A DNA stretch of 64,000 nucleotides. It comes from Roseomonas aeriglobus (GTDB lineage Bacteria; Pseudomonadota; Alphaproteobacteria; Sphingomonadales; Sphingomonadaceae). A model generated the notes under the pieces. It made no database searches and was not told the origin of the DNA. It saw only the letters and a program-made list of their open reading frames with translations. The position numbers and the translations under genes are program-made. Positions 1 through 64,000 of this stretch are shown here, piece after piece. The stretch's first letter is position 1; the number at the start of each line of letters is the position of its first letter. The DNA is taken from positions 496,001 to 560,000 of the forward strand of contig JAFHKN010000002.1 of the NCBI GenBank assembly GCA_016937575.1, given 5' to 3'.

Positions 1-40
1 CGATACGGATATGTCGGGTATTCGAAGGTTGAGAGATTGG

Positions 41-130
41 CGTTCCCCGGCGAAGGCCGGCCCAGGTGCGAGCGGTCGCCGATTAGTTCAAACAGGTGGC
101 AACGGGACCCCGGCCTTCGCCGGGGACGCC
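41..130. repeat. Intergenic palindromic repeat, family B copy 1
   Basis: About 90 bp whose two ends are inverted copies of a CCCCGGCGAAGGCCGG-like arm (near 45-61 and 106-125). The unique middle is partly shared with the copy at 20062-20152: the CCAG next to the left arm, a CGGtCGCcGAT-like stretch, and GCAAC just before GGACCCCGGCC. It lies downstream of the M28 peptidase gene. The form resembles REP/BIME-type elements and no protein is encoded. Confidence 0.6.
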
Positions 131-158
131 AGTGACATCATGCGCCGCTGGCCGAACC

Positions 159-1457
159 TTACCGCCGCGGCGCGCGACCGGCGAAGGTGACCAGGCTCTC
201 CGCCCCGTCCGCGCCGACCGCGGCGACTCCGACGAAGTGATCGTCGACCGGCACCTCCTTCAACACCGTCGTCGTCGCGCCCGTCACCGTCCGCGCGTCC
301 TGCCACGTCTGCGCGTCGTTGCGTCGCCACACGACCTTGTACGCCGTGGCACCCGGCACCGGCGCCCAGCTGACCGTCGTATCGCGCGACAGCGCACCGG
401 CGATCGTCACGCCCATCGGCGCCGCCGGCGCGGCGGCGAGCTGGCCGAGCGCGGAGATGTTCACCGCAGCGACCTTCGCCAGATAGTCGAAGTCCATCGC
501 TTCGGGCAGATCGCCGTACTCGCGGCCGTTTTCGGTGCGGACGTTCTGGTGCTGGCGATCCCAGTTCTCGCCGCCTGACGTGAATCGCACCGCCGGATAG
601 CCGAGCGCCAGGAACGGTTCGTGATCCCCGCCACGACCGAAGCGGTCCGGGCGGCGGTCGACGAAGACGTCGAACTTGCCCGGCAGGGCGTCGGCGACCT
701 TGTCTATGTATTTCGCGAGCGCGCGGCTGGGGCCGTCGTCCTCGCTGCCGTCCATCCGCCGCGTCATCTGGTCGACCAGGCTGTCGGCGGCGCGCACGCC
801 TTCGGAGAAGACGCGGACGCGGTCGCCGGTCCTCACGCCGCCCTGGCTGATCGCATTGCCGACGATGTCGTTGTTCAGCATCGCGCTGACCTGCCACCCG
901 CGCGCCTTGACCGTATCGGCGAGCAGCGTCGCGCCCCACAGGCCCTGTTCCTCGCCCGAGAACACGGCATAGATGATCGTCGCGGCGAACTTTTTCTTCG
1001 ACAGGATGCGCGCCGCCTCCAGCACCACCGCCACGCCCGAGGCGTCGTCGTTGGCGCCCGGCGCGTCGGAGGTGAAGTCCATCACGTCGCTCGGCATCGA
1101 ATCGATGTGCCCGCCGATGATGACGACGCGGTTCGGGTCGGTGCCTGGCTGGATCCCCAGCACATCCTCGATGATGACGCCATTCGGCGCGCGCGGGCCG
1201 GTGAAGCGCCGCGACAGCCGCTCGACCGTCAGGCAGCCGTTGCAGCCGGCGGCGATCTTTCGAAACTCGGCCGCGGCCCAATCGCGTGCCGCGCCGATCC
1301 CGCGCTTCGGATCGGTCGTCGACGACAGCGAATGCCGCGTCCCGAAACCGGCAAGCGTGCGCACCGTCGCCTCCAGCCGGCCGGGGGAGGGGCGGTCCTG
1401 CGCGACGGCAGGTAACGGAGCGAGAACGGCGGCGAGCGCGAGCATGTGACGGATCAT
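159..1457 (-). CDS. Secreted M28-family metallopeptidase (aminopeptidase-like) with C-terminal FnIII-like domain
   Basis: The 432-aa protein begins with a Sec-type signal peptide (residues 1-20, ending AVAQ). The two-zinc M28 core shows GGHIDS (His117, Asp119), GANDDASG (bridging Asp near 137), FSGEEQG (Glu169/Glu170) and NNDIVG (Asp197). Residues about 340-430 look like a fibronectin type III module, a common C-terminal addition in secreted peptidases. It probably trims peptides in the periplasm or outside the cell. It stands alone, divergent from the DUF2236 gene. The family call is firm; the substrate is unknown. Confidence 0.87.
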   Translation of the reverse strand: MIRHMLALAAVLAPLPAVAQDRPSPGRLEATVRTLAGFGTRHSLSSTTDPKRGIGAARDWAAAEFRKIAAGCNGCLTVERLSRRFTGPRAPNGVIIEDVLGIQPGTDPNRVVIIGGHIDSMPSDVMDFTSDAPGANDDASGVAVVLEAARILSKKKFAATIIYAVFSGEEQGLWGATLLADTVKARGWQVSAMLNNDIVGNAISQGGVRTGDRVRVFSEGVRAADSLVDQMTRRMDGSEDDGPSRALAKYIDKVADALPGKFDVFVDRRPDRFGRGGDHEPFLALGYPAVRFTSGGENWDRQHQNVRTENGREYGDLPEAMDFDYLAKVAAVNISALGQLAAAPAAPMGVTIAGALSRDTTVSWAPVPGATAYKVVWRRNDAQTWQDARTVTGATTTVLKEVPVDDHFVGVAAVGADGAESLVTFAGRAPRR

Positions 1458-1627
1458 GGGCCAGGGTTGTTGCCGAGTTTGCGTTGCGGCTCAAGGGGAT
1501 GCGGCGAGCGGGGACGGCCGCGTCCTCTGTGCGCGCGCGACGGGGGGGGCGCGCGACGCCAGCGGGGCTCGCAGAGTCCGTGCCCAGCGACCATATCCCA
1601 ATCCCCATCCCCAAGCGTTGGTCCAGG

Positions 1628-2473
1628 ATGCCCCTGCCTACCGCCCTCGCCAAAGCCCTGAAGTCCCGCATCGTCGGCGAGGTTCGCGGCGCCATCAACG
1701 GCACGCCGGCGCCCCCGACGCCGATCAACCCACGAAACCTGCCCGGCTATTTCCCCGAAGGCAGCGTCATCCGTCGCGTCCATGGCGATCCGACCGCAAT
1801 GCTGATCGGCGGAGTCACCGCCCTGCTACTCCAGATGCTTCATCCGAAGGTACTGGCGGGAGTGTGGGATCACTCCAACTTCCGCGCCGACATGCGGGGT
1901 CGCCTGCACCGGACCGCGCGGTTCATCGCCGTGACGACCTATGGCGCGCGCGAGGATGCCGATGCGATCGTCGCCCGGGTGAACCAGATCCACCGCGTGG
2001 TCGCAGGCACGCTGCCGGACGGTACGCCGTATCGCGCCGACGATCCGCACCTGCTCGCCTGGGTGCATGTCAGCGAAAGCCTTGCCTTTCTCGCCGCCTG
2101 GCAACGCTATGGTCGCACGCCACTGACCGCCGAGGAGCAGGACGTCTATTTCGCCGAATTCGCGGTGCTGGCCGAACGGCTCGGCACCGATCCCGTCCCG
2201 CGCAGCCGCGTAGAGGCCGAGGCGCTCGTGGCTGCCATGCGCCCCGAGCTGCGCGTCGATCACCGCACGCGCGAGGTTGCCCGTTTCGTGCTCGACCAAC
2301 CCGCCCCCAGCCGCGCGGCGGCGCCGGTCCAGGCGCTGACCTTTCAGGCCGCGGTCGACCTGTTGCCGCCCTGGGCGCAAGCGATGCACGGCGTCGGCGT
2401 GGGGGCGAAGGCGCCGCTCATCCGCACCGGTGCGCGCACCGTGGCCGGTGCCGTGCGCTGGGCGTTCGGTTAG
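1628..2473 (+). CDS. Oxygenase MpaB family protein (DUF2236)
   Basis: A 281-aa protein starting at an ATG; the frame stays open far upstream, but that part is arginine-rich and reads like an antisense shadow. The N-terminal GYFPEGSVIRRVHGDPTAMLIGG stretch, the LLLQMLHPKVLAGVWDHSNF segment and the later HRTARF/VHVSESL blocks fit the DUF2236 (MpaB/latex-clearing-protein-related) family, which are proposed haem-dependent oxygenases. The conserved histidines near residues 76, 82 and 98 would be candidate ligands by family analogy. No partner gene lies nearby, so the physiological substrate cannot be named. Confidence 0.75.
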   Translation: MPLPTALAKALKSRIVGEVRGAINGTPAPPTPINPRNLPGYFPEGSVIRRVHGDPTAMLIGGVTALLLQMLHPKVLAGVWDHSNFRADMRGRLHRTARFIAVTTYGAREDADAIVARVNQIHRVVAGTLPDGTPYRADDPHLLAWVHVSESLAFLAAWQRYGRTPLTAEEQDVYFAEFAVLAERLGTDPVPRSRVEAEALVAAMRPELRVDHRTREVARFVLDQPAPSRAAAPVQALTFQAAVDLLPPWAQAMHGVGVGAKAPLIRTGARTVAGAVRWAFG

Positions 2474-2707
2474 TCGATGGCGGATGTGCGCATGCCGTTT
2501 CCGCCGCCCTCGACTATTCTGTATCCGCAGTGGCGTAATGAGGATCGGGCACGACAGGTACTGCCGCCGTCCTGGTTGGGTCGGGGTCTTCGCACACCGG
2601 CGGCATCGACGCAGCTGACAGTCGGGCGTCACGCATTCATTGAAAAACGCGGGATCGGCGTTGCTTGCAAGCGGCTGATCTTGCGCGTCGCTACCTGACG
2701 CCAGGCT

Positions 2708-3736
2708 TCACTCCCGCGGCGCTGCGACGCTCGCGCGGCGGATCAGCGTCGACAGGAACAGCGAAGGTTCCTCCGCCTCGTCCTCGCCCTCGATCGTTCC
2801 GGCGAGCAACTTCGATGCGGCGGCGCGCGCCATCGGGATGATCGGCCAGCGCACCGTGGTCAGCGGCGGCCACATGTGCGTCGCGGTGGCGGTGTCGTCG
2901 AAGCCGACGATCGACAGGTCCTCCGGCACCGACAGGCCGCGTTGCCGGGCCGCCTGGACGACCCCTGCGGCCATTTCGTCGTTCGAACTGACGATCGCGG
3001 TCGGGCGCGGGCTGGCATCGAGCAGCCGGTCACCCGCGGCCACCCCGCTTTCGAAGCGATAGGTGCCTTCGACGATCAGGCTGCGCGGCACCTTCAGCCC
3101 CGCCTCCTCCATCGCCATTTCGAAGCCGGCGCGGCGCTCGGCGGCGGAGCGGAAGCCGTGCGGGCCCTGGACCAGTCCGATGCGGCGGTGCCCAGCCTCG
3201 ATCAGGTGGCGCGTCGCGGCGGCCACCGCCTCGCGGTCGTTGGAGGCGACGGCGTGATCGTCGTCGTCCAGCTTGGCCGAACCCATCCGGACATAGCGCG
3301 CGCCCGCCTCCCGGCATACGCGGGCCAGCGCGTCGTTCTCGCTGATCGGCGGCAGCAGCATCACCCCGAACAGGCGCTGGCGCTCCAGAAAGCCGCGAAT
3401 ATCCTCCAGCATCGTCGGCGATCCGCGGTCGACGGGCCGCACGACCAGCGCGAAATCGGTGTCACGAATCGCTTCCAATATGCCTTGCTGCACGCCCAGC
3501 ACCATCTGCGCATTGGGATTGTCGTGAATCAGGCCGATCAGGAAATTGCGCCGCAACGCCAGCGCGCGAGCCTGGGGGTTGGGGACGTAACCCAGTTCCT
3601 CGATGACCTTTTCGACCTTGGCCCGCGTCTCGTCGTTCAGCAGCGACGATCGGTTGATGACCCGGCTGACGGTCTTTTTGGAAACGCCCGCGATCCGCGC
3701 GACGTCGTTGATCGTGGCCTTGCCCTCGCTCTTCAT
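2708..3736 (-). CDS. LacI-family transcriptional regulator
   Basis: A 342-aa protein. The N-terminal helix-turn-helix TINDVARIAGVSKKTVSRVI (about residues 8-28) and the hinge GYVPNPQARAL are classic LacI/GalR, followed by a periplasmic-binding-like effector domain (FLIGLIHDNPNAQMVLGVQ, DLSIVGFDDTA). The start at 3736 puts the HTH at the N-terminus; an upstream extension to 3820 is possible but unlike the family. It is divergent from the hydratase/MFS unit at 3850, so it most likely represses that unit and is released by a sugar-acid ligand. That role is inferred from position. Confidence 0.9.
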   Translation of the reverse strand: MKSEGKATINDVARIAGVSKKTVSRVINRSSLLNDETRAKVEKVIEELGYVPNPQARALALRRNFLIGLIHDNPNAQMVLGVQQGILEAIRDTDFALVVRPVDRGSPTMLEDIRGFLERQRLFGVMLLPPISENDALARVCREAGARYVRMGSAKLDDDDHAVASNDREAVAAATRHLIEAGHRRIGLVQGPHGFRSAAERRAGFEMAMEEAGLKVPRSLIVEGTYRFESGVAAGDRLLDASPRPTAIVSSNDEMAAGVVQAARQRGLSVPEDLSIVGFDDTATATHMWPPLTTVRWPIIPMARAAASKLLAGTIEGEDEAEEPSLFLSTLIRRASVAAPRE

Positions 3737-3790
3737 AGCGCATGGTGTAGCGAGCCCGGGGACCGAGCGGAAGCGTTTCGGCCCTTGTCG

Positions 3791-3806
3791 TTGACACCGG
3801 TTTCCC
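3791..3806. promoter_or_regulatory. Candidate LacI operator / -35 element
   Basis: In the 113-bp divergent region between the LacI gene and the hydratase gene, the sequence TTGACACCGGTTTCCC overlaps a TTGACA -35-like hexamer. Its CCGG core with flanking half-sites resembles operators of LacI-family proteins. A matching -10 is not clear. Evidence is position and motif shape only. Confidence 0.35.
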
Positions 3807-3849
3807 TTAAGCCGGGTCAAAGCACGAAAGTTTTGGTGAGGGGGTTCGC

Positions 3850-4650
3850 TTGGCAGACACCGGTTTCAGCGCGGCCGAGGATATCGCGCGGGCGTTCGTC
3901 GGTGCGCGCCGCGAGGGGCGGGCGATGACTGTCTATCCCGGCCCGGCTCCCGAGACGCTTGGCCAAGCCTATGAAGTGCAGGACGCCGCTTTGCGCCAGG
4001 ACGGCCGCACGGTCGGGGGGTGGAAGCTGGGCAAGATCAACCCGCCGCATTCGGATCGCCTGGGCGCGAACCGGCTCGCAGGGCCGATCTTCACCGACCA
4101 GATCGTGACCGCGACAGACGGCGCGTCGGTCGACATGCGCATCTTCCGCGACGGCTTCGGCGCGGCGGAGGCGGAATATCTGCTGCGTATCGGCACGGCG
4201 CCGGACCCCCGGAAGTCGGACTATACCATCGAAACCGCGCTGCCGCTGATCGATGCCGTCCATGCCGGGATCGAAGTTGCCTCCTCGCCCTATCCCGGCA
4301 TCAACGCCGACGGGCCGCCGGTGACGGTATCCGATTACGGTAATAACAACGGGCTGGTGATCGGCGACGCGATCCAGGGCTGGCAGGACGGCGATGTCAA
4401 CGCCTGGCGCGTCGAGCTGCTGATCAACGGCGACGTCATCGGCAGCGCGCGCGCCGCCGACATGCTCGACGGCCCGTTCGGCGCCGCCGCCTTCCTGTTC
4501 AACCTTGCTGCCCGCCGCGGTATCGCGCTGCAGGCCGGCCAGTGGATTTCCAGCGGCGCCGTCACCGGCGTGCATCCGGTCGAGATCGGCGATACCGTCG
4601 AGGCGAGGTTCGACGGGCGCTACCCCGTGCACTGCACGATCACCGGCTGA
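3850..4650 (+). CDS. 2-keto-4-pentenoate hydratase / FAH-superfamily protein
   Basis: A 266-aa protein beginning at a TTG codon preceded by GTGAGGGGG. It has the MhpD-type hydratase layout: an N-terminal helical part (AYEVQDAALRQDG, GWKLGKINP), then the metal-site region AAEAEYLLRIG and AVHAGIEVASS, whose acidic residues would hold the divalent metal. The family adds water to, or cleaves, 2-oxo acids. Placed between a LacI regulator and a hexuronate-type transporter, a role in sugar-acid (2-keto-3-deoxy acid) breakdown is more likely than aromatic meta-cleavage. That assignment is inference. Confidence 0.82.
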   Translation: MADTGFSAAEDIARAFVGARREGRAMTVYPGPAPETLGQAYEVQDAALRQDGRTVGGWKLGKINPPHSDRLGANRLAGPIFTDQIVTATDGASVDMRIFRDGFGAAEAEYLLRIGTAPDPRKSDYTIETALPLIDAVHAGIEVASSPYPGINADGPPVTVSDYGNNNGLVIGDAIQGWQDGDVNAWRVELLINGDVIGSARAADMLDGPFGAAAFLFNLAARRGIALQAGQWISSGAVTGVHPVEIGDTVEARFDGRYPVHCTITG

Positions 4651-4691
4651 GATAGAACGGGCACAAGCCCGACGACGAGAGGGTTCATCAG

Positions 4692-5978
4692 ATGGCAACC
4701 GACGCAAGCATTCCTCAGGCCGCGACGGAACGCGTCGGCCGCTATCGCTGGGTCATCGTCGCGATGTTGTTCGCGGCGACGGCGATTAACTATGTCGATC
4801 GCCAGATGATCGGCGTGCTGAAGCCCACGCTGAAGGGCGAGTTCGGCTGGAGCGAAAGCGACTTCGCCGCGATCGTCTTCTGGTTCCAGGTCGCCTATGC
4901 GATCGGCTACATCGGCTTCGGCAAGATCGTCGACGCGGTCGGTGCGCGTGCGGGCTATACGATCGCGATCATCATCTGGACGATCAGCCACATGGCGCAC
5001 GGCCTGGCGACGTCGATCACGACCTTCGCCATGGCGCGTTTCGGTCTGGGCATCGGTGAATCGGGGAATTTTCCCGCCGGCATCAAGGCGGTGACCGACT
5101 GGTTCCCGCAGAAGGAACGCGCCTACGCGATTGGCCTGTTCAACGCGGGCGCCAACGTCGGCGCCATCATCACGCCGTTGCTCGTGCCGTGGCTGGTGCT
5201 GATGTTCGACTGGCGCGTCGCATTCTACGTCACGGGCATCTTCGGCATCGTCTGGCTGATCATATGGTGGGCGATCTATCGCCACCCGAGCGAACACCCG
5301 CGCGTGTCCACGCCCGAACTCGAATATATCCAGCAGGACCCGGTCGATCCGGTCACCCCGCTGACCTGGGGTCAGGTGCTGCGCGTCAAGGAAACCTGGG
5401 CGTTCGCGCTCGGCAAATTCTTCATCGACCCGATCTGGTGGTTCTTCCTTTTCTGGCTGCCAGGCTATCTGTTCGACCGGTACGACATGGATCTCAAGAC
5501 CTTCGGCCTGCCGCTGGCGGCGATCTACCTGATCTCCGACGTCGGCTCGATCGCTGGAGGCTGGCTGTCGTCGAAGCTGATCGCGGCGGGCAAGACGCCC
5601 AATTTTGCGCGCAAGGTGACGATGGCGATCTGCGCGACCTGCGTGCTGCCGATCTTCTTCGCGCAGGAAATCTCCAGCGTCTGGGGCGCGGTGCTGGTCA
5701 TCGGCCTGGCAACTGCGGCGCACCAGGCTTTCTCGGCCAATCTCTATGCCCTGCCGTCCGACATGTTCCCGCGCGGCGCCGTCGGGTCGGTCGTCGGCAT
5801 CGGGGGCACCGTCGGCGCAATCGGCGGCATGGGGATGGCGCTGTTCACCGGCTATATCCTCGATGCGACGAACAACAATTACAGCGTGCTCTTTGCCATC
5901 GCCGGGAGTGCCTATTTCGTGGCGCTGGCGGCGGTGCATCTGCTGAGCCCGCGACTGGCACGAGTCGAGGTGCGCTGA
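4692..5978 (+). CDS. MFS transporter, hexuronate/ACS (ExuT-like) family
   Basis: A 428-aa major-facilitator protein with about 12 membrane segments. The N-terminal INYVDRQMIGVLKPTLKGEFGW block, the GIGESGNFPAGIKAVTDWFP motif and GLFNAGANVGAIITPLLVPW are typical of the anion:cation symporter group that includes ExuT (hexuronates) and galactonate carriers. It starts 41 bp after the hydratase stop and is followed by a strong hairpin, so the two genes form one unit opposite the LacI gene. Uptake of a sugar acid by proton symport is the likely job; the exact substrate is not readable. Confidence 0.86.
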   Translation: MATDASIPQAATERVGRYRWVIVAMLFAATAINYVDRQMIGVLKPTLKGEFGWSESDFAAIVFWFQVAYAIGYIGFGKIVDAVGARAGYTIAIIIWTISHMAHGLATSITTFAMARFGLGIGESGNFPAGIKAVTDWFPQKERAYAIGLFNAGANVGAIITPLLVPWLVLMFDWRVAFYVTGIFGIVWLIIWWAIYRHPSEHPRVSTPELEYIQQDPVDPVTPLTWGQVLRVKETWAFALGKFFIDPIWWFFLFWLPGYLFDRYDMDLKTFGLPLAAIYLISDVGSIAGGWLSSKLIAAGKTPNFARKVTMAICATCVLPIFFAQEISSVWGAVLVIGLATAAHQAFSANLYALPSDMFPRGAVGSVVGIGGTVGAIGGMGMALFTGYILDATNNNYSVLFAIAGSAYFVALAAVHLLSPRLARVEVR

Positions 5979-5981
5979 GCG

Positions 5982-6019
5982 GACGAGCCCCCGGGTGTGC
6001 GGACACCCGGGGGCTCGTC
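5982..6019 (+). terminator. Perfect 17-bp hairpin after the MFS gene
   Basis: The arm GACGAGCCCCCGGGTGT (5982-5998) and its exact complement (6003-6019) enclose a four-base GCGG loop, beginning 4 bp after the transporter stop. No T run follows, so it may act as a 3'-end stabiliser or as a weak or Rho-assisted terminator rather than a classic intrinsic one. Confidence 0.65.
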
Positions 6020-6208
6020 ACCGCGGGCGGCAGGTCCGGCAGGGGGGCGTTCGACTCCGACTGGGCTTGATAGCCTCGATCGTCAGTCCCGCCCGCGCGG
6101 GAATGGCGACGGTTGCGGCTCGGACATAACGCGCGTCGCCCTTGCCTGACCCCATCATGCCGCTATTGCCTGCAAGCGCCTGACCCGCAGGCGACAAGGG
6201 ACTGCACT

Positions 6209-6613
6209 ATGAAATGGGTCGCGGCGGAATATCACCGGTTCATCGAATGGATCGGCGACGGTACGGGCCTGCCCGACACCATCTTGCATATTCACGCGGG
6301 GATGGCCGTGTTGATGGTCGCGCGGCTGGTGACCCGACGGTCCTTTGGCAGCTTTGTCCCCTTTGCCGCCGTCGTTCTTGCCGAAGGGGCGAACGAGGTG
6401 CTCGACCGCATCAACTTCGGGTCTTGGCGCTGGGACGATACGCTCAGCGATATCGGCAATACGCTGTTCTGGCCGCTGGTCATCAGTCTGGGGGTTCGAT
6501 TGCGCCCGTTGCTGCTACCCCCGGTAGAAGTCCCGATACCAGTCGACGAACCGGCCCAGGCCCTCGGCCAGCATGACGCGGGGACGATAGCCGGTGAGCG
6601 CGTGGAGCGCTGA
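6209..6613 (+). CDS. Small integral membrane protein, hypothetical
   Basis: A 134-aa protein with hydrophobic segments near residues 24-42 (IHAGMAVLMVARL), 46-62 (FGSFVPFAAVVLAEGANEVLD) and 83-98 (LFWPLVISLGVRLRPLLL). The middle ANEVLDRINFGSWRWDDTLSDIGNT looks like a conserved membrane-protein core. I know no function. Its last 99 bp overlap the end of the convergent epimerase gene, so the tail after LLLPPVEV may be poorly conserved. The ATG at 6209 has only a weak AAGGGA upstream. Confidence 0.6.
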   Translation: MKWVAAEYHRFIEWIGDGTGLPDTILHIHAGMAVLMVARLVTRRSFGSFVPFAAVVLAEGANEVLDRINFGSWRWDDTLSDIGNTLFWPLVISLGVRLRPLLLPPVEVPIPVDEPAQALGQHDAGTIAGERVER

Positions 6614-7498
6614 CACGTCGGCATAGGTCGCGGTGACGTCGCCTTTCTGCATCGGGCGCATGATCTTGTGCGCTGTGGCGCCCAGCGCGGACTCGAGCGT
6701 CTCGATCATTTCCATCAGCCCGACGGGATGGCTGTCCCCGATATTGAGGATGCGCGGACATTTGGGTTCGGGCGGATGGTCGAGCGCACCCAGGATGCCG
6801 TCGACGATGTCGTCGATGTAGGTGAAGTCGCGCGCCATCTTTCCCTCGCCGAACACCTCGATCGGTTGGCCCGCCAGGATCTTCTGGGTGAATCCGAAAT
6901 ACGCCATGTCGGGTCGGCCCCATGGCCCGTACACGGTGAAGAAGCGCAGCCCCGTCTGCGGAATCGCATACAGATGGGCGTAGGACGCACTCATCAGCTC
7001 GCAGGACCGTTTGGTCGCGGCATAGAGTGAAACGGGCGCATCGACCGCATCGGTCTCACAAAAGCCCTGACCATCCATCGGTCGGTCGCCATAAACCGAA
7101 CTGGAGGACGCATAGACGAGGTGCGCGAACCCGGGGGCGTGGCGGGCTGCTTCCAACACCGACAAATGGCCGTGCAGATTGGCGTGGCTGTAGGCGAAGG
7201 GATTGTCGAGACTGTAGCGGACGCCGGCTTGCGCCGCGAGATGAACGATGCGGGTGATCCCGTGGCCAGTCACCAGCGTGGCGAGGGCAGGGGCGTCGGC
7301 GATATCCATCCGGTGCATCGCAAAGCCATCGCGGGCGACCAGGGTCGCCGCGCGTGCTTCCTTCAGCGCAGGGTCGTAGTAGGGCACGAACGAATCGACC
7401 CCGATGACCTGCTCGCCACGGTCGAGCAGTCGATGGGAGACGGCGTGGCCAACGAAGCCGGCGGCGCCGGTGACGAGGATTGGGGTGAGGGAAGGCAT
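6515..7498 (-). CDS. NAD-dependent epimerase, UDP-glucuronate 4-epimerase-like
   Basis: A 327-aa extended short-chain dehydrogenase/reductase. The N-terminal GAAGFVG is the NAD-binding glycine motif; YASSSSVYGD supplies the Ser/Thr site and SLYAATKRSCE the YxxxK catalytic pair. The insert FVPYYDPALKEAR and FFTVYGPWGRPDMA are typical of UDP-glucuronate/galacturonate 4-epimerases that feed capsule or LPS sugars. The start at 7498 removes six residues and puts the Rossmann motif near the N-terminus. It has no sugar-gene neighbours on its strand. Confidence 0.85.
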   Translation of the reverse strand: MPSLTPILVTGAAGFVGHAVSHRLLDRGEQVIGVDSFVPYYDPALKEARAATLVARDGFAMHRMDIADAPALATLVTGHGITRIVHLAAQAGVRYSLDNPFAYSHANLHGHLSVLEAARHAPGFAHLVYASSSSVYGDRPMDGQGFCETDAVDAPVSLYAATKRSCELMSASYAHLYAIPQTGLRFFTVYGPWGRPDMAYFGFTQKILAGQPIEVFGEGKMARDFTYIDDIVDGILGALDHPPEPKCPRILNIGDSHPVGLMEMIETLESALGATAHKIMRPMQKGDVTATYADVSALHALTGYRPRVMLAEGLGRFVDWYRDFYRG

Positions 7499-7648
7499 CG
7501 CTGCCTCTGGTAGCACAACGGCCTTATCAGTCGATTGACGCCGTCACGCCTTGAAAAAGCGGAAACTGCCTGCTAGTGGGCCGCCACTTGCCGGCGCGGA
7601 CGCTGTTCGCGGCGCCGCTTATCTATCGATCCGGAGCTTTTGAGTTTT

Positions 7649-7855
7649 ATGCAGATCATCGTTCGCGATAACAACGTCGACCAGGCCCTCCGCGCGCTCA
7701 AGAAGAAGTTGCAGCGCGAGGGCGTCTATCGCGAAATGAAGCTGCGTCGCCACTACGAGAAGCCGTCGGAAAAGCGCGCTCGCGAGCGTGCGGCCGCGGT
7801 GCGTCGCGCTCGCAAGCTGGAGCGCAAGCGCGTGGAGCGCGACGGCGCCAAGTAA
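7649..7855 (+). CDS. rpsU: 30S ribosomal protein S21
   Basis: A 68-aa basic protein matching bS21: [20 protein letters not shown], then [20 protein letters not shown] and an Arg/Lys-rich tail. The ATG at 7649 is preferred to the TTG at 7640 because the GGAG at 7633-7636 is too close to the TTG. S21 binds the 30S platform near the 3' end of 16S rRNA and helps initiation. Confidence 0.95.
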
Positions 7856-7965
7856 GCCGTCGGCCGGGCGTGCGAGGCGGACGGCGAGTCCGCTTCGCAG
7901 CTCTCAACTTTCTCAACTTTCGCGGTCTGGCCGAGCGCCGGCCGCCTAGCAGCACTGGGCCCGCC

Positions 7966-8577
7966 ATGTCGGTCACCGCCGTTCCGATCCCGCCGGTCAA
8001 GCGCCGCTACATCACCTTCCTGATCCTCGGCCTGCTTCTGGCAGTCGTCGGTGCGGCCGCGCTCGCCTGGCAGGCGCCCACCGATTTCCTGACCGCAAAC
8101 GGGCGCAAGGCCGGGGTGGTCACCACCGCATCGGGCCTGCAGTACAAGGTGCTGAAGCCGGGGGCGGGCGCGAGGCCGACGGATACGGACGTCGCTCTGA
8201 TCAGCTACATCGGCAAGCTGCCTGACGGCACGGTCTTCGATCAGAGCCAGCAGCCGACACCGATGCCGGTCGCTGGCGTCGTTCCGGGCTTCTCCGAAGT
8301 GCTGAAGCTGATGCCGAAGGGCGCGAAGTATCAGGTCTGGATCAAGCCTGAACTGGGCTATGGCGCGCCGCGCCCGGCCGGTGCCCCGCCGCTCGACGGC
8401 AAGGCCGCAGAACTCGCCAAGCAAGTGCTGGAGTTCGAAGTCGACCTGCTCGATTTCCTCCCCGAATCGGTCGTGCGGCAGATGCAGATGCAGCAGATGC
8501 AGCAAATGCAGGGTGGCGCCGGCGGCATTCCGGGCGGGGCGGCACCGGGCACCGCGCCGGCTCAGCCGGTCCGCTGA
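7966..8577 (+). CDS. FKBP-type peptidyl-prolyl cis-trans isomerase, membrane-anchored (copy 1)
   Basis: A 203-aa protein: short N-terminus with KRRY, one membrane anchor (about residues 15-37, FLILGLLLAVVGAAALAW), then an FKBP domain (TTASGLQYKVLKPGAGARP, YIGKLPDGTVFDQS, VVPGFSEVLKLMPKGAKYQVW, LGYG). The C-terminus is rich in Gln-Met (QMQMQQMQQMQ) and Gly/Pro, probably flexible. It likely speeds prolyl isomerisation of periplasmic proteins. A paralogue follows directly, and the stop codon sits in a CTGA overlap with its likely start. Confidence 0.88.
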   Translation: MSVTAVPIPPVKRRYITFLILGLLLAVVGAAALAWQAPTDFLTANGRKAGVVTTASGLQYKVLKPGAGARPTDTDVALISYIGKLPDGTVFDQSQQPTPMPVAGVVPGFSEVLKLMPKGAKYQVWIKPELGYGAPRPAGAPPLDGKAAELAKQVLEFEVDLLDFLPESVVRQMQMQQMQQMQGGAGGIPGGAAPGTAPAQPVR

Positions 8578-9101
8578 GCGACATTCCGCCTCCGTCCTCG
8601 GCGCCCGTCGCGGCGGCCGGGCCGACGACGCGGAAAGCGTTCTTCATGGGTGTATTCGTCGGCCTGATGATCGCCGCCTTCGTCGTCGTCGCGTTGTCGG
8701 CGTGGCGGAAGGGCGCAAAGCCGGCGATCGACCCCGCAGTGTCGGCGGCCTTCCTCGAAACGAATCGCGGTGTGCAGGGCGTCACCCAGACGGCGTCCGG
8801 CCTCCAATATAGTGTGCTGAAGGCCGGCAGCGGCGCCACGCCCACGCCGGGCGACCGGGTGCGAATCACCTATATCGGGCGCCTGACCGACGGAACGACC
8901 TTTGATCGCAGCGCAGCGCCCGTCGATTTCGGTGTCTCGGACGTTGTGCCCGGTTTCTCCGAAGCGCTGCAATTGATGCCCGTCGGGTCCCAATATCGTG
9001 TCTGGATCCCGCCGTCGCTTGGCTACGGTGTCCGCGGTGCCGGACCCGTTCCGCCCAATGCGGTCCTGGTGTTCGATATCGAATTGCTTGCGATCAATTG
9101 A
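8574..9101 (+). CDS. FKBP-type peptidyl-prolyl isomerase, membrane-anchored (copy 2)
   Basis: Paralogue of the preceding gene: anchor GVFVGLMIAAFVVVALSAW, then FKBP blocks QTASGLQYSVLKAGSGATPT, YIGRLTDGTTFDRS, VVPGFSEALQLMPVGSQYRVW and LGYG. The first ATG is at 8646 (151 aa), but that removes the positive residues before the anchor. The frame continues upstream to a CTG at 8574 (175 aa, SDIPPPSSAPVAAAGPTTRK), which mirrors the N-terminus of copy 1 and forms a CTGA overlap with its stop. I prefer the CTG start; the ATG is the conservative alternative. Confidence 0.82.
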   Translation: MSDIPPPSSAPVAAAGPTTRKAFFMGVFVGLMIAAFVVVALSAWRKGAKPAIDPAVSAAFLETNRGVQGVTQTASGLQYSVLKAGSGATPTPGDRVRITYIGRLTDGTTFDRSAAPVDFGVSDVVPGFSEALQLMPVGSQYRVWIPPSLGYGVRGAGPVPPNAVLVFDIELLAIN

Positions 9102-9513
9102 CTGGGTTCTGACGGATTGCGAACTTCGTCGCCGCCTGACGGTGAAAGGGAAGCGCCTTCTGGGCTGACGGCGCATGAAAGGCGCGTGAACGGCGATAGC
9201 AAATTGCTTGGCGCTTCGCTTCTCGATGCTGCCACTTGCTGAACACGTGTTTCGCGAGGCGTCGCCGTCGTCTCTCGACCGTCAGGACCAAAGCATCGCC
9301 CTTATTAGGGACCCTCGGGCGAAATTCGGCCTTCTTACCGAAGCCCGGTTTGCGATTTCATGCTGCAAAGCCTTGGGGGCAACCGAGGCCAGGCGCGACG
9401 CCGCGCTCACGGGTCGGCGCCAGGTCGTCATGTCCTAGGCAATTACGACGGCCCCGGCCCATTCTCAGCGCCAGCGACGTCAGATTGCGCAAGGCGACGC
9501 TTTAACGACGCAT
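9102..9513. other. Intergenic region, no gene seen
   Basis: About 410 bp between the second FKBP gene and the terminator of the small secreted protein gene. Short open frames exist on the plus strand (for example from 9208 and 9236) but have no recognisable motif and no good ribosome binding site. It probably holds the 3' end of the FKBP transcript. Confidence 0.4.
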
Positions 9514-9550
9514 AAAAAAAAGGGCGGCTGGTTTCCCGACCACCCTCTTT
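9514..9550 (-). terminator. Rho-independent terminator
   Basis: Read on the minus strand, a GC-rich hairpin of about 10 bp (one mismatch, two G-U pairs; arms at 9522-9531 and 9536-9545) is followed by eight T residues (plus-strand A run 9514-9521). It lies 31 bp downstream of the 87-aa secreted protein gene. Confidence 0.75.
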
Positions 9551-9580
9551 TCGTCAAACTGTCGTCAGACCGACGCCGGA

Positions 9581-9844
9581 TTAGCGGCTGTCCGGGGTCG
9601 AATCGCCAGCGCTTGCACCTGCCGCAACGCCCAGGCCTACCGCGGCCACAGCGACGATCAGGATGAGAACGCCAGCGCCAACCGCCTTCGACTTGCCTGC
9701 CGGGGTCGACACACGCGCCGAAGCGGGAACCGCCTTCGACAGCGAGAGCTTCGCAGCCGGGTTAGCCGTCGCTGCAGTCGCAGCAACCGGCATCACTGCC
9801 ATCGACGCTGCCGCATACGCCAGCACTACCTTCGACAACCGCAT
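9581..9844 (-). CDS. Small hypothetical protein with signal peptide and C-terminal membrane segment
   Basis: An 87-aa protein with a signal-like N-terminus (MRLSKVVLAYAAASMAVMPVAATAAT), an Ala/Ser/Lys-rich middle and a second hydrophobic stretch (GAGVLILIVAVAAVGLGVAAGA) before a short polar end. No family is recognised. It is flanked by a clear terminator downstream and an open intergenic region upstream, so it is probably a monocistronic, expressed small gene. Similar Ala-rich tiny proteins are common in sphingomonads. Confidence 0.65.
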   Translation of the reverse strand: MRLSKVVLAYAAASMAVMPVAATAATANPAAKLSLSKAVPASARVSTPAGKSKAVGAGVLILIVAVAAVGLGVAAGASAGDSTPDSR

Positions 9845-10024
9845 AAACTACTCCCTTACGTGGTCTTATGTTCGCAATCTCGCGAGGCTATGTCACACAC
9901 AGTTGTGCAGTGCAACCCCGAACCACCCAACACGCGACCTCATCATAGGTTGCATGCAAACGGCGAGGTCCGAAAAATAATCCGTTTTGTTCCCTGACCA
10001 ACTTGGCGCACAGACAATTTGCGA

Positions 10025-11044
10025 ATGCCAAAAGATGTTTACCTAAAGCTTAAGCGGTGCCTGTTTCGGGCGACGGTGGCGTCCTGCGCCTTTCTCACGC
10101 TGTCTGCCGCGGCGCCCGACACTCTCGATCGTGCAGCGATTCTGCGGACGTTGCTCGCGCAGGATGTCGCGGTGACCGAGATTGGCAGCCGTCAGCAGAT
10201 CGCCGCCATCGGGCTGTGCCGGGATCGGGGCTGGGTCACAGGTATGACCCTGCAGGCACTGACCCAATTCGGTCGCGACTATCGCGATGACGCCCGCAGG
10301 CTGTTCGCGTTCGGCGATCGACCGATCGTTTTCGCGGTCGCGCCGGATGGTCCCGCGGCGCGAGCCGGTTTGATGACCGGCGATACGGTTTTGGCGATCG
10401 ATGGCGTTCAGACCGGGAAGGTTGATCCCGCCGGTGCGGCAACCGTGGCGGACAGCGAACGCGCCGTTGACCTGCTCGATTCCACGATGCGCGATGGCCA
10501 GGCGACGCTCACGATCGAGCGGGCGGGTCAGCGCCTCACCCGAACGATCCACGGCGCGCCCGCGTGTCGTGCCCGCTTCGAGGTTCGCGCCGGCAGCGAT
10601 ACCAACGCGAGCGCGGATGCGACGCGGGTCCAGATCTCGAGCGACCTCATCGATCCGGATCGTGCCCGGCAAGATGTCGCGCCGGTGCTTGCGCATGAAC
10701 TCGCGCATATCATCCTACGGCATCCCCAGACGCTCGCGCGTAACTTTCGGGGGCTGCTTCCCGGCTTCGGCAAGGGCGGGGCGGCGATCCGGGCGAGCGA
10801 GATCGCGGCCGATCGGTTGAGCCTCTATCTGCTAGACCGCGCCGGTTACAGCGCGGACGACGCGGTCGCCTTCTGGACCAAATTCCTGCGCGCGAATGAT
10901 CCGGGCCTGCTGTCCGATCGAACCCATCCGGGGTGGAAGACCCGTGTCGCGGCCCTCCAGGCCGAACTGGCGCGCCTCAAGGCCCTTAAGGCCAGCGGCC
11001 AGCCGGTCGAACCGCCGGCGGACCTGCTCACGCCGTTGCGATGA
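10025..11044 (+). CDS. M48-like metalloprotease with PDZ domain
   Basis: A 339-aa protein: N-terminal hydrophobic segment (about 13-30), a PDZ-like region (VAPDGPAARAGLMTGDTVLAIDGVQ, about 105-165), then a zinc protease region with HELAH (near 225-229) and a later ASEIAADRLS whose Glu would be the third ligand, as in M48 peptidases. It probably works in the periplasm on envelope proteins. The ATG at 10025 is preferred to a TTG two codons upstream. Its 3' end overlaps the convergent phosphatase by 17 bp. Confidence 0.8.
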   Translation: MPKDVYLKLKRCLFRATVASCAFLTLSAAAPDTLDRAAILRTLLAQDVAVTEIGSRQQIAAIGLCRDRGWVTGMTLQALTQFGRDYRDDARRLFAFGDRPIVFAVAPDGPAARAGLMTGDTVLAIDGVQTGKVDPAGAATVADSERAVDLLDSTMRDGQATLTIERAGQRLTRTIHGAPACRARFEVRAGSDTNASADATRVQISSDLIDPDRARQDVAPVLAHELAHIILRHPQTLARNFRGLLPGFGKGGAAIRASEIAADRLSLYLLDRAGYSADDAVAFWTKFLRANDPGLLSDRTHPGWKTRVAALQAELARLKALKASGQPVEPPADLLTPLR

Positions 11045-11780
11045 ACCAGCGGTCCTCGCCATCGAGGCCGATCGCGGTAAGCACGCCCGAGGCATAGGCG
11101 CCGGTGTCGATACCGATCCGGTTCGATCGTTCGTCGACCGACTCGGTGATCGTATGGCCGTGGACGATCATGCGCGGGTGCGAGTGCTTGTGATCGAGGA
11201 AGCCCGTGCGGATCCAGCGCAGATGCTCTGGCTTCTGTTGGTCCAGCGGCACGCCTGGGCGGATGCCCGCGTGGACGAAGGCATAGTCGCCGACCTCGAT
11301 CACATCCTCGAGGTTGCGGACAAAGTCGATGTGGCGCTGCGGAATGTGCGCGCGCATCAGATCGACCATCTCGCCGAAATCGGCCCGCTCATAGTCTTCT
11401 TCGCGGACGCCGTAGCTCAGGATCGTTTCCCGCCCCCCGGCACGGGCGAAGATGCGCGCCGCCTCGCGGTCGCCGTCCAGCGTCAAAAGCATCAATTCTT
11501 CGTGATTGCCCGCCAGCACGCGGACGTCGGGGCCGGCCAATCCCATGATCCGCTCGACGACGCCCGCACTGTCGGGGCCACGGTCGATCAGGTCGCCCAG
11601 CGCGATGATCAGCCGGCGCTTCGGCGCGCGCGCGGCATGGTCGGCGTCGATACGCGCCAGCACATCGTCGAGCAGGTCGGCGCGACCGTGGATGTCGCCG
11701 ATGGCATAGACGCGCAGGTCGTCCGGAACGCGCGGGCGTGGCGGGCTGATGCGGGATTTGCCGAACAGGGATCGAAACAT
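11028..11780 (-). CDS. Metallophosphoesterase (PPP-type serine/threonine phosphatase-like)
   Basis: A 250-aa calcineurin-like phosphoesterase. It has the ordered metal motifs of bacterial PPP phosphatases: GDIHGRADLL, ALGDLIDRGPDS, LAGNHEE, then FVHAGIRPG and IVHGHTI, together supplying the Asp/His/Asn ligands for two metals. Relatives include PrpA/PrpE and diadenosine tetraphosphatases. The substrate cannot be chosen from sequence. It is the last leftward gene before the wecC/wecB pair and is probably independent. Confidence 0.86.
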   Translation of the reverse strand: MFRSLFGKSRISPPRPRVPDDLRVYAIGDIHGRADLLDDVLARIDADHAARAPKRRLIIALGDLIDRGPDSAGVVERIMGLAGPDVRVLAGNHEELMLLTLDGDREAARIFARAGGRETILSYGVREEDYERADFGEMVDLMRAHIPQRHIDFVRNLEDVIEVGDYAFVHAGIRPGVPLDQQKPEHLRWIRTGFLDHKHSHPRMIVHGHTITESVDERSNRIGIDTGAYASGVLTAIGLDGEDRWFIATA

Positions 11781-11834
11781 GGAACGCGGGGCTACTCTAC
11801 TGACGCGCGGCCTTGCCGAGCCCCCGCCTTGCGA

Positions 11835-13136
11835 TCAAGTCCCGAATTTAAGCGGTACGACGGTCGGTGCCGGTTGATTGACAGGCTGATCGAGCCAGAT
11901 GCCGCGTGTATCGTACACCTGCTTTGCAGCGCGCTCGACGAGCGGGATTGAGCGGAAGACGTCATGGTCGACCAGAACGATCAGCGTCTCGCAGGTTTCC
12001 AGAGCCGTATCGACGTCGATCAGGGTCGCGCCGCGCGCGTCCAGGCTGAGGGGCAATTCCGACGCGAACGGCTCGACGATCCGGATGCGGGCACCGAATT
12101 GCTCGGTCAATGCCGTGGCGACCTTCAATGCCGGGCTTTCGCGGAAGTCGTCGATGTTCGCCTTGAAGGCGAGGCCGAGTACCGCGACCGGGCCGTCGAT
12201 TCGCGCGATCAGGTCGGCGGCGCGAGCGATGGTGACGTCGGTCTTGCCGTCGTTCACTTCGCGGGCAGTGCGGATCAGCGGCGTATTGTCCCGGTCAGCG
12301 GCGACCAGGAACCAGGGGTCAACCGCGATGCAATGCCCGCCGACACCCGGACCCGGCGACAAAATGTTGACGCGCGGATGGCGGTTGGCGAGCCGGATGA
12401 CTTCCCAGACGTCGACGTCCATGCCTTGGGCGATGATCGAAAGTTCGTTGGCGAACGCGATGTTGACGTCGCGAAAGGCGTTTTCGGCGAGCTTGGTCAT
12501 CTCCGCCGCGCGCGCGGTCGTCGTGACGCAGGCGCCGCGAACGAAGCGGCGGTAGAAGCCAAGCGCTTTGCGCGCACAGCGCGGCGTGATGCCGCCGATG
12601 ACCCGGTCGTTATCGATCAGCTCGACCAGAATACGGCCCGGCAGCACGCGCTCGGGGCAATAGGCGATGGCGACATCGGCCTGTTCGGTTGCCTTGCCCG
12701 GCATTCTCAGGTCCGGGCGAAGCGCCGCGAGATGATCGCGCACCTGCTCGGTCGTGCCGACGGGGGAGGTCGATTCGAGGATGATGGTGTCGCCCGCCTT
12801 CAGTACGGCGGCGATGGTGGTGGCGGCACGCAAGACATAGCCGATATTGGGTTCGTGATCGTCCTTGAACGGCGTCGGCACCGCGATGACGAAGACGTCG
12901 GCCGGCGCGATCTCGGTCGAGGCGCGCAACGTTCCGCGGGCGACGACACCCGACACGAGCCCGTCCAAGTCGACTTCCTCGATATGCACGCGGCCCGAAT
13001 TGACCGTATCGACGACCGAAGGCGTCACGTCGACGCCCAGCACTTGCGCGCCCGTTCGTGCGATCACCGCTGCCGTGGGAAGGCCGATGTAGCCGAGGCC
13101 GAGGACGGCAACCGTCAGTTCAGAGCCCGAAGTCAT
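11835..13136 (-). CDS. wecC: UDP-N-acetyl-D-mannosamine dehydrogenase
   Basis: A 433-aa nucleotide-sugar dehydrogenase: VAVLGLGYIGLPTAAV NAD motif at the N-terminus, STSPVGTTEQVRDHL, CPERVLPG, ENAFRDVNIAFANELS, and GPGVGGHCIAVDPW with the catalytic Cys. It oxidises UDP-ManNAc to UDP-ManNAcA. The start at 13136 overlaps the end of wecB by 17 bp, so the two are translated together and supply ManNAcA for a surface polysaccharide. Related 6-dehydrogenases exist, but the wecB partner supports this reading. Confidence 0.9.
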   Translation of the reverse strand: MTSGSELTVAVLGLGYIGLPTAAVIARTGAQVLGVDVTPSVVDTVNSGRVHIEEVDLDGLVSGVVARGTLRASTEIAPADVFVIAVPTPFKDDHEPNIGYVLRAATTIAAVLKAGDTIILESTSPVGTTEQVRDHLAALRPDLRMPGKATEQADVAIAYCPERVLPGRILVELIDNDRVIGGITPRCARKALGFYRRFVRGACVTTTARAAEMTKLAENAFRDVNIAFANELSIIAQGMDVDVWEVIRLANRHPRVNILSPGPGVGGHCIAVDPWFLVAADRDNTPLIRTAREVNDGKTDVTIARAADLIARIDGPVAVLGLAFKANIDDFRESPALKVATALTEQFGARIRIVEPFASELPLSLDARGATLIDVDTALETCETLIVLVDHDVFRSIPLVERAAKQVYDTRGIWLDQPVNQPAPTVVPLKFGT

Positions 13137-14244
13137 TCGCGACGATCCTCGCAATCCGTGCCGAGGCCTGACCGTCGCCGAACGGATTGTGGGCGCGGGC
13201 CATGGCCGAATAGGCATGGCTATCGTCGAGAAGGGTAAAGACTTCGGAAACAATGGTTTCGGCCGTCGCGCCGACCAACTTCGCGGTGCCGGCGGCGACA
13301 CCCTCGGGGCGCTCGGTCGTGTCGCGCATGACCAGGACCGGTTTGCCGAGCGCCGGCGCCTCCTCCTGCACACCACCCGAGTCGCTCAGCGCAATGTGTG
13401 CCATCGACAGCGCGCGGATGAAGTGCGGATAATCCAGCGGGTCGATGCGCGCCACATTCGGCCGATCGCCCAGCATCGCGTCCATTACCGACACGACGTT
13501 CGGGTTGGGGTGAACCGGGAAGAGCACGGCGACATCGTCACGCTCGGCGATGCGACCGATGGCCTGGGCGATCTCCTCCATCCCGCCGCCGAAATTCTCA
13601 CGGCGATGGGTGGTGACGAGCACGATCTTCTTGCCTGAAAAGCGCTCGGCGATGGGGTCGAGCCCGGCGGCAAGCGATGGATCGGCAGCGATTCGCGCCT
13701 GCGTCCAGAGCAGCGCGTCGATCACGCTGTTGCCGGTGACATGGACCGTCTCGGCCGCGATATTCTCCCGCCGCAGCGCGTCGGCGGCGGTCTGGGTCGG
13801 TGCGAAATGCTGGTCGGCAATCGGTGCGACGATGCGCCGGTTCACTTCTTCCGGCCATGGTGCCCAGATGTCGCCAGAGCGCAGACCGGCTTCGACATGA
13901 GCGACCGGAACCTTGCGATAATAGGCGGCGAGCGCACCGACCATGGCGGTTGCCGTGTCGCCCTGGACGAGCACCCGGTCGGGCCGTTCGGCATCCATCA
14001 CGTCACCCAGGCTCGTCAACAGCCGCGCGGTCAGCCGATCGAGCGACTGCCCCGGCTCCATCAGATCGAGATCGATGTCGGGCGTGAGGCCGGCGATCTC
14101 CAGCACTTGGTCGAGCAACCCGCGGTGCTGTGCGGTCACACAGGTCCGCACCGCAATACCGGGCGTGTCGGCCAAGGCACGGACGACCGGAAACAGCTTG
14201 ATCGCCTCCGGGCGGGTGCCGAAGATCACCAGGACTTTCTTCAT
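13120..14244 (-). CDS. wecB: UDP-N-acetylglucosamine 2-epimerase (non-hydrolysing)
   Basis: A 374-aa GT-B-fold epimerase. Diagnostic segments are FGTRPEAIKLFPVV at the N-terminus, HVEAGLRSGDIWAPWPEE, VTTHRRENFGGG and LSDSGGVQEEAPALGKPVL. It converts UDP-GlcNAc to UDP-ManNAc, the substrate of the overlapping downstream dehydrogenase. It is divergent from galU, with 85 bp between them that must hold both promoters. Confidence 0.93.
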   Translation of the reverse strand: MKKVLVIFGTRPEAIKLFPVVRALADTPGIAVRTCVTAQHRGLLDQVLEIAGLTPDIDLDLMEPGQSLDRLTARLLTSLGDVMDAERPDRVLVQGDTATAMVGALAAYYRKVPVAHVEAGLRSGDIWAPWPEEVNRRIVAPIADQHFAPTQTAADALRRENIAAETVHVTGNSVIDALLWTQARIAADPSLAAGLDPIAERFSGKKIVLVTTHRRENFGGGMEEIAQAIGRIAERDDVAVLFPVHPNPNVVSVMDAMLGDRPNVARIDPLDYPHFIRALSMAHIALSDSGGVQEEAPALGKPVLVMRDTTERPEGVAAGTAKLVGATAETIVSEVFTLLDDSHAYSAMARAHNPFGDGQASARIARIVANDFGL

Positions 14245-14329
14245 GCCTGCGTCCCTACCGCTGCCAGCGTTAAACCGGTCCTAACCGCACGCGATTGCAG
14301 GGCGGCCAAGACGCGGTTACGAGAGCGTC

Positions 14330-15202
14330 ATGACCTTCAAACCCGTCCGCAAGGCTGTCTTCCCGGTCGCCGGTCTCGGCACGCGCTTCCTGCCCGCCAC
14401 CAAGGCGATGCCGAAGGAAATGCTGACCGTCGTCGACAAGCCGCTGATCCAATATGCGGTCGAGGAGGCACTGGAGGCAGGGATCGAGCAGATCATCTTC
14501 GTCACCGGCCGCGGCAAAGGGGCGCTCGAGGATCATTTCGACATTTCCTACGAGCTTGAGGCGACGATGCGCGAACGGGGCAAGAGCCTCGATCTGATTG
14601 CGGGCATCCGCCAGAAGCCGGGCTCGCCGGTGTACATCCGTCAGCAGGAGCCGCTGGGCCTTGGCCATGCGGTCTGGTGCGCCCGCGACATCGTCGGCGA
14701 CGAGCCGTTCGCGGTGCTGCTGCCGGACGAACTGATGGTCGGCACGCCGGGATTCCTTCGCCAAATGGTGCAGGCGTACGAGCGGGTCGGGGGCAACATC
14801 ATCGGCGCGCTGGAAGTCGATCCGCAGGAAACCAGCAAGTACGGCATCATCACGCCGGGGACGGTCGATGGCCCGCTGACCGAAGTGCTGGAAGTGATCG
14901 AGAAGCCGGCAGCAGGCACCGCCAAGTCGAACCTGATGACACCGGGCCGCTACATCCTGCAGCCCGAAGTCATGCGTATCCTCGACAACCCGCAGACCGG
15001 GGCGGGCGGCGAGATCCAGCTGACCGATGCGATGGCGCAGCTGATCGGGCGGCAGCCGTTCCACGGTTTCACCTTCGACGGCCAGCGCTACGACTGCGGC
15101 GACAAGGCGGGGTACATCCAGGCGAACCTTGCCCTGGCGCTGGCGCGCGAGGATATCGGGCCTGCGGTGCGGACGTTCGCCGAAGCGGCGCTGGGTCGAT
15201 AG
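14330..15202 (+). CDS. galU: UTP-glucose-1-phosphate uridylyltransferase
   Basis: A 290-aa nucleotidyltransferase: FPVAGLGTRFLPATKAMPKE (NTP-binding loop), VDKPLIQYAVEEA, QQEPLGLGHAVWCAR, LLPDELM and a C-terminal YDCGDKAGYIQANLALAL typical of GalU. It makes UDP-glucose for LPS and exopolysaccharide, which suits its place next to wecB/wecC. Length matches bacterial GalU (about 290-300 aa). Confidence 0.95.
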   Translation: MTFKPVRKAVFPVAGLGTRFLPATKAMPKEMLTVVDKPLIQYAVEEALEAGIEQIIFVTGRGKGALEDHFDISYELEATMRERGKSLDLIAGIRQKPGSPVYIRQQEPLGLGHAVWCARDIVGDEPFAVLLPDELMVGTPGFLRQMVQAYERVGGNIIGALEVDPQETSKYGIITPGTVDGPLTEVLEVIEKPAAGTAKSNLMTPGRYILQPEVMRILDNPQTGAGGEIQLTDAMAQLIGRQPFHGFTFDGQRYDCGDKAGYIQANLALALAREDIGPAVRTFAEAALGR

Positions 15203-15203
15203 G

Positions 15204-15413
15204 TCAGTCGCGCCGGGCGAGGGCGTCTATCGCGCTTTTGCCATAGACGTGGCGGCCGCCCGCGGCGTCGGCGATGATCAGCAGCGCCTCGTCCTGCGTT
15301 TGACGATCGAGCGATCGCCACTGCATCAAGGCACGATCGATCGTCGTCTCCGGCAGCGGCTTGCTGTCCGGGGCGTAGGAGGTCACGAGTTGGGCAGTGG
15401 CGGTCGGCTGCAT
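15204..15413 (-). CDS. Small hypothetical protein
   Basis: A 69-aa acidic/neutral protein ending in GGRHVYGKSAIDALARRD. No family is recognised. A GGAAGG sits about 10 bases before the ATG, which supports translation. It is convergent with galU (1 bp between stops) and lies downstream of the DsrE-like gene on the same strand, so it may be the last gene of the dut-to-DsrE run. Confidence 0.5.
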   Translation of the reverse strand: MQPTATAQLVTSYAPDSKPLPETTIDRALMQWRSLDRQTQDEALLIIADAAGGRHVYGKSAIDALARRD

Positions 15414-15454
15414 GGCAAGGCGTCCTTCCCGAAGCGCCGACCTTAATCCAACCG

Positions 15455-15754
15455 TCAGGCAAAGACCAGCCGGTCGTCACCCAGTGTCCCGAGCAGGCCG
15501 ACCATTCCGCCGCCTTCAGCACCGTCGGGCAGCGGCACGCCGTGCACGTCGAGCGCGGTCTGGCACGCGATGACCTCCACGCCCAGTTCCCGCGCGGCAT
15601 CGCAGAGCGGACCGGTGAACGGCAGCGTTACTGCCGCGTCGTGCAGATAGAGGCGCGCGCGGCCCCCCAGTGCCGCCTGGGCATTGGCGAGCGTCAGCGC
15701 GGCGTCAAAACGCGCCAAATCGGCACCGGCGACCACGATCGTCAGCGCGCGCAT
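15455..15754 (-). CDS. DsrE-family sulfur-relay-like protein
   Basis: A 99-aa protein with the DsrE/DsrF/peroxiredoxin-like fold pattern: LTIVVAGADLARFDAALTLANAQAALGGRARLYL, then VTLPFTGPLCDAARELGVEVIACQTALDVHGV. The Cys in VIACQ sits where DsrE-type persulfide cysteines occur. It overlaps the upstream ThiF/MoeB-like gene by 13 bp, and together they suggest a sulfur-handling step. Its exact role is unknown. Confidence 0.72.
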   Translation of the reverse strand: MRALTIVVAGADLARFDAALTLANAQAALGGRARLYLHDAAVTLPFTGPLCDAARELGVEVIACQTALDVHGVPLPDGAEGGGMVGLLGTLGDDRLVFA

Positions 15755-16491
15755 CGGCACCCGGCATCCTTTGGGACCGACATGGTGCGGAAGCGGAAGG
15801 CAAGCGCGTCGGCCAACAAGAGCTTGCCCGCCGGATCGTCGCCGAACGGGACGATCGCCCTGATCGCCTCGAGCGCGGCGAGACTTCCCATCACACCCGT
15901 CATAGCGCCCAACACGCCGGCCTCGGCACAGCTCGCCTCGGCACGCTCGGGATCGTCGCCGACAAGGCAGCGGTAGCAGGGTTTGCCCGCCTCCCATCCG
16001 CGATACAACGCCAATTGCCCCTCGAACTGGCCGACGGCCGCGGAGACGAGCGGAATACGTGCCGCCAGCGCGGCATCGGCAACCGCCAGCCGGGTCGCGA
16101 AATTATCGCATCCGTCCAGGATCACGCTTGCCCCAGCGATCAGCGCGGCGGCGTTGGCCGTATCGATCCGTTCGGTCACCCCCGTCACCGCCACGGCGGG
16201 ATTGATCCGCGCCGCCGCCGCCGCCGCCGCCTCGACCTTCGCCCGGCCGACATCGTCGGTCGCAAAGATCGTCTGGCGTTGGAGGTTGGACAGGTCGACG
16301 CGATCATCGTCGATCAGCGTCAGTCGCCCGATGCCGGCCGCTGCGAGATACTGGATCGCCGGCGACCCGATCCCGCCCGCGCCGATCATGACGACATGTG
16401 CCTGACCAAGCCGGATCTGGCCCGCACCGCCGATCTCGCGCAGCACGATGTGGCGCGCGTAGCGCTCCAGCTCGGCGTCGCTCAGCGTCAT
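15742..16491 (-). CDS. ThiF/MoeB/HesA-family adenylyltransferase
   Basis: A 249-aa E1-like enzyme: YARHIVLREIGGAGQIRLGQA, GAGGIGSPAIQYLAAAG (ATP motif), DDDRVDLSNLQRQTIF with the adenylation Arg/Asp, and C-x-x-C pairs (CYRC; CRC at the C-terminus) for structural zinc. It adenylates the C-terminus of a sulfur carrier such as MoaD or ThiS. The target is not in the window. It overlaps the upstream 130-aa gene by 4 bp (ATGA). Confidence 0.87.
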   Translation of the reverse strand: MTLSDAELERYARHIVLREIGGAGQIRLGQAHVVMIGAGGIGSPAIQYLAAAGIGRLTLIDDDRVDLSNLQRQTIFATDDVGRAKVEAAAAAAARINPAVAVTGVTERIDTANAAALIAGASVILDGCDNFATRLAVADAALAARIPLVSAAVGQFEGQLALYRGWEAGKPCYRCLVGDDPERAEASCAEAGVLGAMTGVMGSLAALEAIRAIVPFGDDPAGKLLLADALAFRFRTMSVPKDAGCRCAR

Positions 16492-16880
16492 TTGGTCCAG
16501 TCGAAGGTGATCGTGGTGCGATACCAGCCACTTGCCGGCAGCCGCACGTTGCTGCGCGCCAGGCTGGAGACGAGCCCGGCAGCGAATTGCTCGACCGTCG
16601 GGCAGTTGATCGCCCGTGGCACGACGAGTCGCGGCAGCCCGTCGCTGCGTAACAGGACGGCGACCTCGACGGCGACGCGGGTGCCCTCGACCGGGCAGCG
16701 CTCCGCCACGACGGTCCGCCCGACGAAGGCATCGAGCTCGGGCACGCGCTGCGGCGGCGCTCGCCACGGCAGCGGGGGGACCGCCGACCAGTCGGCGGGC
16801 GGAGCGGGCGCGGCTGGCGGCGCGGGCGGCGTGGCCGCCACCTGTGCCGTTGCAGCCACCAAGGCCAGAAAGACGCTCAT
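16488..16880 (-). CDS. Hypothetical secreted proline-rich protein
   Basis: A 130-aa protein with a short signal-like start ([16 protein letters not shown]) and a Pro/Ala-rich linker to about residue 45. A small domain follows ([38 protein letters not shown]) with two cysteines (CPVEG, NCPTVEQ), somewhat like a TonB-C-type fold. It overlaps dut upstream and the ThiF gene downstream by 4 bp each, so it is co-translated with both. Function unknown. Confidence 0.62.
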
Positions 16881-17320
16881 CGGCCGGTCGATCCGAACCC
16901 GCCCTCGCCCCGCGCCGTTGCGTCGAGATCGTCGACCTCGTCCAGTTCGGCGCGCAGGACCGGCGCGGGCACCAGCTGCGCAATGCGGTCGCCACGGGCG
17001 ATGGTGAAGGTCTCGGCCCCCAGATTGGCCAGGATCACCTTCACTTCGCCGCGATAGTCGCTGTCGATCGTGCCCGGCGTGTTCAGGCAGGTAACGCCGT
17101 GCTTCAGCGCGAGGCCGGAACGCGGGCGCACCTGCACCTCGAATCCGTCCGGGATGGCGATGGCAAAGCCGGTCGCGACCGCACGCCGCCCGCCCGCGCC
17201 GATCTCGACGGTTTCTGCCGACACCACGTCCATTCCGGCAGCCCCGGCCGTGGCATAGGCGGGGAGGGGCAGGCCTTCGCCGTTTGCCAGGCGCTTCAAG
17301 GCGATGCGGATCGCAGTCAT
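16877..17320 (-). CDS. dut: dUTP diphosphatase
   Basis: A 147-aa trimeric-type dUTPase showing the five motifs in order: [41 protein letters not shown] and the C-terminal arm [11 protein letters not shown]. It hydrolyses dUTP to dUMP and pyrophosphate, protecting DNA from uracil and feeding thymidylate synthesis. It heads a tight cluster with the next two genes. The dut-coaBC neighbourhood is common in proteobacteria. Confidence 0.96.
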
Positions 17321-17714
17321 GACGTGCTCAATACCCGACCCGAGGCGGTCTGTCGAAGCTGTGTGTTGAAGACGATGCTAACCGCAAAAGTTGCGATACC
17401 GCGGCCCATTCGTAAGCCTTCGTCACTTTTGTCACTTTTGCGGAAAAGAGCAGGCGTTCGGTCTTTCGCAGGAGCCATCCGGTCGGGTGAAGCAGATTGC
17501 GGCAATGTAGGAAAATGGTTTTTGGGCGGACGGCTCGGTAACCAGACCGGCTGCTTTGGTGGCGCGACGATCACGTTGACGGTCATGCGGAGCGACCTGA
17601 ATCAGACGGTCTGTCCGGATACAGGGCTCTAAGCGTCATGATCCGGTCCGGGCGCTTCAGACGAACCTGGTCGGACGCCATATCGGCAGCCTTACCCTGC
17701 AACCCCGGTCATGA
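17321..17714. other. Intergenic region between coaBC and dut
   Basis: About 390 bp without a supported gene. It contains a small direct repeat (GTCACTTTT twice near 17421-17440). It should hold the dut promoter. An 89-codon minus-strand frame (17317-17586) ends by overlapping dut but has no recognisable features. Confidence 0.4.
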
Positions 17715-18899
17715 TCAGCCCAGCGCCGCTGCTATCCGCTGCGCCAGCCGCCGCGCGACGGCGTCCTTGGCCAGCGGCTCCCAGTCCTCGACGCCATCGG
17801 CGGTGACCAGATGCACGGTGTTGGCGTCCCCGCCCATCACGCTGGATCCCGGTGGGCCCGACACATCGTTGGCGACGATCCAGTCGGCCCCCTTGCGCGC
17901 GCGCTTGGCCGTCGCATGGTCGACGACGCGTTCGGTCTCGGCCGCGAAGCCAACGACCAGGCGGGGGCGGTCGGGACTGTGCGCCAGCGTCGCCAGGATG
18001 TCGGGGTTGGTATGGAGCGCGAGCGGGGGCGCGCCTTCGCCCTTCTTCAGCTTCTGAGCCGCTGCCTCGACATACCAGTCCGCCACCGCCGCGACCATGA
18101 CGGCGGCGTCCGCAGGAAGCGCGGCGGCGACCGCATCGGCCATCTCGCGCGCGGTTTCGACGTCCACCCGGTCGACGCCCCGGGGCGTCGGCAGCGTGAC
18201 CGGGCCGGAGACGAGCGTTACACGGGCGCCGAGTTCGGCCAGCGCGCCGGCGATGGCATAGCCCTGCTTGCCCGAGGAGCGGTTGGCGATGTACCGGACC
18301 GGATCGATCGGCTCGTGCGTCGGTCCGGCGGTGACCAGCACGTGCCTGCCCGTAAGCGGCCCGGCGCCGGCGAAGTAGTGCTCGATTGCGGCCAGGATGG
18401 CGGCGGGTTCCGGCAGGCGGCCGGGGCCATACTCGCCGCACGCCATCGCGCCTTCGTCGGGGTCCATCACCGTTATGCCATCGGCACGCAGTTGCGCGAC
18501 GTTGCGCTGCGTCGCGGCATGCTGCCACATCCGCACGTTCATCGCTGGCGCGGCGAGCACGGGCGTGTCCGTTGCCAGCAGCAGCGTCGTCGCCAGATCG
18601 TCGGCATGGCCGTGCGTCATGCGCGCGAGCAGATCGGCCGTCGCCGGCGCGACGACGATCAGGTCGGCCGCGCGGCTGAGCTGGATATGGCCCATCTCCG
18701 CCTCGTCCTTCAGGTCCCACAGGGTCGTATAGACCTGGTTTTCGGCGAGCGCCGCCAGCGTCATCGGCGTGACGAAATGCGCGCCGCCCTCCGTCAGTAC
18801 GGGCGTTACCGCCATGCCGGCCTTACGGATCAGGCGGATGAGCTCGCAGGCCTTGTATGCGGCGATGCCGCCGCCGACGATCAGCAGGATGCGCTTCAT
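17715..18899 (-). CDS. coaBC: Bifunctional phosphopantothenoylcysteine decarboxylase / phosphopantothenate-cysteine ligase
   Basis: A 394-aa two-domain enzyme. The N-terminal CoaC flavoprotein domain shows GGGIAAYKACELIRLIRK, APAMNVRMW and ACGEYGPGRLPEP (catalytic Cys); the C-terminal CoaB domain begins near GRHVLVTAGPTHEPIDPVRYI and has AAVADW and NDVSG. It makes 4'-phosphopantetheine for coenzyme A. The ATG overlaps the stop of the upstream membrane protein by 4 bp. Confidence 0.96.
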   Translation of the reverse strand: MKRILLIVGGGIAAYKACELIRLIRKAGMAVTPVLTEGGAHFVTPMTLAALAENQVYTTLWDLKDEAEMGHIQLSRAADLIVVAPATADLLARMTHGHADDLATTLLLATDTPVLAAPAMNVRMWQHAATQRNVAQLRADGITVMDPDEGAMACGEYGPGRLPEPAAILAAIEHYFAGAGPLTGRHVLVTAGPTHEPIDPVRYIANRSSGKQGYAIAGALAELGARVTLVSGPVTLPTPRGVDRVDVETAREMADAVAAALPADAAVMVAAVADWYVEAAAQKLKKGEGAPPLALHTNPDILATLAHSPDRPRLVVGFAAETERVVDHATAKRARKGADWIVANDVSGPPGSSVMGGDANTVHLVTADGVEDWEPLAKDAVARRLAQRIAAALG

Positions 18900-20005
18900 T
18901 GGCTGACTCTCTGCACCCGGATGCGCCGCCTGTCGAGCAGCGTCGCGGCGAGGTCACGGACGGCGTCGGTGGCGAAGACCAGTCCGACCAGCAGGACGGG
19001 CGCAGGCATCAGCGCCCAGTAGAAGGTGTCGGCCCGCGCGAAGATCGCAATGGCGGCGGCATAGCCCGCGAACAACGCTGCGGCGCGGTTTGCCAGCGGA
19101 TTACGCCACGCGGTCCAGCCGAACAGCGCCAGTGCGACGATGGGGGCGGCAATGGTCAGCGGCAGGGCGTCGAGCGCGGTCGAGGACGCAACGGCGCGGA
19201 CGAAGAAGCCCGGACCCAGCAGTCCACTCCAGCCGGGGGATGCGGGATCGAGCGGGCCGACGACCTGCGTCACCGCCCAGGCGTGCGCCACAAGCGCGGC
19301 AAGCAGCGCGAGAAGCGACAGGCCCCAGCCGGCCGCCTCGCGCCGTGCGCCCTCGCGCCAGGCATAGGCGGCCATGACGAGGGGCAGCAGCGCGGCCGTT
19401 TCGCGTACCAGCATCGCGATCAGACCCAGCGCGACGCTAGGCACCCATCGCTCGGGCGTCCGCAGGGCGAGGGCCAGCGCGACGAACAATGCGGCCCAGA
19501 CCTCATGAAAGGCGGCCAGATCGGCTTGGACGAAAGCCATCAGGCCGGCGGCGAGCAGGACCGTTAGCGACACGCGCGCAGAGGGGCGGCTCAGCGCCGG
19601 AATCACTCGCCGCCACCACGCGACCGCGACCGCGACGACGAGCAGCCCCAGCAGGATGCGCGGGACGACCGGCGGTAGCGCAGCCTGGACGACGGCATGG
19701 ACCGGCAAGCGGAAGGTGATGAACGGTTTGAGCGGATAACCGCCGGCGCGAAGCGCGTCGGCGGTCAGCGTATAATAGTCGCCACCCCCGCGCAGACCGG
19801 CGATGACCGTCTCATACATACCAAGGTCGCTGGCGGTCGCGGTCTGGCCGGGCGTCGGATCGGTCGGGTCCGGGACGGCAAGGGCGGTCAGCGCCAGCGC
19901 AATGAGAAGGGCCAGCGCGGCCAGGACCCACCGGGCACGGGACCGGGGCAGTCCCGCGTAGCGGGTGGGGGCGGTGAGCCAAAGGGGTGCGCGCGGGCGA
20001 GGCAT
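18896..20005 (-). CDS. Polytopic membrane protein, hypothetical (possible glycosyltransferase-like)
   Basis: A 369-aa protein with about 9-10 hydrophobic segments. The first periplasmic loop has SDLGMYETVIAGLRGGGDYYTLTADALRAGGYP, and the middle has MLVRETAALLPLVMAA. Acidic residues in the first loop plus many helices recall DUF2029/GT-C-like mannosyltransferases, but no diagnostic motif is certain. It overlaps coaBC by 4 bp and is probably co-transcribed. Confidence 0.65.
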   Translation of the reverse strand: MPRPRAPLWLTAPTRYAGLPRSRARWVLAALALLIALALTALAVPDPTDPTPGQTATASDLGMYETVIAGLRGGGDYYTLTADALRAGGYPLKPFITFRLPVHAVVQAALPPVVPRILLGLLVVAVAVAWWRRVIPALSRPSARVSLTVLLAAGLMAFVQADLAAFHEVWAALFVALALALRTPERWVPSVALGLIAMLVRETAALLPLVMAAYAWREGARREAAGWGLSLLALLAALVAHAWAVTQVVGPLDPASPGWSGLLGPGFFVRAVASSTALDALPLTIAAPIVALALFGWTAWRNPLANRAAALFAGYAAAIAIFARADTFYWALMPAPVLLVGLVFATDAVRDLAATLLDRRRIRVQRVSQ

Positions 20006-20061
20006 CGGCCTAGTTCGTCATCCGTGTCCCGCGCGCAAGCGAGGGGTGGGCAAACTTCCCT

Positions 20062-20152
20062 TGTTCCTCGGTGAAGGCCGGGGGCCAGGCTCGACCGGCC
20101 GCTGATCCATCGCAAGCTATTGCAACTGGACCCCGGCCTTCGCCGGGCAACG
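20062..20152. repeat. Intergenic palindromic repeat, family B copy 2
   Basis: About 90 bp with outward arms GGTGAAGGCCGGGG and CCCCGGCCTTCGCCGG. Its middle matches parts of the copy at 41-130 in the same order and orientation (CCAGG next to the left arm, CGGcCGCtGAT, GCAAC before the right arm). It lies between the membrane-protein gene and ubiB. Confidence 0.6.
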
Positions 20153-20272
20153 AGGAGTTTCGATGGTCCTTGCAGACGCGGTGCCGGGGCGAGCGGCTAG
20201 GATTGGAGGAGAATACATACGCCAGGCATTTTGGCCCCACGCTCCCGCCTGCACGGCAGCGCTGCGGGGACC

Positions 20273-21805
20273 TCACGCCACCCACAGCGTCGCTGCGACC
20301 GCCACGGCTGCCGACAGGATCGCGACCGCCGCGTAGCGCCAGCCGCCACCGACCCGCACGACCTGGATTTCGCGCAAAGGTGGAGCCGGCGGGGCGCCGC
20401 CGGGCGCGGGATAGCGTGCCTCGATATTGCGAATGAGGTCGGGCAGGCGCGCGAACGTCTTCAGGTCGGTGACGATGCGATCGGCGGCCCAGGCTTCCGG
20501 CCCCAGTTCGGTACGAATCCATTCGCGGATGAAGGGCCCCGAGACATCCCACATGTTGATGTCGGGATCGAGCCGGGTCGCGACGCCCTCGACCATCACC
20601 ATCGTCTTCTGCAGCAGCAGCAGGTGGGGCTGGGTCTGCATGTCGAAATCGCGGGTGATCGCGAACAGCCCATCGAGCATCGCGCCGACCGACATATCCT
20701 TGACCGGCAGTCCGCGCATCGGCTCGCCCACCGCACGCAGCGCCGTCGCGAATTCCGCGACATTGTGATGCGGGGGCACATAGCCCGCCTCGAAATGGAT
20801 TTCGGCGACACGCTTATAATCGCCGGTGATCAGGCCGTAGAGGATTTCGGCCAGCCACACCCGCGCGCGACGATCGATCCGGCCCATGATACCGAAGTCG
20901 ATCGCGGCGATGCGATTGCCGGGCAGGGCGAACAGATTGCCCTGGTGCATGTCGGCATGGAAGAAGCCGTCCGAAATCGCTTGGCGCAGAAACGCGCGGA
21001 CCAGCTTCGAGGCCAGCACCGGCACGTCATATCCGGCTGCGATCAGCCCGTCGCGGTTCGACAGCTTGATGCCATCGATCCATTCCAGCGTCAGTACCTT
21101 GCCGGTCGTGCGCTGCCAGTCGATCGCGGGGACGACGAAGTCGGGCTCGGCCTCCATCCCCTCGGCGAGTTCGGAGGCTGATGCGCCCTCGCGGCGCAGG
21201 TCGAGCTCGCGCGCGGTCCAGCGCTTGAACGTCTCGATCACCAGGCGCGGGCGCAGGCGGTTCGCCTCGCCACCCAGCCCTTCCAGCTGAGCGGCGGCCC
21301 ATTCATAGGTGTCGATGGCGCGGGCGAAATTGTCCTCGACGCCCGGGCGCAGGACCTTGACGGCGACGCGTCTGCCCTCGGTCGTGATCGCACGGTGGAC
21401 CTGCGCGATCGAGGCGGCGCCGATCGGCTCCTCCTCGAACTCGGCGAACATTGCGCTGATCGGGCGGCCGAAGCTGTTCTCGATCCGCGCGCGGATCTCG
21501 TCGAAGGGGACGGGGGGCAGCGAATCCTGCAGCCGCAGCAGGTCGTGCGCGGCGTCTTCACCGACCAGGTCGGGGCGGGTGGCGAGCGTCTGGCCGAGCT
21601 TGATCGCCGCCGGGCCGATCGCCTGGAAGGCTTCCGCGTACTGCGGCACCTTGGGCACGCGGGCGCCGAACCGCGCGATGCGGGCGAGGCGACGGACCGG
21701 GGCGGGGGTGTTCGGATCACGCTCGATCCCGCGCAAAGCCCCATGGCGCGCGAGCGTGCGGCCCCATTTCAGCAAGCGCCAGAGGTGGGTGACGGTGGAG
21801 GTCAT
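20273..21805 (-). CDS. ubiB: Ubiquinone biosynthesis kinase-like protein UbiB
   Basis: A 510-aa ABC1/ADCK-family protein: KLGQTLATRPDLVGEDAA (KxGQ motif), VAVKVLRPGVE, HADMHQGNLFALP and IDFGIMGR, with a C-terminal membrane segment (YAAVAILSAAVAVAATLWVA). UbiB supports coenzyme Q synthesis as an atypical ATPase at the membrane. It lies just downstream of ubiE on the same strand, the usual arrangement in this group, separated by a repetitive 157-bp spacer. Confidence 0.94.
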   Translation of the reverse strand: MTSTVTHLWRLLKWGRTLARHGALRGIERDPNTPAPVRRLARIARFGARVPKVPQYAEAFQAIGPAAIKLGQTLATRPDLVGEDAAHDLLRLQDSLPPVPFDEIRARIENSFGRPISAMFAEFEEEPIGAASIAQVHRAITTEGRRVAVKVLRPGVEDNFARAIDTYEWAAAQLEGLGGEANRLRPRLVIETFKRWTARELDLRREGASASELAEGMEAEPDFVVPAIDWQRTTGKVLTLEWIDGIKLSNRDGLIAAGYDVPVLASKLVRAFLRQAISDGFFHADMHQGNLFALPGNRIAAIDFGIMGRIDRRARVWLAEILYGLITGDYKRVAEIHFEAGYVPPHHNVAEFATALRAVGEPMRGLPVKDMSVGAMLDGLFAITRDFDMQTQPHLLLLQKTMVMVEGVATRLDPDINMWDVSGPFIREWIRTELGPEAWAADRIVTDLKTFARLPDLIRNIEARYPAPGGAPPAPPLREIQVVRVGGGWRYAAVAILSAAVAVAATLWVA

Positions 21806-21810
21806 GCCAA

Positions 21811-21949
21811 TTCCCTCTCCCGGCGGGAGAGGTAGGGAGCGGCGGAGCCGCGGAAGGGTGAGGGCAGGGTAGAGCGGCGTCGACTGCCCTCACCCTCCCA
21901 CTCGGCTGTGCCGAGCGGGCCCCTCCCTCTCCCGGTGGGAGAGGGGAGA
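21811..21949. repeat. Compound inverted repeat between ubiE and ubiB
   Basis: Three palindromes in a row: CCCTCTCCCGGCGGGAGAGG (21812-21831), a GGGTGAGGGCAGG / CTGCCCTCACCC pair (21857-21896), and CCTCTCCCGGTGGGAGAGG (near 21926-21944), with a CTCGGCTGTGCCGAG hairpin at 21901-21915. Such CCCTCTCCC / GGGAGAGGG repeats are widespread intergenic elements in sphingomonads and related bacteria. Transcription from ubiE to ubiB would pass through it. Confidence 0.6.
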
Positions 21950-21962
21950 CGCGCAGCACCCA

Positions 21963-22694
21963 TCAAATCTTCCAACCCGAATGGATCGCGACCAGCCCGC
22001 CCAAGAGCGGTTCGACCTTCGTCTGAACGAAGCCCGCCTCGCCGATCATCCGCTCGAACGTCGGCATGTTTGGGAAGCGCCGGATCGACTCGATGAGGTA
22101 GCGATAGCTGTCCTCGTCGTTCGCCAGCAGCTTGCCGAGTTTGGGCACCAGCTTGTGCGAATAGGCGTCATAGACGTCGCCGAACAACGGCCAGGTCGTC
22201 GTCGAGAATTCCAGGCAGAAGAACCGGCCGCCCCGGCGCAGAACGCGGTGCGCTTCACGCAAAGCCTTCGGGATGTCGGTCACGTTTCGGATGCCGAACG
22301 CGATCGTATAGGCATCGAAGAACCGATCCGGGAATTGCAGCGTCTCGGCATTCGCTTCGGTCCAGACCAGGCCGTCGATCCCGCGTTCTGCCGCGCGCTC
22401 CATGCCGACCTCGAGCATCGCGGGGTTGATATCGGCGACGGTCACGCTTGCGCCCGACTTCGCCAGGCGGAAGGCGATGTCGCCGGTGCCGCCCGCCATG
22501 TCGAGCAGCTGCTCGCCCGGCCGCGGCTTCACCCGAGCGACGAACCGGTCCTTCCACAGCCGGTGCATGCCGCCCGACATCGCATCGTTCATCAGGTCGT
22601 AGCGGCTCGCCACATTCCTGAACACGGCGCCAACGCGCTCAGTCTTCTCTTCCGGGGCGACGTCTTCATAGCCGAAGGACACGGTGTCAGTCAT
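21963..22694 (-). CDS. ubiE: Ubiquinone/menaquinone C-methyltransferase
   Basis: A 243-aa SAM methyltransferase: FGYEDVAPEEKTERVGAVF, YDLMNDAMSGGMHRLWKD, LDMAGGTGDIAFRL (SAM site), YTIAFGIRNVTDIPKALREA and RGGRFFCLEFS are signature UbiE segments. It methylates C2 of the benzoquinol ring in ubiquinone synthesis. The start at 22694 gives the usual N-terminus. Divergent from mutM, with 56 bp between starts. Confidence 0.96.
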   Translation of the reverse strand: MTDTVSFGYEDVAPEEKTERVGAVFRNVASRYDLMNDAMSGGMHRLWKDRFVARVKPRPGEQLLDMAGGTGDIAFRLAKSGASVTVADINPAMLEVGMERAAERGIDGLVWTEANAETLQFPDRFFDAYTIAFGIRNVTDIPKALREAHRVLRRGGRFFCLEFSTTTWPLFGDVYDAYSHKLVPKLGKLLANDEDSYRYLIESIRRFPNMPTFERMIGEAGFVQTKVEPLLGGLVAIHSGWKI

Positions 22695-22750
22695 GCAGAC
22701 GGCCCTAGCGAAGCCTTGTGGCCCCCGCAAACGCAACCTAGTTGTTTGCG

Positions 22751-23563
22751 GTGCCGGAACTTCCCGAAGTCGAAACCACCGTCCGCGGGCTGAGGCCTGT
22801 GCTCGATGGTCAGCGCCTATCGTCCGTCGTCACCCGGCGCGGCGATCTGCGGCGGCCGTTCCCGGCGGAGCTGGCGCAACGGATGACCGGGGCGACCGTC
22901 ACGGGCCTCAGGCGCCGCGCGAAATACGGGCTGATCGACACCGACCGCGGCGACACCATGATATTCCACCTCGGCATGTCGGGGCGATGGCGGGTCGACC
23001 CGGACGAGCTGCTGACTCATGACCATCTGGTGATCGAAACCACTGCCGGGCGGCGGCTGGCGCTCAACGATGCGCGGCGATTCGGGTCGGTCGACCTGGT
23101 GCCGACCGCCGACGTCGCCGACTGGCCGGCGTTCCGCGCGCTCGGGCCGGAGCCCTTGGGAGCGGACTTCACCGCCACCCATCTCGACCGGGCGTTCGAC
23201 GGGCGAATCGCGTCGATCAAGCAGTTGCTGCTCGACCAGCGCATCGTCGCGGGGCTCGGCAACATCTATGTCTGCGAGGCGCTGTACGAGGCGCGCATCC
23301 GCCCGTCGAAGCCGGCCGGGCAGGTGTCTCGCGCCAAGCTCGCGCGATTGGTCGAGGGCGTGCATCTGGTGCTGAACGCCGCGATCGAGGCGGGGGGATC
23401 GACGCTGCGTGATTATGCGCGGCCGGACGGGGAGCTCGGTTACTTCTCGAAGCAGTTCAAGGTGTATGGGCGCGAAGGGCTGCCGTGCGAATGCGGCGGG
23501 ATCGTCGCGCGCTATGTCGAGGGCGGGCGGTCGACGTTTTGGTGTCCGAAGTGTCAGAAGTGA
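22751..23563 (+). CDS. mutM: Formamidopyrimidine-DNA glycosylase
   Basis: A 270-aa Fpg: PELPEVETTVRGLRP at the N-terminus, LGMSGRW, DARRFGSVDL, GLGNIYVCEALYEARIRP, and a C-terminal zinc finger (CECGG...CPKC). The start must be the GTG at 22751, because Pro2 of mature Fpg is the Schiff-base nucleophile; an in-frame TTG three codons upstream would bury it. It removes 8-oxoguanine and related lesions. Convergent with nothing; followed by a repeat and rpsT. Confidence 0.96.
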   Translation: MPELPEVETTVRGLRPVLDGQRLSSVVTRRGDLRRPFPAELAQRMTGATVTGLRRRAKYGLIDTDRGDTMIFHLGMSGRWRVDPDELLTHDHLVIETTAGRRLALNDARRFGSVDLVPTADVADWPAFRALGPEPLGADFTATHLDRAFDGRIASIKQLLLDQRIVAGLGNIYVCEALYEARIRPSKPAGQVSRAKLARLVEGVHLVLNAAIEAGGSTLRDYARPDGELGYFSKQFKVYGREGLPCECGGIVARYVEGGRSTFWCPKCQK

Positions 23564-23579
23564 ATGGCGCGCCTCTTTC

Positions 23580-23673
23580 GTCACCCCTGAGCAGGCGGGG
23601 ATAATTCTGGCCGGCACCTGTGAGTCGCTTTATGTTCAGCGACTATTGATCCCCGCCTGCGCGGGAATGATGG
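23580..23673. repeat. Intergenic palindromic repeat, family A copy 1
   Basis: About 94 bp: an outer GTCACCCCTGAGCAGGCGGGG arm, an inner module with ATTCTGG, GTGAGTC and TTCAGCGACTATTGAT, then CCCCGCCTGCGCGGGAATGAT. The same ordered words occur at 34874, 39496 (inverted) and 43247. It lies between mutM and rpsT. Confidence 0.7.
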
Positions 23674-23788
23674 ACGTTGGCGATAGAGCCTTCCCGGTTG
23701 ACCGAATCGTCACCGCTCGCTATGGGCGCCGCTTTCCCGGCTCGTGGAGGTTGTCCGCGCGCCTCCTAAACAGCAGGATTTGAACGTA

Positions 23789-24052
23789 ATGGCGAATACG
23801 CCTCAGGCGAAGAAGCGCATCCGTCGCAACGAGCGTCGCGCGGAAATCAACGGCAACCGTCTCGGCCGTATCCGGACTTTCGTGAAGAAGCTCGAATCGG
23901 CGCTCGCCGCCGGCGACAAGGATGCCGCGACCGCCGCGATCGCGCAGGTTCAGCCGGAACTGGCCCGTGGCGTTGCCAAGGGCGTGCTCCACAAGAACAC
24001 CGCGTCGCGCAAGTTCTCGCGCCTGACCAAGCGTCTCGCCGCCCTCGGCTGA
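23789..24052 (+). CDS. rpsT: 30S ribosomal protein S20
   Basis: An 87-aa basic protein: [34 protein letters not shown] and the C-terminal [20 protein letters not shown]. It is an early-binding 30S protein that contacts the 5' domain of 16S rRNA. The start at 23789 is set by the conserved [10 protein letters not shown]; the frame opens earlier but that part is not family-like. It is followed by a strong terminator and then dnaA. Confidence 0.97.
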
Positions 24053-24507
24053 GAACGCCCCGCAGCGCTCGATTCGGCGCTGTACCTAATCTGAATTATG
24101 GCCCCGTCGGGACGTCCCGGCGGGGCCATTTTCGTGTCCGCAATCGGGTCGCCGGAACGGGGGAAGAACACCGTCTGACACCGGTTTTGCGAATCCAGCT
24201 TTTACCGCGATTCGCGCGGCGCTCCGTCGATAAATTCTGGCCAAGTATTTGACGAACAACGATATTGTGATTTTTTCGACGCAAATCCGTGAGTCAATCC
24301 GCTTTATTTCAGTTTCTTGACGGACCACCGGCTTGATCGACTCGTTCTGTCGATCCACAACGTCCCTCCGGATGGCGACCGCCGACCGGCATTTGACAGT
24401 TTCGGGGCATTTTGGGTCAGAACCATCGTTCTGGCCCGGGGGACACTTGTCGTTTGAAAACAGGGGGCCCGCGCCGGTGCGCGGGGCTCGCGGGAAGGAT
24501 TGCGCGC
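24053..24507. other. dnaA upstream region
   Basis: About 455 bp holding the rpsT terminator and then a stretch richer in A/T than its surroundings (about 24190-24310). One GATCCACA (24349-24356) is close to a DnaA box, and a TTGACA lies near 24394. No cluster of DnaA boxes is seen, so an origin is not supported; the dnaA promoter probably lies here. Confidence 0.45.
24098..24133 (+). terminator. Rho-independent terminator after rpsT
   Basis: Outer arms ATGGCCCCG (24098-24106) and CGGGGCCAT (24121-24129) enclose the perfect palindrome GGGACGTCCC, followed by TTTT. It lies 46 bp after the rpsT stop. Confidence 0.85.
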
Positions 24508-25896
24508 GTGGCGTTCGGACTGGCCAGGATTGCGGATACGGACGACGCCGTGGCGAAGGCCTGGGCGCGCGTGCGGACCAATCTGCGCCATTCGGCCGGC
24601 CAGCGGCTGTTCGACCAATGGCTCAAGCCCGCGACGCTGATCGACGGCAGCGATGCCGAGCAGATTCGTATCGGCCTGCCCAGTGCGTTCATGACGACGT
24701 GGGTGAAAAGCCACTACGCCGACCGCCTATTCTATGAATTCCGTGCTTTCCTGCCGTCGCTGCGGTCGGTGTCGATCGAGACGGTCAGCGAAACCAAGCC
24801 GGTGCGCGCGCTGACGGTCGAGACGCCGGCGCCAAGCCCGGAGCCGGCCCGCGCGCCGGCCAAGAAGAGCGAACGGTCGAGTTTCGACCCGCGCTTCACC
24901 TTCGACCGGTTCGTCGTCGATGCGTCGAATCGCGTGGCGTTCAACGCAGCGCGCGCCCTTGCCGAACCGGGCCGGCCGCGGTTCAGCCCGCTGTACCTCC
25001 ATTCGGGCACGGGGCAGGGCAAGACGCATCTGATGCACGCGATCGGCCAGGCGTTCCTGGATGCATGCCCGGACGCGACCGCGCTCTACATGCCGGCGGA
25101 GCGGTTCATGTTCGAGTTCGTGCAGGCACTCCGCGCGCGGGACACGCACGCGTTCAAGGCGCGGCTGCGTGGCGTCGACCTGCTGATGATCGACGATCTG
25201 CAGTTCATCGCGGGCAAGGATTCGACGCAGGAAGAATTCTTCCACACGGTCAACGAGTTCATGGGTGCGGGCAAGCGGCTGGTGATCGCGGCCGATCGCA
25301 GCCCGATGACGCTAGACGGCATCGAGCCGCGGCTGCTGTCGCGTCTGGGGTCGGGCCTGGTCGCCGATATCAAGTCGCCCGAGCTGGAGCTGCGTCGCGC
25401 GATCCTGACCGCCAAGCTCGGCGACGCGCCCGACGCCGTGGTGCCGGGCGACGTGATGGAGCTGCTCGCCAGCCGCATCACTGGTAGTGTCCGCGAACTG
25501 GAAGGCGCGCTCAACCGCGTCGTCGCCTATGCCCAGCTGAACGGTGAGGCGATCACGCTCGACTTCGCGATCGGCGTGCTGGGCGATCAGCTGCGGGGCA
25601 GCCAGCGTCGCGTGACGATCGACGAGATCCAGAAGGCGGTCTCGACGCATTTCGACCTGAAGACGATCGACCTGCTGTCGGCGCGCCGTGCCGTCGCGGT
25701 CGCGCGGCCCCGCCAGATAGCCATGTATCTCGCCAAGCGTCTGACGACCCGGTCGCTCCCGGAAATCGGCCGCAAGTTCGGCAACCGCGACCATTCGACC
25801 GTGATCCATGCGGTGCGCCGGATCGAGGAACTGCGCGGCACGGATCGCGACGTCGATAGCGCGGTGAACGCGCTGCTTCGGCAGTTGGAGCGCTGA
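24508..25896 (+). CDS. dnaA: Chromosomal replication initiator protein DnaA
   Basis: A 462-aa protein from the GTG at 24508, which has GGGAAGG about 10 bases upstream. Domain I (WARVRTNLRHSAGQRLFDQWLKP) precedes a Pro-rich linker. The AAA+ core has GTGQGKTHLMHA (Walker A), LLMIDDLQF (Walker B) and SRLGSGLVADI, and the C-terminal domain ends with the GNRDHSTVIHAVRR signature for DnaA-box binding. An ATG at 24412 would add 32 unfamiliar residues. It initiates replication and can act as a transcription factor. Confidence 0.95.
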   Translation: MAFGLARIADTDDAVAKAWARVRTNLRHSAGQRLFDQWLKPATLIDGSDAEQIRIGLPSAFMTTWVKSHYADRLFYEFRAFLPSLRSVSIETVSETKPVRALTVETPAPSPEPARAPAKKSERSSFDPRFTFDRFVVDASNRVAFNAARALAEPGRPRFSPLYLHSGTGQGKTHLMHAIGQAFLDACPDATALYMPAERFMFEFVQALRARDTHAFKARLRGVDLLMIDDLQFIAGKDSTQEEFFHTVNEFMGAGKRLVIAADRSPMTLDGIEPRLLSRLGSGLVADIKSPELELRRAILTAKLGDAPDAVVPGDVMELLASRITGSVRELEGALNRVVAYAQLNGEAITLDFAIGVLGDQLRGSQRRVTIDEIQKAVSTHFDLKTIDLLSARRAVAVARPRQIAMYLAKRLTTRSLPEIGRKFGNRDHSTVIHAVRRIEELRGTDRDVDSAVNALLRQLER

Positions 25897-25965
25897 CCCG
25901 CCTCCGAACTGCCGCCCGCTACGTCTGACGATTTCCCGGGAGGGACCGCCCGACGCCGACGCAGT

Positions 25966-26574
25966 TCAGGCGGCGCGGCGCGCCATCATCTCGGTTGCGC
26001 GCTCGGTCGCGAGGCGGGTGTCGCTCGCCAGCTTCTTCACTTCCGTCGCGACGACGGCGAAGCCACGTCCTGCGTTGCCCGCCCGCGCGGCCTCGATCGT
26101 GGCGTTTAGGGCGAGCAGATTCGTCTGCTGTGCGATCGCGCCGATCGTACGGACGATGGTATCGAGCTGAGCGAACGTGTCGTCGAGTGCGAGAGCGGTG
26201 CGCTTGGCGGCCGATATGTCGGTGGCGATCTTCAGAATGCGTTCGGGGCGACCGTCGGATCCGAAGACAGGATTATAGGTCGCCTGCAGCCAGATCTCGT
26301 TCCCCGCGGCATCAAGCCGACAATATTCGCCCTGGTCGAAATCGCCACGACCGAGCTTGCGCCAGAAATCGGCATAGGCGTCCGACGCGGCATAGTCCGC
26401 ATGGCACAGGATACGGTGATGCCGACCGATCAACGCCGACCGAGTATAACCCGTAGCGGCGCAGAAGAGCGTGTTGGCTTCAAGAATGATGCCGGCGGGG
26501 GTGAATTCGACGACCGCCAAGGAGCGGTTGATCGCTGTCCAGCTCGCCGCGATACTGTCCAATGCCCAAGTCAT
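25966..26574 (-). CDS. Soluble PAS domain plus short methyl-accepting (MCP hairpin) signalling protein
   Basis: A 202-aa protein: a PAS domain (about 15-125; [54 protein letters not shown]), then half of an MCP cytoplasmic hairpin including the tip [40 protein letters not shown]. There is no transmembrane segment or HAMP domain, and the returning signalling helix is very short. GAGGGA precedes the ATG. It may be a soluble energy/redox sensor, or act without the standard Che array; no che genes are nearby. Confidence 0.8.
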
Positions 26575-26672
26575 TTTTCCCTCGCTTCGCCAGCGACTTA
26601 CGAGGCGAAAGGCAAGGTCTGGTTAATTTAAGTCAGACAAGGACTTTGTACGGTTGCGCGCTTTTATCGGCG

Positions 26673-27677
26673 TCAGACAAGCAAACCAACGGCTTGCTGA
26701 GCCTTCTTTAGAGTCGGCTCGGCGATGGCCCGGGCCTTCTGGGCGCCCGAAGCCAGCGCCGACGCCACCGCAGGCTTGTCGTCGAGCAATTGCACCAGCC
26801 GATCGCGAATCGGCGCAAGCTTGGCGATCGCGAGATCGGCGAGCGCGGGCTTGAAGGCGCCGAAGCCCTGGCCGGCAAACTGGTCGAGGACGGTCTGGGG
26901 CGCCGTATCGGCCAAAGCGGCGTAGATGGTGACGAGGTTCTTCGCCTCGGCCCGTTCGGCCAGCGCATCGAAGCTGTCGGGCAACGGATCGGGGTCGGTC
27001 CGCGCCTTTTTGAACTTCTGGGCGATCAGGTCGTCCGAATCGATCAGGTTCACGCGGCTCATGTCGCTGGGGTCCGACTTGGACATTTTCGCAGCGCCGT
27101 CCCGCAAGCTCATGATCCGCGGTGCAGCCTTGGAAATGAGCGGTTCGGGCAGCGGGAAGAGCTCGACACCGAAGTCGGTGTTGAACTTCTCGGCGATGTC
27201 GCGGGTCAGCTCCAAGTGCTGCTTCTGGTCTTCGCCGACCGGCACGTGCGTCGCCTGGTACGCCAGGATGTCGGCGGCCTGGAGCACGGGATAGGTGAAC
27301 AGCCCGACGGAAGCGCCGTCGCGGTTCTTGCCGGCCTTGTCCTTCCACTGCGTCATCCGGTTCAGCCAGCCCATGCGGGCGGTGCCCTGCAGGATCCAGC
27401 ACAGCTCGCTATGCGCGGGCACGCGCGCCTGGTTGAACAGGATCGAGCGGTCGTCGATTCCGGCCGCCAGCAGCGTCGCCGCCATCTCCAGGGTCGTCGC
27501 GGTGCGCTCGGCCGGCGTGATGTTTCCGGTCAGCGAATGAAGGTCGGCCAGGAAGAACAGGCATTCCCCCCCCTGTTCAGTGACGGTGTCCTGCATCGCC
27601 ACCCACTGCTTGATCGCGCCCAGATAGTTGCCGAGGTGCAGGTTGCCGGTGGTCTGGATGCCGGAGAGGATACGCAT
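26673..27677 (-). CDS. trpS: Tryptophan-tRNA ligase
   Basis: A 334-aa class I synthetase: SGIQTTGNLHLGNYLGAIKQW (HIGH-type motif), a tryptophan pocket with VPVGEDQKQHLELTRDIAEKFN, and KMSKSDPSD (KMSKS). It charges tRNA-Trp. Its ATG lies 2 bp after the murJ stop on the same strand, so the two are probably co-transcribed. Confidence 0.96.
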   Translation of the reverse strand: MRILSGIQTTGNLHLGNYLGAIKQWVAMQDTVTEQGGECLFFLADLHSLTGNITPAERTATTLEMAATLLAAGIDDRSILFNQARVPAHSELCWILQGTARMGWLNRMTQWKDKAGKNRDGASVGLFTYPVLQAADILAYQATHVPVGEDQKQHLELTRDIAEKFNTDFGVELFPLPEPLISKAAPRIMSLRDGAAKMSKSDPSDMSRVNLIDSDDLIAQKFKKARTDPDPLPDSFDALAERAEAKNLVTIYAALADTAPQTVLDQFAGQGFGAFKPALADLAIAKLAPIRDRLVQLLDDKPAVASALASGAQKARAIAEPTLKKAQQAVGLLV

Positions 27678-27679
27678 GA

Positions 27680-29263
27680 TCAGTCCTTAGGGGCGGCGCT
27701 GGCGCGGCGCGCGGTCAGTTGCTTGAGGTCGGCCGGGCGATAGGCCCCGGTCGCGAAACAGGCCAGGGCGTAGATGACGCCGCCCGCGCCGACGAGCAGG
27801 GCGAGCCCGGCGAACCGCTGCCACAGGCTGCCGAGCAGCAGCGGGTCGAGCAGCCGCTGCCCAGCCCAGAGAGTCGCGCCCATCAGCACCGCCGCGACCA
27901 GCAGCCGCGGCACGCGGCGCTTCACCTGCGCATCGGCGATGAAATGCCCGCGCTTCGCCAGCGTGGCGTAGAGGAGCGCGAGATTGACGGTCGCCGAGAT
28001 CGCGGTCGCGAGCGGCGGGCCGACATGTTTGATCAGCGGGATGAGCGCGAGGTTGAGGATCAGGTTCACGCCGACCGAAATCGTCGCGAACCGCACCGGC
28101 GTCCTGGTGTCCTCGCGCGCGTAGAAACCCGGCGTCAACACCTTGATGAGGACATAGGCGGGCAGGCCGGCGGAGAAAGCCGACAGCGCCCAGGCGCAGC
28201 GTCGGGTGTCCTCGGCAGTGAACTGGCCGTGTTGGAACAGCCCGCGGACGATCGGCTCTGCGGCGATCATCAGCGCGGCGGTAGCGGGCAGGGTCAGGAA
28301 CAGCGCGAGTTCGATCCCGCGGTTCTGTGTCGCCATCGCTTCGGCCTCGCGGCCCGACGTCAGCAGGCGCGACACCGTCGGCAGCAGGATGGTGCCAAGA
28401 CCGATGCCGATCAGCCCGAGCGGCAACTGGTTCAGCCGGTCGGCGTAATAGATGTAGGAAATCGACCCTTCGTCGAGCAGGTAACCGGCAAGGGCGGTCG
28501 AGACGAGCAGATTGATCTGCACCGCGCCCGCGCCCGCCGCAGCGGGCAGGATCAGTTTCAGCAGCGCGCGGACCTCGGGATCGAGCCGAGGCGGACGAAG
28601 CTTGAGCGAAATGCCGGCGCGATGGCAGGCCCAGGCCAGCCAGGCGAGTTGAAGGATGCCGCCGACCGGCACCGCAACCGCCTGAGCCTGTGCGGTCTGA
28701 TAGGGGTCGCCGTGGAAGAACAGCAGCGCGGTCACCATCGCGATGTTCAGCAGGATCGGCGCGGCGGCGTTGACCCAGAATTTGTGCAGCGAATTCAGGA
28801 TGCCGCCCAGCAGCGAGGCGAGGCTGATCAGCATCAGATAGGGGATGGTGATCCGCGAGAGCGTGACGGCGAAGTCGAACTGTTCGGGGCTCGGGGCCTG
28901 GCGGGTGAAGCCGCCCGACAGCGCCCAGGTGATCGGCCAAGCCGCCGCCAGCATGGCGACCGTGAACAGCACCAGGATCGCGAACAGTACCGCCAATGCG
29001 CGTTCGGCAAAGGCGAGGGCCATGCCCATCTCACCGCCGCCCTCGCTCACCTTGCGGTTGAACATCGGGATGAACGCAGCCGAAAACGCGCCCTCGGCAA
29101 AGAAGGCGCGGAACATGTTGGGCAGGCGAAACGCGACCAGGAAGGCGTCGGAGGCGAAGCTCGCACCTACATAGGTCGCCTGGAGCGAGTCGCGCACCAG
29201 CGCCAGCACGCGGCTGGCGAGCGTCAGGCTGCCGATCGAGCCCAGGGCGCGGACGAGGTTCAT
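27680..29263 (-). CDS. murJ: Lipid II flippase MurJ (MviN)
   Basis: A 527-aa polytopic protein of the MOP exporter superfamily with about 14 membrane helices. Signature segments: SRVLALVRDSLQATYVGA, ADAF-like DAFLVAFRLPNMFRAFFAEGAFSAAFIP, and FYAREDTRTPVRFA. It flips lipid II for peptidoglycan synthesis. Located between secB and trpS on the minus strand. Confidence 0.94.
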   Translation of the reverse strand: MNLVRALGSIGSLTLASRVLALVRDSLQATYVGASFASDAFLVAFRLPNMFRAFFAEGAFSAAFIPMFNRKVSEGGGEMGMALAFAERALAVLFAILVLFTVAMLAAAWPITWALSGGFTRQAPSPEQFDFAVTLSRITIPYLMLISLASLLGGILNSLHKFWVNAAAPILLNIAMVTALLFFHGDPYQTAQAQAVAVPVGGILQLAWLAWACHRAGISLKLRPPRLDPEVRALLKLILPAAAGAGAVQINLLVSTALAGYLLDEGSISYIYYADRLNQLPLGLIGIGLGTILLPTVSRLLTSGREAEAMATQNRGIELALFLTLPATAALMIAAEPIVRGLFQHGQFTAEDTRRCAWALSAFSAGLPAYVLIKVLTPGFYAREDTRTPVRFATISVGVNLILNLALIPLIKHVGPPLATAISATVNLALLYATLAKRGHFIADAQVKRRVPRLLVAAVLMGATLWAGQRLLDPLLLGSLWQRFAGLALLVGAGGVIYALACFATGAYRPADLKQLTARRASAAPKD

Positions 29264-29320
29264 GGCAATATCAGCTCTCCCCCCGGTCGCTCGGCACGAT
29301 CGGGGGGTAGGGCAGAAAGC

Positions 29321-29830
29321 TTACGCCTGACCCGCTGGCTCGCCGGTCGCCAGCTGCTCCTGCTGCGCCAGCTGCTGCAGATAGAGCTGACCGAAGTCGA
29401 TCGGGTCGAGCATCAGCGGCGGGAAGCCGCCGTCGCGGACCGCATCGGCCACGACGCGGCGGGCGAAGGGGAACAGGATACGCGGCGCTTCGCCCAGCAG
29501 GAACGGCTGGACATGCTCGTCCGGAATGTTGCGCAGGCCGAACAGCCCGGCGTAGGTCAGGTCGACGACGAAGGCGACGGTGCCGTCGTCGGTTTCCGCC
29601 TTGGCGTCGATCTTCAGAATGACTTCGTGGACGTCCTCGCCGACCTGCGCCGCGCCGATGTTGAAGCCGATGTCGATCTTGGGCGCGCCGCCGGCCGACT
29701 GATAGATCGCCGGTGCGTTCGGATTCTCGAACGAGAAGTCCTTGATATACTGTGAAATAACGCCCGCGACGGGGGCGGTGTCGGCGCCATTGCTCATCGG
29801 TTCGCCGGCGGCGCTGAAATCTTCGGCCAT
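29321..29830 (-). CDS. secB: Protein-export chaperone SecB
   Basis: A 169-aa acidic protein with FISQYIKDFSFENPNAP-like start (VISQYIKDFSFENPNAPAIYQ), DIGFNIGAAQVGEDVHEVILKI, and LLGEAPRILFPFARRVVADAVRDGGFPPLMLDPIDF, the core SecB signature. It holds preproteins unfolded for SecA. The start at 29830 leaves a short acidic N-terminus. Divergent from the Tim44-like gene, another envelope-related function. Confidence 0.95.
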   Translation of the reverse strand: MAEDFSAAGEPMSNGADTAPVAGVISQYIKDFSFENPNAPAIYQSAGGAPKIDIGFNIGAAQVGEDVHEVILKIDAKAETDDGTVAFVVDLTYAGLFGLRNIPDEHVQPFLLGEAPRILFPFARRVVADAVRDGGFPPLMLDPIDFGQLYLQQLAQQEQLATGEPAGQA

Positions 29831-29991
29831 GTGCTTTAATCCCTGTTAGGCAACGCACGCGCGCTTGAGGCGTTGGCAGGGCGCGTGTGCGAAAAAATCG
29901 TGGCCGCGCCTAGCAGGGCAAGGCGGCGGTTTCAACGCTGCCGCGGTCCTGGTTTGAACTGCGGCGCGGCGAGGACTATGTAAGGCGTTCA

Positions 29992-30657
29992 GTGTTCGGA
30001 GGTCCGGTGTTAGTTTACGTCATCCTGCTCGCGATGGTTGCGGCGTTTCTGGCGCTCCGTCTCTATTCCGTGCTCGGCAAGCGCACGGGGCATGAGCAGC
30101 AACCGCTGCCGCGGGCGGCCGAGGATCGCCCGGTCGCGCAGGCCGTGCCGCGCACGATCGACTTGACGCCGGAGGTGCGCGAAAGCGGCCCGCGCGCGGT
30201 GGAGACGGGGGCCGAAGGGGGTCTGCGTCAGATCGTTCAGGCGGATTCGACCTTTGACGTCGCGCAGTTCATTGAGGGCGCCAAGGGTGCCTATCGTATG
30301 GTGCTCGAGGCGTTCTGGAAGGGCGACCGCGAGACGCTCGCCTTCCTGGTCGAAGACAATGTCCGCGCCGAATTCGAAGGAGCGATCGACGCGCGCGAAG
30401 CCGCGGGCGAGACGTTGGAAAATCGCCTGGTGTCGATCGAACGCGCCGCCATCACCGATGCGTCGGTGACGGGCAAGGTCGCACGGATCACCGTGCGCTT
30501 CGATGCCGACATCGCCGCGGTGACGCGCGACAAGGACGGCGTCGTGATCGCCGGATCGATGACCGATGCGGTCGAGACGCACGACGAATGGACCTTCGTC
30601 CGCGATCTCAAGTCGGGCGATCCGAATTGGAAGCTGGCGGATACCGACGAGGCGTAA
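29992..30657 (+). CDS. Tim44/TimA-like membrane-anchored protein
   Basis: A 221-aa protein: one N-terminal membrane segment (VLVYVILLAMVAAFLALRLYSVLG), the typical GKRTGHEQ next to it, a Pro/Arg-rich linker, then a Tim44-like domain (FDVAQFIEGAKGAYRMVLEAFWKGDRETLAFLVED, VRFDADIAAVTRDKDG, DEWTFVRDLKSGDPNWKLADT). Alphaproteobacterial homologues sit at the inner membrane and are linked to protein import/export. Start is GTG 29992 or GTG 30007; GGAGG at 29998 could serve the latter, though spacing is tight. Confidence 0.83.
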   Translation: MFGGPVLVYVILLAMVAAFLALRLYSVLGKRTGHEQQPLPRAAEDRPVAQAVPRTIDLTPEVRESGPRAVETGAEGGLRQIVQADSTFDVAQFIEGAKGAYRMVLEAFWKGDRETLAFLVEDNVRAEFEGAIDAREAAGETLENRLVSIERAAITDASVTGKVARITVRFDADIAAVTRDKDGVVIAGSMTDAVETHDEWTFVRDLKSGDPNWKLADTDEA

Positions 30658-30941
30658 GTGCAGCCTTGGTAGCGAGAATTGCGCGTTGGAGCCCTTCGTG
30701 CTGAATTTCTCGAGCACCCATCACGTAATATTTTGATGGGGCCCTGGCCGGAGCACCCCTCTTCTAGCCGCGCGTGAATTGCGGGTGTATCGCGGTACGG
30801 TGCGTCGACACGCTCGGCACGAACGGCATCTGGGGTGGTAGCTGGTATCGACAGCGTCGCTTCGCCGCGTTTCCCAACCCCGCTTCAATCCTTTATGGCG
30901 GCCGGGCGGTGGTCCGGCCGTGTCGCATTTCAGGGGGTTAC

Positions 30942-32249
30942 ATGAAGCGTCTGATCGTCGCAGGATTTGCGGCAGGCCTGTTGTCCGCCTGTTCGAACGC
31001 GATCGTGCCGGCCGCGCCCCAGCCGATCGGTGCCCGCCCGGCCGCGCCGCGACCGCAGGCGAGCTACCCCGCACCGCGCGAATCGACCGTGCCGGTGCGC
31101 CAGCCGACGCCGTCCACGCCGATGGCACCGATGCCCGGACAGCCGGTGCCCGCCGGTGTCACCACCGCCGCTGCCGCCGGCCTGGTCGCGGGGCCGCCGG
31201 TCGCATCGCTGCCGGTGCCGGCCGACGATGCCGCGGCGGCGCTGTCCGCCTTCCGGACCTCCTGCAATGCACTGATCCGGCGCACCGACGTGTCGGGGCT
31301 GACCCGTGGCGCCGACTGGCAGCCAGCGTGCGACGCCGCGCGCCAGGCGTCGGATCGCGACGCGCTCGCCTTCTTCGCGCGCTGGTTCGAAGCCGTGCAG
31401 ATCGCCGACGGCAAGGCGTTCGCCACCGGATATTATGAACCGGAGATCGCGGGGTCGCGTACCCGTGGCGGGCCGTATCAAACGCCGATCTATGCCAAGC
31501 CAAAGGACCTTGTCGAAGTCGATCTGGGCCAGTTCGCCGACGACCTGAAGGGCAAGCGCATTCGCGGTCGGGTCGATGGCCAGAAGTTCGTGCCGTATTA
31601 CGACCGCACCCAGATCGAGGAAGGGGCGCTTGCCGGCCGCGGGTTGGAACTTGCCTATGCCGCCGATCCGGTCGAATTCTTCTTCCTGCAGATCCAGGGA
31701 TCGGGCCGGTTGCGACTGCCCGACGGCGGGGTGATGCGGATCGGCTACGACAGCCAGAACGGGCGCGAATATACCGGCATCGGCGCACTGATGCGGCAGC
31801 GCGGGTTGCTGACGCCGGGGCAGGCGTCGATGCAGGGGCTGATGGGCTGGATCCGCAATAACGGCCAGGCCGGCGTCGACCTGATGCGCGAGAACAAGAG
31901 CTTCGTGTTCTTCCGCGAACTGACCGGGCCGGGACCGCTCGGTGCGATGGGCGTGCCGGTCGTCGGTGGCGCGAGCGTGGCGGCGGACCCCAAGTTCATT
32001 CCGCTGGGTGCCCCGGTCTTCCTGTCGATGGACCGCGCCGACGCCAATGGCCTGTGGATCGCGCAGGACACCGGCGGCGCGATCAAGGGTGCGAACCGCG
32101 TCGATACCTTCTGGGGCGCGGGCGATGCGGCGCGGGCCACCGCGGGGGGCATGGCCGCGCGGGGCACTGCCTTCCTGCTGCTGCCGACCGGCACGCTTGC
32201 GCGCCTGCAAGGGGGCATGCCGCGTGTCGAACCGGCGCCTCTCCCCTAG
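30942..32249 (+). CDS. mltA: Membrane-bound lytic murein transglycosylase A (lipoprotein)
   Basis: A 435-aa protein with a lipoprotein signal (MKRLIVAGFAAGLLSACSN; lipobox LSAC), a long Pro/Ala-rich tether to about residue 95, then the MltA domain (FATGYYEPEIAGSRTRGGPYQTPIYAKP, VEFFFLQIQGSGRL) and the 3D domain with the catalytic-type Asp (WIAQDTGGAIKGANRVDTFWG). It cleaves peptidoglycan to 1,6-anhydro-muropeptides from the outer membrane inner face. Start chosen at the lipoprotein signal. Confidence 0.94.
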   Translation: MKRLIVAGFAAGLLSACSNAIVPAAPQPIGARPAAPRPQASYPAPRESTVPVRQPTPSTPMAPMPGQPVPAGVTTAAAAGLVAGPPVASLPVPADDAAAALSAFRTSCNALIRRTDVSGLTRGADWQPACDAARQASDRDALAFFARWFEAVQIADGKAFATGYYEPEIAGSRTRGGPYQTPIYAKPKDLVEVDLGQFADDLKGKRIRGRVDGQKFVPYYDRTQIEEGALAGRGLELAYAADPVEFFFLQIQGSGRLRLPDGGVMRIGYDSQNGREYTGIGALMRQRGLLTPGQASMQGLMGWIRNNGQAGVDLMRENKSFVFFRELTGPGPLGAMGVPVVGGASVAADPKFIPLGAPVFLSMDRADANGLWIAQDTGGAIKGANRVDTFWGAGDAARATAGGMAARGTAFLLLPTGTLARLQGGMPRVEPAPLP

Positions 32250-32539
32250 GTGTGATGGCATGGTTGTGACCCACCGTGACGGAGCCGATTTCGGCTTTTG
32301 GACAGGAGCTAGGACGGAGCGGGGCGCCGCCCCCGTGACTGGCGAGGGACGGCCGGAACACCGCGCCAAGCACCGTTTTGCGGAAGCCCCACACCAGCGG
32401 CCAGAACCGGCCCGCGCCAAGGCGGATGGCCCGAACCGTCCGCCGAAGGCCGGCGCACCGCCGGCACAGGCCGCCAGCTTGCGCTGCGCGTCGCTCGTCG
32501 CCGACGAACGGTCGAGGGCAATTACGCCGGGTCAACACC

Positions 32540-33088
32540 ATGCCATTGCGCCCTGAAGAAGCTGCCCTCTGGCGCAAGGTCATGGCCAGCGTCCGGCCGC
32601 TTCCCGGGCGCGCGCCGTTAATGCTGAGTCCGCCGGTAACGTCTCCGGCCGCACCCCCGGCGATGACGCACCCGCAAAAGGTCCGCGCCCCTGCCGCGTC
32701 GCCTGTCGCCGCAGTCCGCAAGGCAGCGCCGAAGCCGATCGATGCCGCAACCCTCGACGCGTCGTGGGACCGTCGGCTGTCGCGCGGACTGGTGTCGCCG
32801 GACCGCTCGGTCGACCTCCACGGACTGGGCCTGCAGGGCGCCTATACCCTGCTGGACCAGACGCTGGACCGTGCCATCGCCGCCGGCGAGCGGGTCGTTC
32901 TGCTGGTGACCGGAAAGCCACCGCCGCGCGAGTCCGAGCGACCCCACGCCCGCGGGGCGATCCGCGCGGCGGTCGGCGACTGGCTGGCCGCGTCGCGCCA
33001 CGGCGACCGGATCGCGGCGGTGCGCGGCGCGCACCCGCGGCACGGCGGGAATGGTGCAATCTACATCATTCTTCGGCGGTCGCGGTAA
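32540..33088 (+). CDS. Smr-domain DNA nuclease-like protein
   Basis: A 182-aa protein with an N-terminal RPEEAALWRKVMASVRPL segment, a Pro/Ala linker and a C-terminal Smr domain (SVDLHGLGLQGAYTLLDQTLDRAIAAGERVVLLVTGK, VRGAHPRHGGNGAIYIIL), with the DLHG and H-x-x-x-GG-x-G-like motifs. Relatives (YdaL, YlbN/MutS2 tail) are nicking endonucleases. It lies 290 bp after mltA; the mltA-Smr order is common in alphaproteobacteria. The frame is open upstream, so the start at 32540 is the likely but not the only choice. Confidence 0.82.
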   Translation: MPLRPEEAALWRKVMASVRPLPGRAPLMLSPPVTSPAAPPAMTHPQKVRAPAASPVAAVRKAAPKPIDAATLDASWDRRLSRGLVSPDRSVDLHGLGLQGAYTLLDQTLDRAIAAGERVVLLVTGKPPPRESERPHARGAIRAAVGDWLAASRHGDRIAAVRGAHPRHGGNGAIYIILRRSR

Positions 33089-33170
33089 AGTTTCTTAACC
33101 TTCCTCGTTGATAGATGGAGCATTCGGAGGTGGCTGGTGCCCCCTCGCCGGGGGATCGTGCACATCTACG

Positions 33171-34850
33171 ATGGCCAGTTCGTCGCTCCTGAACCGCGCG
33201 GTGTTTTTCGCGATCTGTGCCGGAGCGATGGCGTTCGTGCTGACGCTGATCGCGACGGGTCACGGCCTGTTCGAGCTGGTCGGCCTCCAGCATGCCGCGA
33301 TCGCGGCAGCCATCTGCGCGCTGCTGTGCTGGGCCAGCGTCTATCGCAGCCTGCGGACGAGCGCCGGCGCGCTCGACGCCGCGATTACCCGCCTGGTCGC
33401 TGCCGCCAAGGGCGATCTGGAAAGCCCGGTGCCGGGTGCAGTCGTGATCCACGCGCCGCCACTGGCCGAAGCGATGACCGACCTGTTCCGCCAGCTTCAC
33501 GTCCAGATCGACGGCGTCCAGCAGCTCGCGCTGTTCGATCCGGTTACTGGTCTGCCCAATCGCATCCATTTCCGCCGGACGGTCGAACGTCAGCTGACCG
33601 AGCTGCCGGTCGATGCGCATGCGGCGATGTTCTTCATCGATCTCGACCGGTTCAAGCGGGTCAACGACACGTTGGGCCATGCGATCGGCGACCATCTGCT
33701 CGCCATGGTCGCCAACCGCCTGCGTGCGGTGGTCGAGCGGTTCACTCCCGAAGGCGACGCGCTGCGACCGCTCATCGGCCGGTTGGCAGGCGACGAATTC
33801 ACGATCTTCTTCCCTAGGCTGGCGCGGCCGGGTGATGCCGATCGCATCGCGCGCGGGGTGCTGTTCGCACTCAGCGAGTCGTTCGATCTCGCCAATCAGG
33901 ACGTCGTTATCGGGGCCTCGATCGGCATCGCGCTGCGGCCCGAACATGGCGAGACGCTGACCGACCTGATGCGCGCTGCCGACACCGCCATGTACCACGC
34001 CAAGGGCACGGGGCGCGGGCGGGCCGAGCAATTTTCCGATCGACTGGCGCTGGAGCTGGCCGAACGAGCGCAGCTCGAAGCCGATCTGCGCGACGCGCTG
34101 GACCAGGAGCAGTTCGGCCTCGTCTTCCAGCCGCAAATCGGGCTCAGCGACCGCCGTGTCGTCGCGGCGGAGGCCCTGCTGCGCTGGCGCCACCCATCGG
34201 GTGAGGAACGACTGCCCGGCGCCTTCCTGCACCGTGCGGAGGAAAGCGGACTGATCGTCGAGATCGGCGAATGGGTGATCGCGTCGGTCGCCGCGACCAT
34301 CCGGCGTTGGGGGGCGATCGGGGTCGATCACCGACTGGCAGTCAACGTCAGCCAGCGCGAACTCGATCACGCCCAATTCTTCCGTCGGCTGCGCGATGCG
34401 ATGCTGTCCGCCGGCGCGCCCGCGTCGCTGCTGGAACTCGAAATCACCGAGACCATGGCAATGCATTGTTCGGAAGAAGTGATCGAGGCGATCGCGGCGC
34501 TTCGGGCGGACGGGGCAACGATCGCGATCGACGATTTCGGGACCGGCTATTCCAACCTCGGCCGCCTGCGCACCTTGCCGATCGACCGCATCAAGCTCGA
34601 CCGCAGCGTCATCGCGACGGTGACTGAAAGCCAGGAGGCATTGGCGGTCGTCCAGTCGCTCGTCGGGCTGATCCACGGGCTGGGGCTGGAAGCGGTCGCG
34701 GAGGGTGTCGAGCGCGCCGATCAGGCCGAAGTGCTGCGCATCATCGGCTGTGACGTGATCCAGGGCTATGCGGTCGCCGAGCCGATGCCAGAGCGCGCGT
34801 TTCTGGCGTGGTCGCAGGGCGAAGGCGAGCGGTTGCGGCTACGGGCGTAA
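33171..34850 (+). CDS. GGDEF-EAL cyclic-di-GMP enzyme, membrane-anchored
   Basis: A 559-aa protein: two N-terminal membrane helices (about 8-28 and 37-52), a GGDEF domain (FDPVTGLPNRIHF, FIDLDRFKRVNDTLGHAIGD, signature RLAGDEFTIFF), then an EAL domain (AAEALLRWRHP, LELEITETMAM, IDDFGTGYSNLGRLRTLPIDRIKLDRS). The cyclase signature is AGDEF rather than GGDEF; the EAL catalytic residues look intact. It is most likely a phosphodiesterase, perhaps with a regulatory or weakly active GGDEF part. Confidence 0.91.
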   Translation: MASSSLLNRAVFFAICAGAMAFVLTLIATGHGLFELVGLQHAAIAAAICALLCWASVYRSLRTSAGALDAAITRLVAAAKGDLESPVPGAVVIHAPPLAEAMTDLFRQLHVQIDGVQQLALFDPVTGLPNRIHFRRTVERQLTELPVDAHAAMFFIDLDRFKRVNDTLGHAIGDHLLAMVANRLRAVVERFTPEGDALRPLIGRLAGDEFTIFFPRLARPGDADRIARGVLFALSESFDLANQDVVIGASIGIALRPEHGETLTDLMRAADTAMYHAKGTGRGRAEQFSDRLALELAERAQLEADLRDALDQEQFGLVFQPQIGLSDRRVVAAEALLRWRHPSGEERLPGAFLHRAEESGLIVEIGEWVIASVAATIRRWGAIGVDHRLAVNVSQRELDHAQFFRRLRDAMLSAGAPASLLELEITETMAMHCSEEVIEAIAALRADGATIAIDDFGTGYSNLGRLRTLPIDRIKLDRSVIATVTESQEALAVVQSLVGLIHGLGLEAVAEGVERADQAEVLRIIGCDVIQGYAVAEPMPERAFLAWSQGEGERLRLRA

Positions 34851-34873
34851 CCTACGGCCCGCCTCCTACCACT

Positions 34874-34967
34874 GTCATTCCCGCGAAGGCGGGAATCAAT
34901 TCTGGCTGACCGATGTGAGTCTCAAAAACTTCAGCGACTATTGATCCCCGCCTACGGGGGGATGACG
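34874..34967. repeat. Intergenic palindromic repeat, family A copy 2
   Basis: About 94 bp with arms GTCATTCCCGCGAAGGCGGG and CCCCGCCTACGGGGGGATGAC, and the inner words ATTCTGGCTG, GTGAGTCTCA and TTCAGCGACTATTGAT. It is between the convergent ends of the GGDEF-EAL gene and dapE, where it could act as a bidirectional 3' structure. Confidence 0.75.
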
Positions 34968-34976
34968 TGAATGGGC

Positions 34977-36095
34977 TTAGGCTAGCGCCGCCCCCAGGAA
35001 CCGGCGATACACGCGCTCCAGCGCGCGAAGGTCGTCGACCGCAACCGCCTCGTCCAGCTTGTGCATCGTCGCATTGAGCAGGCCGAATTCGACCGTCGGG
35101 CACAGCCGCGACAGGAAGCGCGCGTCGCTCGTTCCCCCGGTGGTCGACAGATCTGCCGTCACACCCAGCTCGTGGCGGATCGCGTCGGCGACGAGGGTCG
35201 AGAGCGCGCCCGGCTCGGTCAGGAACGCCTCGCCAGACACGATCGCCCGGCACGTCGCCCCGGGGGCGTGTTCGGCGACAAGTCCGGCAATGCGGTCCGC
35301 CAGGCTTTGGCCTGTGTGCAGGTCGTTGAACCGGATGCTGATCCGCGCCTGCGCCGCCGCAGGAATGACGTTGGTCGCGGGATTGCCGACAGTGATATCG
35401 GTGATCTCGATATTCGACGGCTGGAACCAGTCGGTACCCTCGTCGAGTACCACCGCATCGATCGCCGCCAGCGCGGCCACCAGCCGCGGGCAGGGATTGT
35501 CGGCCAGATGGGGATAGGCGACATGGCCCTGGCGGCCGGGCACCTCGATCCAGATGTTGACCGACCCGCGCCGCCCGATCTTGATCGTGTCGCCGAGGCG
35601 GTGGGCGGAGGTGGGCTCGCCGACCAGGCACAGGTCGGGGCGTAGGTCGCGCGCGGCCATCCGGTCGATCAGCGCGCGGGTACCGTGGACGGCGGGGCCT
35701 TCCTCGTCGCCGGTGATGATCAGGCTGACGGTACCGCGTTTCGGCAGATCGGTGCAGGCCGCGACGAAGGCTGCGACCGCGCCTTTCATGTCGACGGCGC
35801 CGCGACCGTAAAGCAGGTCGCCGCGAACCGCGCCGACGAAGGGATCGTCGGTCCAGCCGGGGCCGGGGGGCACCACGTCGACATGGCCGGCGAAGGCGAT
35901 GTGCGGGCCATCACCGGCGCGGACGGCGAGCAGGTTCTCGACCGGCCCGTCCGGCGCCTCGCCGACGGTGAAGCGGTCGACGTCGAAGCCCAGAGGGACC
36001 AGCGCCGCCTCGAGCACGTCGAACACCGCGCCGCGCGCGGGGGTGACGCTTTCGCAGTCGATCAGTGCCTTTGCGAGGGTCAGGACATCGGACAT
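34977..36095 (-). CDS. dapE: Succinyl-diaminopimelate desuccinylase
   Basis: A 372-aa M20 metallohydrolase: AFAGHVDVVPPGPGW (first zinc His/Asp), YGRGAVDMKGAVAAFVAA (bridging Asp), ITGDEEGPAVHGT (catalytic Glu), and TSDARFLSRLCPTVEFGL near the C-terminus are DapE-specific. It releases LL-diaminopimelate in lysine and peptidoglycan synthesis. The start at 36095 gives MSDVLTLAKALIDCESVTP. Confidence 0.94.
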   Translation of the reverse strand: MSDVLTLAKALIDCESVTPARGAVFDVLEAALVPLGFDVDRFTVGEAPDGPVENLLAVRAGDGPHIAFAGHVDVVPPGPGWTDDPFVGAVRGDLLYGRGAVDMKGAVAAFVAACTDLPKRGTVSLIITGDEEGPAVHGTRALIDRMAARDLRPDLCLVGEPTSAHRLGDTIKIGRRGSVNIWIEVPGRQGHVAYPHLADNPCPRLVAALAAIDAVVLDEGTDWFQPSNIEITDITVGNPATNVIPAAAQARISIRFNDLHTGQSLADRIAGLVAEHAPGATCRAIVSGEAFLTEPGALSTLVADAIRHELGVTADLSTTGGTSDARFLSRLCPTVEFGLLNATMHKLDEAVAVDDLRALERVYRRFLGAALA

Positions 36096-36207
36096 CGCGC
36101 CCGCATGGCCCACGCCGAATGGTTAGTCCACCGTTCGTGCCGAGCCTGTCGACGCACAGGGGCGGAGCACGGTCGTCGGCATTCTCAGCTCGAACGGAGG
36201 AATGGCG

Positions 36208-36873
36208 TCATTCGGCCGCCTGCTCGAACTTCTCGATCACCCAATCCTCTTCCTGCGCGGCCGCAATCCAGTCCTGCATGAAGGGGTGCTGGAGCACCGC
36301 GTTCATATAGGCGGGCGCGAAGCGTGCGACGGGTAGCGAATAGGTGATGATACGGGTCACGACGGGCGCGAACATGATGTCGGCCGCGCCGAAGTCGCCG
36401 AACAGAAACTGGCCGTCGCCGCCGTAGCGCGCCCGGGCCTGTGCCCACAGCTCCATGATACGTTGCAGGTCGGCGAGCACGTCGTCGTCGGGGTGCTTGG
36501 GCTCATAGACCTGGCGGATGTTCATGCTGTGCTTGCGGCGCAGCGCGGCGAACCCCGAGTGCATCTCCGCGGCCATAGACCGCGCCATCGCGCGCGCCGC
36601 CGGGTCGGCCGGCCAGAATTTGTCACCGCCGCTCGCCTCGTTGAGATATTCGATGATGGCCAGGCTGTCCCACACCACGCAGTCGCCATCCCACAGGATC
36701 GGCACCTTGCCCGACGACGGCGCGAATTCGTCGCCCTGGCGGCGCTGTTCCCATTGCTGGTCGTACAGAGGCACGACCATTTCCTCGAACGGCAGCCCCG
36801 ACTGCTTGCACGCGAGCCAGCCGCGCAGCGACCAGGACGAGTAGGCCTTGTTGCCGATGATGAGCTTGAGCAT
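36208..36873 (-). CDS. Glutathione S-transferase family protein
   Basis: A 221-aa protein: N-terminal thioredoxin-like domain (LIIGNKAYSSWSLRGWLACKQSGLPFEE, GKVPILWDGDCVVWDSLAIIEYLNE with the cis-Pro VPIL), then the helical GST-C domain (MHSGFAALRRKHSMNIR, FLFGDFGAADIMFAPVVTR). The serine-rich NKAYSSWS motif is typical of a bacterial GST subgroup of unknown substrate. Start at 36873 chosen because the thioredoxin fold begins there. Confidence 0.87.
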   Translation of the reverse strand: MLKLIIGNKAYSSWSLRGWLACKQSGLPFEEMVVPLYDQQWEQRRQGDEFAPSSGKVPILWDGDCVVWDSLAIIEYLNEASGGDKFWPADPAARAMARSMAAEMHSGFAALRRKHSMNIRQVYEPKHPDDDVLADLQRIMELWAQARARYGGDGQFLFGDFGAADIMFAPVVTRIITYSLPVARFAPAYMNAVLQHPFMQDWIAAAQEEDWVIEKFEQAAE

Positions 36874-37021
36874 GCCCGCTGGGGTAGGGGCGACCTCCCG
36901 CGCTGTCCAGCCGGATGCGGTTCGTGGGTGCCAAGGCCGCCGCTCGCAGCAGCGGGGTTTCCTCGGCGGTGGCGCCCGGTACAGTCGCGCCATTCATGTC
37001 GCGGATAACCGGGGGAATTTC

Positions 37022-39457
37022 ATGCGTCTCGCCCTACTGCCTCTCACGCTCCTGATGTCGACCAGCGCCATCGCGCAGACCGATACGGGCTATCACCGGG
37101 CGCCCGATGCGATCGCCAAGATCCTGGACGCAGCGCCGACCCCGGCGGTGTCGCTCAGCCCCGACCGCCGCACCATGGCGATCCTCGGTCGCGAGAATCT
37201 GCCGACCATCGCCAATCTGTCGCGGCCGATCCTGCGGCTGGCCGGCTACCGCATCGATCCGCGGACCAACGGCCCGGCGGAGGTCCGCAATCAGTGGCTG
37301 AACGCGCTGTCGTTCAAGGATGTCGATACGGGCCGCGAAGTGAAGGTCGCGCTTCCCGCCGGCACGCGCTTCACCAGTGCGGGCTGGTCGCCCGACGGGT
37401 CGAAGATGGCGATCGTCGTCGGGGAGGATGACGGCCTTGCGCTCTGGATCGTCGATCGTGCAGGCACGGCCAAGCCGGTCGCGCGCGGCGTCAACGCGAC
37501 GTTCGGTGGCGCGGTCGAATGGATGCCGGACAGCAGCGCCCTGATCGTGCGCCAGGTCGTCGCAAACCGCGGCCCCGCGCCGACCGTGTCGACCACCCCG
37601 ACCGGCCCGGTAATCCAGGAGAGCCTGGGCCGGCGTGCCGCCACGCGTACCTATCAGGACGTGCTGACCAACGCCGACGACGAAAAGCTGTTCGACTATT
37701 ATTTCGCCGGTCAGCTCGTCCGCATCGATGCCGCGACCGGCGCGGCGACGCCGATCGGCCAGCCGGGCATGATCCGCAGCTTCAGCGTGTCGCCGGACGG
37801 CCGTTACCTGCTGACCCAGCGGCTGAAGCGGCCCTATTCCTATCTGCTCCCCTCGGGCTTCTTCCCGGTCGAGATCGCGGTGACGACGATCGACGGCCAG
37901 CCGGTGAAGACCTTGGTCGACCGTCCGCTTGCCGACGACCTGCCGGTCGACTTCGACGCGGTGGTGAAGGGGCCGCGCGAGCCCGAATGGCGCGCCGACG
38001 CGCCCTCGACGCTCGTCTGGGCCGAGGCGCTCGACGGCGGCGATCCGAAGGCAAAGGTGCCGCACCACGACAAGGTGATGATGCAGGCCGCCCCTTTCAG
38101 TGCGGAACCCGTCGAACTCGCCCGCACGGCCGCGCGCTACGGCGAGATCTACTGGGGTAACGACGATTTCGCGATGATCACCGATCGCGAATGGAAGACG
38201 CGCACCGAGCATCGCTTGGGCGTGACGCCCGGCCAGCCCGGCACCGCCCGGCTGCTGCTGACCCGCAACTATCAGGATCAGTATGGTGACCCCGGGTTGC
38301 CGATGCTGAAGCGCAATGCCGCGGGCAAATCGGTGATGCGCTTCACGCCGGACGCCAAGGCCGTCTTCGTCAGTGGCGAAGGCGCGACCAAGCCCGGCGC
38401 CTTCCCGTTCCTGGCGACGATGCCGGTCGACGGCAGCGCCCAGACCCGGCTGTGGACCGCGAAGCCGCCCTATTACGAAGGTGTCGTCACGCTACTCGAC
38501 GACGCGGGCAAGCGCATCCTGACGCGACGGGAAAGCGCGGTGCTGGCGCCCAACTATGTCATCCGCACGGTGAAGGGCGGGGCGGCCAAGCAGGTCACCA
38601 ACTTCGCCGATCCCGCGCCGTCGCTGGCCGGCGTGAAGCAGCAGACGATCACCTATACGCGTGCGGACGGTGTGCCGCTGTCGGGCACGCTCTACACGCC
38701 GGCCGGCTATGATGCGAAGCGCGACGGGCCGCTGCCGACATTGCTGTGGGCCTATCCGTCCGAGTTCACCGACGCCGCGGTCGCCGGGCAGACGGTCGAC
38801 CAGGGCAATCGCTTCACGCGACCGCGCGGGATCAGCCATCTGTTCCTGCTGACCCAGGGCTATGCGATCCTCGACGATCCCGCGATGCCGATCATCGGCG
38901 CGAACGGCGCGGAGGCCAACGACACTTACATCAAGCAGCTGCGTGAAGATGCTGAAGCCGCGGTCGAGGCCGTGGTGAAGATGGGCGTCGGCGACCGTGA
39001 CCGGATGGCGGTTGGCGGCCATAGCTACGGCGCGTTCATGACCGCCAATCTGCTCGCCCACACCGACCTGTTCCGCGCGGGCATCGCTCGGTCGGGCGCG
39101 TATAACCGCACGCTGACCCCGTTCGGCTTCCAGGCGGAGCAGCGCACCTATTGGCAGGCGACGCCGACCTATACCGAGATGAGCCCCTTCACCTACGCCA
39201 ACAAGATCAAGGAGCCGATCCTGCTGATCCACGGCGCGGCGGACGACAATTCGGGGACGTTCCCGATCCAGTCGGATCGCATGTACGCGGCATTGAAGGG
39301 GAATGGCGCGACCGTCCGTTACGTCTCGTTGCCGAACGAGCCGCATGGGTATCGCGCGCTGGAGTCGACCAACGAGACGCTGTGGCAGATGACCGATTGG
39401 CTCGATCGGTACGTGAAGCCGAAGAAGGCGGCGGCTCCGGTGGCGGCCGCTCAGTAA
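37022..39457 (+). CDS. Secreted S9-family prolyl oligopeptidase / acylaminoacyl-peptidase-like
   Basis: An 811-aa protein: signal peptide (MRLALLPLTLLMSTSAIAQ), a beta-propeller with WSPDGSKMAIV-type blades, then an alpha/beta-hydrolase domain with GGHSYGAFMTANLL (nucleophile Ser), GAADDNSGTFPIQS (Asp) and NEPHGY (His) in order. It probably degrades peptides in the periplasm or outside the cell; glutamyl-type or dipeptidyl-type specificity cannot be decided. GGGGG precedes the ATG. It stands divergently from the GST gene. Confidence 0.9.
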   Translation: MRLALLPLTLLMSTSAIAQTDTGYHRAPDAIAKILDAAPTPAVSLSPDRRTMAILGRENLPTIANLSRPILRLAGYRIDPRTNGPAEVRNQWLNALSFKDVDTGREVKVALPAGTRFTSAGWSPDGSKMAIVVGEDDGLALWIVDRAGTAKPVARGVNATFGGAVEWMPDSSALIVRQVVANRGPAPTVSTTPTGPVIQESLGRRAATRTYQDVLTNADDEKLFDYYFAGQLVRIDAATGAATPIGQPGMIRSFSVSPDGRYLLTQRLKRPYSYLLPSGFFPVEIAVTTIDGQPVKTLVDRPLADDLPVDFDAVVKGPREPEWRADAPSTLVWAEALDGGDPKAKVPHHDKVMMQAAPFSAEPVELARTAARYGEIYWGNDDFAMITDREWKTRTEHRLGVTPGQPGTARLLLTRNYQDQYGDPGLPMLKRNAAGKSVMRFTPDAKAVFVSGEGATKPGAFPFLATMPVDGSAQTRLWTAKPPYYEGVVTLLDDAGKRILTRRESAVLAPNYVIRTVKGGAAKQVTNFADPAPSLAGVKQQTITYTRADGVPLSGTLYTPAGYDAKRDGPLPTLLWAYPSEFTDAAVAGQTVDQGNRFTRPRGISHLFLLTQGYAILDDPAMPIIGANGAEANDTYIKQLREDAEAAVEAVVKMGVGDRDRMAVGGHSYGAFMTANLLAHTDLFRAGIARSGAYNRTLTPFGFQAEQRTYWQATPTYTEMSPFTYANKIKEPILLIHGAADDNSGTFPIQSDRMYAALKGNGATVRYVSLPNEPHGYRALESTNETLWQMTDWLDRYVKPKKAAAPVAAAQ

Positions 39458-39495
39458 GATGTAAGGGAGGGGGAACACCCACGCCCCCTCCCTCC

Positions 39496-39588
39496 TCATC
39501 CCCGCGAAGGCGGGGATCGCTAGTCGCTGAACGCGGTGAGTCTCACGAAGGCCAGCCAGAATTTATCCCTGCCTTCGCGGGGATGACG
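39496..39588. repeat. Intergenic palindromic repeat, family A copy 3 (inverted)
   Basis: About 93 bp in the opposite orientation to the other copies: read on the minus strand it gives ATTCTGGCTGG, GTGAGACTCA and TTCAGCGACTA in the same order, between TCATCCCCGCGAAGGC-type arms. It sits between the convergent S9 peptidase and AI-2E/PerM-type permease genes. Confidence 0.75.
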
Positions 39589-39589
39589 G

Positions 39590-40627
39590 CTAGTGAGACG
39601 AATCGAGCGTCTTCCCCAACGCCCCTTTGATCCACAACTCCCGCACCAGAACCACGACCAGCACCGTGATCGGCCCGCCGAGCAGCAGCCCGGTCGACCC
39701 CAGGATCGCGCCGATCGCGAACAGCGAGAACATCGTGACAGCCGGCGGGATCTTGACCGTGTGGCGCATGACCATCGGGTTCACGAGATTGCCGTCGATC
39801 TGTTGGACGATGAAATAGACCAGGATCACCTGCCAGATCGCATCGCCGCCCATCGTCAGCCCGACCAGCACGCCAGGTGCCGCCGCCATCAGCGGGCCGA
39901 TGACGGGCACGAAGCCGAGCAGGGCGGCGATGACGGCGAGCGCGAGGGGGGAGGGGGCACCGACGATCACCAGTCCGGCGAAGATGCCGACCCCGACGAA
40001 GACCATCGAGACCAGCTGCCCGCGCAGCCAGGCACGCAGCGTCCCGCCGATTTCGCCCAGCACGTCGTCGGCGCGGTCTTCCCACCGCTGCGGCAGGACG
40101 AGGCGTATGCCCTTGCGGTACGTCCGCGGTTGGGTCGCGAGGAAGATGCCGCCGAGCAGCGCGAGCAGCAGCGCCGACAGCAGGTTCGCGACGAAGGTGA
40201 CGATGCCCTGGAGGATCGAGAAGATGCTGCTGCCGCTGGGCGCCAGTTTTTCGGCGATGCCGTTCAGCCTCTGCTCGCCGACACGCTCGCTCAGGTCGTG
40301 CCAGCCGCCGGGGATCAGGCCGATCAGCTGATTGAGCTGATTGACCAGCTCGCGCCCGAACAACAGACTGATTCCGCCGATCAGCGCGACGATCAGCAAT
40401 GCGCCGATCGCCAGCGCCAGACCGTGGGGCAGGTGCAAGACGTTCGTCAGCTTGCGCGCGACGCCGTCCAGAATGATCGCGACCAGCGTCGCGGAAAACA
40501 GCAACAGCAGGACGGGCTTGAGCGCCCAGACCGCAGCGAGCGCAACCAGGATCGCGATGACCGCGCTCGCGTGGCGCGCCACCCGCCGGGACGACATCCG
40601 CGGACGGGCAGGCGGCCGGCGGTCCAT
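39590..40627 (-). CDS. AI-2E family (PerM-like) transporter
   Basis: A 345-aa membrane protein with about 7-8 helices: two at the N-terminus, a middle amphipathic region (VNQLNQLIGLIPGGWHDLSERV), and the family core ALLGFVPVIGPLMAAAPGVLVGL followed by QIDGNLVNPMVMRHTVKIPP. The AI-2E/UPF0118 family includes TqsA and Na+/H+ antiporters, so the cargo is uncertain. It ends 1 bp before engB begins its stop on the same strand, suggesting co-transcription with engB-yidC. Confidence 0.86.
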   Translation of the reverse strand: MDRRPPARPRMSSRRVARHASAVIAILVALAAVWALKPVLLLLFSATLVAIILDGVARKLTNVLHLPHGLALAIGALLIVALIGGISLLFGRELVNQLNQLIGLIPGGWHDLSERVGEQRLNGIAEKLAPSGSSIFSILQGIVTFVANLLSALLLALLGGIFLATQPRTYRKGIRLVLPQRWEDRADDVLGEIGGTLRAWLRGQLVSMVFVGVGIFAGLVIVGAPSPLALAVIAALLGFVPVIGPLMAAAPGVLVGLTMGGDAIWQVILVYFIVQQIDGNLVNPMVMRHTVKIPPAVTMFSLFAIGAILGSTGLLLGGPITVLVVVLVRELWIKGALGKTLDSSH

Positions 40628-40628
40628 G

Positions 40629-41291
40629 TCAGCCGATCGCCTCGATCACCGCGGCGCGCAGGTCGGCGATGCCCATACCCTTTTCGCTCGACGTCTGGAT
40701 GATGTCGGGGTGGGCGGCAGGGCGTTTGCGCACTTCATCGGCGGTCTTGGCAGTCACGTCGGTCAGCGCGGTCGCCTTGATCTTGTCGGCCTTGGTCAGC
40801 ACCACGCGGTAGCTGACGGCGGCGGCGTCGAGCATGTCCATGATCTCGCGGTCGACCGGCTTGATGCCGTGGCGGCTGTCGATCAGCACCAGCGCACGTT
40901 TCAGCACCGTGCGCCCGCGCAGATAGTCGTTCACCAGAAACCGCCACTTCTTGACGAGGTCCTTGGGCGCCTCGGCAAAGCCATAGCCGGGCATGTCGAC
41001 CAGCCGGAACTTCAGCGGTTCGCCGACGTCGAAGAAATTGAGCTCCTGCGTCCGCCCGGGCGTGTTCGACGTGCGGGCCAGCGCATTGCGGTTGGTCAGC
41101 GCGTTGATCAGCGACGATTTGCCGACGTTCGACCGGCCGGCGAACGCGACTTCCGGCGCGTCCATCGGCGGCAGATGCTGCAGCGCCGGGGCAGACTTCA
41201 GGAACGCGATCGGCCCGGCGAAGGTCTTGCGCGCCACCTCGACCAGTTCGGGATCGAACCCTTCGGCCGCCGGAGTGGGGACGTCGGTCAC
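40629..41291 (-). CDS. engB: Ribosome biogenesis GTP-binding protein EngB (YsxC/YihA)
   Basis: A 220-aa small GTPase: [19 protein letters not shown] (G1), [14 protein letters not shown] (G2), DMPGYGFA (G3) and LTKADKI (G4). It aids large-subunit assembly. The start is a GTG at 41291 that overlaps the yidC stop by 4 bp (GTGA); a longer reading into yidC is not family-like. Confidence 0.95.
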
Positions 41292-42994
41292 TTCGCGGCG
41301 GCCGTCTTCAGGCCCGGGTGGCGCGAATAAAGCCACTGCTGCTGCGCGATCGTCAGCAGGTTCGACGTGATCCAGTAGACCTGCAGGCCGACCGCGAACG
41401 GCGCCATGACGAACATCAGCACCCACGGCATCAGGCTGAAGACCTGCTTCTGGACGTCGTCCATCGGCTGCGGGTTCAGGCGGAACTGCGCCCACATCGA
41501 GACGCCGAGCAGGATCGGGATGACGCCGATCGCAATGAAGTGCGGGGGCGTGAAGTTCAGCAGGCCGAACAGGTTGACCGGGGTCAGCGGATCGGGCGCC
41601 GACAGATCCTTGATCCACAGCACGAACGGCTGGTGGCGCATTTCGATCGTCAGCATCAGCACCTTGTAGAGTGCGTAGAAGATCGGGATCTGAATGAGCG
41701 TCGGCAGGCAGCCGGCCAGGGGATTGACGCCCTCCTGCTTGTACAGGCCCATCATTTCCTGCTGCAGGCGCGGCTTGTCGTCCTTGTAGCGCTCCTGGAG
41801 CGCCTTAAGCTTCGGCTGCAGCGCGCGCATGCCGGCCATCGACGCGAACTGGCGCTGCGCGACCGGGAACATGATCAGGCGCACGGTCAGCGTCAGCAGG
41901 ATGATCGCCAGGCCAAAGTTGCCGACCATGCGGAACAGCCAGTCGAGATATTTGAAGATCGGCTTTTCGATGACTTCGAACCAGCCCCAGTCGATCGCCT
42001 TACCGAAGTGCGGGATGCCCAGCGTATCTTCGTAGCGGTCGAGCAGGTTCACTTCCTTGGCGCCGGCGAAGAAGCGACCCGTGGTCACCATCGCCGCGCC
42101 CGGTGCGACCGTCTTCGGCGCGGCGGTATAGTCGGCCTGATAGGTCTGGTTGGCGCCGGCGCGGAACTGCGCGGTGACGTCCGCCCCTTGGTCGGGGATC
42201 GCCGCAGTCAGCCAATATTTGTCGACGAAGCCGAACCAACCGCCCTTCGACGTAAAGGTCGCCGGCGCCTTGTCGATGTCCTTGAAGTTGACGCTGTAAT
42301 CGGCCGCGCCGTTGTGCGCCGACATCGGACCCGTATGGATCGTCCAGCTGTCCGGATCCTTCGACACGCCGACGCGCGTGACGTAGCTGTAGGGCGCGAC
42401 GGAGATCGGCGCGCCGCCGGCGTTGGCGACCGTCTGGCGGACGGTGAACATGTAATTCTGGTCGACCGACAGCTCGATCGCGAAGCGCTGACCCGTAGCG
42501 TTGGCGGCGGTCAGCGTGACCGGGCGGTTCGGCGCGAGCAGCTGGCCCGAGGCCTGCCACACCGCGTCCGCCGCCGGGGGCGCGAAGCCCTCTGCGCCGC
42601 GCCAGCCGAAGCCGGCGAAATAGGCATCGGTCGTGCCGGCCGGCGACAGCAGGCGGATCGGCGGCGAGTTCTTCGCGATCGTCTCGTCGTATTTGGTCAG
42701 GATCAGGTCGTCGATCCGCGCGCCCTTCAGGTTGATCGACCCCTTCAGCGTCGGCGTTTCGATGCGCACGCGCGGGGTTTCTGCGAGCACGACGTTGCGG
42801 TCGCGGATCGCGGTCGGCGAATCGGCAGTCGGGTCGGCGCTCGGGTTCGGCAGCGGCTTTGTCTTACCGCCTTCGATCTTGGTGACCGGCGGGTTGGCCG
42901 CGGGAAAGAAGGTGCGCGTGATGACTGGCCAGCCGAACAGGATCAGCGCCGCCAGGACCGCGAACAGCACGAAATTCTTGTTGTCGTTGCTCAA
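41288..42994 (-). CDS. yidC: Membrane protein insertase YidC
   Basis: A 568-aa Oxa1/YidC protein: N-terminal anchor ([19 protein letters not shown]), a long periplasmic P1 domain (about 60-340), then the insertase core ([73 protein letters not shown]). It inserts and folds inner-membrane proteins. It starts 21 bp after yidD in the conserved rpmH-rnpA-yidD-yidC-engB order. Confidence 0.97.
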
Positions 42995-43015
42995 GCGTCT
43001 TCCCCGAAAATCTCT

Positions 43016-43228
43016 TTAGGGCACCGGATCATGGCCATGACCGCCCCATGGATGACAGCGCGCGATCCGCTTCGCCGCCAGCCAGCTTCCTTTGGCCGCG
43101 CCATAGCGGCGAAGCGCCTCTATTGCATAGGCCGAACATGACGGGCTGTAGCGGCACGATGCCGGCAGCAGCAGCGAGGGGCCGAGCTGCCAGAGGCGGG
43201 CGATCGCCATGAGGAGGCGGGCCATCAT
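43016..43228 (-). CDS. yidD: Membrane protein insertion efficiency factor YidD
   Basis: A 70-aa protein with the invariant core [54 protein letters not shown], including the conserved Cys pair and the RCHPW motif. It helps YidC-dependent insertion. Start taken at the double Met (43228), since upstream residues come from a palindromic repeat. Confidence 0.94.
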
Positions 43229-43246
43229 GATGCCCGTCTTCCAGTC

Positions 43247-43340
43247 GTCATCCCCCCGCACGCGGGGGTCAATTCTGGCTGCACTTGGTGAGTCTCATCA
43301 CCTTCAGCGACCATTGATTCCCGCCTTCGCCGGAATGACG
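43247..43340. repeat. Intergenic palindromic repeat, family A copy 4
   Basis: About 94 bp with arms GTCATCCCCCCGCACGCGGGGG and TCCCGCCTTCGCCGGAATGAC, and inner words AATTCTGGCTGCACTTGGTG, AGTCTCATCA and TTCAGCGACCATTGATT. It separates rnpA from yidD, inside a conserved operon. Confidence 0.75.
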
Positions 43341-43361
43341 GTTGCGAGGGGGAGGGCGAAG

Positions 43362-43712
43362 TCACCGCGGCGCCGCCTTGCGAATCGCCTTCACCAGATC
43401 TGCGCGCAGATCATCCCACGGCCGTTCGATCCCGGGACCGCCACGCCCGATCAGGATGTGGTCCGCACCGGCAACGCCCTCCGTCGCCAGTATCTCGCGC
43501 GCCAGTGCCCGGAACCGCCGCTTCATCCGATTGCGCACCACCGCGCGCGAATCGACCTTCTTGGAGACCGTGATCCCGATCCGCGGGCGGGGGTCGCCGT
43601 CGTTCCGCGGGTACACCAAAAGCACGAAGCCGGGCATCGCTGCCCGGCGTCCGCCGTTTGCCTTCAGATAATCCGCGCGGGCCGTGACCCGCGCGATGCC
43701 GTCGTGGCTCAG
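43362..43712 (-). CDS. rnpA: Ribonuclease P protein component
   Basis: A 116-aa basic protein: [55 protein letters not shown] (the RNR signature) and [11 protein letters not shown]. It binds RNase P RNA for tRNA 5' maturation. No ATG, GTG or TTG is in frame between position 43362's conserved body and well upstream of rpmH. The best-fitting start is a CTG at 43712 that overlaps the rpmH stop by 4 bp (CTGA) and gives a normal length. Confidence 0.93.
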
Positions 43713-43843
43713 GCCGACAGCTTCTTGCGGCCGCGCGCGCGGCGAGCGCGAATCACGTTGCGACCACCGACCGTCGCCATCCGCGAGCGGAAGCCGTGAC
43801 GGCGTGCACGCACCAGGTTGCTCGGCTGAAAGGTCCGCTTCAT
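43709..43843 (-). CDS. rpmH: 50S ribosomal protein L34
   Basis: A 44-aa protein, [20 protein letters not shown] followed by [24 protein letters not shown], which is a textbook bL34. It is a late-assembling 50S protein. Its stop TGA lies inside the CTGA that appears to start rnpA. Confidence 0.98.
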
Positions 43844-43926
43844 CGTTCATTCCCAATTCGTCAAAAGTCAAAAGGCCGCCACACGGGACGGCCACGTCGG
43901 CGGCTCCCATAGGCAAAGCCCCTGGA

Positions 43927-44211
43927 TTAGTCAACGCTTGCTGCTGCCTGCTCGCGGAGGCGCCGGCGGCGTGCCGAGGCCCGCCTGAGCGCCCGATCCG
44001 CCAGCCGCCCGGTGCGCGGGAAGCGCCGCTTGCCGCGCGCGAACTGGTACTTCGCCCACCGCGAATTCTGCAACACCAGACCGGCACCCCCGGCGAAGGT
44101 GAAGATGCCCGCCGGCCCCGGCAACAGCGCGGCCAGCGGCGTCACCAGAATCAGCAGGACGCCCAGCGACAGGGCCGCAGTGCGCAACGCTGGATTTCGG
44201 GGACGACTCAC
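43927..44211 (-). CDS. Small PGPGW-like membrane protein
   Basis: A 94-aa protein with one hydrophobic hairpin (ALSLGVLLILVTPLAALLPGPAGIFTFAGGAGLVLQ) and a strongly basic tail. LPGPAGIFTFAGGAGLVLQNSRWAKYQF resembles the putative transmembrane PGPGW family. Function unknown. It lies 83 bp upstream of rpmH on the same strand and is divergent from comM. Confidence 0.7.
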   Translation of the reverse strand: MSRPRNPALRTAALSLGVLLILVTPLAALLPGPAGIFTFAGGAGLVLQNSRWAKYQFARGKRRFPRTGRLADRALRRASARRRRLREQAAASVD

Positions 44212-44309
44212 CGGGCCGATGTGGCCCCCGCGTATTGACCTTGCAAGACACTTCCAGCGGACAATTGTTTCGCTATGGTTGCAACCTGGATCAGGGGAAG
44301 GGGGCTCAG

Positions 44310-45818
44310 GTGGTCGCGATCGTGTCGACCGTGGCGTATCTCGGGCTGGAGGCGCGGGGAGTCGAGGTGCAGTGCACTTTGGTCGCCGGACTGCCGGCCT
44401 TCGTCGTCGTCGGCCTGCCCGACAAGGCGGTGGCGGAAAGCCGCGAGCGCGTGCGGGGCGCGATCGCCGCGATGGGCCTGGCGCTGCCGCCCAAGCGGAT
44501 CACGGTCAACCTGTCGCCCGCCGACCTGCCGAAGGAAGGATCGCATTTCGACCTGCCGATCGCGCTCGCGTTGCTGGCGGCGATGGGCGTCGTCGATGCC
44601 GAGACGCTGAGCGAGTATGTCATCGTCGGCGAACTCGGGCTCGACGGTCGCATCCAGGCCTCGCCCGGCGTGCTGCTCGCGGCGCTCCACGCCTCGGCGG
44701 AAGGAAAGGGCCTGGTCTGCCCCGCCGCGCAAGGGCCGGAGGCGGCGTGGGCCGGATCGGTCGAGGTCTTGGCCGCGCCCGACATGATCGGCCTGCTCAA
44801 CCACCTCAAGGGCCTCCAGCTCCTTTCCCCGCCCCAGCCCGGCGAAGCGGCGGAGCCCGGCTTCGGCCCCGACCTGAAACAGGTGAAGGGCCAGGAAACC
44901 GCCAAGCGCGCGCTGGAGATCGCGGCGGCCGGCGGGCATAATCTGCTGATGGTCGGCCCGCCCGGATCGGGAAAGTCGCTGATGGCCGCCTGCCTGCCCG
45001 GCATCCTGCCGCCGCTCGACGCGGCCGAGGCGCTCGAAGTCTCGATGGTGCAGTCGGTCGCCGGGACGCTGAGCGGGGGGCGCCTGACCCGCGCGCGGCC
45101 ATTCCGCAACCCGCATCATTCGGCGTCGATGGCGGCGCTGACCGGCGGTGGGCTGCGCGTGAAGCCGGGCGAGGTCAGCCTCGCACATCTCGGCGTCCTG
45201 TTCCTTGACGAACTGCCCGAATTCCAGCGCGCCGTGCTCGATTCGCTGCGCCAGCCGCTGGAAACCGGTACTGTCAGCGTGGCGCGGGCGAATGCGCACG
45301 TGACGTTCCCGGCGAACGTCCAGCTGGTCGCGGCGATGAACCCGTGCCGCTGCGGGCATCTGGGCGACCCCGCCCTCGCCTGCGCCCGTGCGCCGCGGTG
45401 TGCGGCGGACTATCAGGCGAAGGTCTCTGGCCCACTTCTCGACCGAATCGATTTGCATGTCGACGTCGCCGCGGTCAGTGCCGCCGACCTGGTCCTGCCG
45501 CCCCCGACCGAAGGTTCCGCCGAAGTCGCCGCTCGCGTTGCCGCCGCCCGCGCCGTCCAGTCCGTCCGCTATGCCGCCGACACCGCGCGCACCAATGCCG
45601 AGGCCGATGGCCCCGTTCTCGACGCGCATTCCACTCCCGACGACGCCGGCCGCGCGCTGCTGGCGCAAGCGGCCGAAGCGATGCGCCTGTCGGCTCGCAG
45701 CTATACCCGCGTGCTGCGGGTCGCTCGGACCATCGCGGATCTGGCGGGTGCGGAGCGCGTCGGGCGCATTCATGTGGCCGAGGCGCTCAGCTATCGACGG
45801 CAAGCGCCGCGCGCGTGA
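44310..45818 (+). CDS. comM: YifB/ComM family Mg-chelatase-like AAA ATPase
   Basis: A 502-aa protein: N-terminal Lon-protease-like ChlI fold (VVAIVSTVAYLGLEARGVEVQCTLVAGLPAF), AAA core with GPPGSGKSLMAACLPGILPPL (Walker A), FRNPHHSASMAALTGGG, GVLFLDELPEF (Walker B), and a C-terminal YifB domain ending SARSYTRVLRVARTIADLAG. In competent bacteria ComM is a branch-migration helicase for transformation. The start is a GTG at 44310 after an AGGGGAAGGGGG stretch. Confidence 0.92.
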   Translation: MVAIVSTVAYLGLEARGVEVQCTLVAGLPAFVVVGLPDKAVAESRERVRGAIAAMGLALPPKRITVNLSPADLPKEGSHFDLPIALALLAAMGVVDAETLSEYVIVGELGLDGRIQASPGVLLAALHASAEGKGLVCPAAQGPEAAWAGSVEVLAAPDMIGLLNHLKGLQLLSPPQPGEAAEPGFGPDLKQVKGQETAKRALEIAAAGGHNLLMVGPPGSGKSLMAACLPGILPPLDAAEALEVSMVQSVAGTLSGGRLTRARPFRNPHHSASMAALTGGGLRVKPGEVSLAHLGVLFLDELPEFQRAVLDSLRQPLETGTVSVARANAHVTFPANVQLVAAMNPCRCGHLGDPALACARAPRCAADYQAKVSGPLLDRIDLHVDVAAVSAADLVLPPPTEGSAEVAARVAAARAVQSVRYAADTARTNAEADGPVLDAHSTPDDAGRALLAQAAEAMRLSARSYTRVLRVARTIADLAGAERVGRIHVAEALSYRRQAPRA

Positions 45819-45821
45819 GCC

Positions 45822-46478
45822 TTATTCGCGGGTCGGCAGCCCCATCATCCACGGCTTGGGCCTGCCGGTGGGTTTGGGCGTGCCGTCGAGGCGCTGTGCG
45901 CTTTTGATCAGGATCGGCTTGAACAGCATCTGGCCCTTCATTGCGCCTTCGCCGCCGCCGGTCGGCAGTGCCAGGATACGCTTCACAACCTCCATGCCCG
46001 CTACGACCCGGCCGAAGGCGGGATAGCCTTCATATGTGCCGTTCGCATCCATGTTCGGGGCGGCGCCAACGGTGATGAAGAAATTGCCGCCCGCCGATCC
46101 GCCATAGGCCGGGCGGGCCATGCTGATCGTGGCGTCGATATGCCTGATGCCGGTCTGCGTGGTCTTTTCGAGCGGAAAGGTCGGCAGCATCCGCCGCGCG
46201 TCCTGGCGAATGCCCCCCTGGATGAACCCGGTCTTCGGATCGATCTTCTTGCGGGCCGATCGGTAGAAAACCGTCCCGTCGAACCGCCCGTCGTCGACAT
46301 AGGCCAGGAAATTCGCCGTCGTCCGCGGCGCGCGGCGGGCATCCAGCGCCAGCACGATCGGCCCGGCCGAGGTGTTCAGTCTCACGCGGACATAGCCCGG
46401 CGTCGGCCGGTTGGTCGGCTCGGCGGCGCTCGCCGGCAGCGTGAGGGTGAGGGCAAGGAGCGAAAGGAGGATACGCAT
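45822..46478 (-). CDS. Secreted cyclophilin-type peptidyl-prolyl cis-trans isomerase
   Basis: A 218-aa protein with signal peptide (MRILLSLLALTLTLPASAAE) and a cyclophilin domain: DGRFDGTVFYRSARK, TGFIQGGIRQDA, ISMARPAYGGSAGGNFFITVGAAP, and FGRVVAGMEVVKRIL. It should assist folding in the periplasm. Convergent with comM (3 bp between stops). It is the last chromosomal protein gene before the tRNA-Leu and the accessory element. Confidence 0.92.
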   Translation of the reverse strand: MRILLSLLALTLTLPASAAEPTNRPTPGYVRVRLNTSAGPIVLALDARRAPRTTANFLAYVDDGRFDGTVFYRSARKKIDPKTGFIQGGIRQDARRMLPTFPLEKTTQTGIRHIDATISMARPAYGGSAGGNFFITVGAAPNMDANGTYEGYPAFGRVVAGMEVVKRILALPTGGGEGAMKGQMLFKPILIKSAQRLDGTPKPTGRPKPWMMGLPTRE

Positions 46479-46568
46479 GGTCACGACACGGATATGGGAA
46501 GGGGGCCGCCGTCCGGCTATCCCGCCGCACGCATCGGCACAAGCGCTTGCCCCCGCCGCCGGCATCGT

Positions 46569-48275
46569 CTAGCGGATGCGCCTTCGCTGCCCCTGTGGCG
46601 AAATTGGTAGACGCGACCGACTCAAAATCGGTTGCCGCAAGGCATGCTGGTTCGAGTCCGGCCAGGGGCACCACTCCCGAGCAGAAGAGGGCACCGCTGG
46701 TGCGATCTGCTCGGGGTCACCGCCAACCGCCAACTCGAGGGGCTTGATCGGTCCCGTGATGGTTATGCGGTTGGGCGCGACCACGACCTTGGCGATAAAC
46801 CGGCGGGCGTAGCCCTGCCGCAGCGTGTGATCCTCGGATCGCAGCTTGCCGAGGATGACTTCGCCGAGCCGCTCGATGGCTTCCGGCGTCACCCGACGGT
46901 CGGCTGCGGACAGCTGACGCTCGACCAGCAAGATCTCCTGCTCGAGATCGGCGCGGCGCGTCCGCTGTGCGGCGAGGCGTGCGGTGAAGTCTGCGTCGCG
47001 TGGCGACACGATTCCCTGTTCGATGAAATCGAACATGTTCTGTACCGCACCCTCGACCCGCGTCCGCTCGGTGCGAAGCGCCTTGAGGTGCGCCTGTCGT
47101 TCGCGAACGGCGGCGGAACTGTCGTCGAGTAGGTTGGCGAGGAGCGTCTGGAGCCGCTCGGGCCGCAGCAGCCGCTCGGCCATCGCGTCGATGACGATGG
47201 TCTCCAGCTTCTCGTCGCGGATGCTGGTCCCCTCGCACGCCGTCTCGCCGCGCCGCAGGCGACGCGAGCAACGGTAGTAGCGATAGCGTCCACCCTTGCC
47301 GGTCGCGATTGCCAGCGCATGGCCGCATTCGGGATGACCGCACTTGGCGATGCCGGCCAACATGGTCGGGCCGGAGACGATCCGCGCCGGGGTGATATGA
47401 CTGGCGTTGCGGGCGATACCCGCCTGGACCTCGAGCCATTCGGCTTCGGGGATGATGACCGGGGCGGGAACTTCCTGCCATTCCTCCTCGGGCCGCTTGA
47501 TGCCGTTGCGTGTATCGTTGACGCCGTAGAGATGCTTGCCACGGTAGGTAGAGCGAGTGAGCACGTCACGGACGTTGGACACGTGCCACTTGCGGCCTCG
47601 CAGGGTCGTGCCGCTCGAGTTCAGGTGGCAGACAATCTTCTTGTAGCCCATTGGTCCCTGGCCGATCCCGACCCGCTTCATGCGAAAGATCTGCTGGACC
47701 TGCAGCGCCTCGGACGGTTCGATCACTAGCCGCTTCTTGGCCTTGGGCCCGCGCATCTCGGCGATCTCGGTCGTATAGCCAAACGGCGGGATCGCGCCGT
47801 TCCAGAAGCCCGCTTCGGCGTTGCGCTTCATCGTATCGCGCGTGAACTTGGCGGTCTGACGCGACTGGTATTCGTCAAAGTTGGACAGCACCGAGCGCAC
47901 CAGGTCGCCCTCGGCGTCCTGGCCGACCTCCTGAGTGATCGCGACGATGCGCACCCCGGCGCGCTTCAGCTTTCGACGGTAATGCTCGAGCAGATAGTGA
48001 TCCCGAAAAAGGCGCGAGAAGCTGTAGACGCCAATCTCGGAGACCCCGCTGCCGGGCCGCAGCGCGTGTTCGAACAGTGCCTGCAGGCCAGGCCGGTTGT
48101 CGGTGGTGCCGGAGAGCCCGCCATCGCGGTAGATATCGACGAGCTCGACGCCGCGTTGCCTGTAGTGTGCGGTGAGCCGTTCCTCCTGATTGTCGAGGCT
48201 GATGCCGCCCTCGGCCTGCCGCTGGGTAGACACCCGAACATAGCCGAGCGCGCGTTCAATCCTTGTCTTTGCCAT
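46569..48275 (-). CDS. Large serine recombinase (site-specific integrase)
   Basis: A 568-aa protein. The resolvase catalytic domain has GYVRVSTQRQ (nucleophile Ser16) and YSFSRLFRD (Ser85, Arg88, Arg91). A recombinase domain (about 175-280), a zinc ribbon (CGHPECGH...YYRCSRR) and a coiled coil (about 370-450) follow. It should integrate and excise the element. The last 30 or so residues are translated antisense to tRNA-Leu, and the stop lies beyond it in chromosomal DNA, so the C-terminus depends on where the element sits. Confidence 0.92.
   Translation of the reverse strand: MAKTRIERALGYVRVSTQRQAEGGISLDNQEERLTAHYRQRGVELVDIYRDGGLSGTTDNRPGLQALFEHALRPGSGVSEIGVYSFSRLFRDHYLLEHYRRKLKRAGVRIVAITQEVGQDAEGDLVRSVLSNFDEYQSRQTAKFTRDTMKRNAEAGFWNGAIPPFGYTTEIAEMRGPKAKKRLVIEPSEALQVQQIFRMKRVGIGQGPMGYKKIVCHLNSSGTTLRGRKWHVSNVRDVLTRSTYRGKHLYGVNDTRNGIKRPEEEWQEVPAPVIIPEAEWLEVQAGIARNASHITPARIVSGPTMLAGIAKCGHPECGHALAIATGKGGRYRYYRCSRRLRRGETACEGTSIRDEKLETIVIDAMAERLLRPERLQTLLANLLDDSSAAVRERQAHLKALRTERTRVEGAVQNMFDFIEQGIVSPRDADFTARLAAQRTRRADLEQEILLVERQLSAADRRVTPEAIERLGEVILGKLRSEDHTLRQGYARRFIAKVVVAPNRITITGPIKPLELAVGGDPEQIAPAVPSSAREWCPWPDSNQHALRQPILSRSRLPISPQGQRRRIR
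46589..46673 (+). tRNA. tRNA-Leu (anticodon CAA)
   Basis: An 85-nt class II tRNA with encoded CCA. Acceptor arms GCCCCTG (46589-46595) and CAGGGGC (46663-46669) pair fully. The anticodon arm ACCGA-CTCAAAA-TCGGT gives CAA (reads UUG), followed by a variable arm and the T arm with GGTTCGAGTCC. The serine recombinase gene runs antisense across it, so this is the probable insertion site of the element to the right. Confidence 0.97.
46676..46715. promoter_or_regulatory. Long hairpin directly after tRNA-Leu
   Basis: Arms CCCGAGCAGA (46676-46685) and TCTGCTCGGG (46706-46715) are perfect complements, with a nested GCACC-GCT-GGTGC hairpin inside. There is no T run. It lies 3 bp after the CCA of the tRNA and inside the recombinase reading frame, so it may be part of an attachment/recombinase site or a tRNA 3' processing signal. 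Confidence 0.45.
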
Positions 48276-48483
48276 CGGCCGGGCCTTCGAAAATGTAGCG
48301 CAGGTCGTCCGCGCTAAGCAGCGTCAGAAGCCATTCTGACTCCGATCGCGCCAGCGCGAAAGAGTCCGGCAGCCGATCCGCGATAATACGGTCGCCCAGT
48401 GGGCGGGCGGCGGGAAAAGCGGCACCGATCTTCGCGCACGGATCGACTCCGGAATTAGCGGGATAAGCGTTGGTCCTGTCCAT
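48256..48483 (-). CDS. Small hypothetical protein upstream of the recombinase
   Basis: A 75-aa protein ending LARSESEWLLTLLSADDLRYIFEGPADGKDKD; it overlaps the recombinase start by 20 bp, implying coupled translation. A longer start at 48531 (91 aa) would run across the motif at 48501-48526, so 48483 is preferred. No family recognised; it could be a small regulator or directionality factor, but nothing in the sequence shows this. Confidence 0.55.
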   Translation of the reverse strand: MDRTNAYPANSGVDPCAKIGAAFPAARPLGDRIIADRLPDSFALARSESEWLLTLLSADDLRYIFEGPADGKDKD

Positions 48484-48500
48484 CGACCAGCATGTGCCGA

Positions 48501-48526
48501 CGCAAAATCGCAGCGACGATGTAACC
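48501..48526. promoter_or_regulatory. Island motif GTTACATCGTCG, copy 1
   Basis: On the minus strand: GGTTACATCGTCGCTGCGATTTTGCG, 18 bp upstream of the likely start of the recombinase unit. The same word occurs before the ParB-like gene and before the 289-aa gene. It contains an imperfect CATCG-N-CGATG palindrome. It is probably an operator or promoter element shared by three leftward units. Confidence 0.55.
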
Positions 48527-48593
48527 GCCAAGACGCCTGAGAGATGAAGGAGAGAATGATCCAGCTGGGGCTGGAGGGAAAAAGGAGACTGGA

Positions 48594-48923
48594 ATGACCG
48601 CGATTATCATGCTGGCGCTGGCATTTGCCGCGTTCAAGATCGCCGAGTACGTGCTGATCCTGCTGGTCGATGGCCTCGCGACGGTGATTGCGGCCTGGTA
48701 CTGCTGGCGCTCGGCGCGCCTGATGCGTGCGCTGCTCGCGACCCGCGCACCGTGCAACGCGATCGATTTCATGCCGGCCTGGAACGTGTCCCGCGCCAAC
48801 CGGCGGCTGATGGCGCGGCACCTGCGGTTGTCGATCGCGATGACCGCGCACTTCAGCCTGTATCCACGCTCGAGTGCGCGTGCCTCTGCGATGATGCGTC
48901 GGTACGGTCAGGTGGTCGCCTGA
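48594..48923 (+). CDS. Small hypothetical protein with N-terminal membrane segment
   Basis: A 109-aa protein with a long hydrophobic start (MTAIIMLALAFAAFKIAEYVLILLVDGLATVIAAWYCW) and a basic, Arg-rich C-terminus. An AAAAAGGAG lies well spaced before the ATG. No family recognised. It is the only rightward gene in this part of the element, divergent from the recombinase unit and convergent with the 96-aa gene. Confidence 0.6.
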   Translation: MTAIIMLALAFAAFKIAEYVLILLVDGLATVIAAWYCWRSARLMRALLATRAPCNAIDFMPAWNVSRANRRLMARHLRLSIAMTAHFSLYPRSSARASAMMRRYGQVVA

Positions 48924-48938
48924 CCCCTGATGGCGAGG

Positions 48939-49229
48939 CTACTCGCTTCTGTTCGCTTGCGCGTCCTGCTCGGCGAGCGCCGCTTCGCGATCATCGCACA
49001 ACGTTATCGCCTTCTGCTTAGAGAGCCACGACACATAACGCCGCGCAGAGCAGTGGCAGGCGAGTTGCTCCTCGTCGTGATACCAGCTGCCTGTCGGGCA
49101 GGTCGCGCAGGCGAGGATCGGCGCGGGCCGCGCGCTTTCGGGCAACGCCAGCAGGGTCGGGCTGGTGATCGGCGCACGGCGCCGCTTCACCGAGCCGAAC
49201 GGAAACTTCATCGATTCGAATTCGGGCAT
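48939..49229 (-). CDS. Small hypothetical protein, possibly metal-binding
   Basis: A 96-aa protein preceded by a strong AAAGGAGG. It contains CATC and, 20 residues later, CHC with nearby His residues (WYHDEEQLACHCS), a spacing that could bind zinc, though this is only suggested. No family recognised. It follows the ParB-like gene by 38 bp on the same strand and is probably in one unit with it. Confidence 0.6.
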   Translation of the reverse strand: MPEFESMKFPFGSVKRRRAPITSPTLLALPESARPAPILACATCPTGSWYHDEEQLACHCSARRYVSWLSKQKAITLCDDREAALAEQDAQANRSE

Positions 49230-49267
49230 TATAGCCTCCTTTCAACGTTGGGATGGTCGTGGCCGGG

Positions 49268-50155
49268 TCAGGCGTCGCCGAACCAGTCCTTGAGGAGATC
49301 GACGAAGGCGGCGTTGATCATTTTGACGTGATCGAGGCGGTAGGACGGATGCTGCTCGGTCATCGACTTGACCCGGATCGTGAACGCCCCGCGGTGGTCG
49401 GGGGTGATCGTCGCGATGACCTTGCCGTGACGGTTGCGGACCTCGACCGGCTTGATCTCATCCTTGCCGGCGGCCGCGGCGGTCAGCTTTCTGAACAACG
49501 GCGCAACGCCGAGAGTCTGGCCCGCCATCAGCGCGGCGCAGGCGAGTACGCGCTCGCGTTGCTCCTCATCCTCAAGCAACGGCGCGAGTTGGGCCCACTG
49601 GGTCATCGAGATGGCGCGCCGGTCGGCGACGAGACCGAGGATGGCGACAGGCGCCTTCTGCAAGGCGAGCCCGCGGTTGATCGCGGACTTGTCCTCGCCG
49701 ACCGCCTCGGCCAGTCGCGTCTCGTTGGTCACCAGCTTGCCGTCGAGCATACGCGCCCAGGACGCCGATCTGTCCCACAGGCTGACCTCAAGCGCACCGC
49801 GATCCTCGCGATTGGCGATCTTGAGCGCCTGCTCCGCGGTTAGCGCGCCCTTCTCGTACACCCGTACGCGCAGCGGACTGCCCAGGATGTTGCATGCGTG
49901 TCGGCGTCGAGAGCCTGCGAGGATTTCGACGAGGCCGTTCGGTCCGCGCTCGCCGATCGCGTCATGCGCCTGACCGACCGCTTTCAGTTCGGCAACGAGC
50001 GGCGCGACGCTCTCGTCCGTGATGAGGTAATCGAATCGCGGGTTCTTGAGCGACACCATCGTCTGGTCGTGGCGCAGGAACTCGACGACGTAGTTGGTTT
50101 TCTGATTGCGCCTGGGCGGCGTCGAGCCGTCCAGCGGGAGTTCGTTCGTGCTCAT
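49268..50155 (-). CDS. ParB/RepB-like DNA-binding protein
   Basis: A 295-aa protein. The ParB N-terminal domain shows LVEILAGSRRRHACNIL (the GxRRxxA box) and KIANREDRGALEVSLWDRSASWARML. A KorB/ParB-type helix-turn-helix follows (LAEAVGEDKSAINRGLALQKAPVAI). GAGGGATCG precedes the ATG. On this element it could serve stabilisation of an excised form or transcriptional control. No ParA is seen in the window, which argues against a normal partition pair. Confidence 0.82.
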   Translation of the reverse strand: MSTNELPLDGSTPPRRNQKTNYVVEFLRHDQTMVSLKNPRFDYLITDESVAPLVAELKAVGQAHDAIGERGPNGLVEILAGSRRRHACNILGSPLRVRVYEKGALTAEQALKIANREDRGALEVSLWDRSASWARMLDGKLVTNETRLAEAVGEDKSAINRGLALQKAPVAILGLVADRRAISMTQWAQLAPLLEDEEQRERVLACAALMAGQTLGVAPLFRKLTAAAAGKDEIKPVEVRNRHGKVIATITPDHRGAFTIRVKSMTEQHPSYRLDHVKMINAAFVDLLKDWFGDA

Positions 50156-50198
50156 GTAGGCGATCCCTCGATTGCTGATGAATCGAGCTTGCCGACGG

Positions 50199-50220
50199 GA
50201 AAACGCATCGACGATGTAAC
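50199..50220. promoter_or_regulatory. Island motif GTTACATCGTCG, copy 2
   Basis: Minus-strand GTTACATCGTCGATGCGTTTTC, 43 bp upstream of the ParB-like start. A GTAAC about 13 bp further upstream makes an additional GTAAC...GTTAC inverted pair. The central CATCGTCGATG is a near-perfect odd palindrome, as expected of a dimeric repressor site. Confidence 0.6.
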
Positions 50221-50429
50221 GCCTCGCTAGGCTGTTACGAAAGCGTGGCGCCATAGGGCGACCGCTTCACTCGTCGATGGATCCGATGACCACCATTGCG
50301 TTCGATTGGAAAAACGCCAAGGGCTCGCGACCGACGCCGCCGAGCACGTTCCCGCCGACAAGCTCCTGCACTCCGGCGGCGGACGGCTTCAGTTGAACAG
50401 AGTCGACTGATGAGGAGAAGCTGTTGGCT

Positions 50430-50452
50430 GGGCTGAGCTTCTAGCTCGGCCC
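50430..50452. terminator. Hairpin between ParB-like and 168-aa genes
   Basis: GGGCTGAGC and GCTCGGCCC pair over 9 bp (one G-U) around a TTCTA loop. There is no T run on either side, so termination is only a possibility. Confidence 0.35.
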
Positions 50453-50660
50453 ATAGCTGAAATGGCACTGGAGATCGGGCTCGTCCTAACGCCCTACAGC
50501 CTCACTCACCAATCATTCGCGACCAAGATGAGGAAGGTGAGGGAGTGCATCCGCGGGCGCGGCCTCCGCATCGCCCTCTTTCCAGTCGGTCTCTTCCCAA
50601 ATCCCTATCGCGATTTCCAACAGCCGATGACGGTGTGCTCTCCGGTGAGGCCTGCGACCA

Positions 50661-51167
50661 CTACGAGCCGGGACGGGCGCAATTCGTGCCGCGCAGGCGC
50701 TGTTTCAGTGCATTGATGACTATCATGTGCCTGCGCTGCTCTGGGCTTGAGCGTTTGCAACTACGACCCGTCCAATAATCCTGCGGAACATCGTAATCAT
50801 AGCAGAATGGCTTCCCACCGGGCGGCGGGTTGAACCAGCCATAGCCCATGCAAGTGTCGTCATCCGCAATGCACTCGCAGTCGAAATACAGCCTTGGAAA
50901 CATCTCGACGAAGCGTTCGAATGCGTGGGCCGGAAAGTTCGTGTGGCTGTCGAAGGCGAACGAGTACATGCCGTGCTCGTGCGGCCCGAGTTCTCTGAAG
51001 TTCCAGATCGGATCGGCACTGACGTCGTTGAGATCGAAAGTCAGCGTACTGCCCGCGTGGTCGCCCTCGGTTGCGGGGATGACGAAGCGACGTTTGAACC
51101 GGTCGATGTCGGCTTGCGGTCCGTAGATGTCCACGCTGTTCCACATCTCATCGCACATGATGAACAT
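50661..51167 (-). CDS. Hypothetical protein, last gene of the 805-aa unit
   Basis: A 168-aa acidic protein: WNSVDIYGPQADIDRFKRRFV, DLNDVSADPIWNFRELGPHEHGMYSF, FVEMFPRLYFDCECIADDDTCMGYGWF. The alternating pattern vaguely recalls plasmid DUF1281/YubB ferredoxin-like proteins, but I cannot confirm it. GGAGG precedes the ATG at 51167. It starts 86 bp after the 805-aa gene on the same strand. Confidence 0.6.
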   Translation of the reverse strand: MFIMCDEMWNSVDIYGPQADIDRFKRRFVIPATEGDHAGSTLTFDLNDVSADPIWNFRELGPHEHGMYSFAFDSHTNFPAHAFERFVEMFPRLYFDCECIADDDTCMGYGWFNPPPGGKPFCYDYDVPQDYWTGRSCKRSSPEQRRHMIVINALKQRLRGTNCARPGS

Positions 51168-51253
51168 GATAATTGCCTCCAAGGATAGATTTGCGGGTGC
51201 CTCGACCGGCCAGGCGCCGCAAAGGTGTTTCACGGTGCCACGAGCGCGCCGGG

Positions 51254-53671
51254 TCACCGAACATGGCCAAGGTCTGCGGTCACCGGCGACACGCCGGTGA
51301 ACAGGTGGCATGCAACGACATCCTCGCGGCCCGTTACGATCGGTCCGGCGAACGGCGCCGATGACCAGCGACGCACACCGTCCAGCCAGCTTTTGAGCTT
51401 AGCTGCGCGACTTGTGTCATCATCAGCCGATGCTTGTCCCGGCATACCGCGTGCAATCCAGGCGAGCCGGTCGCGGTCGATCAGCGGCGCGAACCAGAGG
51501 ATCGGCACGAACAGGTCCGATACCGGCGCCAACTGGGCGAGATTAGCGTACCCGCGTAGGATATCCTCGAGCAGATCGTCCTGCGGGGCGGGCTGCGGCT
51601 TTCTGGGATCGACCGGTCGCCAGCGTCGCATGTCATCGACAAGGTCGCGGAGGATTTGCCCGCGGTTGCCCGCATTGGTCGCCTCCTTACCGGCGGCTCT
51701 GGCGCCGCCTTGACCTTCATCATGCTCCTCGTAAGCCCCGTCGGTACGGCTCGCGCGTTCCCGCATTCTCGCGGCACGAGCATATTCGCCGTCATCGGAG
51801 GGCGGTGTCGCAATGTCTGTTATCGCATTGCGGACAGAACCGGCCGAACCCACACCGCCATCGAGCGTGAGCAGCATCGAGCGCACCAGTTCCTGGTGGA
51901 TGCGATGCTTGCTGAATGCATCCCACGGCCCGTCGGCGTCGGCTCGGCGATCGCCGTTCTTGCGCGGCTTGCGCCCAAAATGGATCATCGCGCGGTGGAT
52001 TACGAAATCGCCACGCTGAAAACTGGTCGGCCAGATCGCACGGACCATCGCGCCGAGGTGCCGAACGAGGGTCAGGCCCATATGCCGGATGAGATCGTCG
52101 TCGCGCGCCGTCACCTCGAACGCTGGCTGCGCCTGCTGGATGACGACGACCGCGTCGCGCGTGCGCTTCAGCTTGAACGTGGCCACGTCGTTGTAGCCGA
52201 GAAATCCGCCGCGCGTCGCCTCCAGCGACAGCCCGCCACCGAAATGCTGGCCGTAGAGCGCCGCCTTGACCATGACGTGGCTGGTGACCTGGGCGGCGAG
52301 TGCGGCGCCGGCGGCGTAGTTGCGCCCTGCGGCGAGGACTATGTGACGGGGGTTGGCGTAAACGCCGCTCACCGCTCGCACGGTCATGCGCCTCACCGTT
52401 CCTGGCCCTTGGTCGGTGTCAACCAGACGACGCTTCATGTCATTGCCGATGTCGACGCCGCGCGAGGACTCGTAAAGCGAGGCCAGTGCGCCGAGCGCAC
52501 CGCCGGCGCAGCCCGGAAACGCGCCGTGCGGCGCCGCCAGCCACGGGAACAAGCGATATATGCGGTCAAGTTGGCGCGACATGGCCAGCGCGAAGATCAG
52601 GTCGCAGCGGATCCGCGCCAGCCCGCTCATACGCCGTTCGCGATCCGGCATCGCCAGCCGAAGCAGGGCGCGGCGGATGTGCGGGCGCCAACCGGTACGT
52701 TCGAGGCGGGCGCCGAGATTGGCGCAGGCCAGGCATTCGAGCTCACGCGATATCTGTTCGAGCTTCGACGCTGCACCACCGGCGTGATCGCGCGAAGCTT
52801 TGCCTTCCAGCATATGGCTAAGCCGCTGCCAGCGCTTACGGGGCGCATCGCTGGTAACCGAGAACACGCCTACCGCATCGAGGATTGTACGTGCCCACAC
52901 GATCGCGCGGGAAAGCTTGTGCCGCATGACGTCCGGATCGCCGGCAGCTTCGGCGGCGCGCAGATGCCGAAGATAGTGGTGAAGCGCAGTAAGCAGAGCC
53001 TCGAGCGCCGCCTCGCACTCGCTTCGCACCTGTGTCTCGCTTTTCGCCGGTGTCGCCAATCGATCAACGATCGCGACCACGTCGATGAGCGCTCGGCCGA
53101 CTGCCACGGCACCCGATGCAGTTACGAGGGGAACACCGGCGACAGAGCCGACATTCCATTCTACTGCCATCCACATTTTGCGCAGCGCGAAGGACCCTTG
53201 AAGATGCGCGGTGCTCAGCCGCGCATCATCTCCATTAACTCGAAGCCGGTCGAGCCAGGTCGCGACCGAGGCATCGGTCCAGGCTGCGCGCGCGAACAGC
53301 GCGCCGGGCGCCGACCACAGGCCGGAGCGGGCGCGTAATTCGCGCAAGATGTCGTCGCCGGATGCAGGCAGTGCGCGAAGGGTGACGCCGAGGCTCGCTG
53401 CCGCCGGGACCGCGCCAGGTTTCAACCACGGTGCAATGCACGATTGCCGTCCTCCGACGAACCCACCGCCAGGACGCCGATCGGGATCATCGATATAGTC
53501 GACATGGGGCAACAACGCGAACGGCACCCAGGCGCCGGGCGGCAGAACCGCGAACCGGCTGGGTGCGGCGCGACCCGTTGCGGTGATCAGCGCGGGTCGG
53601 ACGGCGGCGCCGTTGGCGACCAGTCCGGCGATAACCATGCGATTGTCGGTATTGACGGCGGCGGGAGTCAT
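51254..53671 (-). CDS. Large protein of unknown function (805 aa)
   Basis: An 805-aa protein with no recognised domain. It has an N-terminal part with LPPGAWVPFALLPHVDYIDDP, a mostly helical middle (ALEALLTALHHYLRHLRAAEAAGDPDVM, ISRELECLACANLGARLERTGW), a glycine-rich segment (YGQHFGGGLSLEATRGGFLGYNDV), a charged linker about 660-690 (RERASRTDGAYEEHDEGQGGARAAGKEA) and a C-terminus DLFVPILWFAPLIDRDRLAW. No membrane run or ATPase motif. Its ATG overlaps the 97-aa gene stop by 4 bp. It is the biggest unknown in the element. Confidence 0.7.
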   Translation of the reverse strand: MTPAAVNTDNRMVIAGLVANGAAVRPALITATGRAAPSRFAVLPPGAWVPFALLPHVDYIDDPDRRPGGGFVGGRQSCIAPWLKPGAVPAAASLGVTLRALPASGDDILRELRARSGLWSAPGALFARAAWTDASVATWLDRLRVNGDDARLSTAHLQGSFALRKMWMAVEWNVGSVAGVPLVTASGAVAVGRALIDVVAIVDRLATPAKSETQVRSECEAALEALLTALHHYLRHLRAAEAAGDPDVMRHKLSRAIVWARTILDAVGVFSVTSDAPRKRWQRLSHMLEGKASRDHAGGAASKLEQISRELECLACANLGARLERTGWRPHIRRALLRLAMPDRERRMSGLARIRCDLIFALAMSRQLDRIYRLFPWLAAPHGAFPGCAGGALGALASLYESSRGVDIGNDMKRRLVDTDQGPGTVRRMTVRAVSGVYANPRHIVLAAGRNYAAGAALAAQVTSHVMVKAALYGQHFGGGLSLEATRGGFLGYNDVATFKLKRTRDAVVVIQQAQPAFEVTARDDDLIRHMGLTLVRHLGAMVRAIWPTSFQRGDFVIHRAMIHFGRKPRKNGDRRADADGPWDAFSKHRIHQELVRSMLLTLDGGVGSAGSVRNAITDIATPPSDDGEYARAARMRERASRTDGAYEEHDEGQGGARAAGKEATNAGNRGQILRDLVDDMRRWRPVDPRKPQPAPQDDLLEDILRGYANLAQLAPVSDLFVPILWFAPLIDRDRLAWIARGMPGQASADDDTSRAAKLKSWLDGVRRWSSAPFAGPIVTGREDVVACHLFTGVSPVTADLGHVR

Positions 53672-53961
53672 GCCTCGCCCTCCGCATGGTATCGTTTCAC
53701 GATCTCCCAACCGGCGAGGATGTTGGCGCGGCGGATGCATGCCTGCTCGAACGAGGCGATCATGTACTCGAGCTCCTCGACACGATTGATGTGGCGCACG
53801 ATCTCGTCTTCGCGCCCGTCCAGTGCGCTCACCGTACCGCTCTCGAACCGGGCATAGATCGGCTTGAGCTTGGCGACGGTTGCCGTGAGCTCAGCGCGAT
53901 AGGGCGCGATGTCGGTGACGATCGTCTCGCAACCGTTCTCGGTGATCGTGATCCGGGTCAT
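53668..53961 (-). CDS. Small helical hypothetical protein
   Basis: A 97-aa protein: MTRITITENGCETIVTDIAPYRAEL then a long helix-prone stretch LTATVAKLKPIYARFESGTVSALDGREDEIVRHINRVEELEYMIASFEQ that looks like a coiled coil. It overlaps both neighbours by 4 bp (ATGA at each end), so it is translationally coupled with the 289-aa and 805-aa genes and may act with them. Confidence 0.65.
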   Translation of the reverse strand: MTRITITENGCETIVTDIAPYRAELTATVAKLKPIYARFESGTVSALDGREDEIVRHINRVEELEYMIASFEQACIRRANILAGWEIVKRYHAEGEA

Positions 53962-54827
53962 CGCTGATCCTCCCGGAAGCGTGGGTTGGCTCCATTGTCG
54001 TCGAGCCAGGTGGCGGAGTGGCCGCGGGTGCGCTCGGCGGGCATCGCAACCCCCTTGAGCTCGGCGATCGTGCGCGCATGATGACCTTGCCGCGAGAGCG
54101 GCGGCTTCCAACGCCAGCGCCGATCGCCGTGGGCGCGCTGGTGCGCGGCGAAGCTTGCGCACTTCGCCCAATAGCGCTCGGCGGCATCGGCCTCGCTTGC
54201 CGCCTCGCCGGTCGCGGCGAGCTTGGCGCCGCCGGCGGCGATGACTGCAGGCATCAGATCGCCGAACGTGTCGGTGAAAGCGGTCGCGACCGTGGCGAAC
54301 CGACCGCGCAGCTCGCAGGGCGTCAGCGTGTAGAGGCCGCGGTGCGCGGCGGCGTCGGCAACCATGAGCCCGTGTAGTTTGGCGGGTTGGCCGAGCCCGA
54401 GTTTCGGACGCTTGATCCAAAACGGATCGATGCCGCCGCCCTTGAGCAGGCCGTGCTCGTCCAGCCACGCGAGCCCCGCGATCTCGAGCAACGGGTCGCT
54501 TTCGCAGACCCGACGGAGCGCTGCGATCAGGCAATCGTCGTCGCCGTCATCGCGCGCATCGCCGAGCCGGGCGATGGCGTCGCCGTAGGGCAGACGGTAG
54601 AAGCCGGCGTGCGCGAGAATATGGGCAGCCCCCATATCGCGCAGCGCTGCCAACCCGCCGTGTCTGTAGGCGATGGTGTTTGGATGCTGGCCGAGGGCCG
54701 CTTGCTCCGCGTCTAGCAGGACAATCCGCGCAGGCGCATCGTTGCTATCCGCTGTAGCACGCTCGATCTCGTAGTTGATCGCCGAGATCAGCGCTTCGAA
54801 ATCATCAGGAATGTCGTCGTTCGTCAT
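53958..54827 (-). CDS. Hypothetical protein, first gene of the 805-aa unit
   Basis: A 289-aa protein: an acidic N-terminus (MTNDDIPDDFEALISAINYE), a middle with ALGQHPNTIAYRHGGLAALRDMGAAHILAHAGFYRLPYGDAIARLG, then DPFWIKRPKLGLGQPAKLHGLMVADAAAHRGLYTLTPCEL and a basic, Trp/His-rich C-terminus (RWRWKPPLSRQGHHART). No family recognised. GGAGG lies 5 bases before the ATG, and the island motif lies 26 bp upstream. Confidence 0.65.
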   Translation of the reverse strand: MTNDDIPDDFEALISAINYEIERATADSNDAPARIVLLDAEQAALGQHPNTIAYRHGGLAALRDMGAAHILAHAGFYRLPYGDAIARLGDARDDGDDDCLIAALRRVCESDPLLEIAGLAWLDEHGLLKGGGIDPFWIKRPKLGLGQPAKLHGLMVADAAAHRGLYTLTPCELRGRFATVATAFTDTFGDLMPAVIAAGGAKLAATGEAASEADAAERYWAKCASFAAHQRAHGDRRWRWKPPLSRQGHHARTIAELKGVAMPAERTRGHSATWLDDNGANPRFREDQR

Positions 54828-54856
54828 ACTTGCCTCCTGGGGCAAGCGTGGCGCGC

Positions 54857-54880
54857 GCAAATCGCATCGACGATGTAACC
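54857..54880. promoter_or_regulatory. Island motif GTTACATCGTCG, copy 3
   Basis: Minus-strand GGTTACATCGTCGATGCGATTTGC, between the divergent 289-aa and 278-aa genes, 29 bp before the former. It matches copies 1 and 2 over about 17 bp, much more than chance would give in unrelated spacers. Confidence 0.6.
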
Positions 54881-54971
54881 TCGGGATAAATGTGATCGGC
54901 TCGGCGATACCGTGCAACCGTGCCGTCGGCGCGCTATCGGTGATCGCGATGGACCGTCTGGGCGTAGTACG

Positions 54972-55808
54972 ATGAGCGGAAGCAGCGAGTTCCCGCGCGC
55001 AATCGCCCAGGCGATGCTCGCAATGGTCGATCCCGCAGACGTCGCTTTGTCGGGCGATCGTGACCGGCTCGCCATCACCATCGCCGGCGCGACGATCACG
55101 TTCGGCGACGCCCAACCGCATGCATTCGAGCGACTGGCCTCGGCAATCGAAGCGCAGATTGCGTATCAGCGCGCTGGTGCGATGGTCGCTGCGGCGGGTG
55201 AAACCGGCACGCCGCTGTGGCTGGTCGCCGGATCCGATATGCTCGGCAAGTGGCTCGCGTGGTCGCGGGTCGATAAGCCGCTGGCCAAGGGTCTGAGCCT
55301 CACCGGCCGCGCTGACGCAGCGCCGGTCGTGGGCGATCTTGCGCGGCGCTCGCGGCGCGAGCTCGGCCAGATGTCGGCGAAGATCCGGGTGAGGAGCGGC
55401 CAGGCGGTCGCCGAGCGGATCGAGCTGTCGCACCACGTTCCCGCGATCGCCATACTGGGCGACCGTGCACTGATCCGCATCGCGCGCCACCATTTGCCTG
55501 AAATGATATTGTCCGCGCTGCTCAAAAACCCGACCAGTAACGATCGTTGGCGCGCGTCCGAGATCGTCGACCACCCGTTCTTCACGACGCATGACTTCAT
55601 GGTCGCTCGTGTCGACAACGACCGTGATGAGGTGGTGGTCGAACTGGAAACGGCATGGGCGCCGCTGGCGCCGATTCCCGAGGCTGCCTGGGCGGCTGTT
55701 CCGCGCGGCGCCGACCCCGCATTCCCATGGCGCGCGACCGGTCGCGAGGTGGTGGACCTCTACGGGCTTGCCGGTCGCGGCGAGCGAGCGTTGCAGGAGA
55801 GGCTCTGA
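54972..55808 (+). CDS. Hypothetical protein, divergent from the 805-aa unit
   Basis: A 278-aa protein: an N-terminal region DVALSGDRDRLAITIAGATITFGDAQPHAFERLASAIEAQIAYQRAGA, then GTPLWLVAGSDMLGKWLAWSRVDKPLAKG, a central basic segment, and a C-terminus rich in Trp/Pro. No motif, signal peptide or membrane segment. It is convergent with the E1-like gene (24 bp between stops). Confidence 0.62.
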   Translation: MSGSSEFPRAIAQAMLAMVDPADVALSGDRDRLAITIAGATITFGDAQPHAFERLASAIEAQIAYQRAGAMVAAAGETGTPLWLVAGSDMLGKWLAWSRVDKPLAKGLSLTGRADAAPVVGDLARRSRRELGQMSAKIRVRSGQAVAERIELSHHVPAIAILGDRALIRIARHHLPEMILSALLKNPTSNDRWRASEIVDHPFFTTHDFMVARVDNDRDEVVVELETAWAPLAPIPEAAWAAVPRGADPAFPWRATGREVVDLYGLAGRGERALQERL

Positions 55809-55832
55809 CCACACGGCGAGATCATCGCGATG

Positions 55833-56603
55833 CTACGGGCGATCCGCGTTGACGATGGTGTTCCCGTCTACCGCGTAGATGCAGGTGTATTCGCCCTCGG
55901 TGTCGGCGTAGAAGCCGCGCAGCTGCTTGTACTGGATCACCGCGAGCGTGGCGGCGAGGCGGTTGAGGTCGCCGACTTGGATGTTGCTGCGGTACAGTTC
56001 GTCGTCATCGCCACCGGCGGTCGGCACGCGCTGGGCGATGTGCTGGCGCATCTCCGGCGTACTGGTCGTTACGCGAACCTGTCCCATCAGCTTGTCACCC
56101 GCGAGGCGCAGGCCAAGACCTGCGTCGATAAACGGCAGATCGCGGGCTTCCAGTTCGGGGATGATGAACGCCCTTGCCTCGACACTGTCGACGCAGACGA
56201 ACACGAAATCGACGTCATTGAGCAGATGAACATTGTTGGGACCGAGGTGGGCGGCATGCGCAACGATACCGCGGTGCATCCGCCCGTAGACCTGCGCGTA
56301 ATGCTCGACCTTGGGCAGCCCGGCGGCGATGTCGTCGAACGACATCGCGCCGGGCGCCCGCCACGCAGTGTGCTGCTCGACGATGTCGCCATCGATCAGC
56401 ACGATCCGCTCGCACGGTGTCTTGCTGACGAGGTCAAGCGTCTCCGAGCCGGTGCCGCCAAGCCCGATGATCGCGATGGTGCCGCCGGCGAGCCGAGCGG
56501 ACACCGCCGCGATCCCCGCCCGGGATGCGGCGGTGTCCTCGTAGACGAACGGACTCGCCGCGACCGGCGATGCCCCGTCCGCCGGGGCTGGTTCAGCTGG
56601 CAT
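55833..56603 (-). CDS. E1-like ThiF-family adenylyltransferase of a bacterial ubiquitin-like system
   Basis: A 256-aa protein with the E1/ThiF adenylation fold: PFVYEDTAASRAGIAAVSARL, IIGLGGTGSE (ATP motif, residues 47-52), LIDGDIVEQHTAWRAPG (Asp71/73, Arg82), FVFVCVDS (Cys137), and NIQVGDLNRLAATLAVIQYKQLRGFY. From memory this matches the ThiF module that in other bacteria follows a DUF6791-type N-terminal domain, which is absent here. It overlaps the Ubl gene by 11 bp and presumably activates it. No second catalytic-cysteine domain is visible. Confidence 0.85.
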   Translation of the reverse strand: MPAEPAPADGASPVAASPFVYEDTAASRAGIAAVSARLAGGTIAIIGLGGTGSETLDLVSKTPCERIVLIDGDIVEQHTAWRAPGAMSFDDIAAGLPKVEHYAQVYGRMHRGIVAHAAHLGPNNVHLLNDVDFVFVCVDSVEARAFIIPELEARDLPFIDAGLGLRLAGDKLMGQVRVTTSTPEMRQHIAQRVPTAGGDDDELYRSNIQVGDLNRLAATLAVIQYKQLRGFYADTEGEYTCIYAVDGNTIVNADRP

Positions 56604-56976
56604 AGGTCGCGTCGGCGTTGACGATGAGACCATCAGCGATCTCGATGACGTCGCCCGGGGTCATGATGCCGCTCGGCCGCAGGCCCACGCCGCCGCGGAA
56701 CGACACGGTGGCGGCGCTCGGCGCCGCAAGCGCCTGGTGGGGGAAGGCGAGCCGCAGAAGCTGCGCGAACGTCGCGGTGCGCCCGCGCAACTCATGCCAC
56801 TGCCCGTTGATGCGGATCGACGTGCGGCCGGCCGGCGTCGCCTGCGCCGTGCACGAGCGCTCAGCCTCGCCAACCAGATAGAGGTGCGGGCGCGTACGCA
56901 CCGATGGAATCGGGTCGTGCGTGGGCATGGTGGCCGTCCAGCCGCGCGCAACGGGCTGTGTAGCAAGCAGGGTCAT
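56593..56976 (-). CDS. Ubiquitin-like beta-grasp protein (multiubiquitin-domain type)
   Basis: A 127-aa protein. After a variable N-terminus, residues 50-127 fit a bacterial Ubl: TSIRINGQWHELRGRTATFAQLLRLAFP, ATVSFRGGVGLRPSGIMTPGD and VIEIADGLIVNADATYAS, the beta-grasp pattern seen in multiubiquitin-type proteins. There is a single Ubl unit and the C-terminus ends in Ala-Ser, not Gly-Gly. AGGAG precedes the ATG. It sits between the Lon-like AAA and the E1-like gene, the natural Ubl-E1 pairing. The fold call is from motif memory. Confidence 0.72.
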   Translation of the reverse strand: MTLLATQPVARGWTATMPTHDPIPSVRTRPHLYLVGEAERSCTAQATPAGRTSIRINGQWHELRGRTATFAQLLRLAFPHQALAAPSAATVSFRGGVGLRPSGIMTPGDVIEIADGLIVNADATYAS

Positions 56977-56990
56977 CTGTCTTCTCCTTG

Positions 56991-57872
56991 TCAGTAGGGA
57001 TCGTCGAAATCGGGGTCGGTCTCTTCGCCGCGCGCGGCCCAGCGAACCGCGTCGGTCATCTCGGCGTAGAGTTGCCGTGTGGTGGAGTGATAACCGCTGA
57101 GGCGCCGCGCGACGTGCGGCCAGTCGAGCGTCGGGTCGGCCTCATCGAGGTCCAGGTCATGGATCACCTCGAGCATGACCGACAGCACGGCGGTATTCTC
57201 CTTGCCGCGCGGTAGCTTCTCGAACACGACATGCGCGGCGAGCGCGCGCAGCGACGGCGGAACGCGCGTCAGGTCATCGCACTGGACGATCCATGTCACT
57301 TCGGCGAAATTGACATAGGTCTGCAGGCAATCCTCGCTCCACGCGCGCCCGGTTGCGGGATCGATCATCGCGACCAGCCCGGCGGCTACGTCGTCACTGA
57401 CCTTATCGATGCCGATCACCGTCGCGATCGGGTTGGCGCAACGCCGGGCGGCCATCGCGACCGTGACCGGCGACGCCCACAGCGCCTCGGTTGTTCGGCC
57501 GGACGAGGCGATATTCGCGGCAATGACCGGATCCGTCAGATTTATGATGACGTGTGGCACGCCCGCGACAAGCGCCAGCCAGCGCGCGGCGTGCGTTCGC
57601 CCGGCACCCACGGGACCGGTCGCCAGCACCGGATTGCCGCGGAACCACGGCCGACCGGTCGCGATGAGCGTCTCGCAGTTGGCCCCAACCCACCGCAAGA
57701 ACGCGGACTGATGCTCGTGCATGAATTCGAATGCGATTCCATCGGGACCGAGCCGGTCGCCGCCGTTCAGCGCGAAGGGTTCGCTCAGGCCCAGCGGCGC
57801 TGGGCAGTCGTCGAAGGCTTGACCGACGACCATCGCCGGACGCGCCGACATAAAGGGGGTCAGATCATTCAT
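56991..57872 (-). CDS. Degenerate Lon-like AAA protein (no protease domain)
   Basis: A 293-aa protein with a LonA-type AAA layout: VLATGPVGAGRTHAARWLA (residues 82-100) where Lon has GPPGVGKT; NPIATVIGIDKVSDDVAAGLVAMIDPATGRAWSEDCLQTYVNFAEVTWIVQCDDLTRVPPSLRALA tracks the Lon Walker B, pore and sensor region. The Walker A Lys is Arg, and Walker B Asp-Glu is Ile-Gly, so hydrolysis is probably lost. Its start overlaps the upstream stop by 1 bp. It may act as a scaffold for the Ubl/E1 pair. Confidence 0.75.
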   Translation of the reverse strand: MNDLTPFMSARPAMVVGQAFDDCPAPLGLSEPFALNGGDRLGPDGIAFEFMHEHQSAFLRWVGANCETLIATGRPWFRGNPVLATGPVGAGRTHAARWLALVAGVPHVIINLTDPVIAANIASSGRTTEALWASPVTVAMAARRCANPIATVIGIDKVSDDVAAGLVAMIDPATGRAWSEDCLQTYVNFAEVTWIVQCDDLTRVPPSLRALAAHVVFEKLPRGKENTAVLSVMLEVIHDLDLDEADPTLDWPHVARRLSGYHSTTRQLYAEMTDAVRWAARGEETDPDFDDPY

Positions 57873-58534
57873 CAGTCACCTCGCCACATCCGCAGCGGCC
57901 GCATGCCACCGGCGCCGCGCCCTTCCTTTTTGATCCGCCGTTCGGTCTCGAACATCTCGTCGATGAGCATCCGGGTCAGCTTCTCCGAACCGTGCTTGGC
58001 GGCATGGTCGAGAAAGGCAGCGAACCGCGGCACTTGCCAGCGCAGCCAGTCGCACAGTCGGTCGCGTTCGCTGGCACGATCGTACTGCACCGACCATTCG
58101 GCATCGTGGCCGCTTCTGCGCTTAAGTTCGAGCCTGTAACCGCGCTTAGTGTCAGGCGCGTACAGGTTGATGACTTTGAAATCGCGCTGTCGTTGCGCCT
58201 CGGCCGCCGCTTGCTCGCGGCGCACCTCGCGCGCGTTTTTGACAAGTTTGTCGCAGGCGGCGGTGATTGCCGCCGGCCCGAAGATCATCGTCACACGCCC
58301 GTAGAACACGAGATCGAACGCGCCGGCGCTTACGCGTTCGAGCACAGCGTCGCGGTCGGCGAGATCGCCAAAGTGCCGCGTCCACAAGATGCGCGTTCCA
58401 CCATGGTTCGCGACAAGGCGCATCATGTGCGGGTCGGTCGCGTGGGTCTCCACCGAAAACATGCCAGCCGCTGCGTGCACGATCGAAGCGGCAGTCGACA
58501 TGGCACTTGGTTCGAAGGGCGTAGGCAGCAGCAT
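57872..58534 (-). CDS. Hypothetical protein heading the Ubl-E1 operon
   Basis: A 220-aa protein (244 aa if started at 58606). N-terminal half: IVHAAAGMFSVETHATDPHMMRLVANHGGTRILWTRHFGDLADRDAVLERV and FDLVFYGRVTMIFGPAAITAACDKL; then a charged helix (AREVRREQAAAEAQRQRDFKVINLY) and a basic C-terminus. No E2 or JAB motif is present. The start at 58534 is chosen because a near-consensus promoter ends 7 bp upstream, which would exclude the longer form. Confidence 0.62.
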   Translation of the reverse strand: MLLPTPFEPSAMSTAASIVHAAAGMFSVETHATDPHMMRLVANHGGTRILWTRHFGDLADRDAVLERVSAGAFDLVFYGRVTMIFGPAAITAACDKLVKNAREVRREQAAAEAQRQRDFKVINLYAPDTKRGYRLELKRRSGHDAEWSVQYDRASERDRLCDWLRWQVPRFAAFLDHAAKHGSEKLTRMLIDEMFETERRIKKEGRGAGGMRPLRMWRGD

Positions 58535-58570
58535 GAACTGACCTATAGGTCCGTGTACGGAATATGTCAA
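58535..58570 (-). promoter_or_regulatory. Sigma70-type promoter of the Ubl-E1 operon
   Basis: Minus strand: TTGACA (58570-58565), a 17-bp spacer, TATAGG (58547-58542), then 7 bp to the ATG at 58534. The transcription start would fall within a base or so of the start codon, so the mRNA would be leaderless or nearly so. It lies in the spacer divergent from the 206-aa gene. Confidence 0.7.
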
Positions 58571-58615
58571 ATTGAGAGCTTGCCTCGCTGTCGTCGATCG
58601 AGTCATCGCTGTGCC

Positions 58616-59236
58616 GTGGCCGACCCGAACCCATCCGCCTTGAGCTTGTCGTACGGCGACGCGATCACCGTGCTGATGGACGCTTGCGGGTTGCCGGCGA
58701 TCGCGCGAACCGCATTCGATGCGCGTGTCCGGCAGCTTCAGCGGCTTGGTGTGCCAAGGCGTGACGATCAGGCGTTGGGGCGGCTGCGCTACGGGATCGC
58801 TGAACTGGCTGCGCTCGCCACTGCTACGAAGCTGATGGATGCATTCATGGTACCGGCGCTGGCGGCGCGCTACGTGGTGGAGCGCTGGCAGGAATTGGCG
58901 CCATGCATGTTGGCGGGCGCTCGGGATGCGCTGCCTGCAAGCTATCTGGCACGGCGGTCGGTGGCGGCGGAAAGTTTTGCGTTCTTCGGGTCGAACGCCT
59001 TAGCAATGATGGGCAAGCGCCACCGCCATGACGAACGCTATGTCGAACCGCTCGGCACAGTTCGGATCGTTGATGAAAAGCGCGCTGCGGCGACTGCAGC
59101 AGCGTTAGGTGGCGCGGGGCTGATCCTCGACAGCTCGACCTACATGCCGGTCATCGTCCGTGAATGGAAAGATCGGTTGTCGGTGACAGATATAGAAATG
59201 GGGGTAGAGCTTGATCGGCTCAGATTTGCGCAGTGA
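58616..59236 (+). CDS. Hypothetical protein divergent from the Ubl-E1 operon
   Basis: A 206-aa protein from a GTG: SYGDAITVLMDACGLPAIARTAFDARVRQLQRLGVPRRDDQALGRLRYGIAELAALATATKLMDAFMVPALAARYV, then FFGSNALAMMGKRHRHDERYVEPLGTVRIVDEKRAAATAAALGGAGLILDSSTYMPVIVREW. The N-terminal part is helical, possibly a MerR-like or helix-turn-helix fold, but no sure match. It could be a regulator of the facing operon; that is position-based only. Confidence 0.58.
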   Translation: MADPNPSALSLSYGDAITVLMDACGLPAIARTAFDARVRQLQRLGVPRRDDQALGRLRYGIAELAALATATKLMDAFMVPALAARYVVERWQELAPCMLAGARDALPASYLARRSVAAESFAFFGSNALAMMGKRHRHDERYVEPLGTVRIVDEKRAAATAAALGGAGLILDSSTYMPVIVREWKDRLSVTDIEMGVELDRLRFAQ

Positions 59237-59662
59237 CGAGAACGACGAGCTAACCACATTCTACGAACGCCTGCTGAACGGCTAGCAGCGCCGGTTAATT
59301 GCCGAAGGCGAGCGCTGTTTCATCACTGCATTTTTTGGCGGCTGAGACCCAGATGCGGTCACCTACGGCTCGATCCGCGCTTCCTGAAACCGGACGTTTG
59401 TTCATCGGCTGGCGAAGAGTTCCACGGCATCCGCAGGCGCGAGCGGTCCGAAGAAGCGCGCTAGGTTGGTGTCACTGAGCTGCGCGATCGGCGCGCTGCG
59501 CGCGAAGATGTCGCCTTTATAGGCGGCCTCCTTCCCGCCACGCGGATCGATCTTCCCCGCTAGACAGTGAGCGCGGCCATCGCCTTGGCGCACGGCCCGC
59601 GTTAAGGTGATGAGAGCGCCCGCGAAAACACGAAGACGACGCGGCCGATCGAGGGGGGAGAC
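59237..59662. other. Intergenic region before the AAA_13 gene
   Basis: About 425 bp. The minus-strand frame 59402-59590 reads KIDPRGGKEAAYKGDIFARSAPIAQLSDTNLARFFGPLAPADAVELFA, which looks protein-like and could be the C-terminal stub of a lost gene; it has no convincing start. A GAGGGGGGAG ribosome binding site for the AAA_13 gene ends the region. Confidence 0.4.
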
Positions 59663-61915
59663 ATGTTTCTCAAGAAGGTAACAGGCATCCGGAACGTTGG
59701 CCGCTTCAAGGCGGCACGTGTCGCCGGTGGCATGTACGAGCGGTTCACGCTGATCTACGGCGGCAACGGCCGCGGAAAATCGACTTTGTGCGCGATCCTG
59801 CGCTCTCTCCAGACAAACGACCCAACCCCCGTCATGCGACGCCGGACGTTTCAGGCGACCAGCGATCCCGAGATCGGGCTGCTGCTCGACAGCGGGCAGG
59901 TGCGCTTCGCCAACGGCGCTTGGTCCGCCGCCAACCCCGACGTGCACATCTTCGACCATCAGTTCGTCGCCAAGAACGTCCACGGCGGTGACCAGATCGA
60001 TGTCGAACACCGACGCAACTTCTACCGGATCGTGGTCGGCCCTGCGGGTGTGGCGCTCGCCGAGGAGGTTGACCGTCTCGATCAGCTGGCGACCGCAAAG
60101 CAAGGCGAGCTCGCGACGGCGAAAAAGGTGCTGGAGCAGCACCTACCGAGCGGTGTCCGGCTTGATCCCTTCCTCAAGATCGCTGCCGACCCAGCCAACG
60201 CCGGCAAGATCGCGGATGCGGAACGGCGGCTGAGAGCGGTCAACGACGCCGGCGCGATCGCATCCCGCAAGCTGCTCAGCCTTCCGCCGCTTCCGGTGCT
60301 GCCCGAGGGCTTCGTTGACCTCCTCGGCAAGACTGCCGAAGGCGTGGCGGCCGACGCTGCGGCGCAGGTCCACGCGCAACTCGCGCGGCACCATTTCGAC
60401 GAGCATGGTGAGGCCTGGCTCAGCCAAGGCCTTGACCATGCGGCCGACGGCACGTGCCCGTTTTGCGAGGCGCCACTTGCTGGCAACGGCCTGATCGATG
60501 CCTATCGGGGGTTCTTCAGCAAAGCCTACGCCGACCATAGGAAGGCGGTTGCCGACATGAGCCGCGCCCTCAACCACGCGCTGTCCGGGACGGCGGCGTT
60601 GCGGGCCGAACAGGGCTTCACGACGGCCGCTGCCGACGCGGAATTCTGGCTCGACTATAGCGATCACGGTTACGCGCCGCCCGCCGCAGCGGAACGGATC
60701 GTCGCCGAGGTGGAAGCCTTGTTCGTTGCCGCAAAGGCGCTGTTGGCAGAGAAGAACAATGCGCTGCTGGAGACAGTGGAAACTTCCACCGCCTTCATCA
60801 CCGCGGCCGCCAATTGGTCGGCGACGTCTGCCGAGCTCGCGAGCGCCTCTGCACGCATCGACGACGCCAACGGACTGATTCAGGCGGTGAAGAATGGCAG
60901 CGCGGCCGGTGACAAGGCCGACATCGAAGCAGAGCTGGCGGGGGCACGTGCCGTCGAGAAGCGGCATTCAGAGCCGGTCGTGACGCTCGCCGCGGAGTAT
61001 CTCCAGCTCACCGCCGACAAGCAGACGCTGGTCGACGCGAAGGACGACAAGAAGAAAGCGCTGGACGCCTACGACGCCTCGATATTTGGCGCCTACGAAG
61101 CCGACATCAATTCATATCTGACGAGCTTCGGTGCTGGGTTCCGGCTTGCCGACTGTAAGAAGAGCTATGTCGGCAAGGCGCCGCAGTCCATCTTCTGCCT
61201 GCGGTTCGACAACAGCGACATTGACGTGACGAAGGCGAGCGCCGACGAGCCTGGGTTCGACACGACGATGAGCGCTGGCGACAAGAACACCTTCGCCTTC
61301 GCGTTCTTCCTGGCGCAGCTGAAGCGCGACGCGGACCTCACCCGCAAGCTCGTCATCTTCGACGATCCCTTCACCAGCCTCGACGATTTTCGCCGCGCGA
61401 TGACGGCGAAGGAGATCGTCCGTAGCGGCGGCCGGGCCGCGCAGACGCTGGTGCTGAGTCACGACAAGTTCTTCCTGGACACGGTGCATGGTCTGATCCG
61501 CGACGCGCAATGCGTAACCATGCAGATTTCGAGCACGGTGACGGGATCGTCGATTGAGCCCTGGGACCTCGAGCGGGAGGTCAAGGAAGGATATCTGCTG
61601 GACCATATGCGGCTGCAGGAGTTTGCCGACGGCCGCTCCGGCGAGGCTCGCGAGATGCGAACGGTCATGCGGCCCTTGCTCGAACAGTATATCCGCTACC
61701 GCTTCCCCAACCAGATCCTCGAGGGCAAATGGCTGGGCGATATGCTCGCGATCATCCGCGCCGATCCGCAGCATCCGATGACGCCGCACTATGCCGAGCT
61801 CGACGACATAAACGCCTACACGGCGCCGTTCCATCACGATCCAAACGCGCCCTACGTCGAGGACGAGGTTCGCAGTTATGTCACCAGGACGGTGGCGATC
61901 GTCGGTGGCTGCTGA
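59663..61915 (+). CDS. AAA_13-type ATPase with zinc hook (RloC/PrrC-like family)
   Basis: A 750-aa SMC-like ATPase: YGGNGRGKSTL (Walker A, 32-42), coiled-coil regions broken by GTCPFCEAPL (zinc-hook-type CxxC, Cys265/268), MSAGDKNTFAFAFFLAQL (ABC signature, about 535-552), LVIFDDPFTSLDD (Walker B, about 563) and LVLSHDKFF. The C-terminus (RPLLEQYIRYRFPNQ, INAYTAPFHHDPNAP) is the conserved tail of AAA_13 proteins used in phage-defence ATPases. No anticodon-nuclease triad is obvious. Likely a defence or DNA-surveillance protein; partner, if any, is not evident. Confidence 0.83.
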   Translation: MFLKKVTGIRNVGRFKAARVAGGMYERFTLIYGGNGRGKSTLCAILRSLQTNDPTPVMRRRTFQATSDPEIGLLLDSGQVRFANGAWSAANPDVHIFDHQFVAKNVHGGDQIDVEHRRNFYRIVVGPAGVALAEEVDRLDQLATAKQGELATAKKVLEQHLPSGVRLDPFLKIAADPANAGKIADAERRLRAVNDAGAIASRKLLSLPPLPVLPEGFVDLLGKTAEGVAADAAAQVHAQLARHHFDEHGEAWLSQGLDHAADGTCPFCEAPLAGNGLIDAYRGFFSKAYADHRKAVADMSRALNHALSGTAALRAEQGFTTAAADAEFWLDYSDHGYAPPAAAERIVAEVEALFVAAKALLAEKNNALLETVETSTAFITAAANWSATSAELASASARIDDANGLIQAVKNGSAAGDKADIEAELAGARAVEKRHSEPVVTLAAEYLQLTADKQTLVDAKDDKKKALDAYDASIFGAYEADINSYLTSFGAGFRLADCKKSYVGKAPQSIFCLRFDNSDIDVTKASADEPGFDTTMSAGDKNTFAFAFFLAQLKRDADLTRKLVIFDDPFTSLDDFRRAMTAKEIVRSGGRAAQTLVLSHDKFFLDTVHGLIRDAQCVTMQISSTVTGSSIEPWDLEREVKEGYLLDHMRLQEFADGRSGEAREMRTVMRPLLEQYIRYRFPNQILEGKWLGDMLAIIRADPQHPMTPHYAELDDINAYTAPFHHDPNAPYVEDEVRSYVTRTVAIVGGC

Positions 61916-61946
61916 CCAGTGACATCGCGCGATACTTGCTATCGGT

Positions 61947-62177
61947 ATGGCCGGCGCGTTCCGACGCTCGAAGCTGGCCGCGATGACTAGCGATCGGGTC
62001 AGAAAGGACAGTCCCGGGCACAGTCTGCGGGCGGGATTCCTGATCCAGGCAGGCTGGCAGAACGCCAACCTGTTCGAGATGCGCGAGCATAGCCGCCACG
62101 CTTCGCTCGAAAAAGTCAGCGAGTGTGCGTGCGACCACGAGCAGTTTCACAAGTATGCGGCCCAAGGCTTTCTGTGA
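61947..62177 (+). pseudogene. Remnant of a tyrosine recombinase (C-terminal fragment)
   Basis: Seventy-six codons: residues from about 22 read DSPGHSLRAGFLIQAGWQNANLFEMREHSRHASLEKVSECACDHEQFHKYAAQGFL. HSLR is the box II HxxR and SRHAS the H/W-box of phage-type integrases, but the nucleophile Tyr (normally GYVR-like) is replaced by ECAC and the N-terminal two-thirds is missing. It marks an older integration event inside the element. Confidence 0.75.
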
Positions 62178-62416
62178 GCGGCGACGTGAGGGCGGCCGGC
62201 GCGCATGGCGCGTGGCGGCCGATCGCCGAGCTGCCGGTCGAGCTGAAGGACGGCCGTTACGTGCTGCTATGGGTGCGCGCCCGCCCGCTGGTCGCCTTCT
62301 GGGCAAACTACGAGAACGGCGGCGATTGGTCGACCGACGACGGGCTCCGCCCGATGCCTTCCATGTTCGCCGAGCTCGTGCATCCGCGCGGGTCTGGGCC
62401 GATCCACGACGCCTAG
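62174..62416 (+). CDS. Small hypothetical protein (DUF551-like)
   Basis: An 80-aa protein from a GTG that overlaps the preceding stop by 4 bp (GTGA). The core AWRPIAELPVELKDGRYVLLWVRARPLVAFWANYENGGDWSTDDG resembles small phage/plasmid DUF551 proteins (W-x-P-I...P...VLLW). Function unknown. Confidence 0.6.
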   Translation: MSGDVRAAGAHGAWRPIAELPVELKDGRYVLLWVRARPLVAFWANYENGGDWSTDDGLRPMPSMFAELVHPRGSGPIHDA

Positions 62417-62558
62417 CAGGACGAATGATGCCGCCTTCTCCTCCCTTGTCGGCGAAGACCTTGACCGGCATCGATCATGATCGAGCCGATCGGAAAACGG
62501 ACCCGACCCGGGTTCGTACGCCACGGGCGGCCGCGCACAGCGACTCGTCGGTCTCGCT

Positions 62559-63458
62559 ATGACGCTCGACGGATTTCTCACGGTCCTCGCGCTCGCGGCG
62601 GCGATCTATGCCGTTCTGTCCCCCGTTCAGCGGCAGCGCGTGTCACTGACCTGGCGACCTCAGCTGTTGCTAGCCCTGCCCGTGCTGGTGCTGATCCTCG
62701 GGTTCGAGCTCTACGACTGGTCGCCCCCGGCGTGCCCGGTCGTGCTTGGCGATATCTGCTCCGTCTTAATCCTCGGCGGCGCGGAAACGGAAGTGGCGCG
62801 CAAGTTCGCCTTCCTGCTCGCCTTTGCGTGGCTGTTCGGGGCGGTGACCATTCAAGCTGTCGTCAAACCCACCCTGTCGAGCGTGCCGGCGTTCACGGAG
62901 GTCGCGACCGCGCTGATTGACGAGGAACAATATGGCGACGCGTTGAAGCTGGTGGAGCCGCAGATCGGCCTCCTGGCGCGCGCCAGCCGACGGAAGTGTT
63001 TCCGGCAAAGGATGCGCGATTGGCTCGAGGAGTTCGGGCCGACGCCGGAGCACTCGTTCCGGCGCTATCTGCGCCGGTCGGGCCCACGCCGCCACAGCGG
63101 CGAGAACTGGCCCGATTGGGCGGCAGTGCCGGTGCGGTGGCTGGCGCGCTTCGTTCCGGCCGGGCGCCGGGGCGAACGTGCCGCCGGTGACCTTTTTCAG
63201 CTGTTGATGAGCTCGCCTCAGCTGTTCGACTATATTGTGTCTCGCAGACCATACTTCGCACTCGGCTTGGTCCGCGAGCAGGTCTATGGCGGCGCTGACT
63301 TTCTCGAGCGTTTTCCTTGGCGAGCTGATGCGTCGGCCGGGCAGTGCTCTCTATCAAGAGGTCGCCACCAACGACCATTCCGACGGGTTGGTCGGCTACC
63401 ATCTTCCTGCCCGCAATCGTATCCTCCACTTCCTGTTCGCCGATGCCAAGGTCGCTGA
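62559..63458 (+). pseudogene. Membrane protein of unknown function, N-terminal part (frame lost near 63,290)
   Basis: The first 240 or so codons look genuine: three hydrophobic segments (about 4-20, 36-50, 83-101), then IDEEQYGDALKLVEPQIGLLARASRRKCFRQRMRDWLEEFGPTPEHSF, and a helical part up to VSRRPYFALGLVREQVYGG. After that the frame turns Arg/Pro/Ser-rich and stops at 63458, whereas the +1 frame becomes clean protein. A single-base indel, a sequencing error or programmed shift would explain this. Confidence 0.6.
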
Positions 63459-64000
63459 GGAGCTGTCGGCGTGGCAGGGCGTGGGCGACTATCTGAAGCG
63501 CCTGCTCAGCGGAGACGAGCGGCCCGATTATTGGGTTTGGCTCAATGGCCGGCCCGATTGGTTCGAGCGGGATCAGATGCGCGACCCGACCTACGTCGGC
63601 ATGTTCTTCTTCGACATCATGGTCAGTTCGGCCGCCAAGCAAGGTGTCGGCTACCACATGTGGCTCTACTACTTCACCTCCTTCGGCGAGATGCTCGAGC
63701 GCGGCTACGATTCGAGCGCTGCCGGCATAGACCGGACTGCCGAGTTTCCGAGCCGCGCCGCCCGCCTGCTCTACGAGCTGGTGAGCCACCTGACTGCTTG
63801 GGTCGGCATGCTGCGGCACCTTCCCGAAGGTGCAGTGCACCGCGGAGTCCCCGACCGACCAGATTACCCGGCCACCATACCCTTCGCTGCGGCCCAGGCG
63901 CTGGGACGCGTGCTCGCGGTAGCGGTCATGTCGCAGAAGGTGGACGACGGGGTGATTCAAACGCTCCACGATGTCGCGATCCGGACGATCAAGGAATTGC
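63286..64000 (+). CDS. Continuation of the frameshifted membrane protein (partial, runs off the window)
   Basis: In the frame one base ahead of 62559 the sequence reads FSSVFLGELMRRPGSALYQEVATNDHSDGLVGYHLPARNRILHFLFADAKVAEELSAWQGVGDYLKRLLSGDERPDYWVWLNGRPDWFERDQ and continues without a stop to the window edge. It has good protein character (VGYHMWLYYFTSFGEMLERGYDS) and no start signal of its own except an ATG at 63286, so it is best read as the second part of the gene at 62559. No family recognised. Confidence 0.6.
   Translation, partial: MAALTFSSVFLGELMRRPGSALYQEVATNDHSDGLVGYHLPARNRILHFLFADAKVAEELSAWQGVGDYLKRLLSGDERPDYWVWLNGRPDWFERDQMRDPTYVGMFFFDIMVSSAAKQGVGYHMWLYYFTSFGEMLERGYDSSAAGIDRTAEFPSRAARLLYELVSHLTAWVGMLRHLPEGAVHRGVPDRPDYPATIPFAAAQALGRVLAVAVMSQKVDDGVIQTLHDVAIRTIKEL

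Follow-up and report, generated by a model that had tools for sequence, protein, structure and literature searches.

A six-gene ubiquitin-like/E1 cassette found beside serine recombinases in Sphingomonas-like bacteria

Bil and related bacterial ubiquitin-like (Ubl) systems are defense systems. As set out in one published account, Bil operons place a BilB E2 and a BilC JAB protein beside the Ubl and the E1 (PMC11354881). What, then, would be the role of an operon that encodes a Ubl and an E1 with neither partner nearby? Such an operon is present in the window, which is the whole 64,000-nucleotide stretch of Roseomonas aeriglobus DNA analyzed herein. The original prediction was that it may represent a reduced Ubl-activation system carried on a mobile element, in which a Lon-like protein or a 220-aa protein supplies the missing steps, for purposes of either defense or control of the element. 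No paper describing this operon was among the matches listed in our literature searches, which did not cover subscription journals and preprints.

The Operon Is Part of a Six-Gene Cassette

Four genes are arranged leftward on the reverse strand. The operon opens with u220 (57872..58534, frame start to 58606), which codes for a 220-aa protein. This gene is followed by those for a 293-aa Lon-type AAA domain protein (56991..57872), predicted to be a pseudo-ATPase and lacking a protease domain, and for a 127-aa one-domain Ubl (56593..56976) with an N-terminal YLVGE motif and a C-terminal T-x-x-S sequence. The last gene encodes a 256-aa ThiF/E1 adenylation domain (55833..56603, frame start to 56633) of the PRK06153 family that lacks the N-terminal DUF6791. 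The u220 and AAA genes overlap by 1 base (TGATG), a 14-base gap precedes the Ubl gene, and the Ubl and E1 genes overlap. The reading frames and domain matches bear out these four leftward genes and their junctions as originally described, along with their identities as a protein of no known family, a Lon-type AAA protein, a one-domain Multi_ubiq Ubl, and a ThiF/E1 enzyme.

However, the proposal that these genes form a four-gene unit was not borne out, as the cassette comprises six genes. One additional gene, called reg (58616..59236, forward strand), is divergent and faces u220. It is considered a regulator by position only, its start codon is uncertain, and its frame yields no Pfam match. The other, called conv278 (54972..55808, forward strand), encodes a convergent 278-aa protein of no assigned family that accompanies this cassette type.

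BLAST searches with the window proteins located 10 distinct copies of the six-gene cassette in nine genomes of Sphingomonas-like bacteria. All nine complete copies carry the full set, including reg, and the tenth (L039) terminates at a contig end. A search for the same gene order elsewhere, as had been suggested for this operon, revealed the four operon genes to be collinear in nine of the 10 copies and in 11 sister loci from the same bacterial family, nine from the genus sample and two from two other genera. These sister operons share with the cassette the order u220-AAA-Ubl-E1, a degenerate AAA protein, and the C-terminal tail of u220, but they carry DUF6791 at the E1. In two of them the E1 frame is broken, such that L089 retains the DUF6791 part only and L091 has the two parts in different frames. 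In the stretches read, the sister operons lack conv278, reg, and a recombinase, and DUF6527 is present in one of the 11. In contrast, conv278 is found with all 10 cassette copies, on either side of the operon, and with none of the 11 sister loci. The local models used to determine gene content drew in part on the 10 cassette copies, which therefore match by construction.

Several weak candidates were set aside as family hits. Three of these are u220 matches (G039, G058) that cover only part of the domain, with none of the AAA, Ubl, and E1 genes present, and two are conv278 matches in G849 and G895. A tblastn search of the stretch retrieved for G849 (L043) detected no cassette gene. The G849 genome bears a DUF6791-type locus elsewhere (L092).

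The Cassette Accompanies a Mobile Element

The predicted placement on a mobile element is supported, the cassette is conserved as a reduced system, and recombinases lie with all 10 copies. In the window, a large serine recombinase with Resolvase, Recombinase, and zinc-ribbon domains (46569..48275, reverse strand) has a frame whose 3′ end overlies a tRNA-Leu gene (46589-46673). A ParB/RepB-like protein (49268..50152, reverse strand) matches TIGR00180 parB_part with an E value of 7.3e-12, a match that falls short of the model cut-off. Between the ParB gene and conv278 reside the reverse-strand genes g50664, g828, g97, and g54 (50661..54827), to which no family is assigned. All four are syntenic in L007, L014, and L015, and g828 and g54 are additionally present in L038, L040, L041, and L101. 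In a search for the far end of the element, exact repeats of positions 46300-46900 elsewhere in 124 kb did not exceed 14 bases. A viral origin is not supported, as pattern-based scans of viral_contigs produced no relative.

Each of the 10 cassette stretches contains a serine recombinase, whereas none of the 11 sister stretches (13-17 kb) does. The ParB of the element occurs in seven of 151 genus genomes. All seven carry the cassette, compared to one of the 144 genomes that lack ParB (Fisher 2.6e-11, with kinship ignored and with G849 and G895 scored as cassette-less). The G795 genome carries the cassette without the element ParB. Because the sister loci are not tied to a recombinase or this ParB, the core machinery does not need the element.

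One competing explanation, which we consider rather improbable, is that the cassette is anti-phage cargo that tags phage proteins with Ubl in the manner of Bil. Related Ubl systems such as Bil are indeed defensive, the window E1 exhibits weak similarity to PADLOC E1-E2 models (best 4.3e-5), and the 11 sister loci lack a recombinase in the stretches read, as cargo operons might. In addition, among 10 chosen neighbors from seven loci that were scanned with PADLOC, the gene adjoining the window cassette is a PDC-S06 defense candidate, and L014 has a QatC gene at a distance of ∼4 kb from reg. However, in L036 and L042 this neighborhood instead holds genes for efflux-type transporters. The genes beyond the cassette vary from copy to copy whereas the cassette is constant, and it remains with the recombinase and ParB. 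Of the two purposes originally proposed, element control is the one that genomic position appears to favor over defense.

The Ubl and E1 Belong to Multiubiquitin-Type Families

The window Ubl matches Multi_ubiq (PF14452) with an E value of 7.4e-6, which passes the family cut-off, and all 10 cassette Ubls match at 0.1 or better (best 1.1e-6). A Ubl profile also matches the solved structure of a relative, the ZDHYS365 multi-ubiquitin protein (PDB 9cd2), at 5.1e-7. One-domain Ubls are already known among multiubiquitin-type systems (Iyer 2006, PMC1779556). All 10 cassette Ubls end in T-x-x-S rather than Gly-Gly, as do the five canonical proteins compared, and the sister Ubls of L088 and L089 terminate in C-x-x-S.

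The window E1 matches ThiF (PF00899) at 3.1e-14 and NCBIfam PRK06153 at 3.5e-83, although the latter match spans only profile positions 151-390 and its 279.9 bits compare to a full-length cut-off of 352. Its identity to each of the remaining nine cassette E1s is 60-78% (alignment A10). Among 23 E1 domains, the 10 cassette E1s, all without DUF6791, form a single clade with support of 100/100. These proteins retain the glycines of the GxGGxGS motif, and Arg, Lys, and Asp are each invariant at certain positions. The sole Cys found in all 10 sits before a conserved Asp, and the JAB-E1 from the genome of the window has it too. On this pattern, the cassette E1s share no candidate catalytic cysteine. 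A weak relative is Citrobacter BubCD (PDB 9eav, 9ea5; 3.2e-4), a 458-aa protein matched only at residues 189-314 and unnamed in the literature searched from 2015 on, excluding subscription journals and preprints.

Cysteine-independent E1-like enzymes of the MccB type function without an E2. This precedent, together with a Ubl ending that is not Gly-Gly, could suggest that the product is Ubl-AMP, or an AMP-capped or otherwise processed Ubl, generated as in MccB-like peptide maturation and with no protein conjugation. MccB structures do match the canonical E1 of L018, albeit very weakly (E 0.07). However, the window E1 has no MccB match at E 0.01 and is far nearer the multiubiquitin E1 family (3.5e-83), which makes this explanation quite unlikely.

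What the Cassette Lacks Compared to Its Relatives

Prok-JAB was not found near the nine cassette copies in the eight genomes searched (the L014 genome was excluded), such that BilC, like BilB, is unmatched. The scanned proteins yielded no Pfam match to E2 or Prok-E2, and the structure models were too poor to detect remote folds. Local models identified neither DUF6791 nor DUF6527 in any of the 10 cassette loci. The possibility that this is a Bil-type operon from which E2 or JAB genes were recently deleted looks poor and was rejected, because no copy has JAB (nine copies), DUF6791, or DUF6527 (10 copies) nearby.

The scanned proteins and these nine copies fit the predicted absence of E2 and JAB, but this is not a distinguishing trait, as the closest relatives also show neither in the stretches read. 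E2 and JAB annotations are absent from three plasmid multiubiquitin-type loci, for which the gene table is incomplete and L019 is truncated at the start of its record. Operons encoding multiubiquitin, DUF6791-ThiF, and DUF6527 share with the cassette the Ubl family, the E1 family, the Ubl-E1 overlap, and the T-x-x-S ending. In these comparisons we take “domain X” and “protein Y” of row 6e in Iyer et al. 2006 (PMC1779556) as DUF6791 and DUF6527, respectively. DUF6791 is detected in all 11 sister loci and in four canonical loci that lent sequence to the model, and an independent Pfam check confirmed it on one canonical E1. Neither domain is named in any paper found, subscription journals and preprints being outside the search. 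Unlike these operons, the cassette lacks DUF6791 and DUF6527, adds u220, AAA, and conv278, and lies beside serine recombinases. Its peculiarity is the lack of DUF6791 and DUF6527, rather than the lack of E2 and JAB.

PRTRC (ParB-related, ThiF-related cassette) is a gene set of mobile elements in which a ParB-like protein occurs together with a ThiF/E1 protein. The cassette differs from this set in its E1 and in the ParB of its element: the PRTRC_ThiF cut-off is 144.75 bits, of which the window E1 reaches 14.2, and the element ParB matches no PRTRC model. Nine window proteins scanned with NCBIfam, conv278 not among them, have no match to TIGR03735 or TIGR03737 (PRTRC A, B). A PRTRC A, B, and ThiF set is present on contig C5 of the same genome, where the ThiF scores 260.1 bits. 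It is very unlikely that the cassette is a decayed canonical system that borrows parts from another Ubl system in the same cell, because despite the presence of this PRTRC set and of a JAB-E1/DUF6527 operon (L002) in the same genome, and of DUF6527 in four and DUF6791 in two of eight cassette genomes, the other four have neither domain, and the 60-78% identity of the other nine cassette E1s to that of the window is not that of decaying genes. Even so, the L002 operon might act in trans.

The AAA Protein Is Probably a Scaffold

The AAA protein alone is weakly matched (Pfam AAA, E 0.16; NCBIfam Lon, E 0.038). A nine-member profile (A11), built without the intact AAA of L020, matches Lon structures at 3.9e-7, which places the protein in the family of the Lon protease AAA domain. 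In Lon chain 3m6a, which has 543 residues, this match extends to residue 318, and the AAA protein stops at 293 aa, without the protease domain. In all nine cassette copies examined, the Walker A Lys is replaced by Arg and the Walker B Asp-Glu pair is missing. The Walker B acidic pair is lost from all 20 cassette and sister AAAs read, but degeneration is uneven: sister proteins L088 and L089 retain the Walker A Lys, and L092 retains a Walker B Asp. On these features, an active Lon-like protease was rejected. The original Lon-like assignment holds with regard to family, whereas a proteolytic step is unlikely, and the protein is probably a pseudo-ATPase that serves as a scaffold.

The u220 protein has eight orthologs at 34-71% identity and matches no Pfam family. 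Its C-terminal tail (57875..57907, reverse strand), G-x-R-P-L-x-[MFL]-W-x-G, is conserved in 20 of 20 proteins (17 aligned, plus L089, L107, and L108), and across nine cassette copies compared its residues are constant while its codons vary. The AlphaFold check that had been proposed was run on u220 and gave a model too poor to use (pLDDT 55.6, three sequences), with which Foldseek retrieved nothing at E 0.001. The conv278 model was also poor (pLDDT 45.2), and PDB sequence searches with profiles of u220, conv278, and DUF6791 gave no useful match. The idea that conv278 is a split-off DUF6791 was rejected with regard to homology (hhalign probability 0.1 of a possible 100). Moreover, the presence of conv278 where DUF6791 is absent may reflect one event in one clade.

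A Possible Mechanism and Its Implications

The gene set, its conservation, the absence of DUF6791 and DUF6527, the degeneration of the AAA protein, the lack of a conserved E1 cysteine candidate, and the association with recombinases and ParB are all read from sequence. Given these features, we tentatively favor, while stopping short of calling it probable, the view that the cassette represents a branch of multiubiquitin/ThiF systems that needs neither E2 nor JAB and that, in Sphingomonas-like bacteria, has become a stable component of serine-recombinase elements, where Ubl activation serves the element. We infer that the E1 would adenylate the C-terminal carboxylate of the Ubl and, without a conserved catalytic cysteine, would pass Ubl-AMP directly to an acceptor with no thioester relay. 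The scaffold or substrate receptor could consist of the u220 protein and the degenerate AAA protein, the u220 tail acting as a docking peptide, and conv278 might fill the part played by DUF6791 in sister systems. The resulting modification, or the activated Ubl itself, would promote persistence or control of the element rather than serve as defense cargo for the host.

A bolder proposal, which we regard as unlikely, is that mobile elements independently of PRTRC recruited a Ubl and an E1 beside a ParB-like protein as core machinery. Such machinery would conduct E2-free and cysteine-free modification on the C-terminal serine and would control the partition or recombination proteins of the element. 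Its receptor would be a dead Lon-type AAA, and conv278 would stand in for DUF6791.

If the favored view is correct, the cassette would represent either a compact Ubl system that operates without adjacent E2, JAB, DUF6791, or DUF6527, or a route to their replacements. It would also connect ubiquitin-like chemistry in bacteria with a component that mobile elements retain, rather than with their changing cargo. Furthermore, the natural pairs of operons with and without DUF6791, and with and without conv278, open the role of DUF6791 to direct testing.

A Ubl operon within a recurrent six-gene cassette

Gene calling confirms the four minus-strand genes originally placed at 55833-58534. This operon encodes u220, an AAA protein of 293 aa, a ubiquitin-like protein (Ubl) of 127 aa that matches Multi_ubiq (7.4e-6), and a ThiF/E1 enzyme of 256 aa (frame 266) that matches ThiF (3.1e-14). 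Together with the divergent gene reg and the convergent gene conv278, it forms a cassette at 54972-59236. The Pfam scan matched no family for u220 or conv278. The window E1 covers the PRK06153 model at positions 151-390 only. In a canonical relative (L018), Pfam DUF6791 occupies E1 residues 10-157 and the next gene encodes DUF6527.

Querying genome_contigs with the E1 recovered two Sphingomonadales MAG loci with a kept neighborhood (L014 and L015) and one canonical locus (L016). A further copy of the block (L007), with 73-80% identity in long aligned DNA pieces, lies at 2.59 Mb in the window's own genome. Within the genus sample, conv278 was detected in 10 of 151 genomes, own genome included, two of these matches being weak. 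Stretches were read from eight of the other nine genomes (all but G895), and the cassette is present in seven and absent from that of G849. The G845 stretch (L036) shows the matches of L015, and the two are counted as one copy. The total is thus 10 distinct copies in nine genomes (the window, L007, L014, L015/L036, and L037-L042), nine with all six genes and one (L039) cut by a contig end. All 10 retain conv278, which follows E1 in seven copies and lies past reg in three. In a class-wide sample, conv278 was found in 1 of 385 genomes, our own. Among 397 genomes of the family, u220 occurs in six (with partial matches in G039 and G058) and the cassette neighbor g828 in two, one being a weak fragment.

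Features of the encoded proteins

In an alignment of 15 sequences, the E1 enzymes keep the nucleotide-binding glycines and the invariant Arg, Lys, and Asp positions, which we take to be the adenylation positions known from MoeB and ThiF. The sole Cys shared by all 10 E1s of the cassette type precedes the conserved Asp, and the same Cys is present in the JAB-E1 of another locus in this genome (L002). A C-terminal T-x-x-S is found in the Ubl of all 10 cassette, all five aligned canonical, and 9 of 11 sister copies. An N-terminal YLVGE..RS motif is common to the 10 cassette Ubls and absent from the canonical Ubl proteins aligned. The Ubl profile matches a multi-ubiquitin domain protein structure (PDB 9cd2, 5.1e-7), which supports a beta-grasp fold.

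A nine-member profile of the AAA protein matches Lon structures (E 3.9e-7), but the protein has no protease domain. The Walker A Lys is replaced by Arg in all nine cassette proteins, which also lack the Walker B pair. Among the 11 sister proteins, the Lys is kept in two (L088 and L089) and the Asp-Glu pair in none, with L092 retaining one Asp there, such that the pair is absent from all 20 proteins read. Judging from these motifs, the AAA protein is probably a pseudo-ATPase. A related protein from Methylorubrum extorquens (L020) has intact Walker motifs; this relative, encoded at 7209-8825 of the megaplasmid stretch, is a Lon-like AAA protein of 539 aa whose N-terminal half is uncharacterized.

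The u220 proteins end in a tail, G-x-R-P-L-x-[MFL]-W-x-G, in 20 of 20 read. Across nine cassette copies its codons vary while its residues are constant, indicating that selection on the tail acts at the protein level. AlphaFold models of u220 and conv278 are poor, and Foldseek with the poor u220 model gave no match at E 0.001. Part of the u220 C-terminal domain also occurs in other proteins of G039 and G058 (L109-L111), where the stretches read contain no AAA, Ubl, or E1 gene.

Sister loci and the history of DUF6791

A u220 profile matched 16 of the 151 genus genomes, seven already known and nine new, and missed G852, whose contig stops before u220. The nine new loci and two from other genera make up 11 sister loci, all with u220, AAA, Ubl, and DUF6791 at E1. 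The four-gene order, for which the original prediction had proposed a search, recurs in other genomes both in cassette copies and in sister loci. Only the DUF6791 part of E1 is visible in L089, and the two E1 parts of L091 lie in different frames. None of the 11 carries conv278 or reg, and DUF6527 adjoins one.

In a tree of 23 E1-domain sequences (10 from cassettes, eight from the 11 sister loci, and five canonical), the cassette E1s form one clade with 100/100 support; the tree has no fixed root, and long branches lead to two of the canonical rows. Because E1s outside the cassette clade bear DUF6791, a single loss of this domain from the cassette E1s would be the simplest history.

Partner genes and other Ubl loci

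As was claimed from the sequence, a JAB gene is missing beside the operon: Prok-JAB matches occur in all eight cassette genomes searched (every one but that of L014), with none near the cassette. Elsewhere in these eight genomes, DUF6791 is found in two and DUF6527 in four, and four have neither. In our genome, L002 (G000:C2:3293181-3296951) encodes a JAB-E1 with DUF6527; a Ubl and an E2-like gene there were named by eye only. On contig C5 (L005/L008), PRTRC A, B, and ThiF score above their cut-offs, so that a single genome holds Ubl-type E1s in three kinds of locus.

In Iyer et al. 2006 (PMC1779556), row 6e comprises a PolyUbl, an inactive E2/RWD, an E1 that bears either JAB or domain X, and a metal-binding Y, and includes one solo Ubl. 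We infer that DUF6791 is domain X and DUF6527 protein Y. On this reading, both are absent from the cassette. Our literature search found no paper naming DUF6527 or DUF6791.

Mobile-element setting and possible function

A large serine recombinase is present in the stretches of all 10 cassette copies (the L007 stretch holds its first 88 residues only, and that of L038 is split over two frames) and in none of the 11 sister stretches. These recombinases are of diverged kinds, with about 26% identity between those of the window and L037. The recombinase frame in the window (46572-48275) runs antisense over a tRNA-Leu(CAA) gene (46589-46673), and its last residues are therefore probably encoded by the integration site. 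The second copy (L007) has a tRNA-Thr close to its recombinase end.

A ParB-like protein (49268-50152) is encoded by seven of the 151 genus genomes, all of which carry the cassette, and by seven of the eight cassette genomes in that sample, the exception being G795 (Fisher 2.6e-11, a statistic that ignores kinship). In G816 its gene shares a contig with the cassette, at a distance of about 38 kb, and in the draft G852 the two are on different contigs. Adjoining ParB in element copies is a small Cys-rich protein (48942-49226) with CxxC- and CxC-like pairs, possibly metal-binding.

Ten chosen neighbors were scanned per library. In the window, an AAA_13 protein of the PADLOC candidate defense family PDC-S06 (59663-61912, 3.3e-61) adjoins reg, and in a Sphingomonas MAG the Qat defense gene qatC (L014 1824-3170, 1.1e-200) lies about 4 kb from the cassette. 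Among the neighbors of other copies, a P-type ATPase was matched along with an RND pump in L036, and a histidine kinase along with an RND pump in L042; the neighbors matched in L040 and L041 are recombinases. Because the neighbors change between copies, we tentatively prefer a function of the cassette for the element over one in defense.
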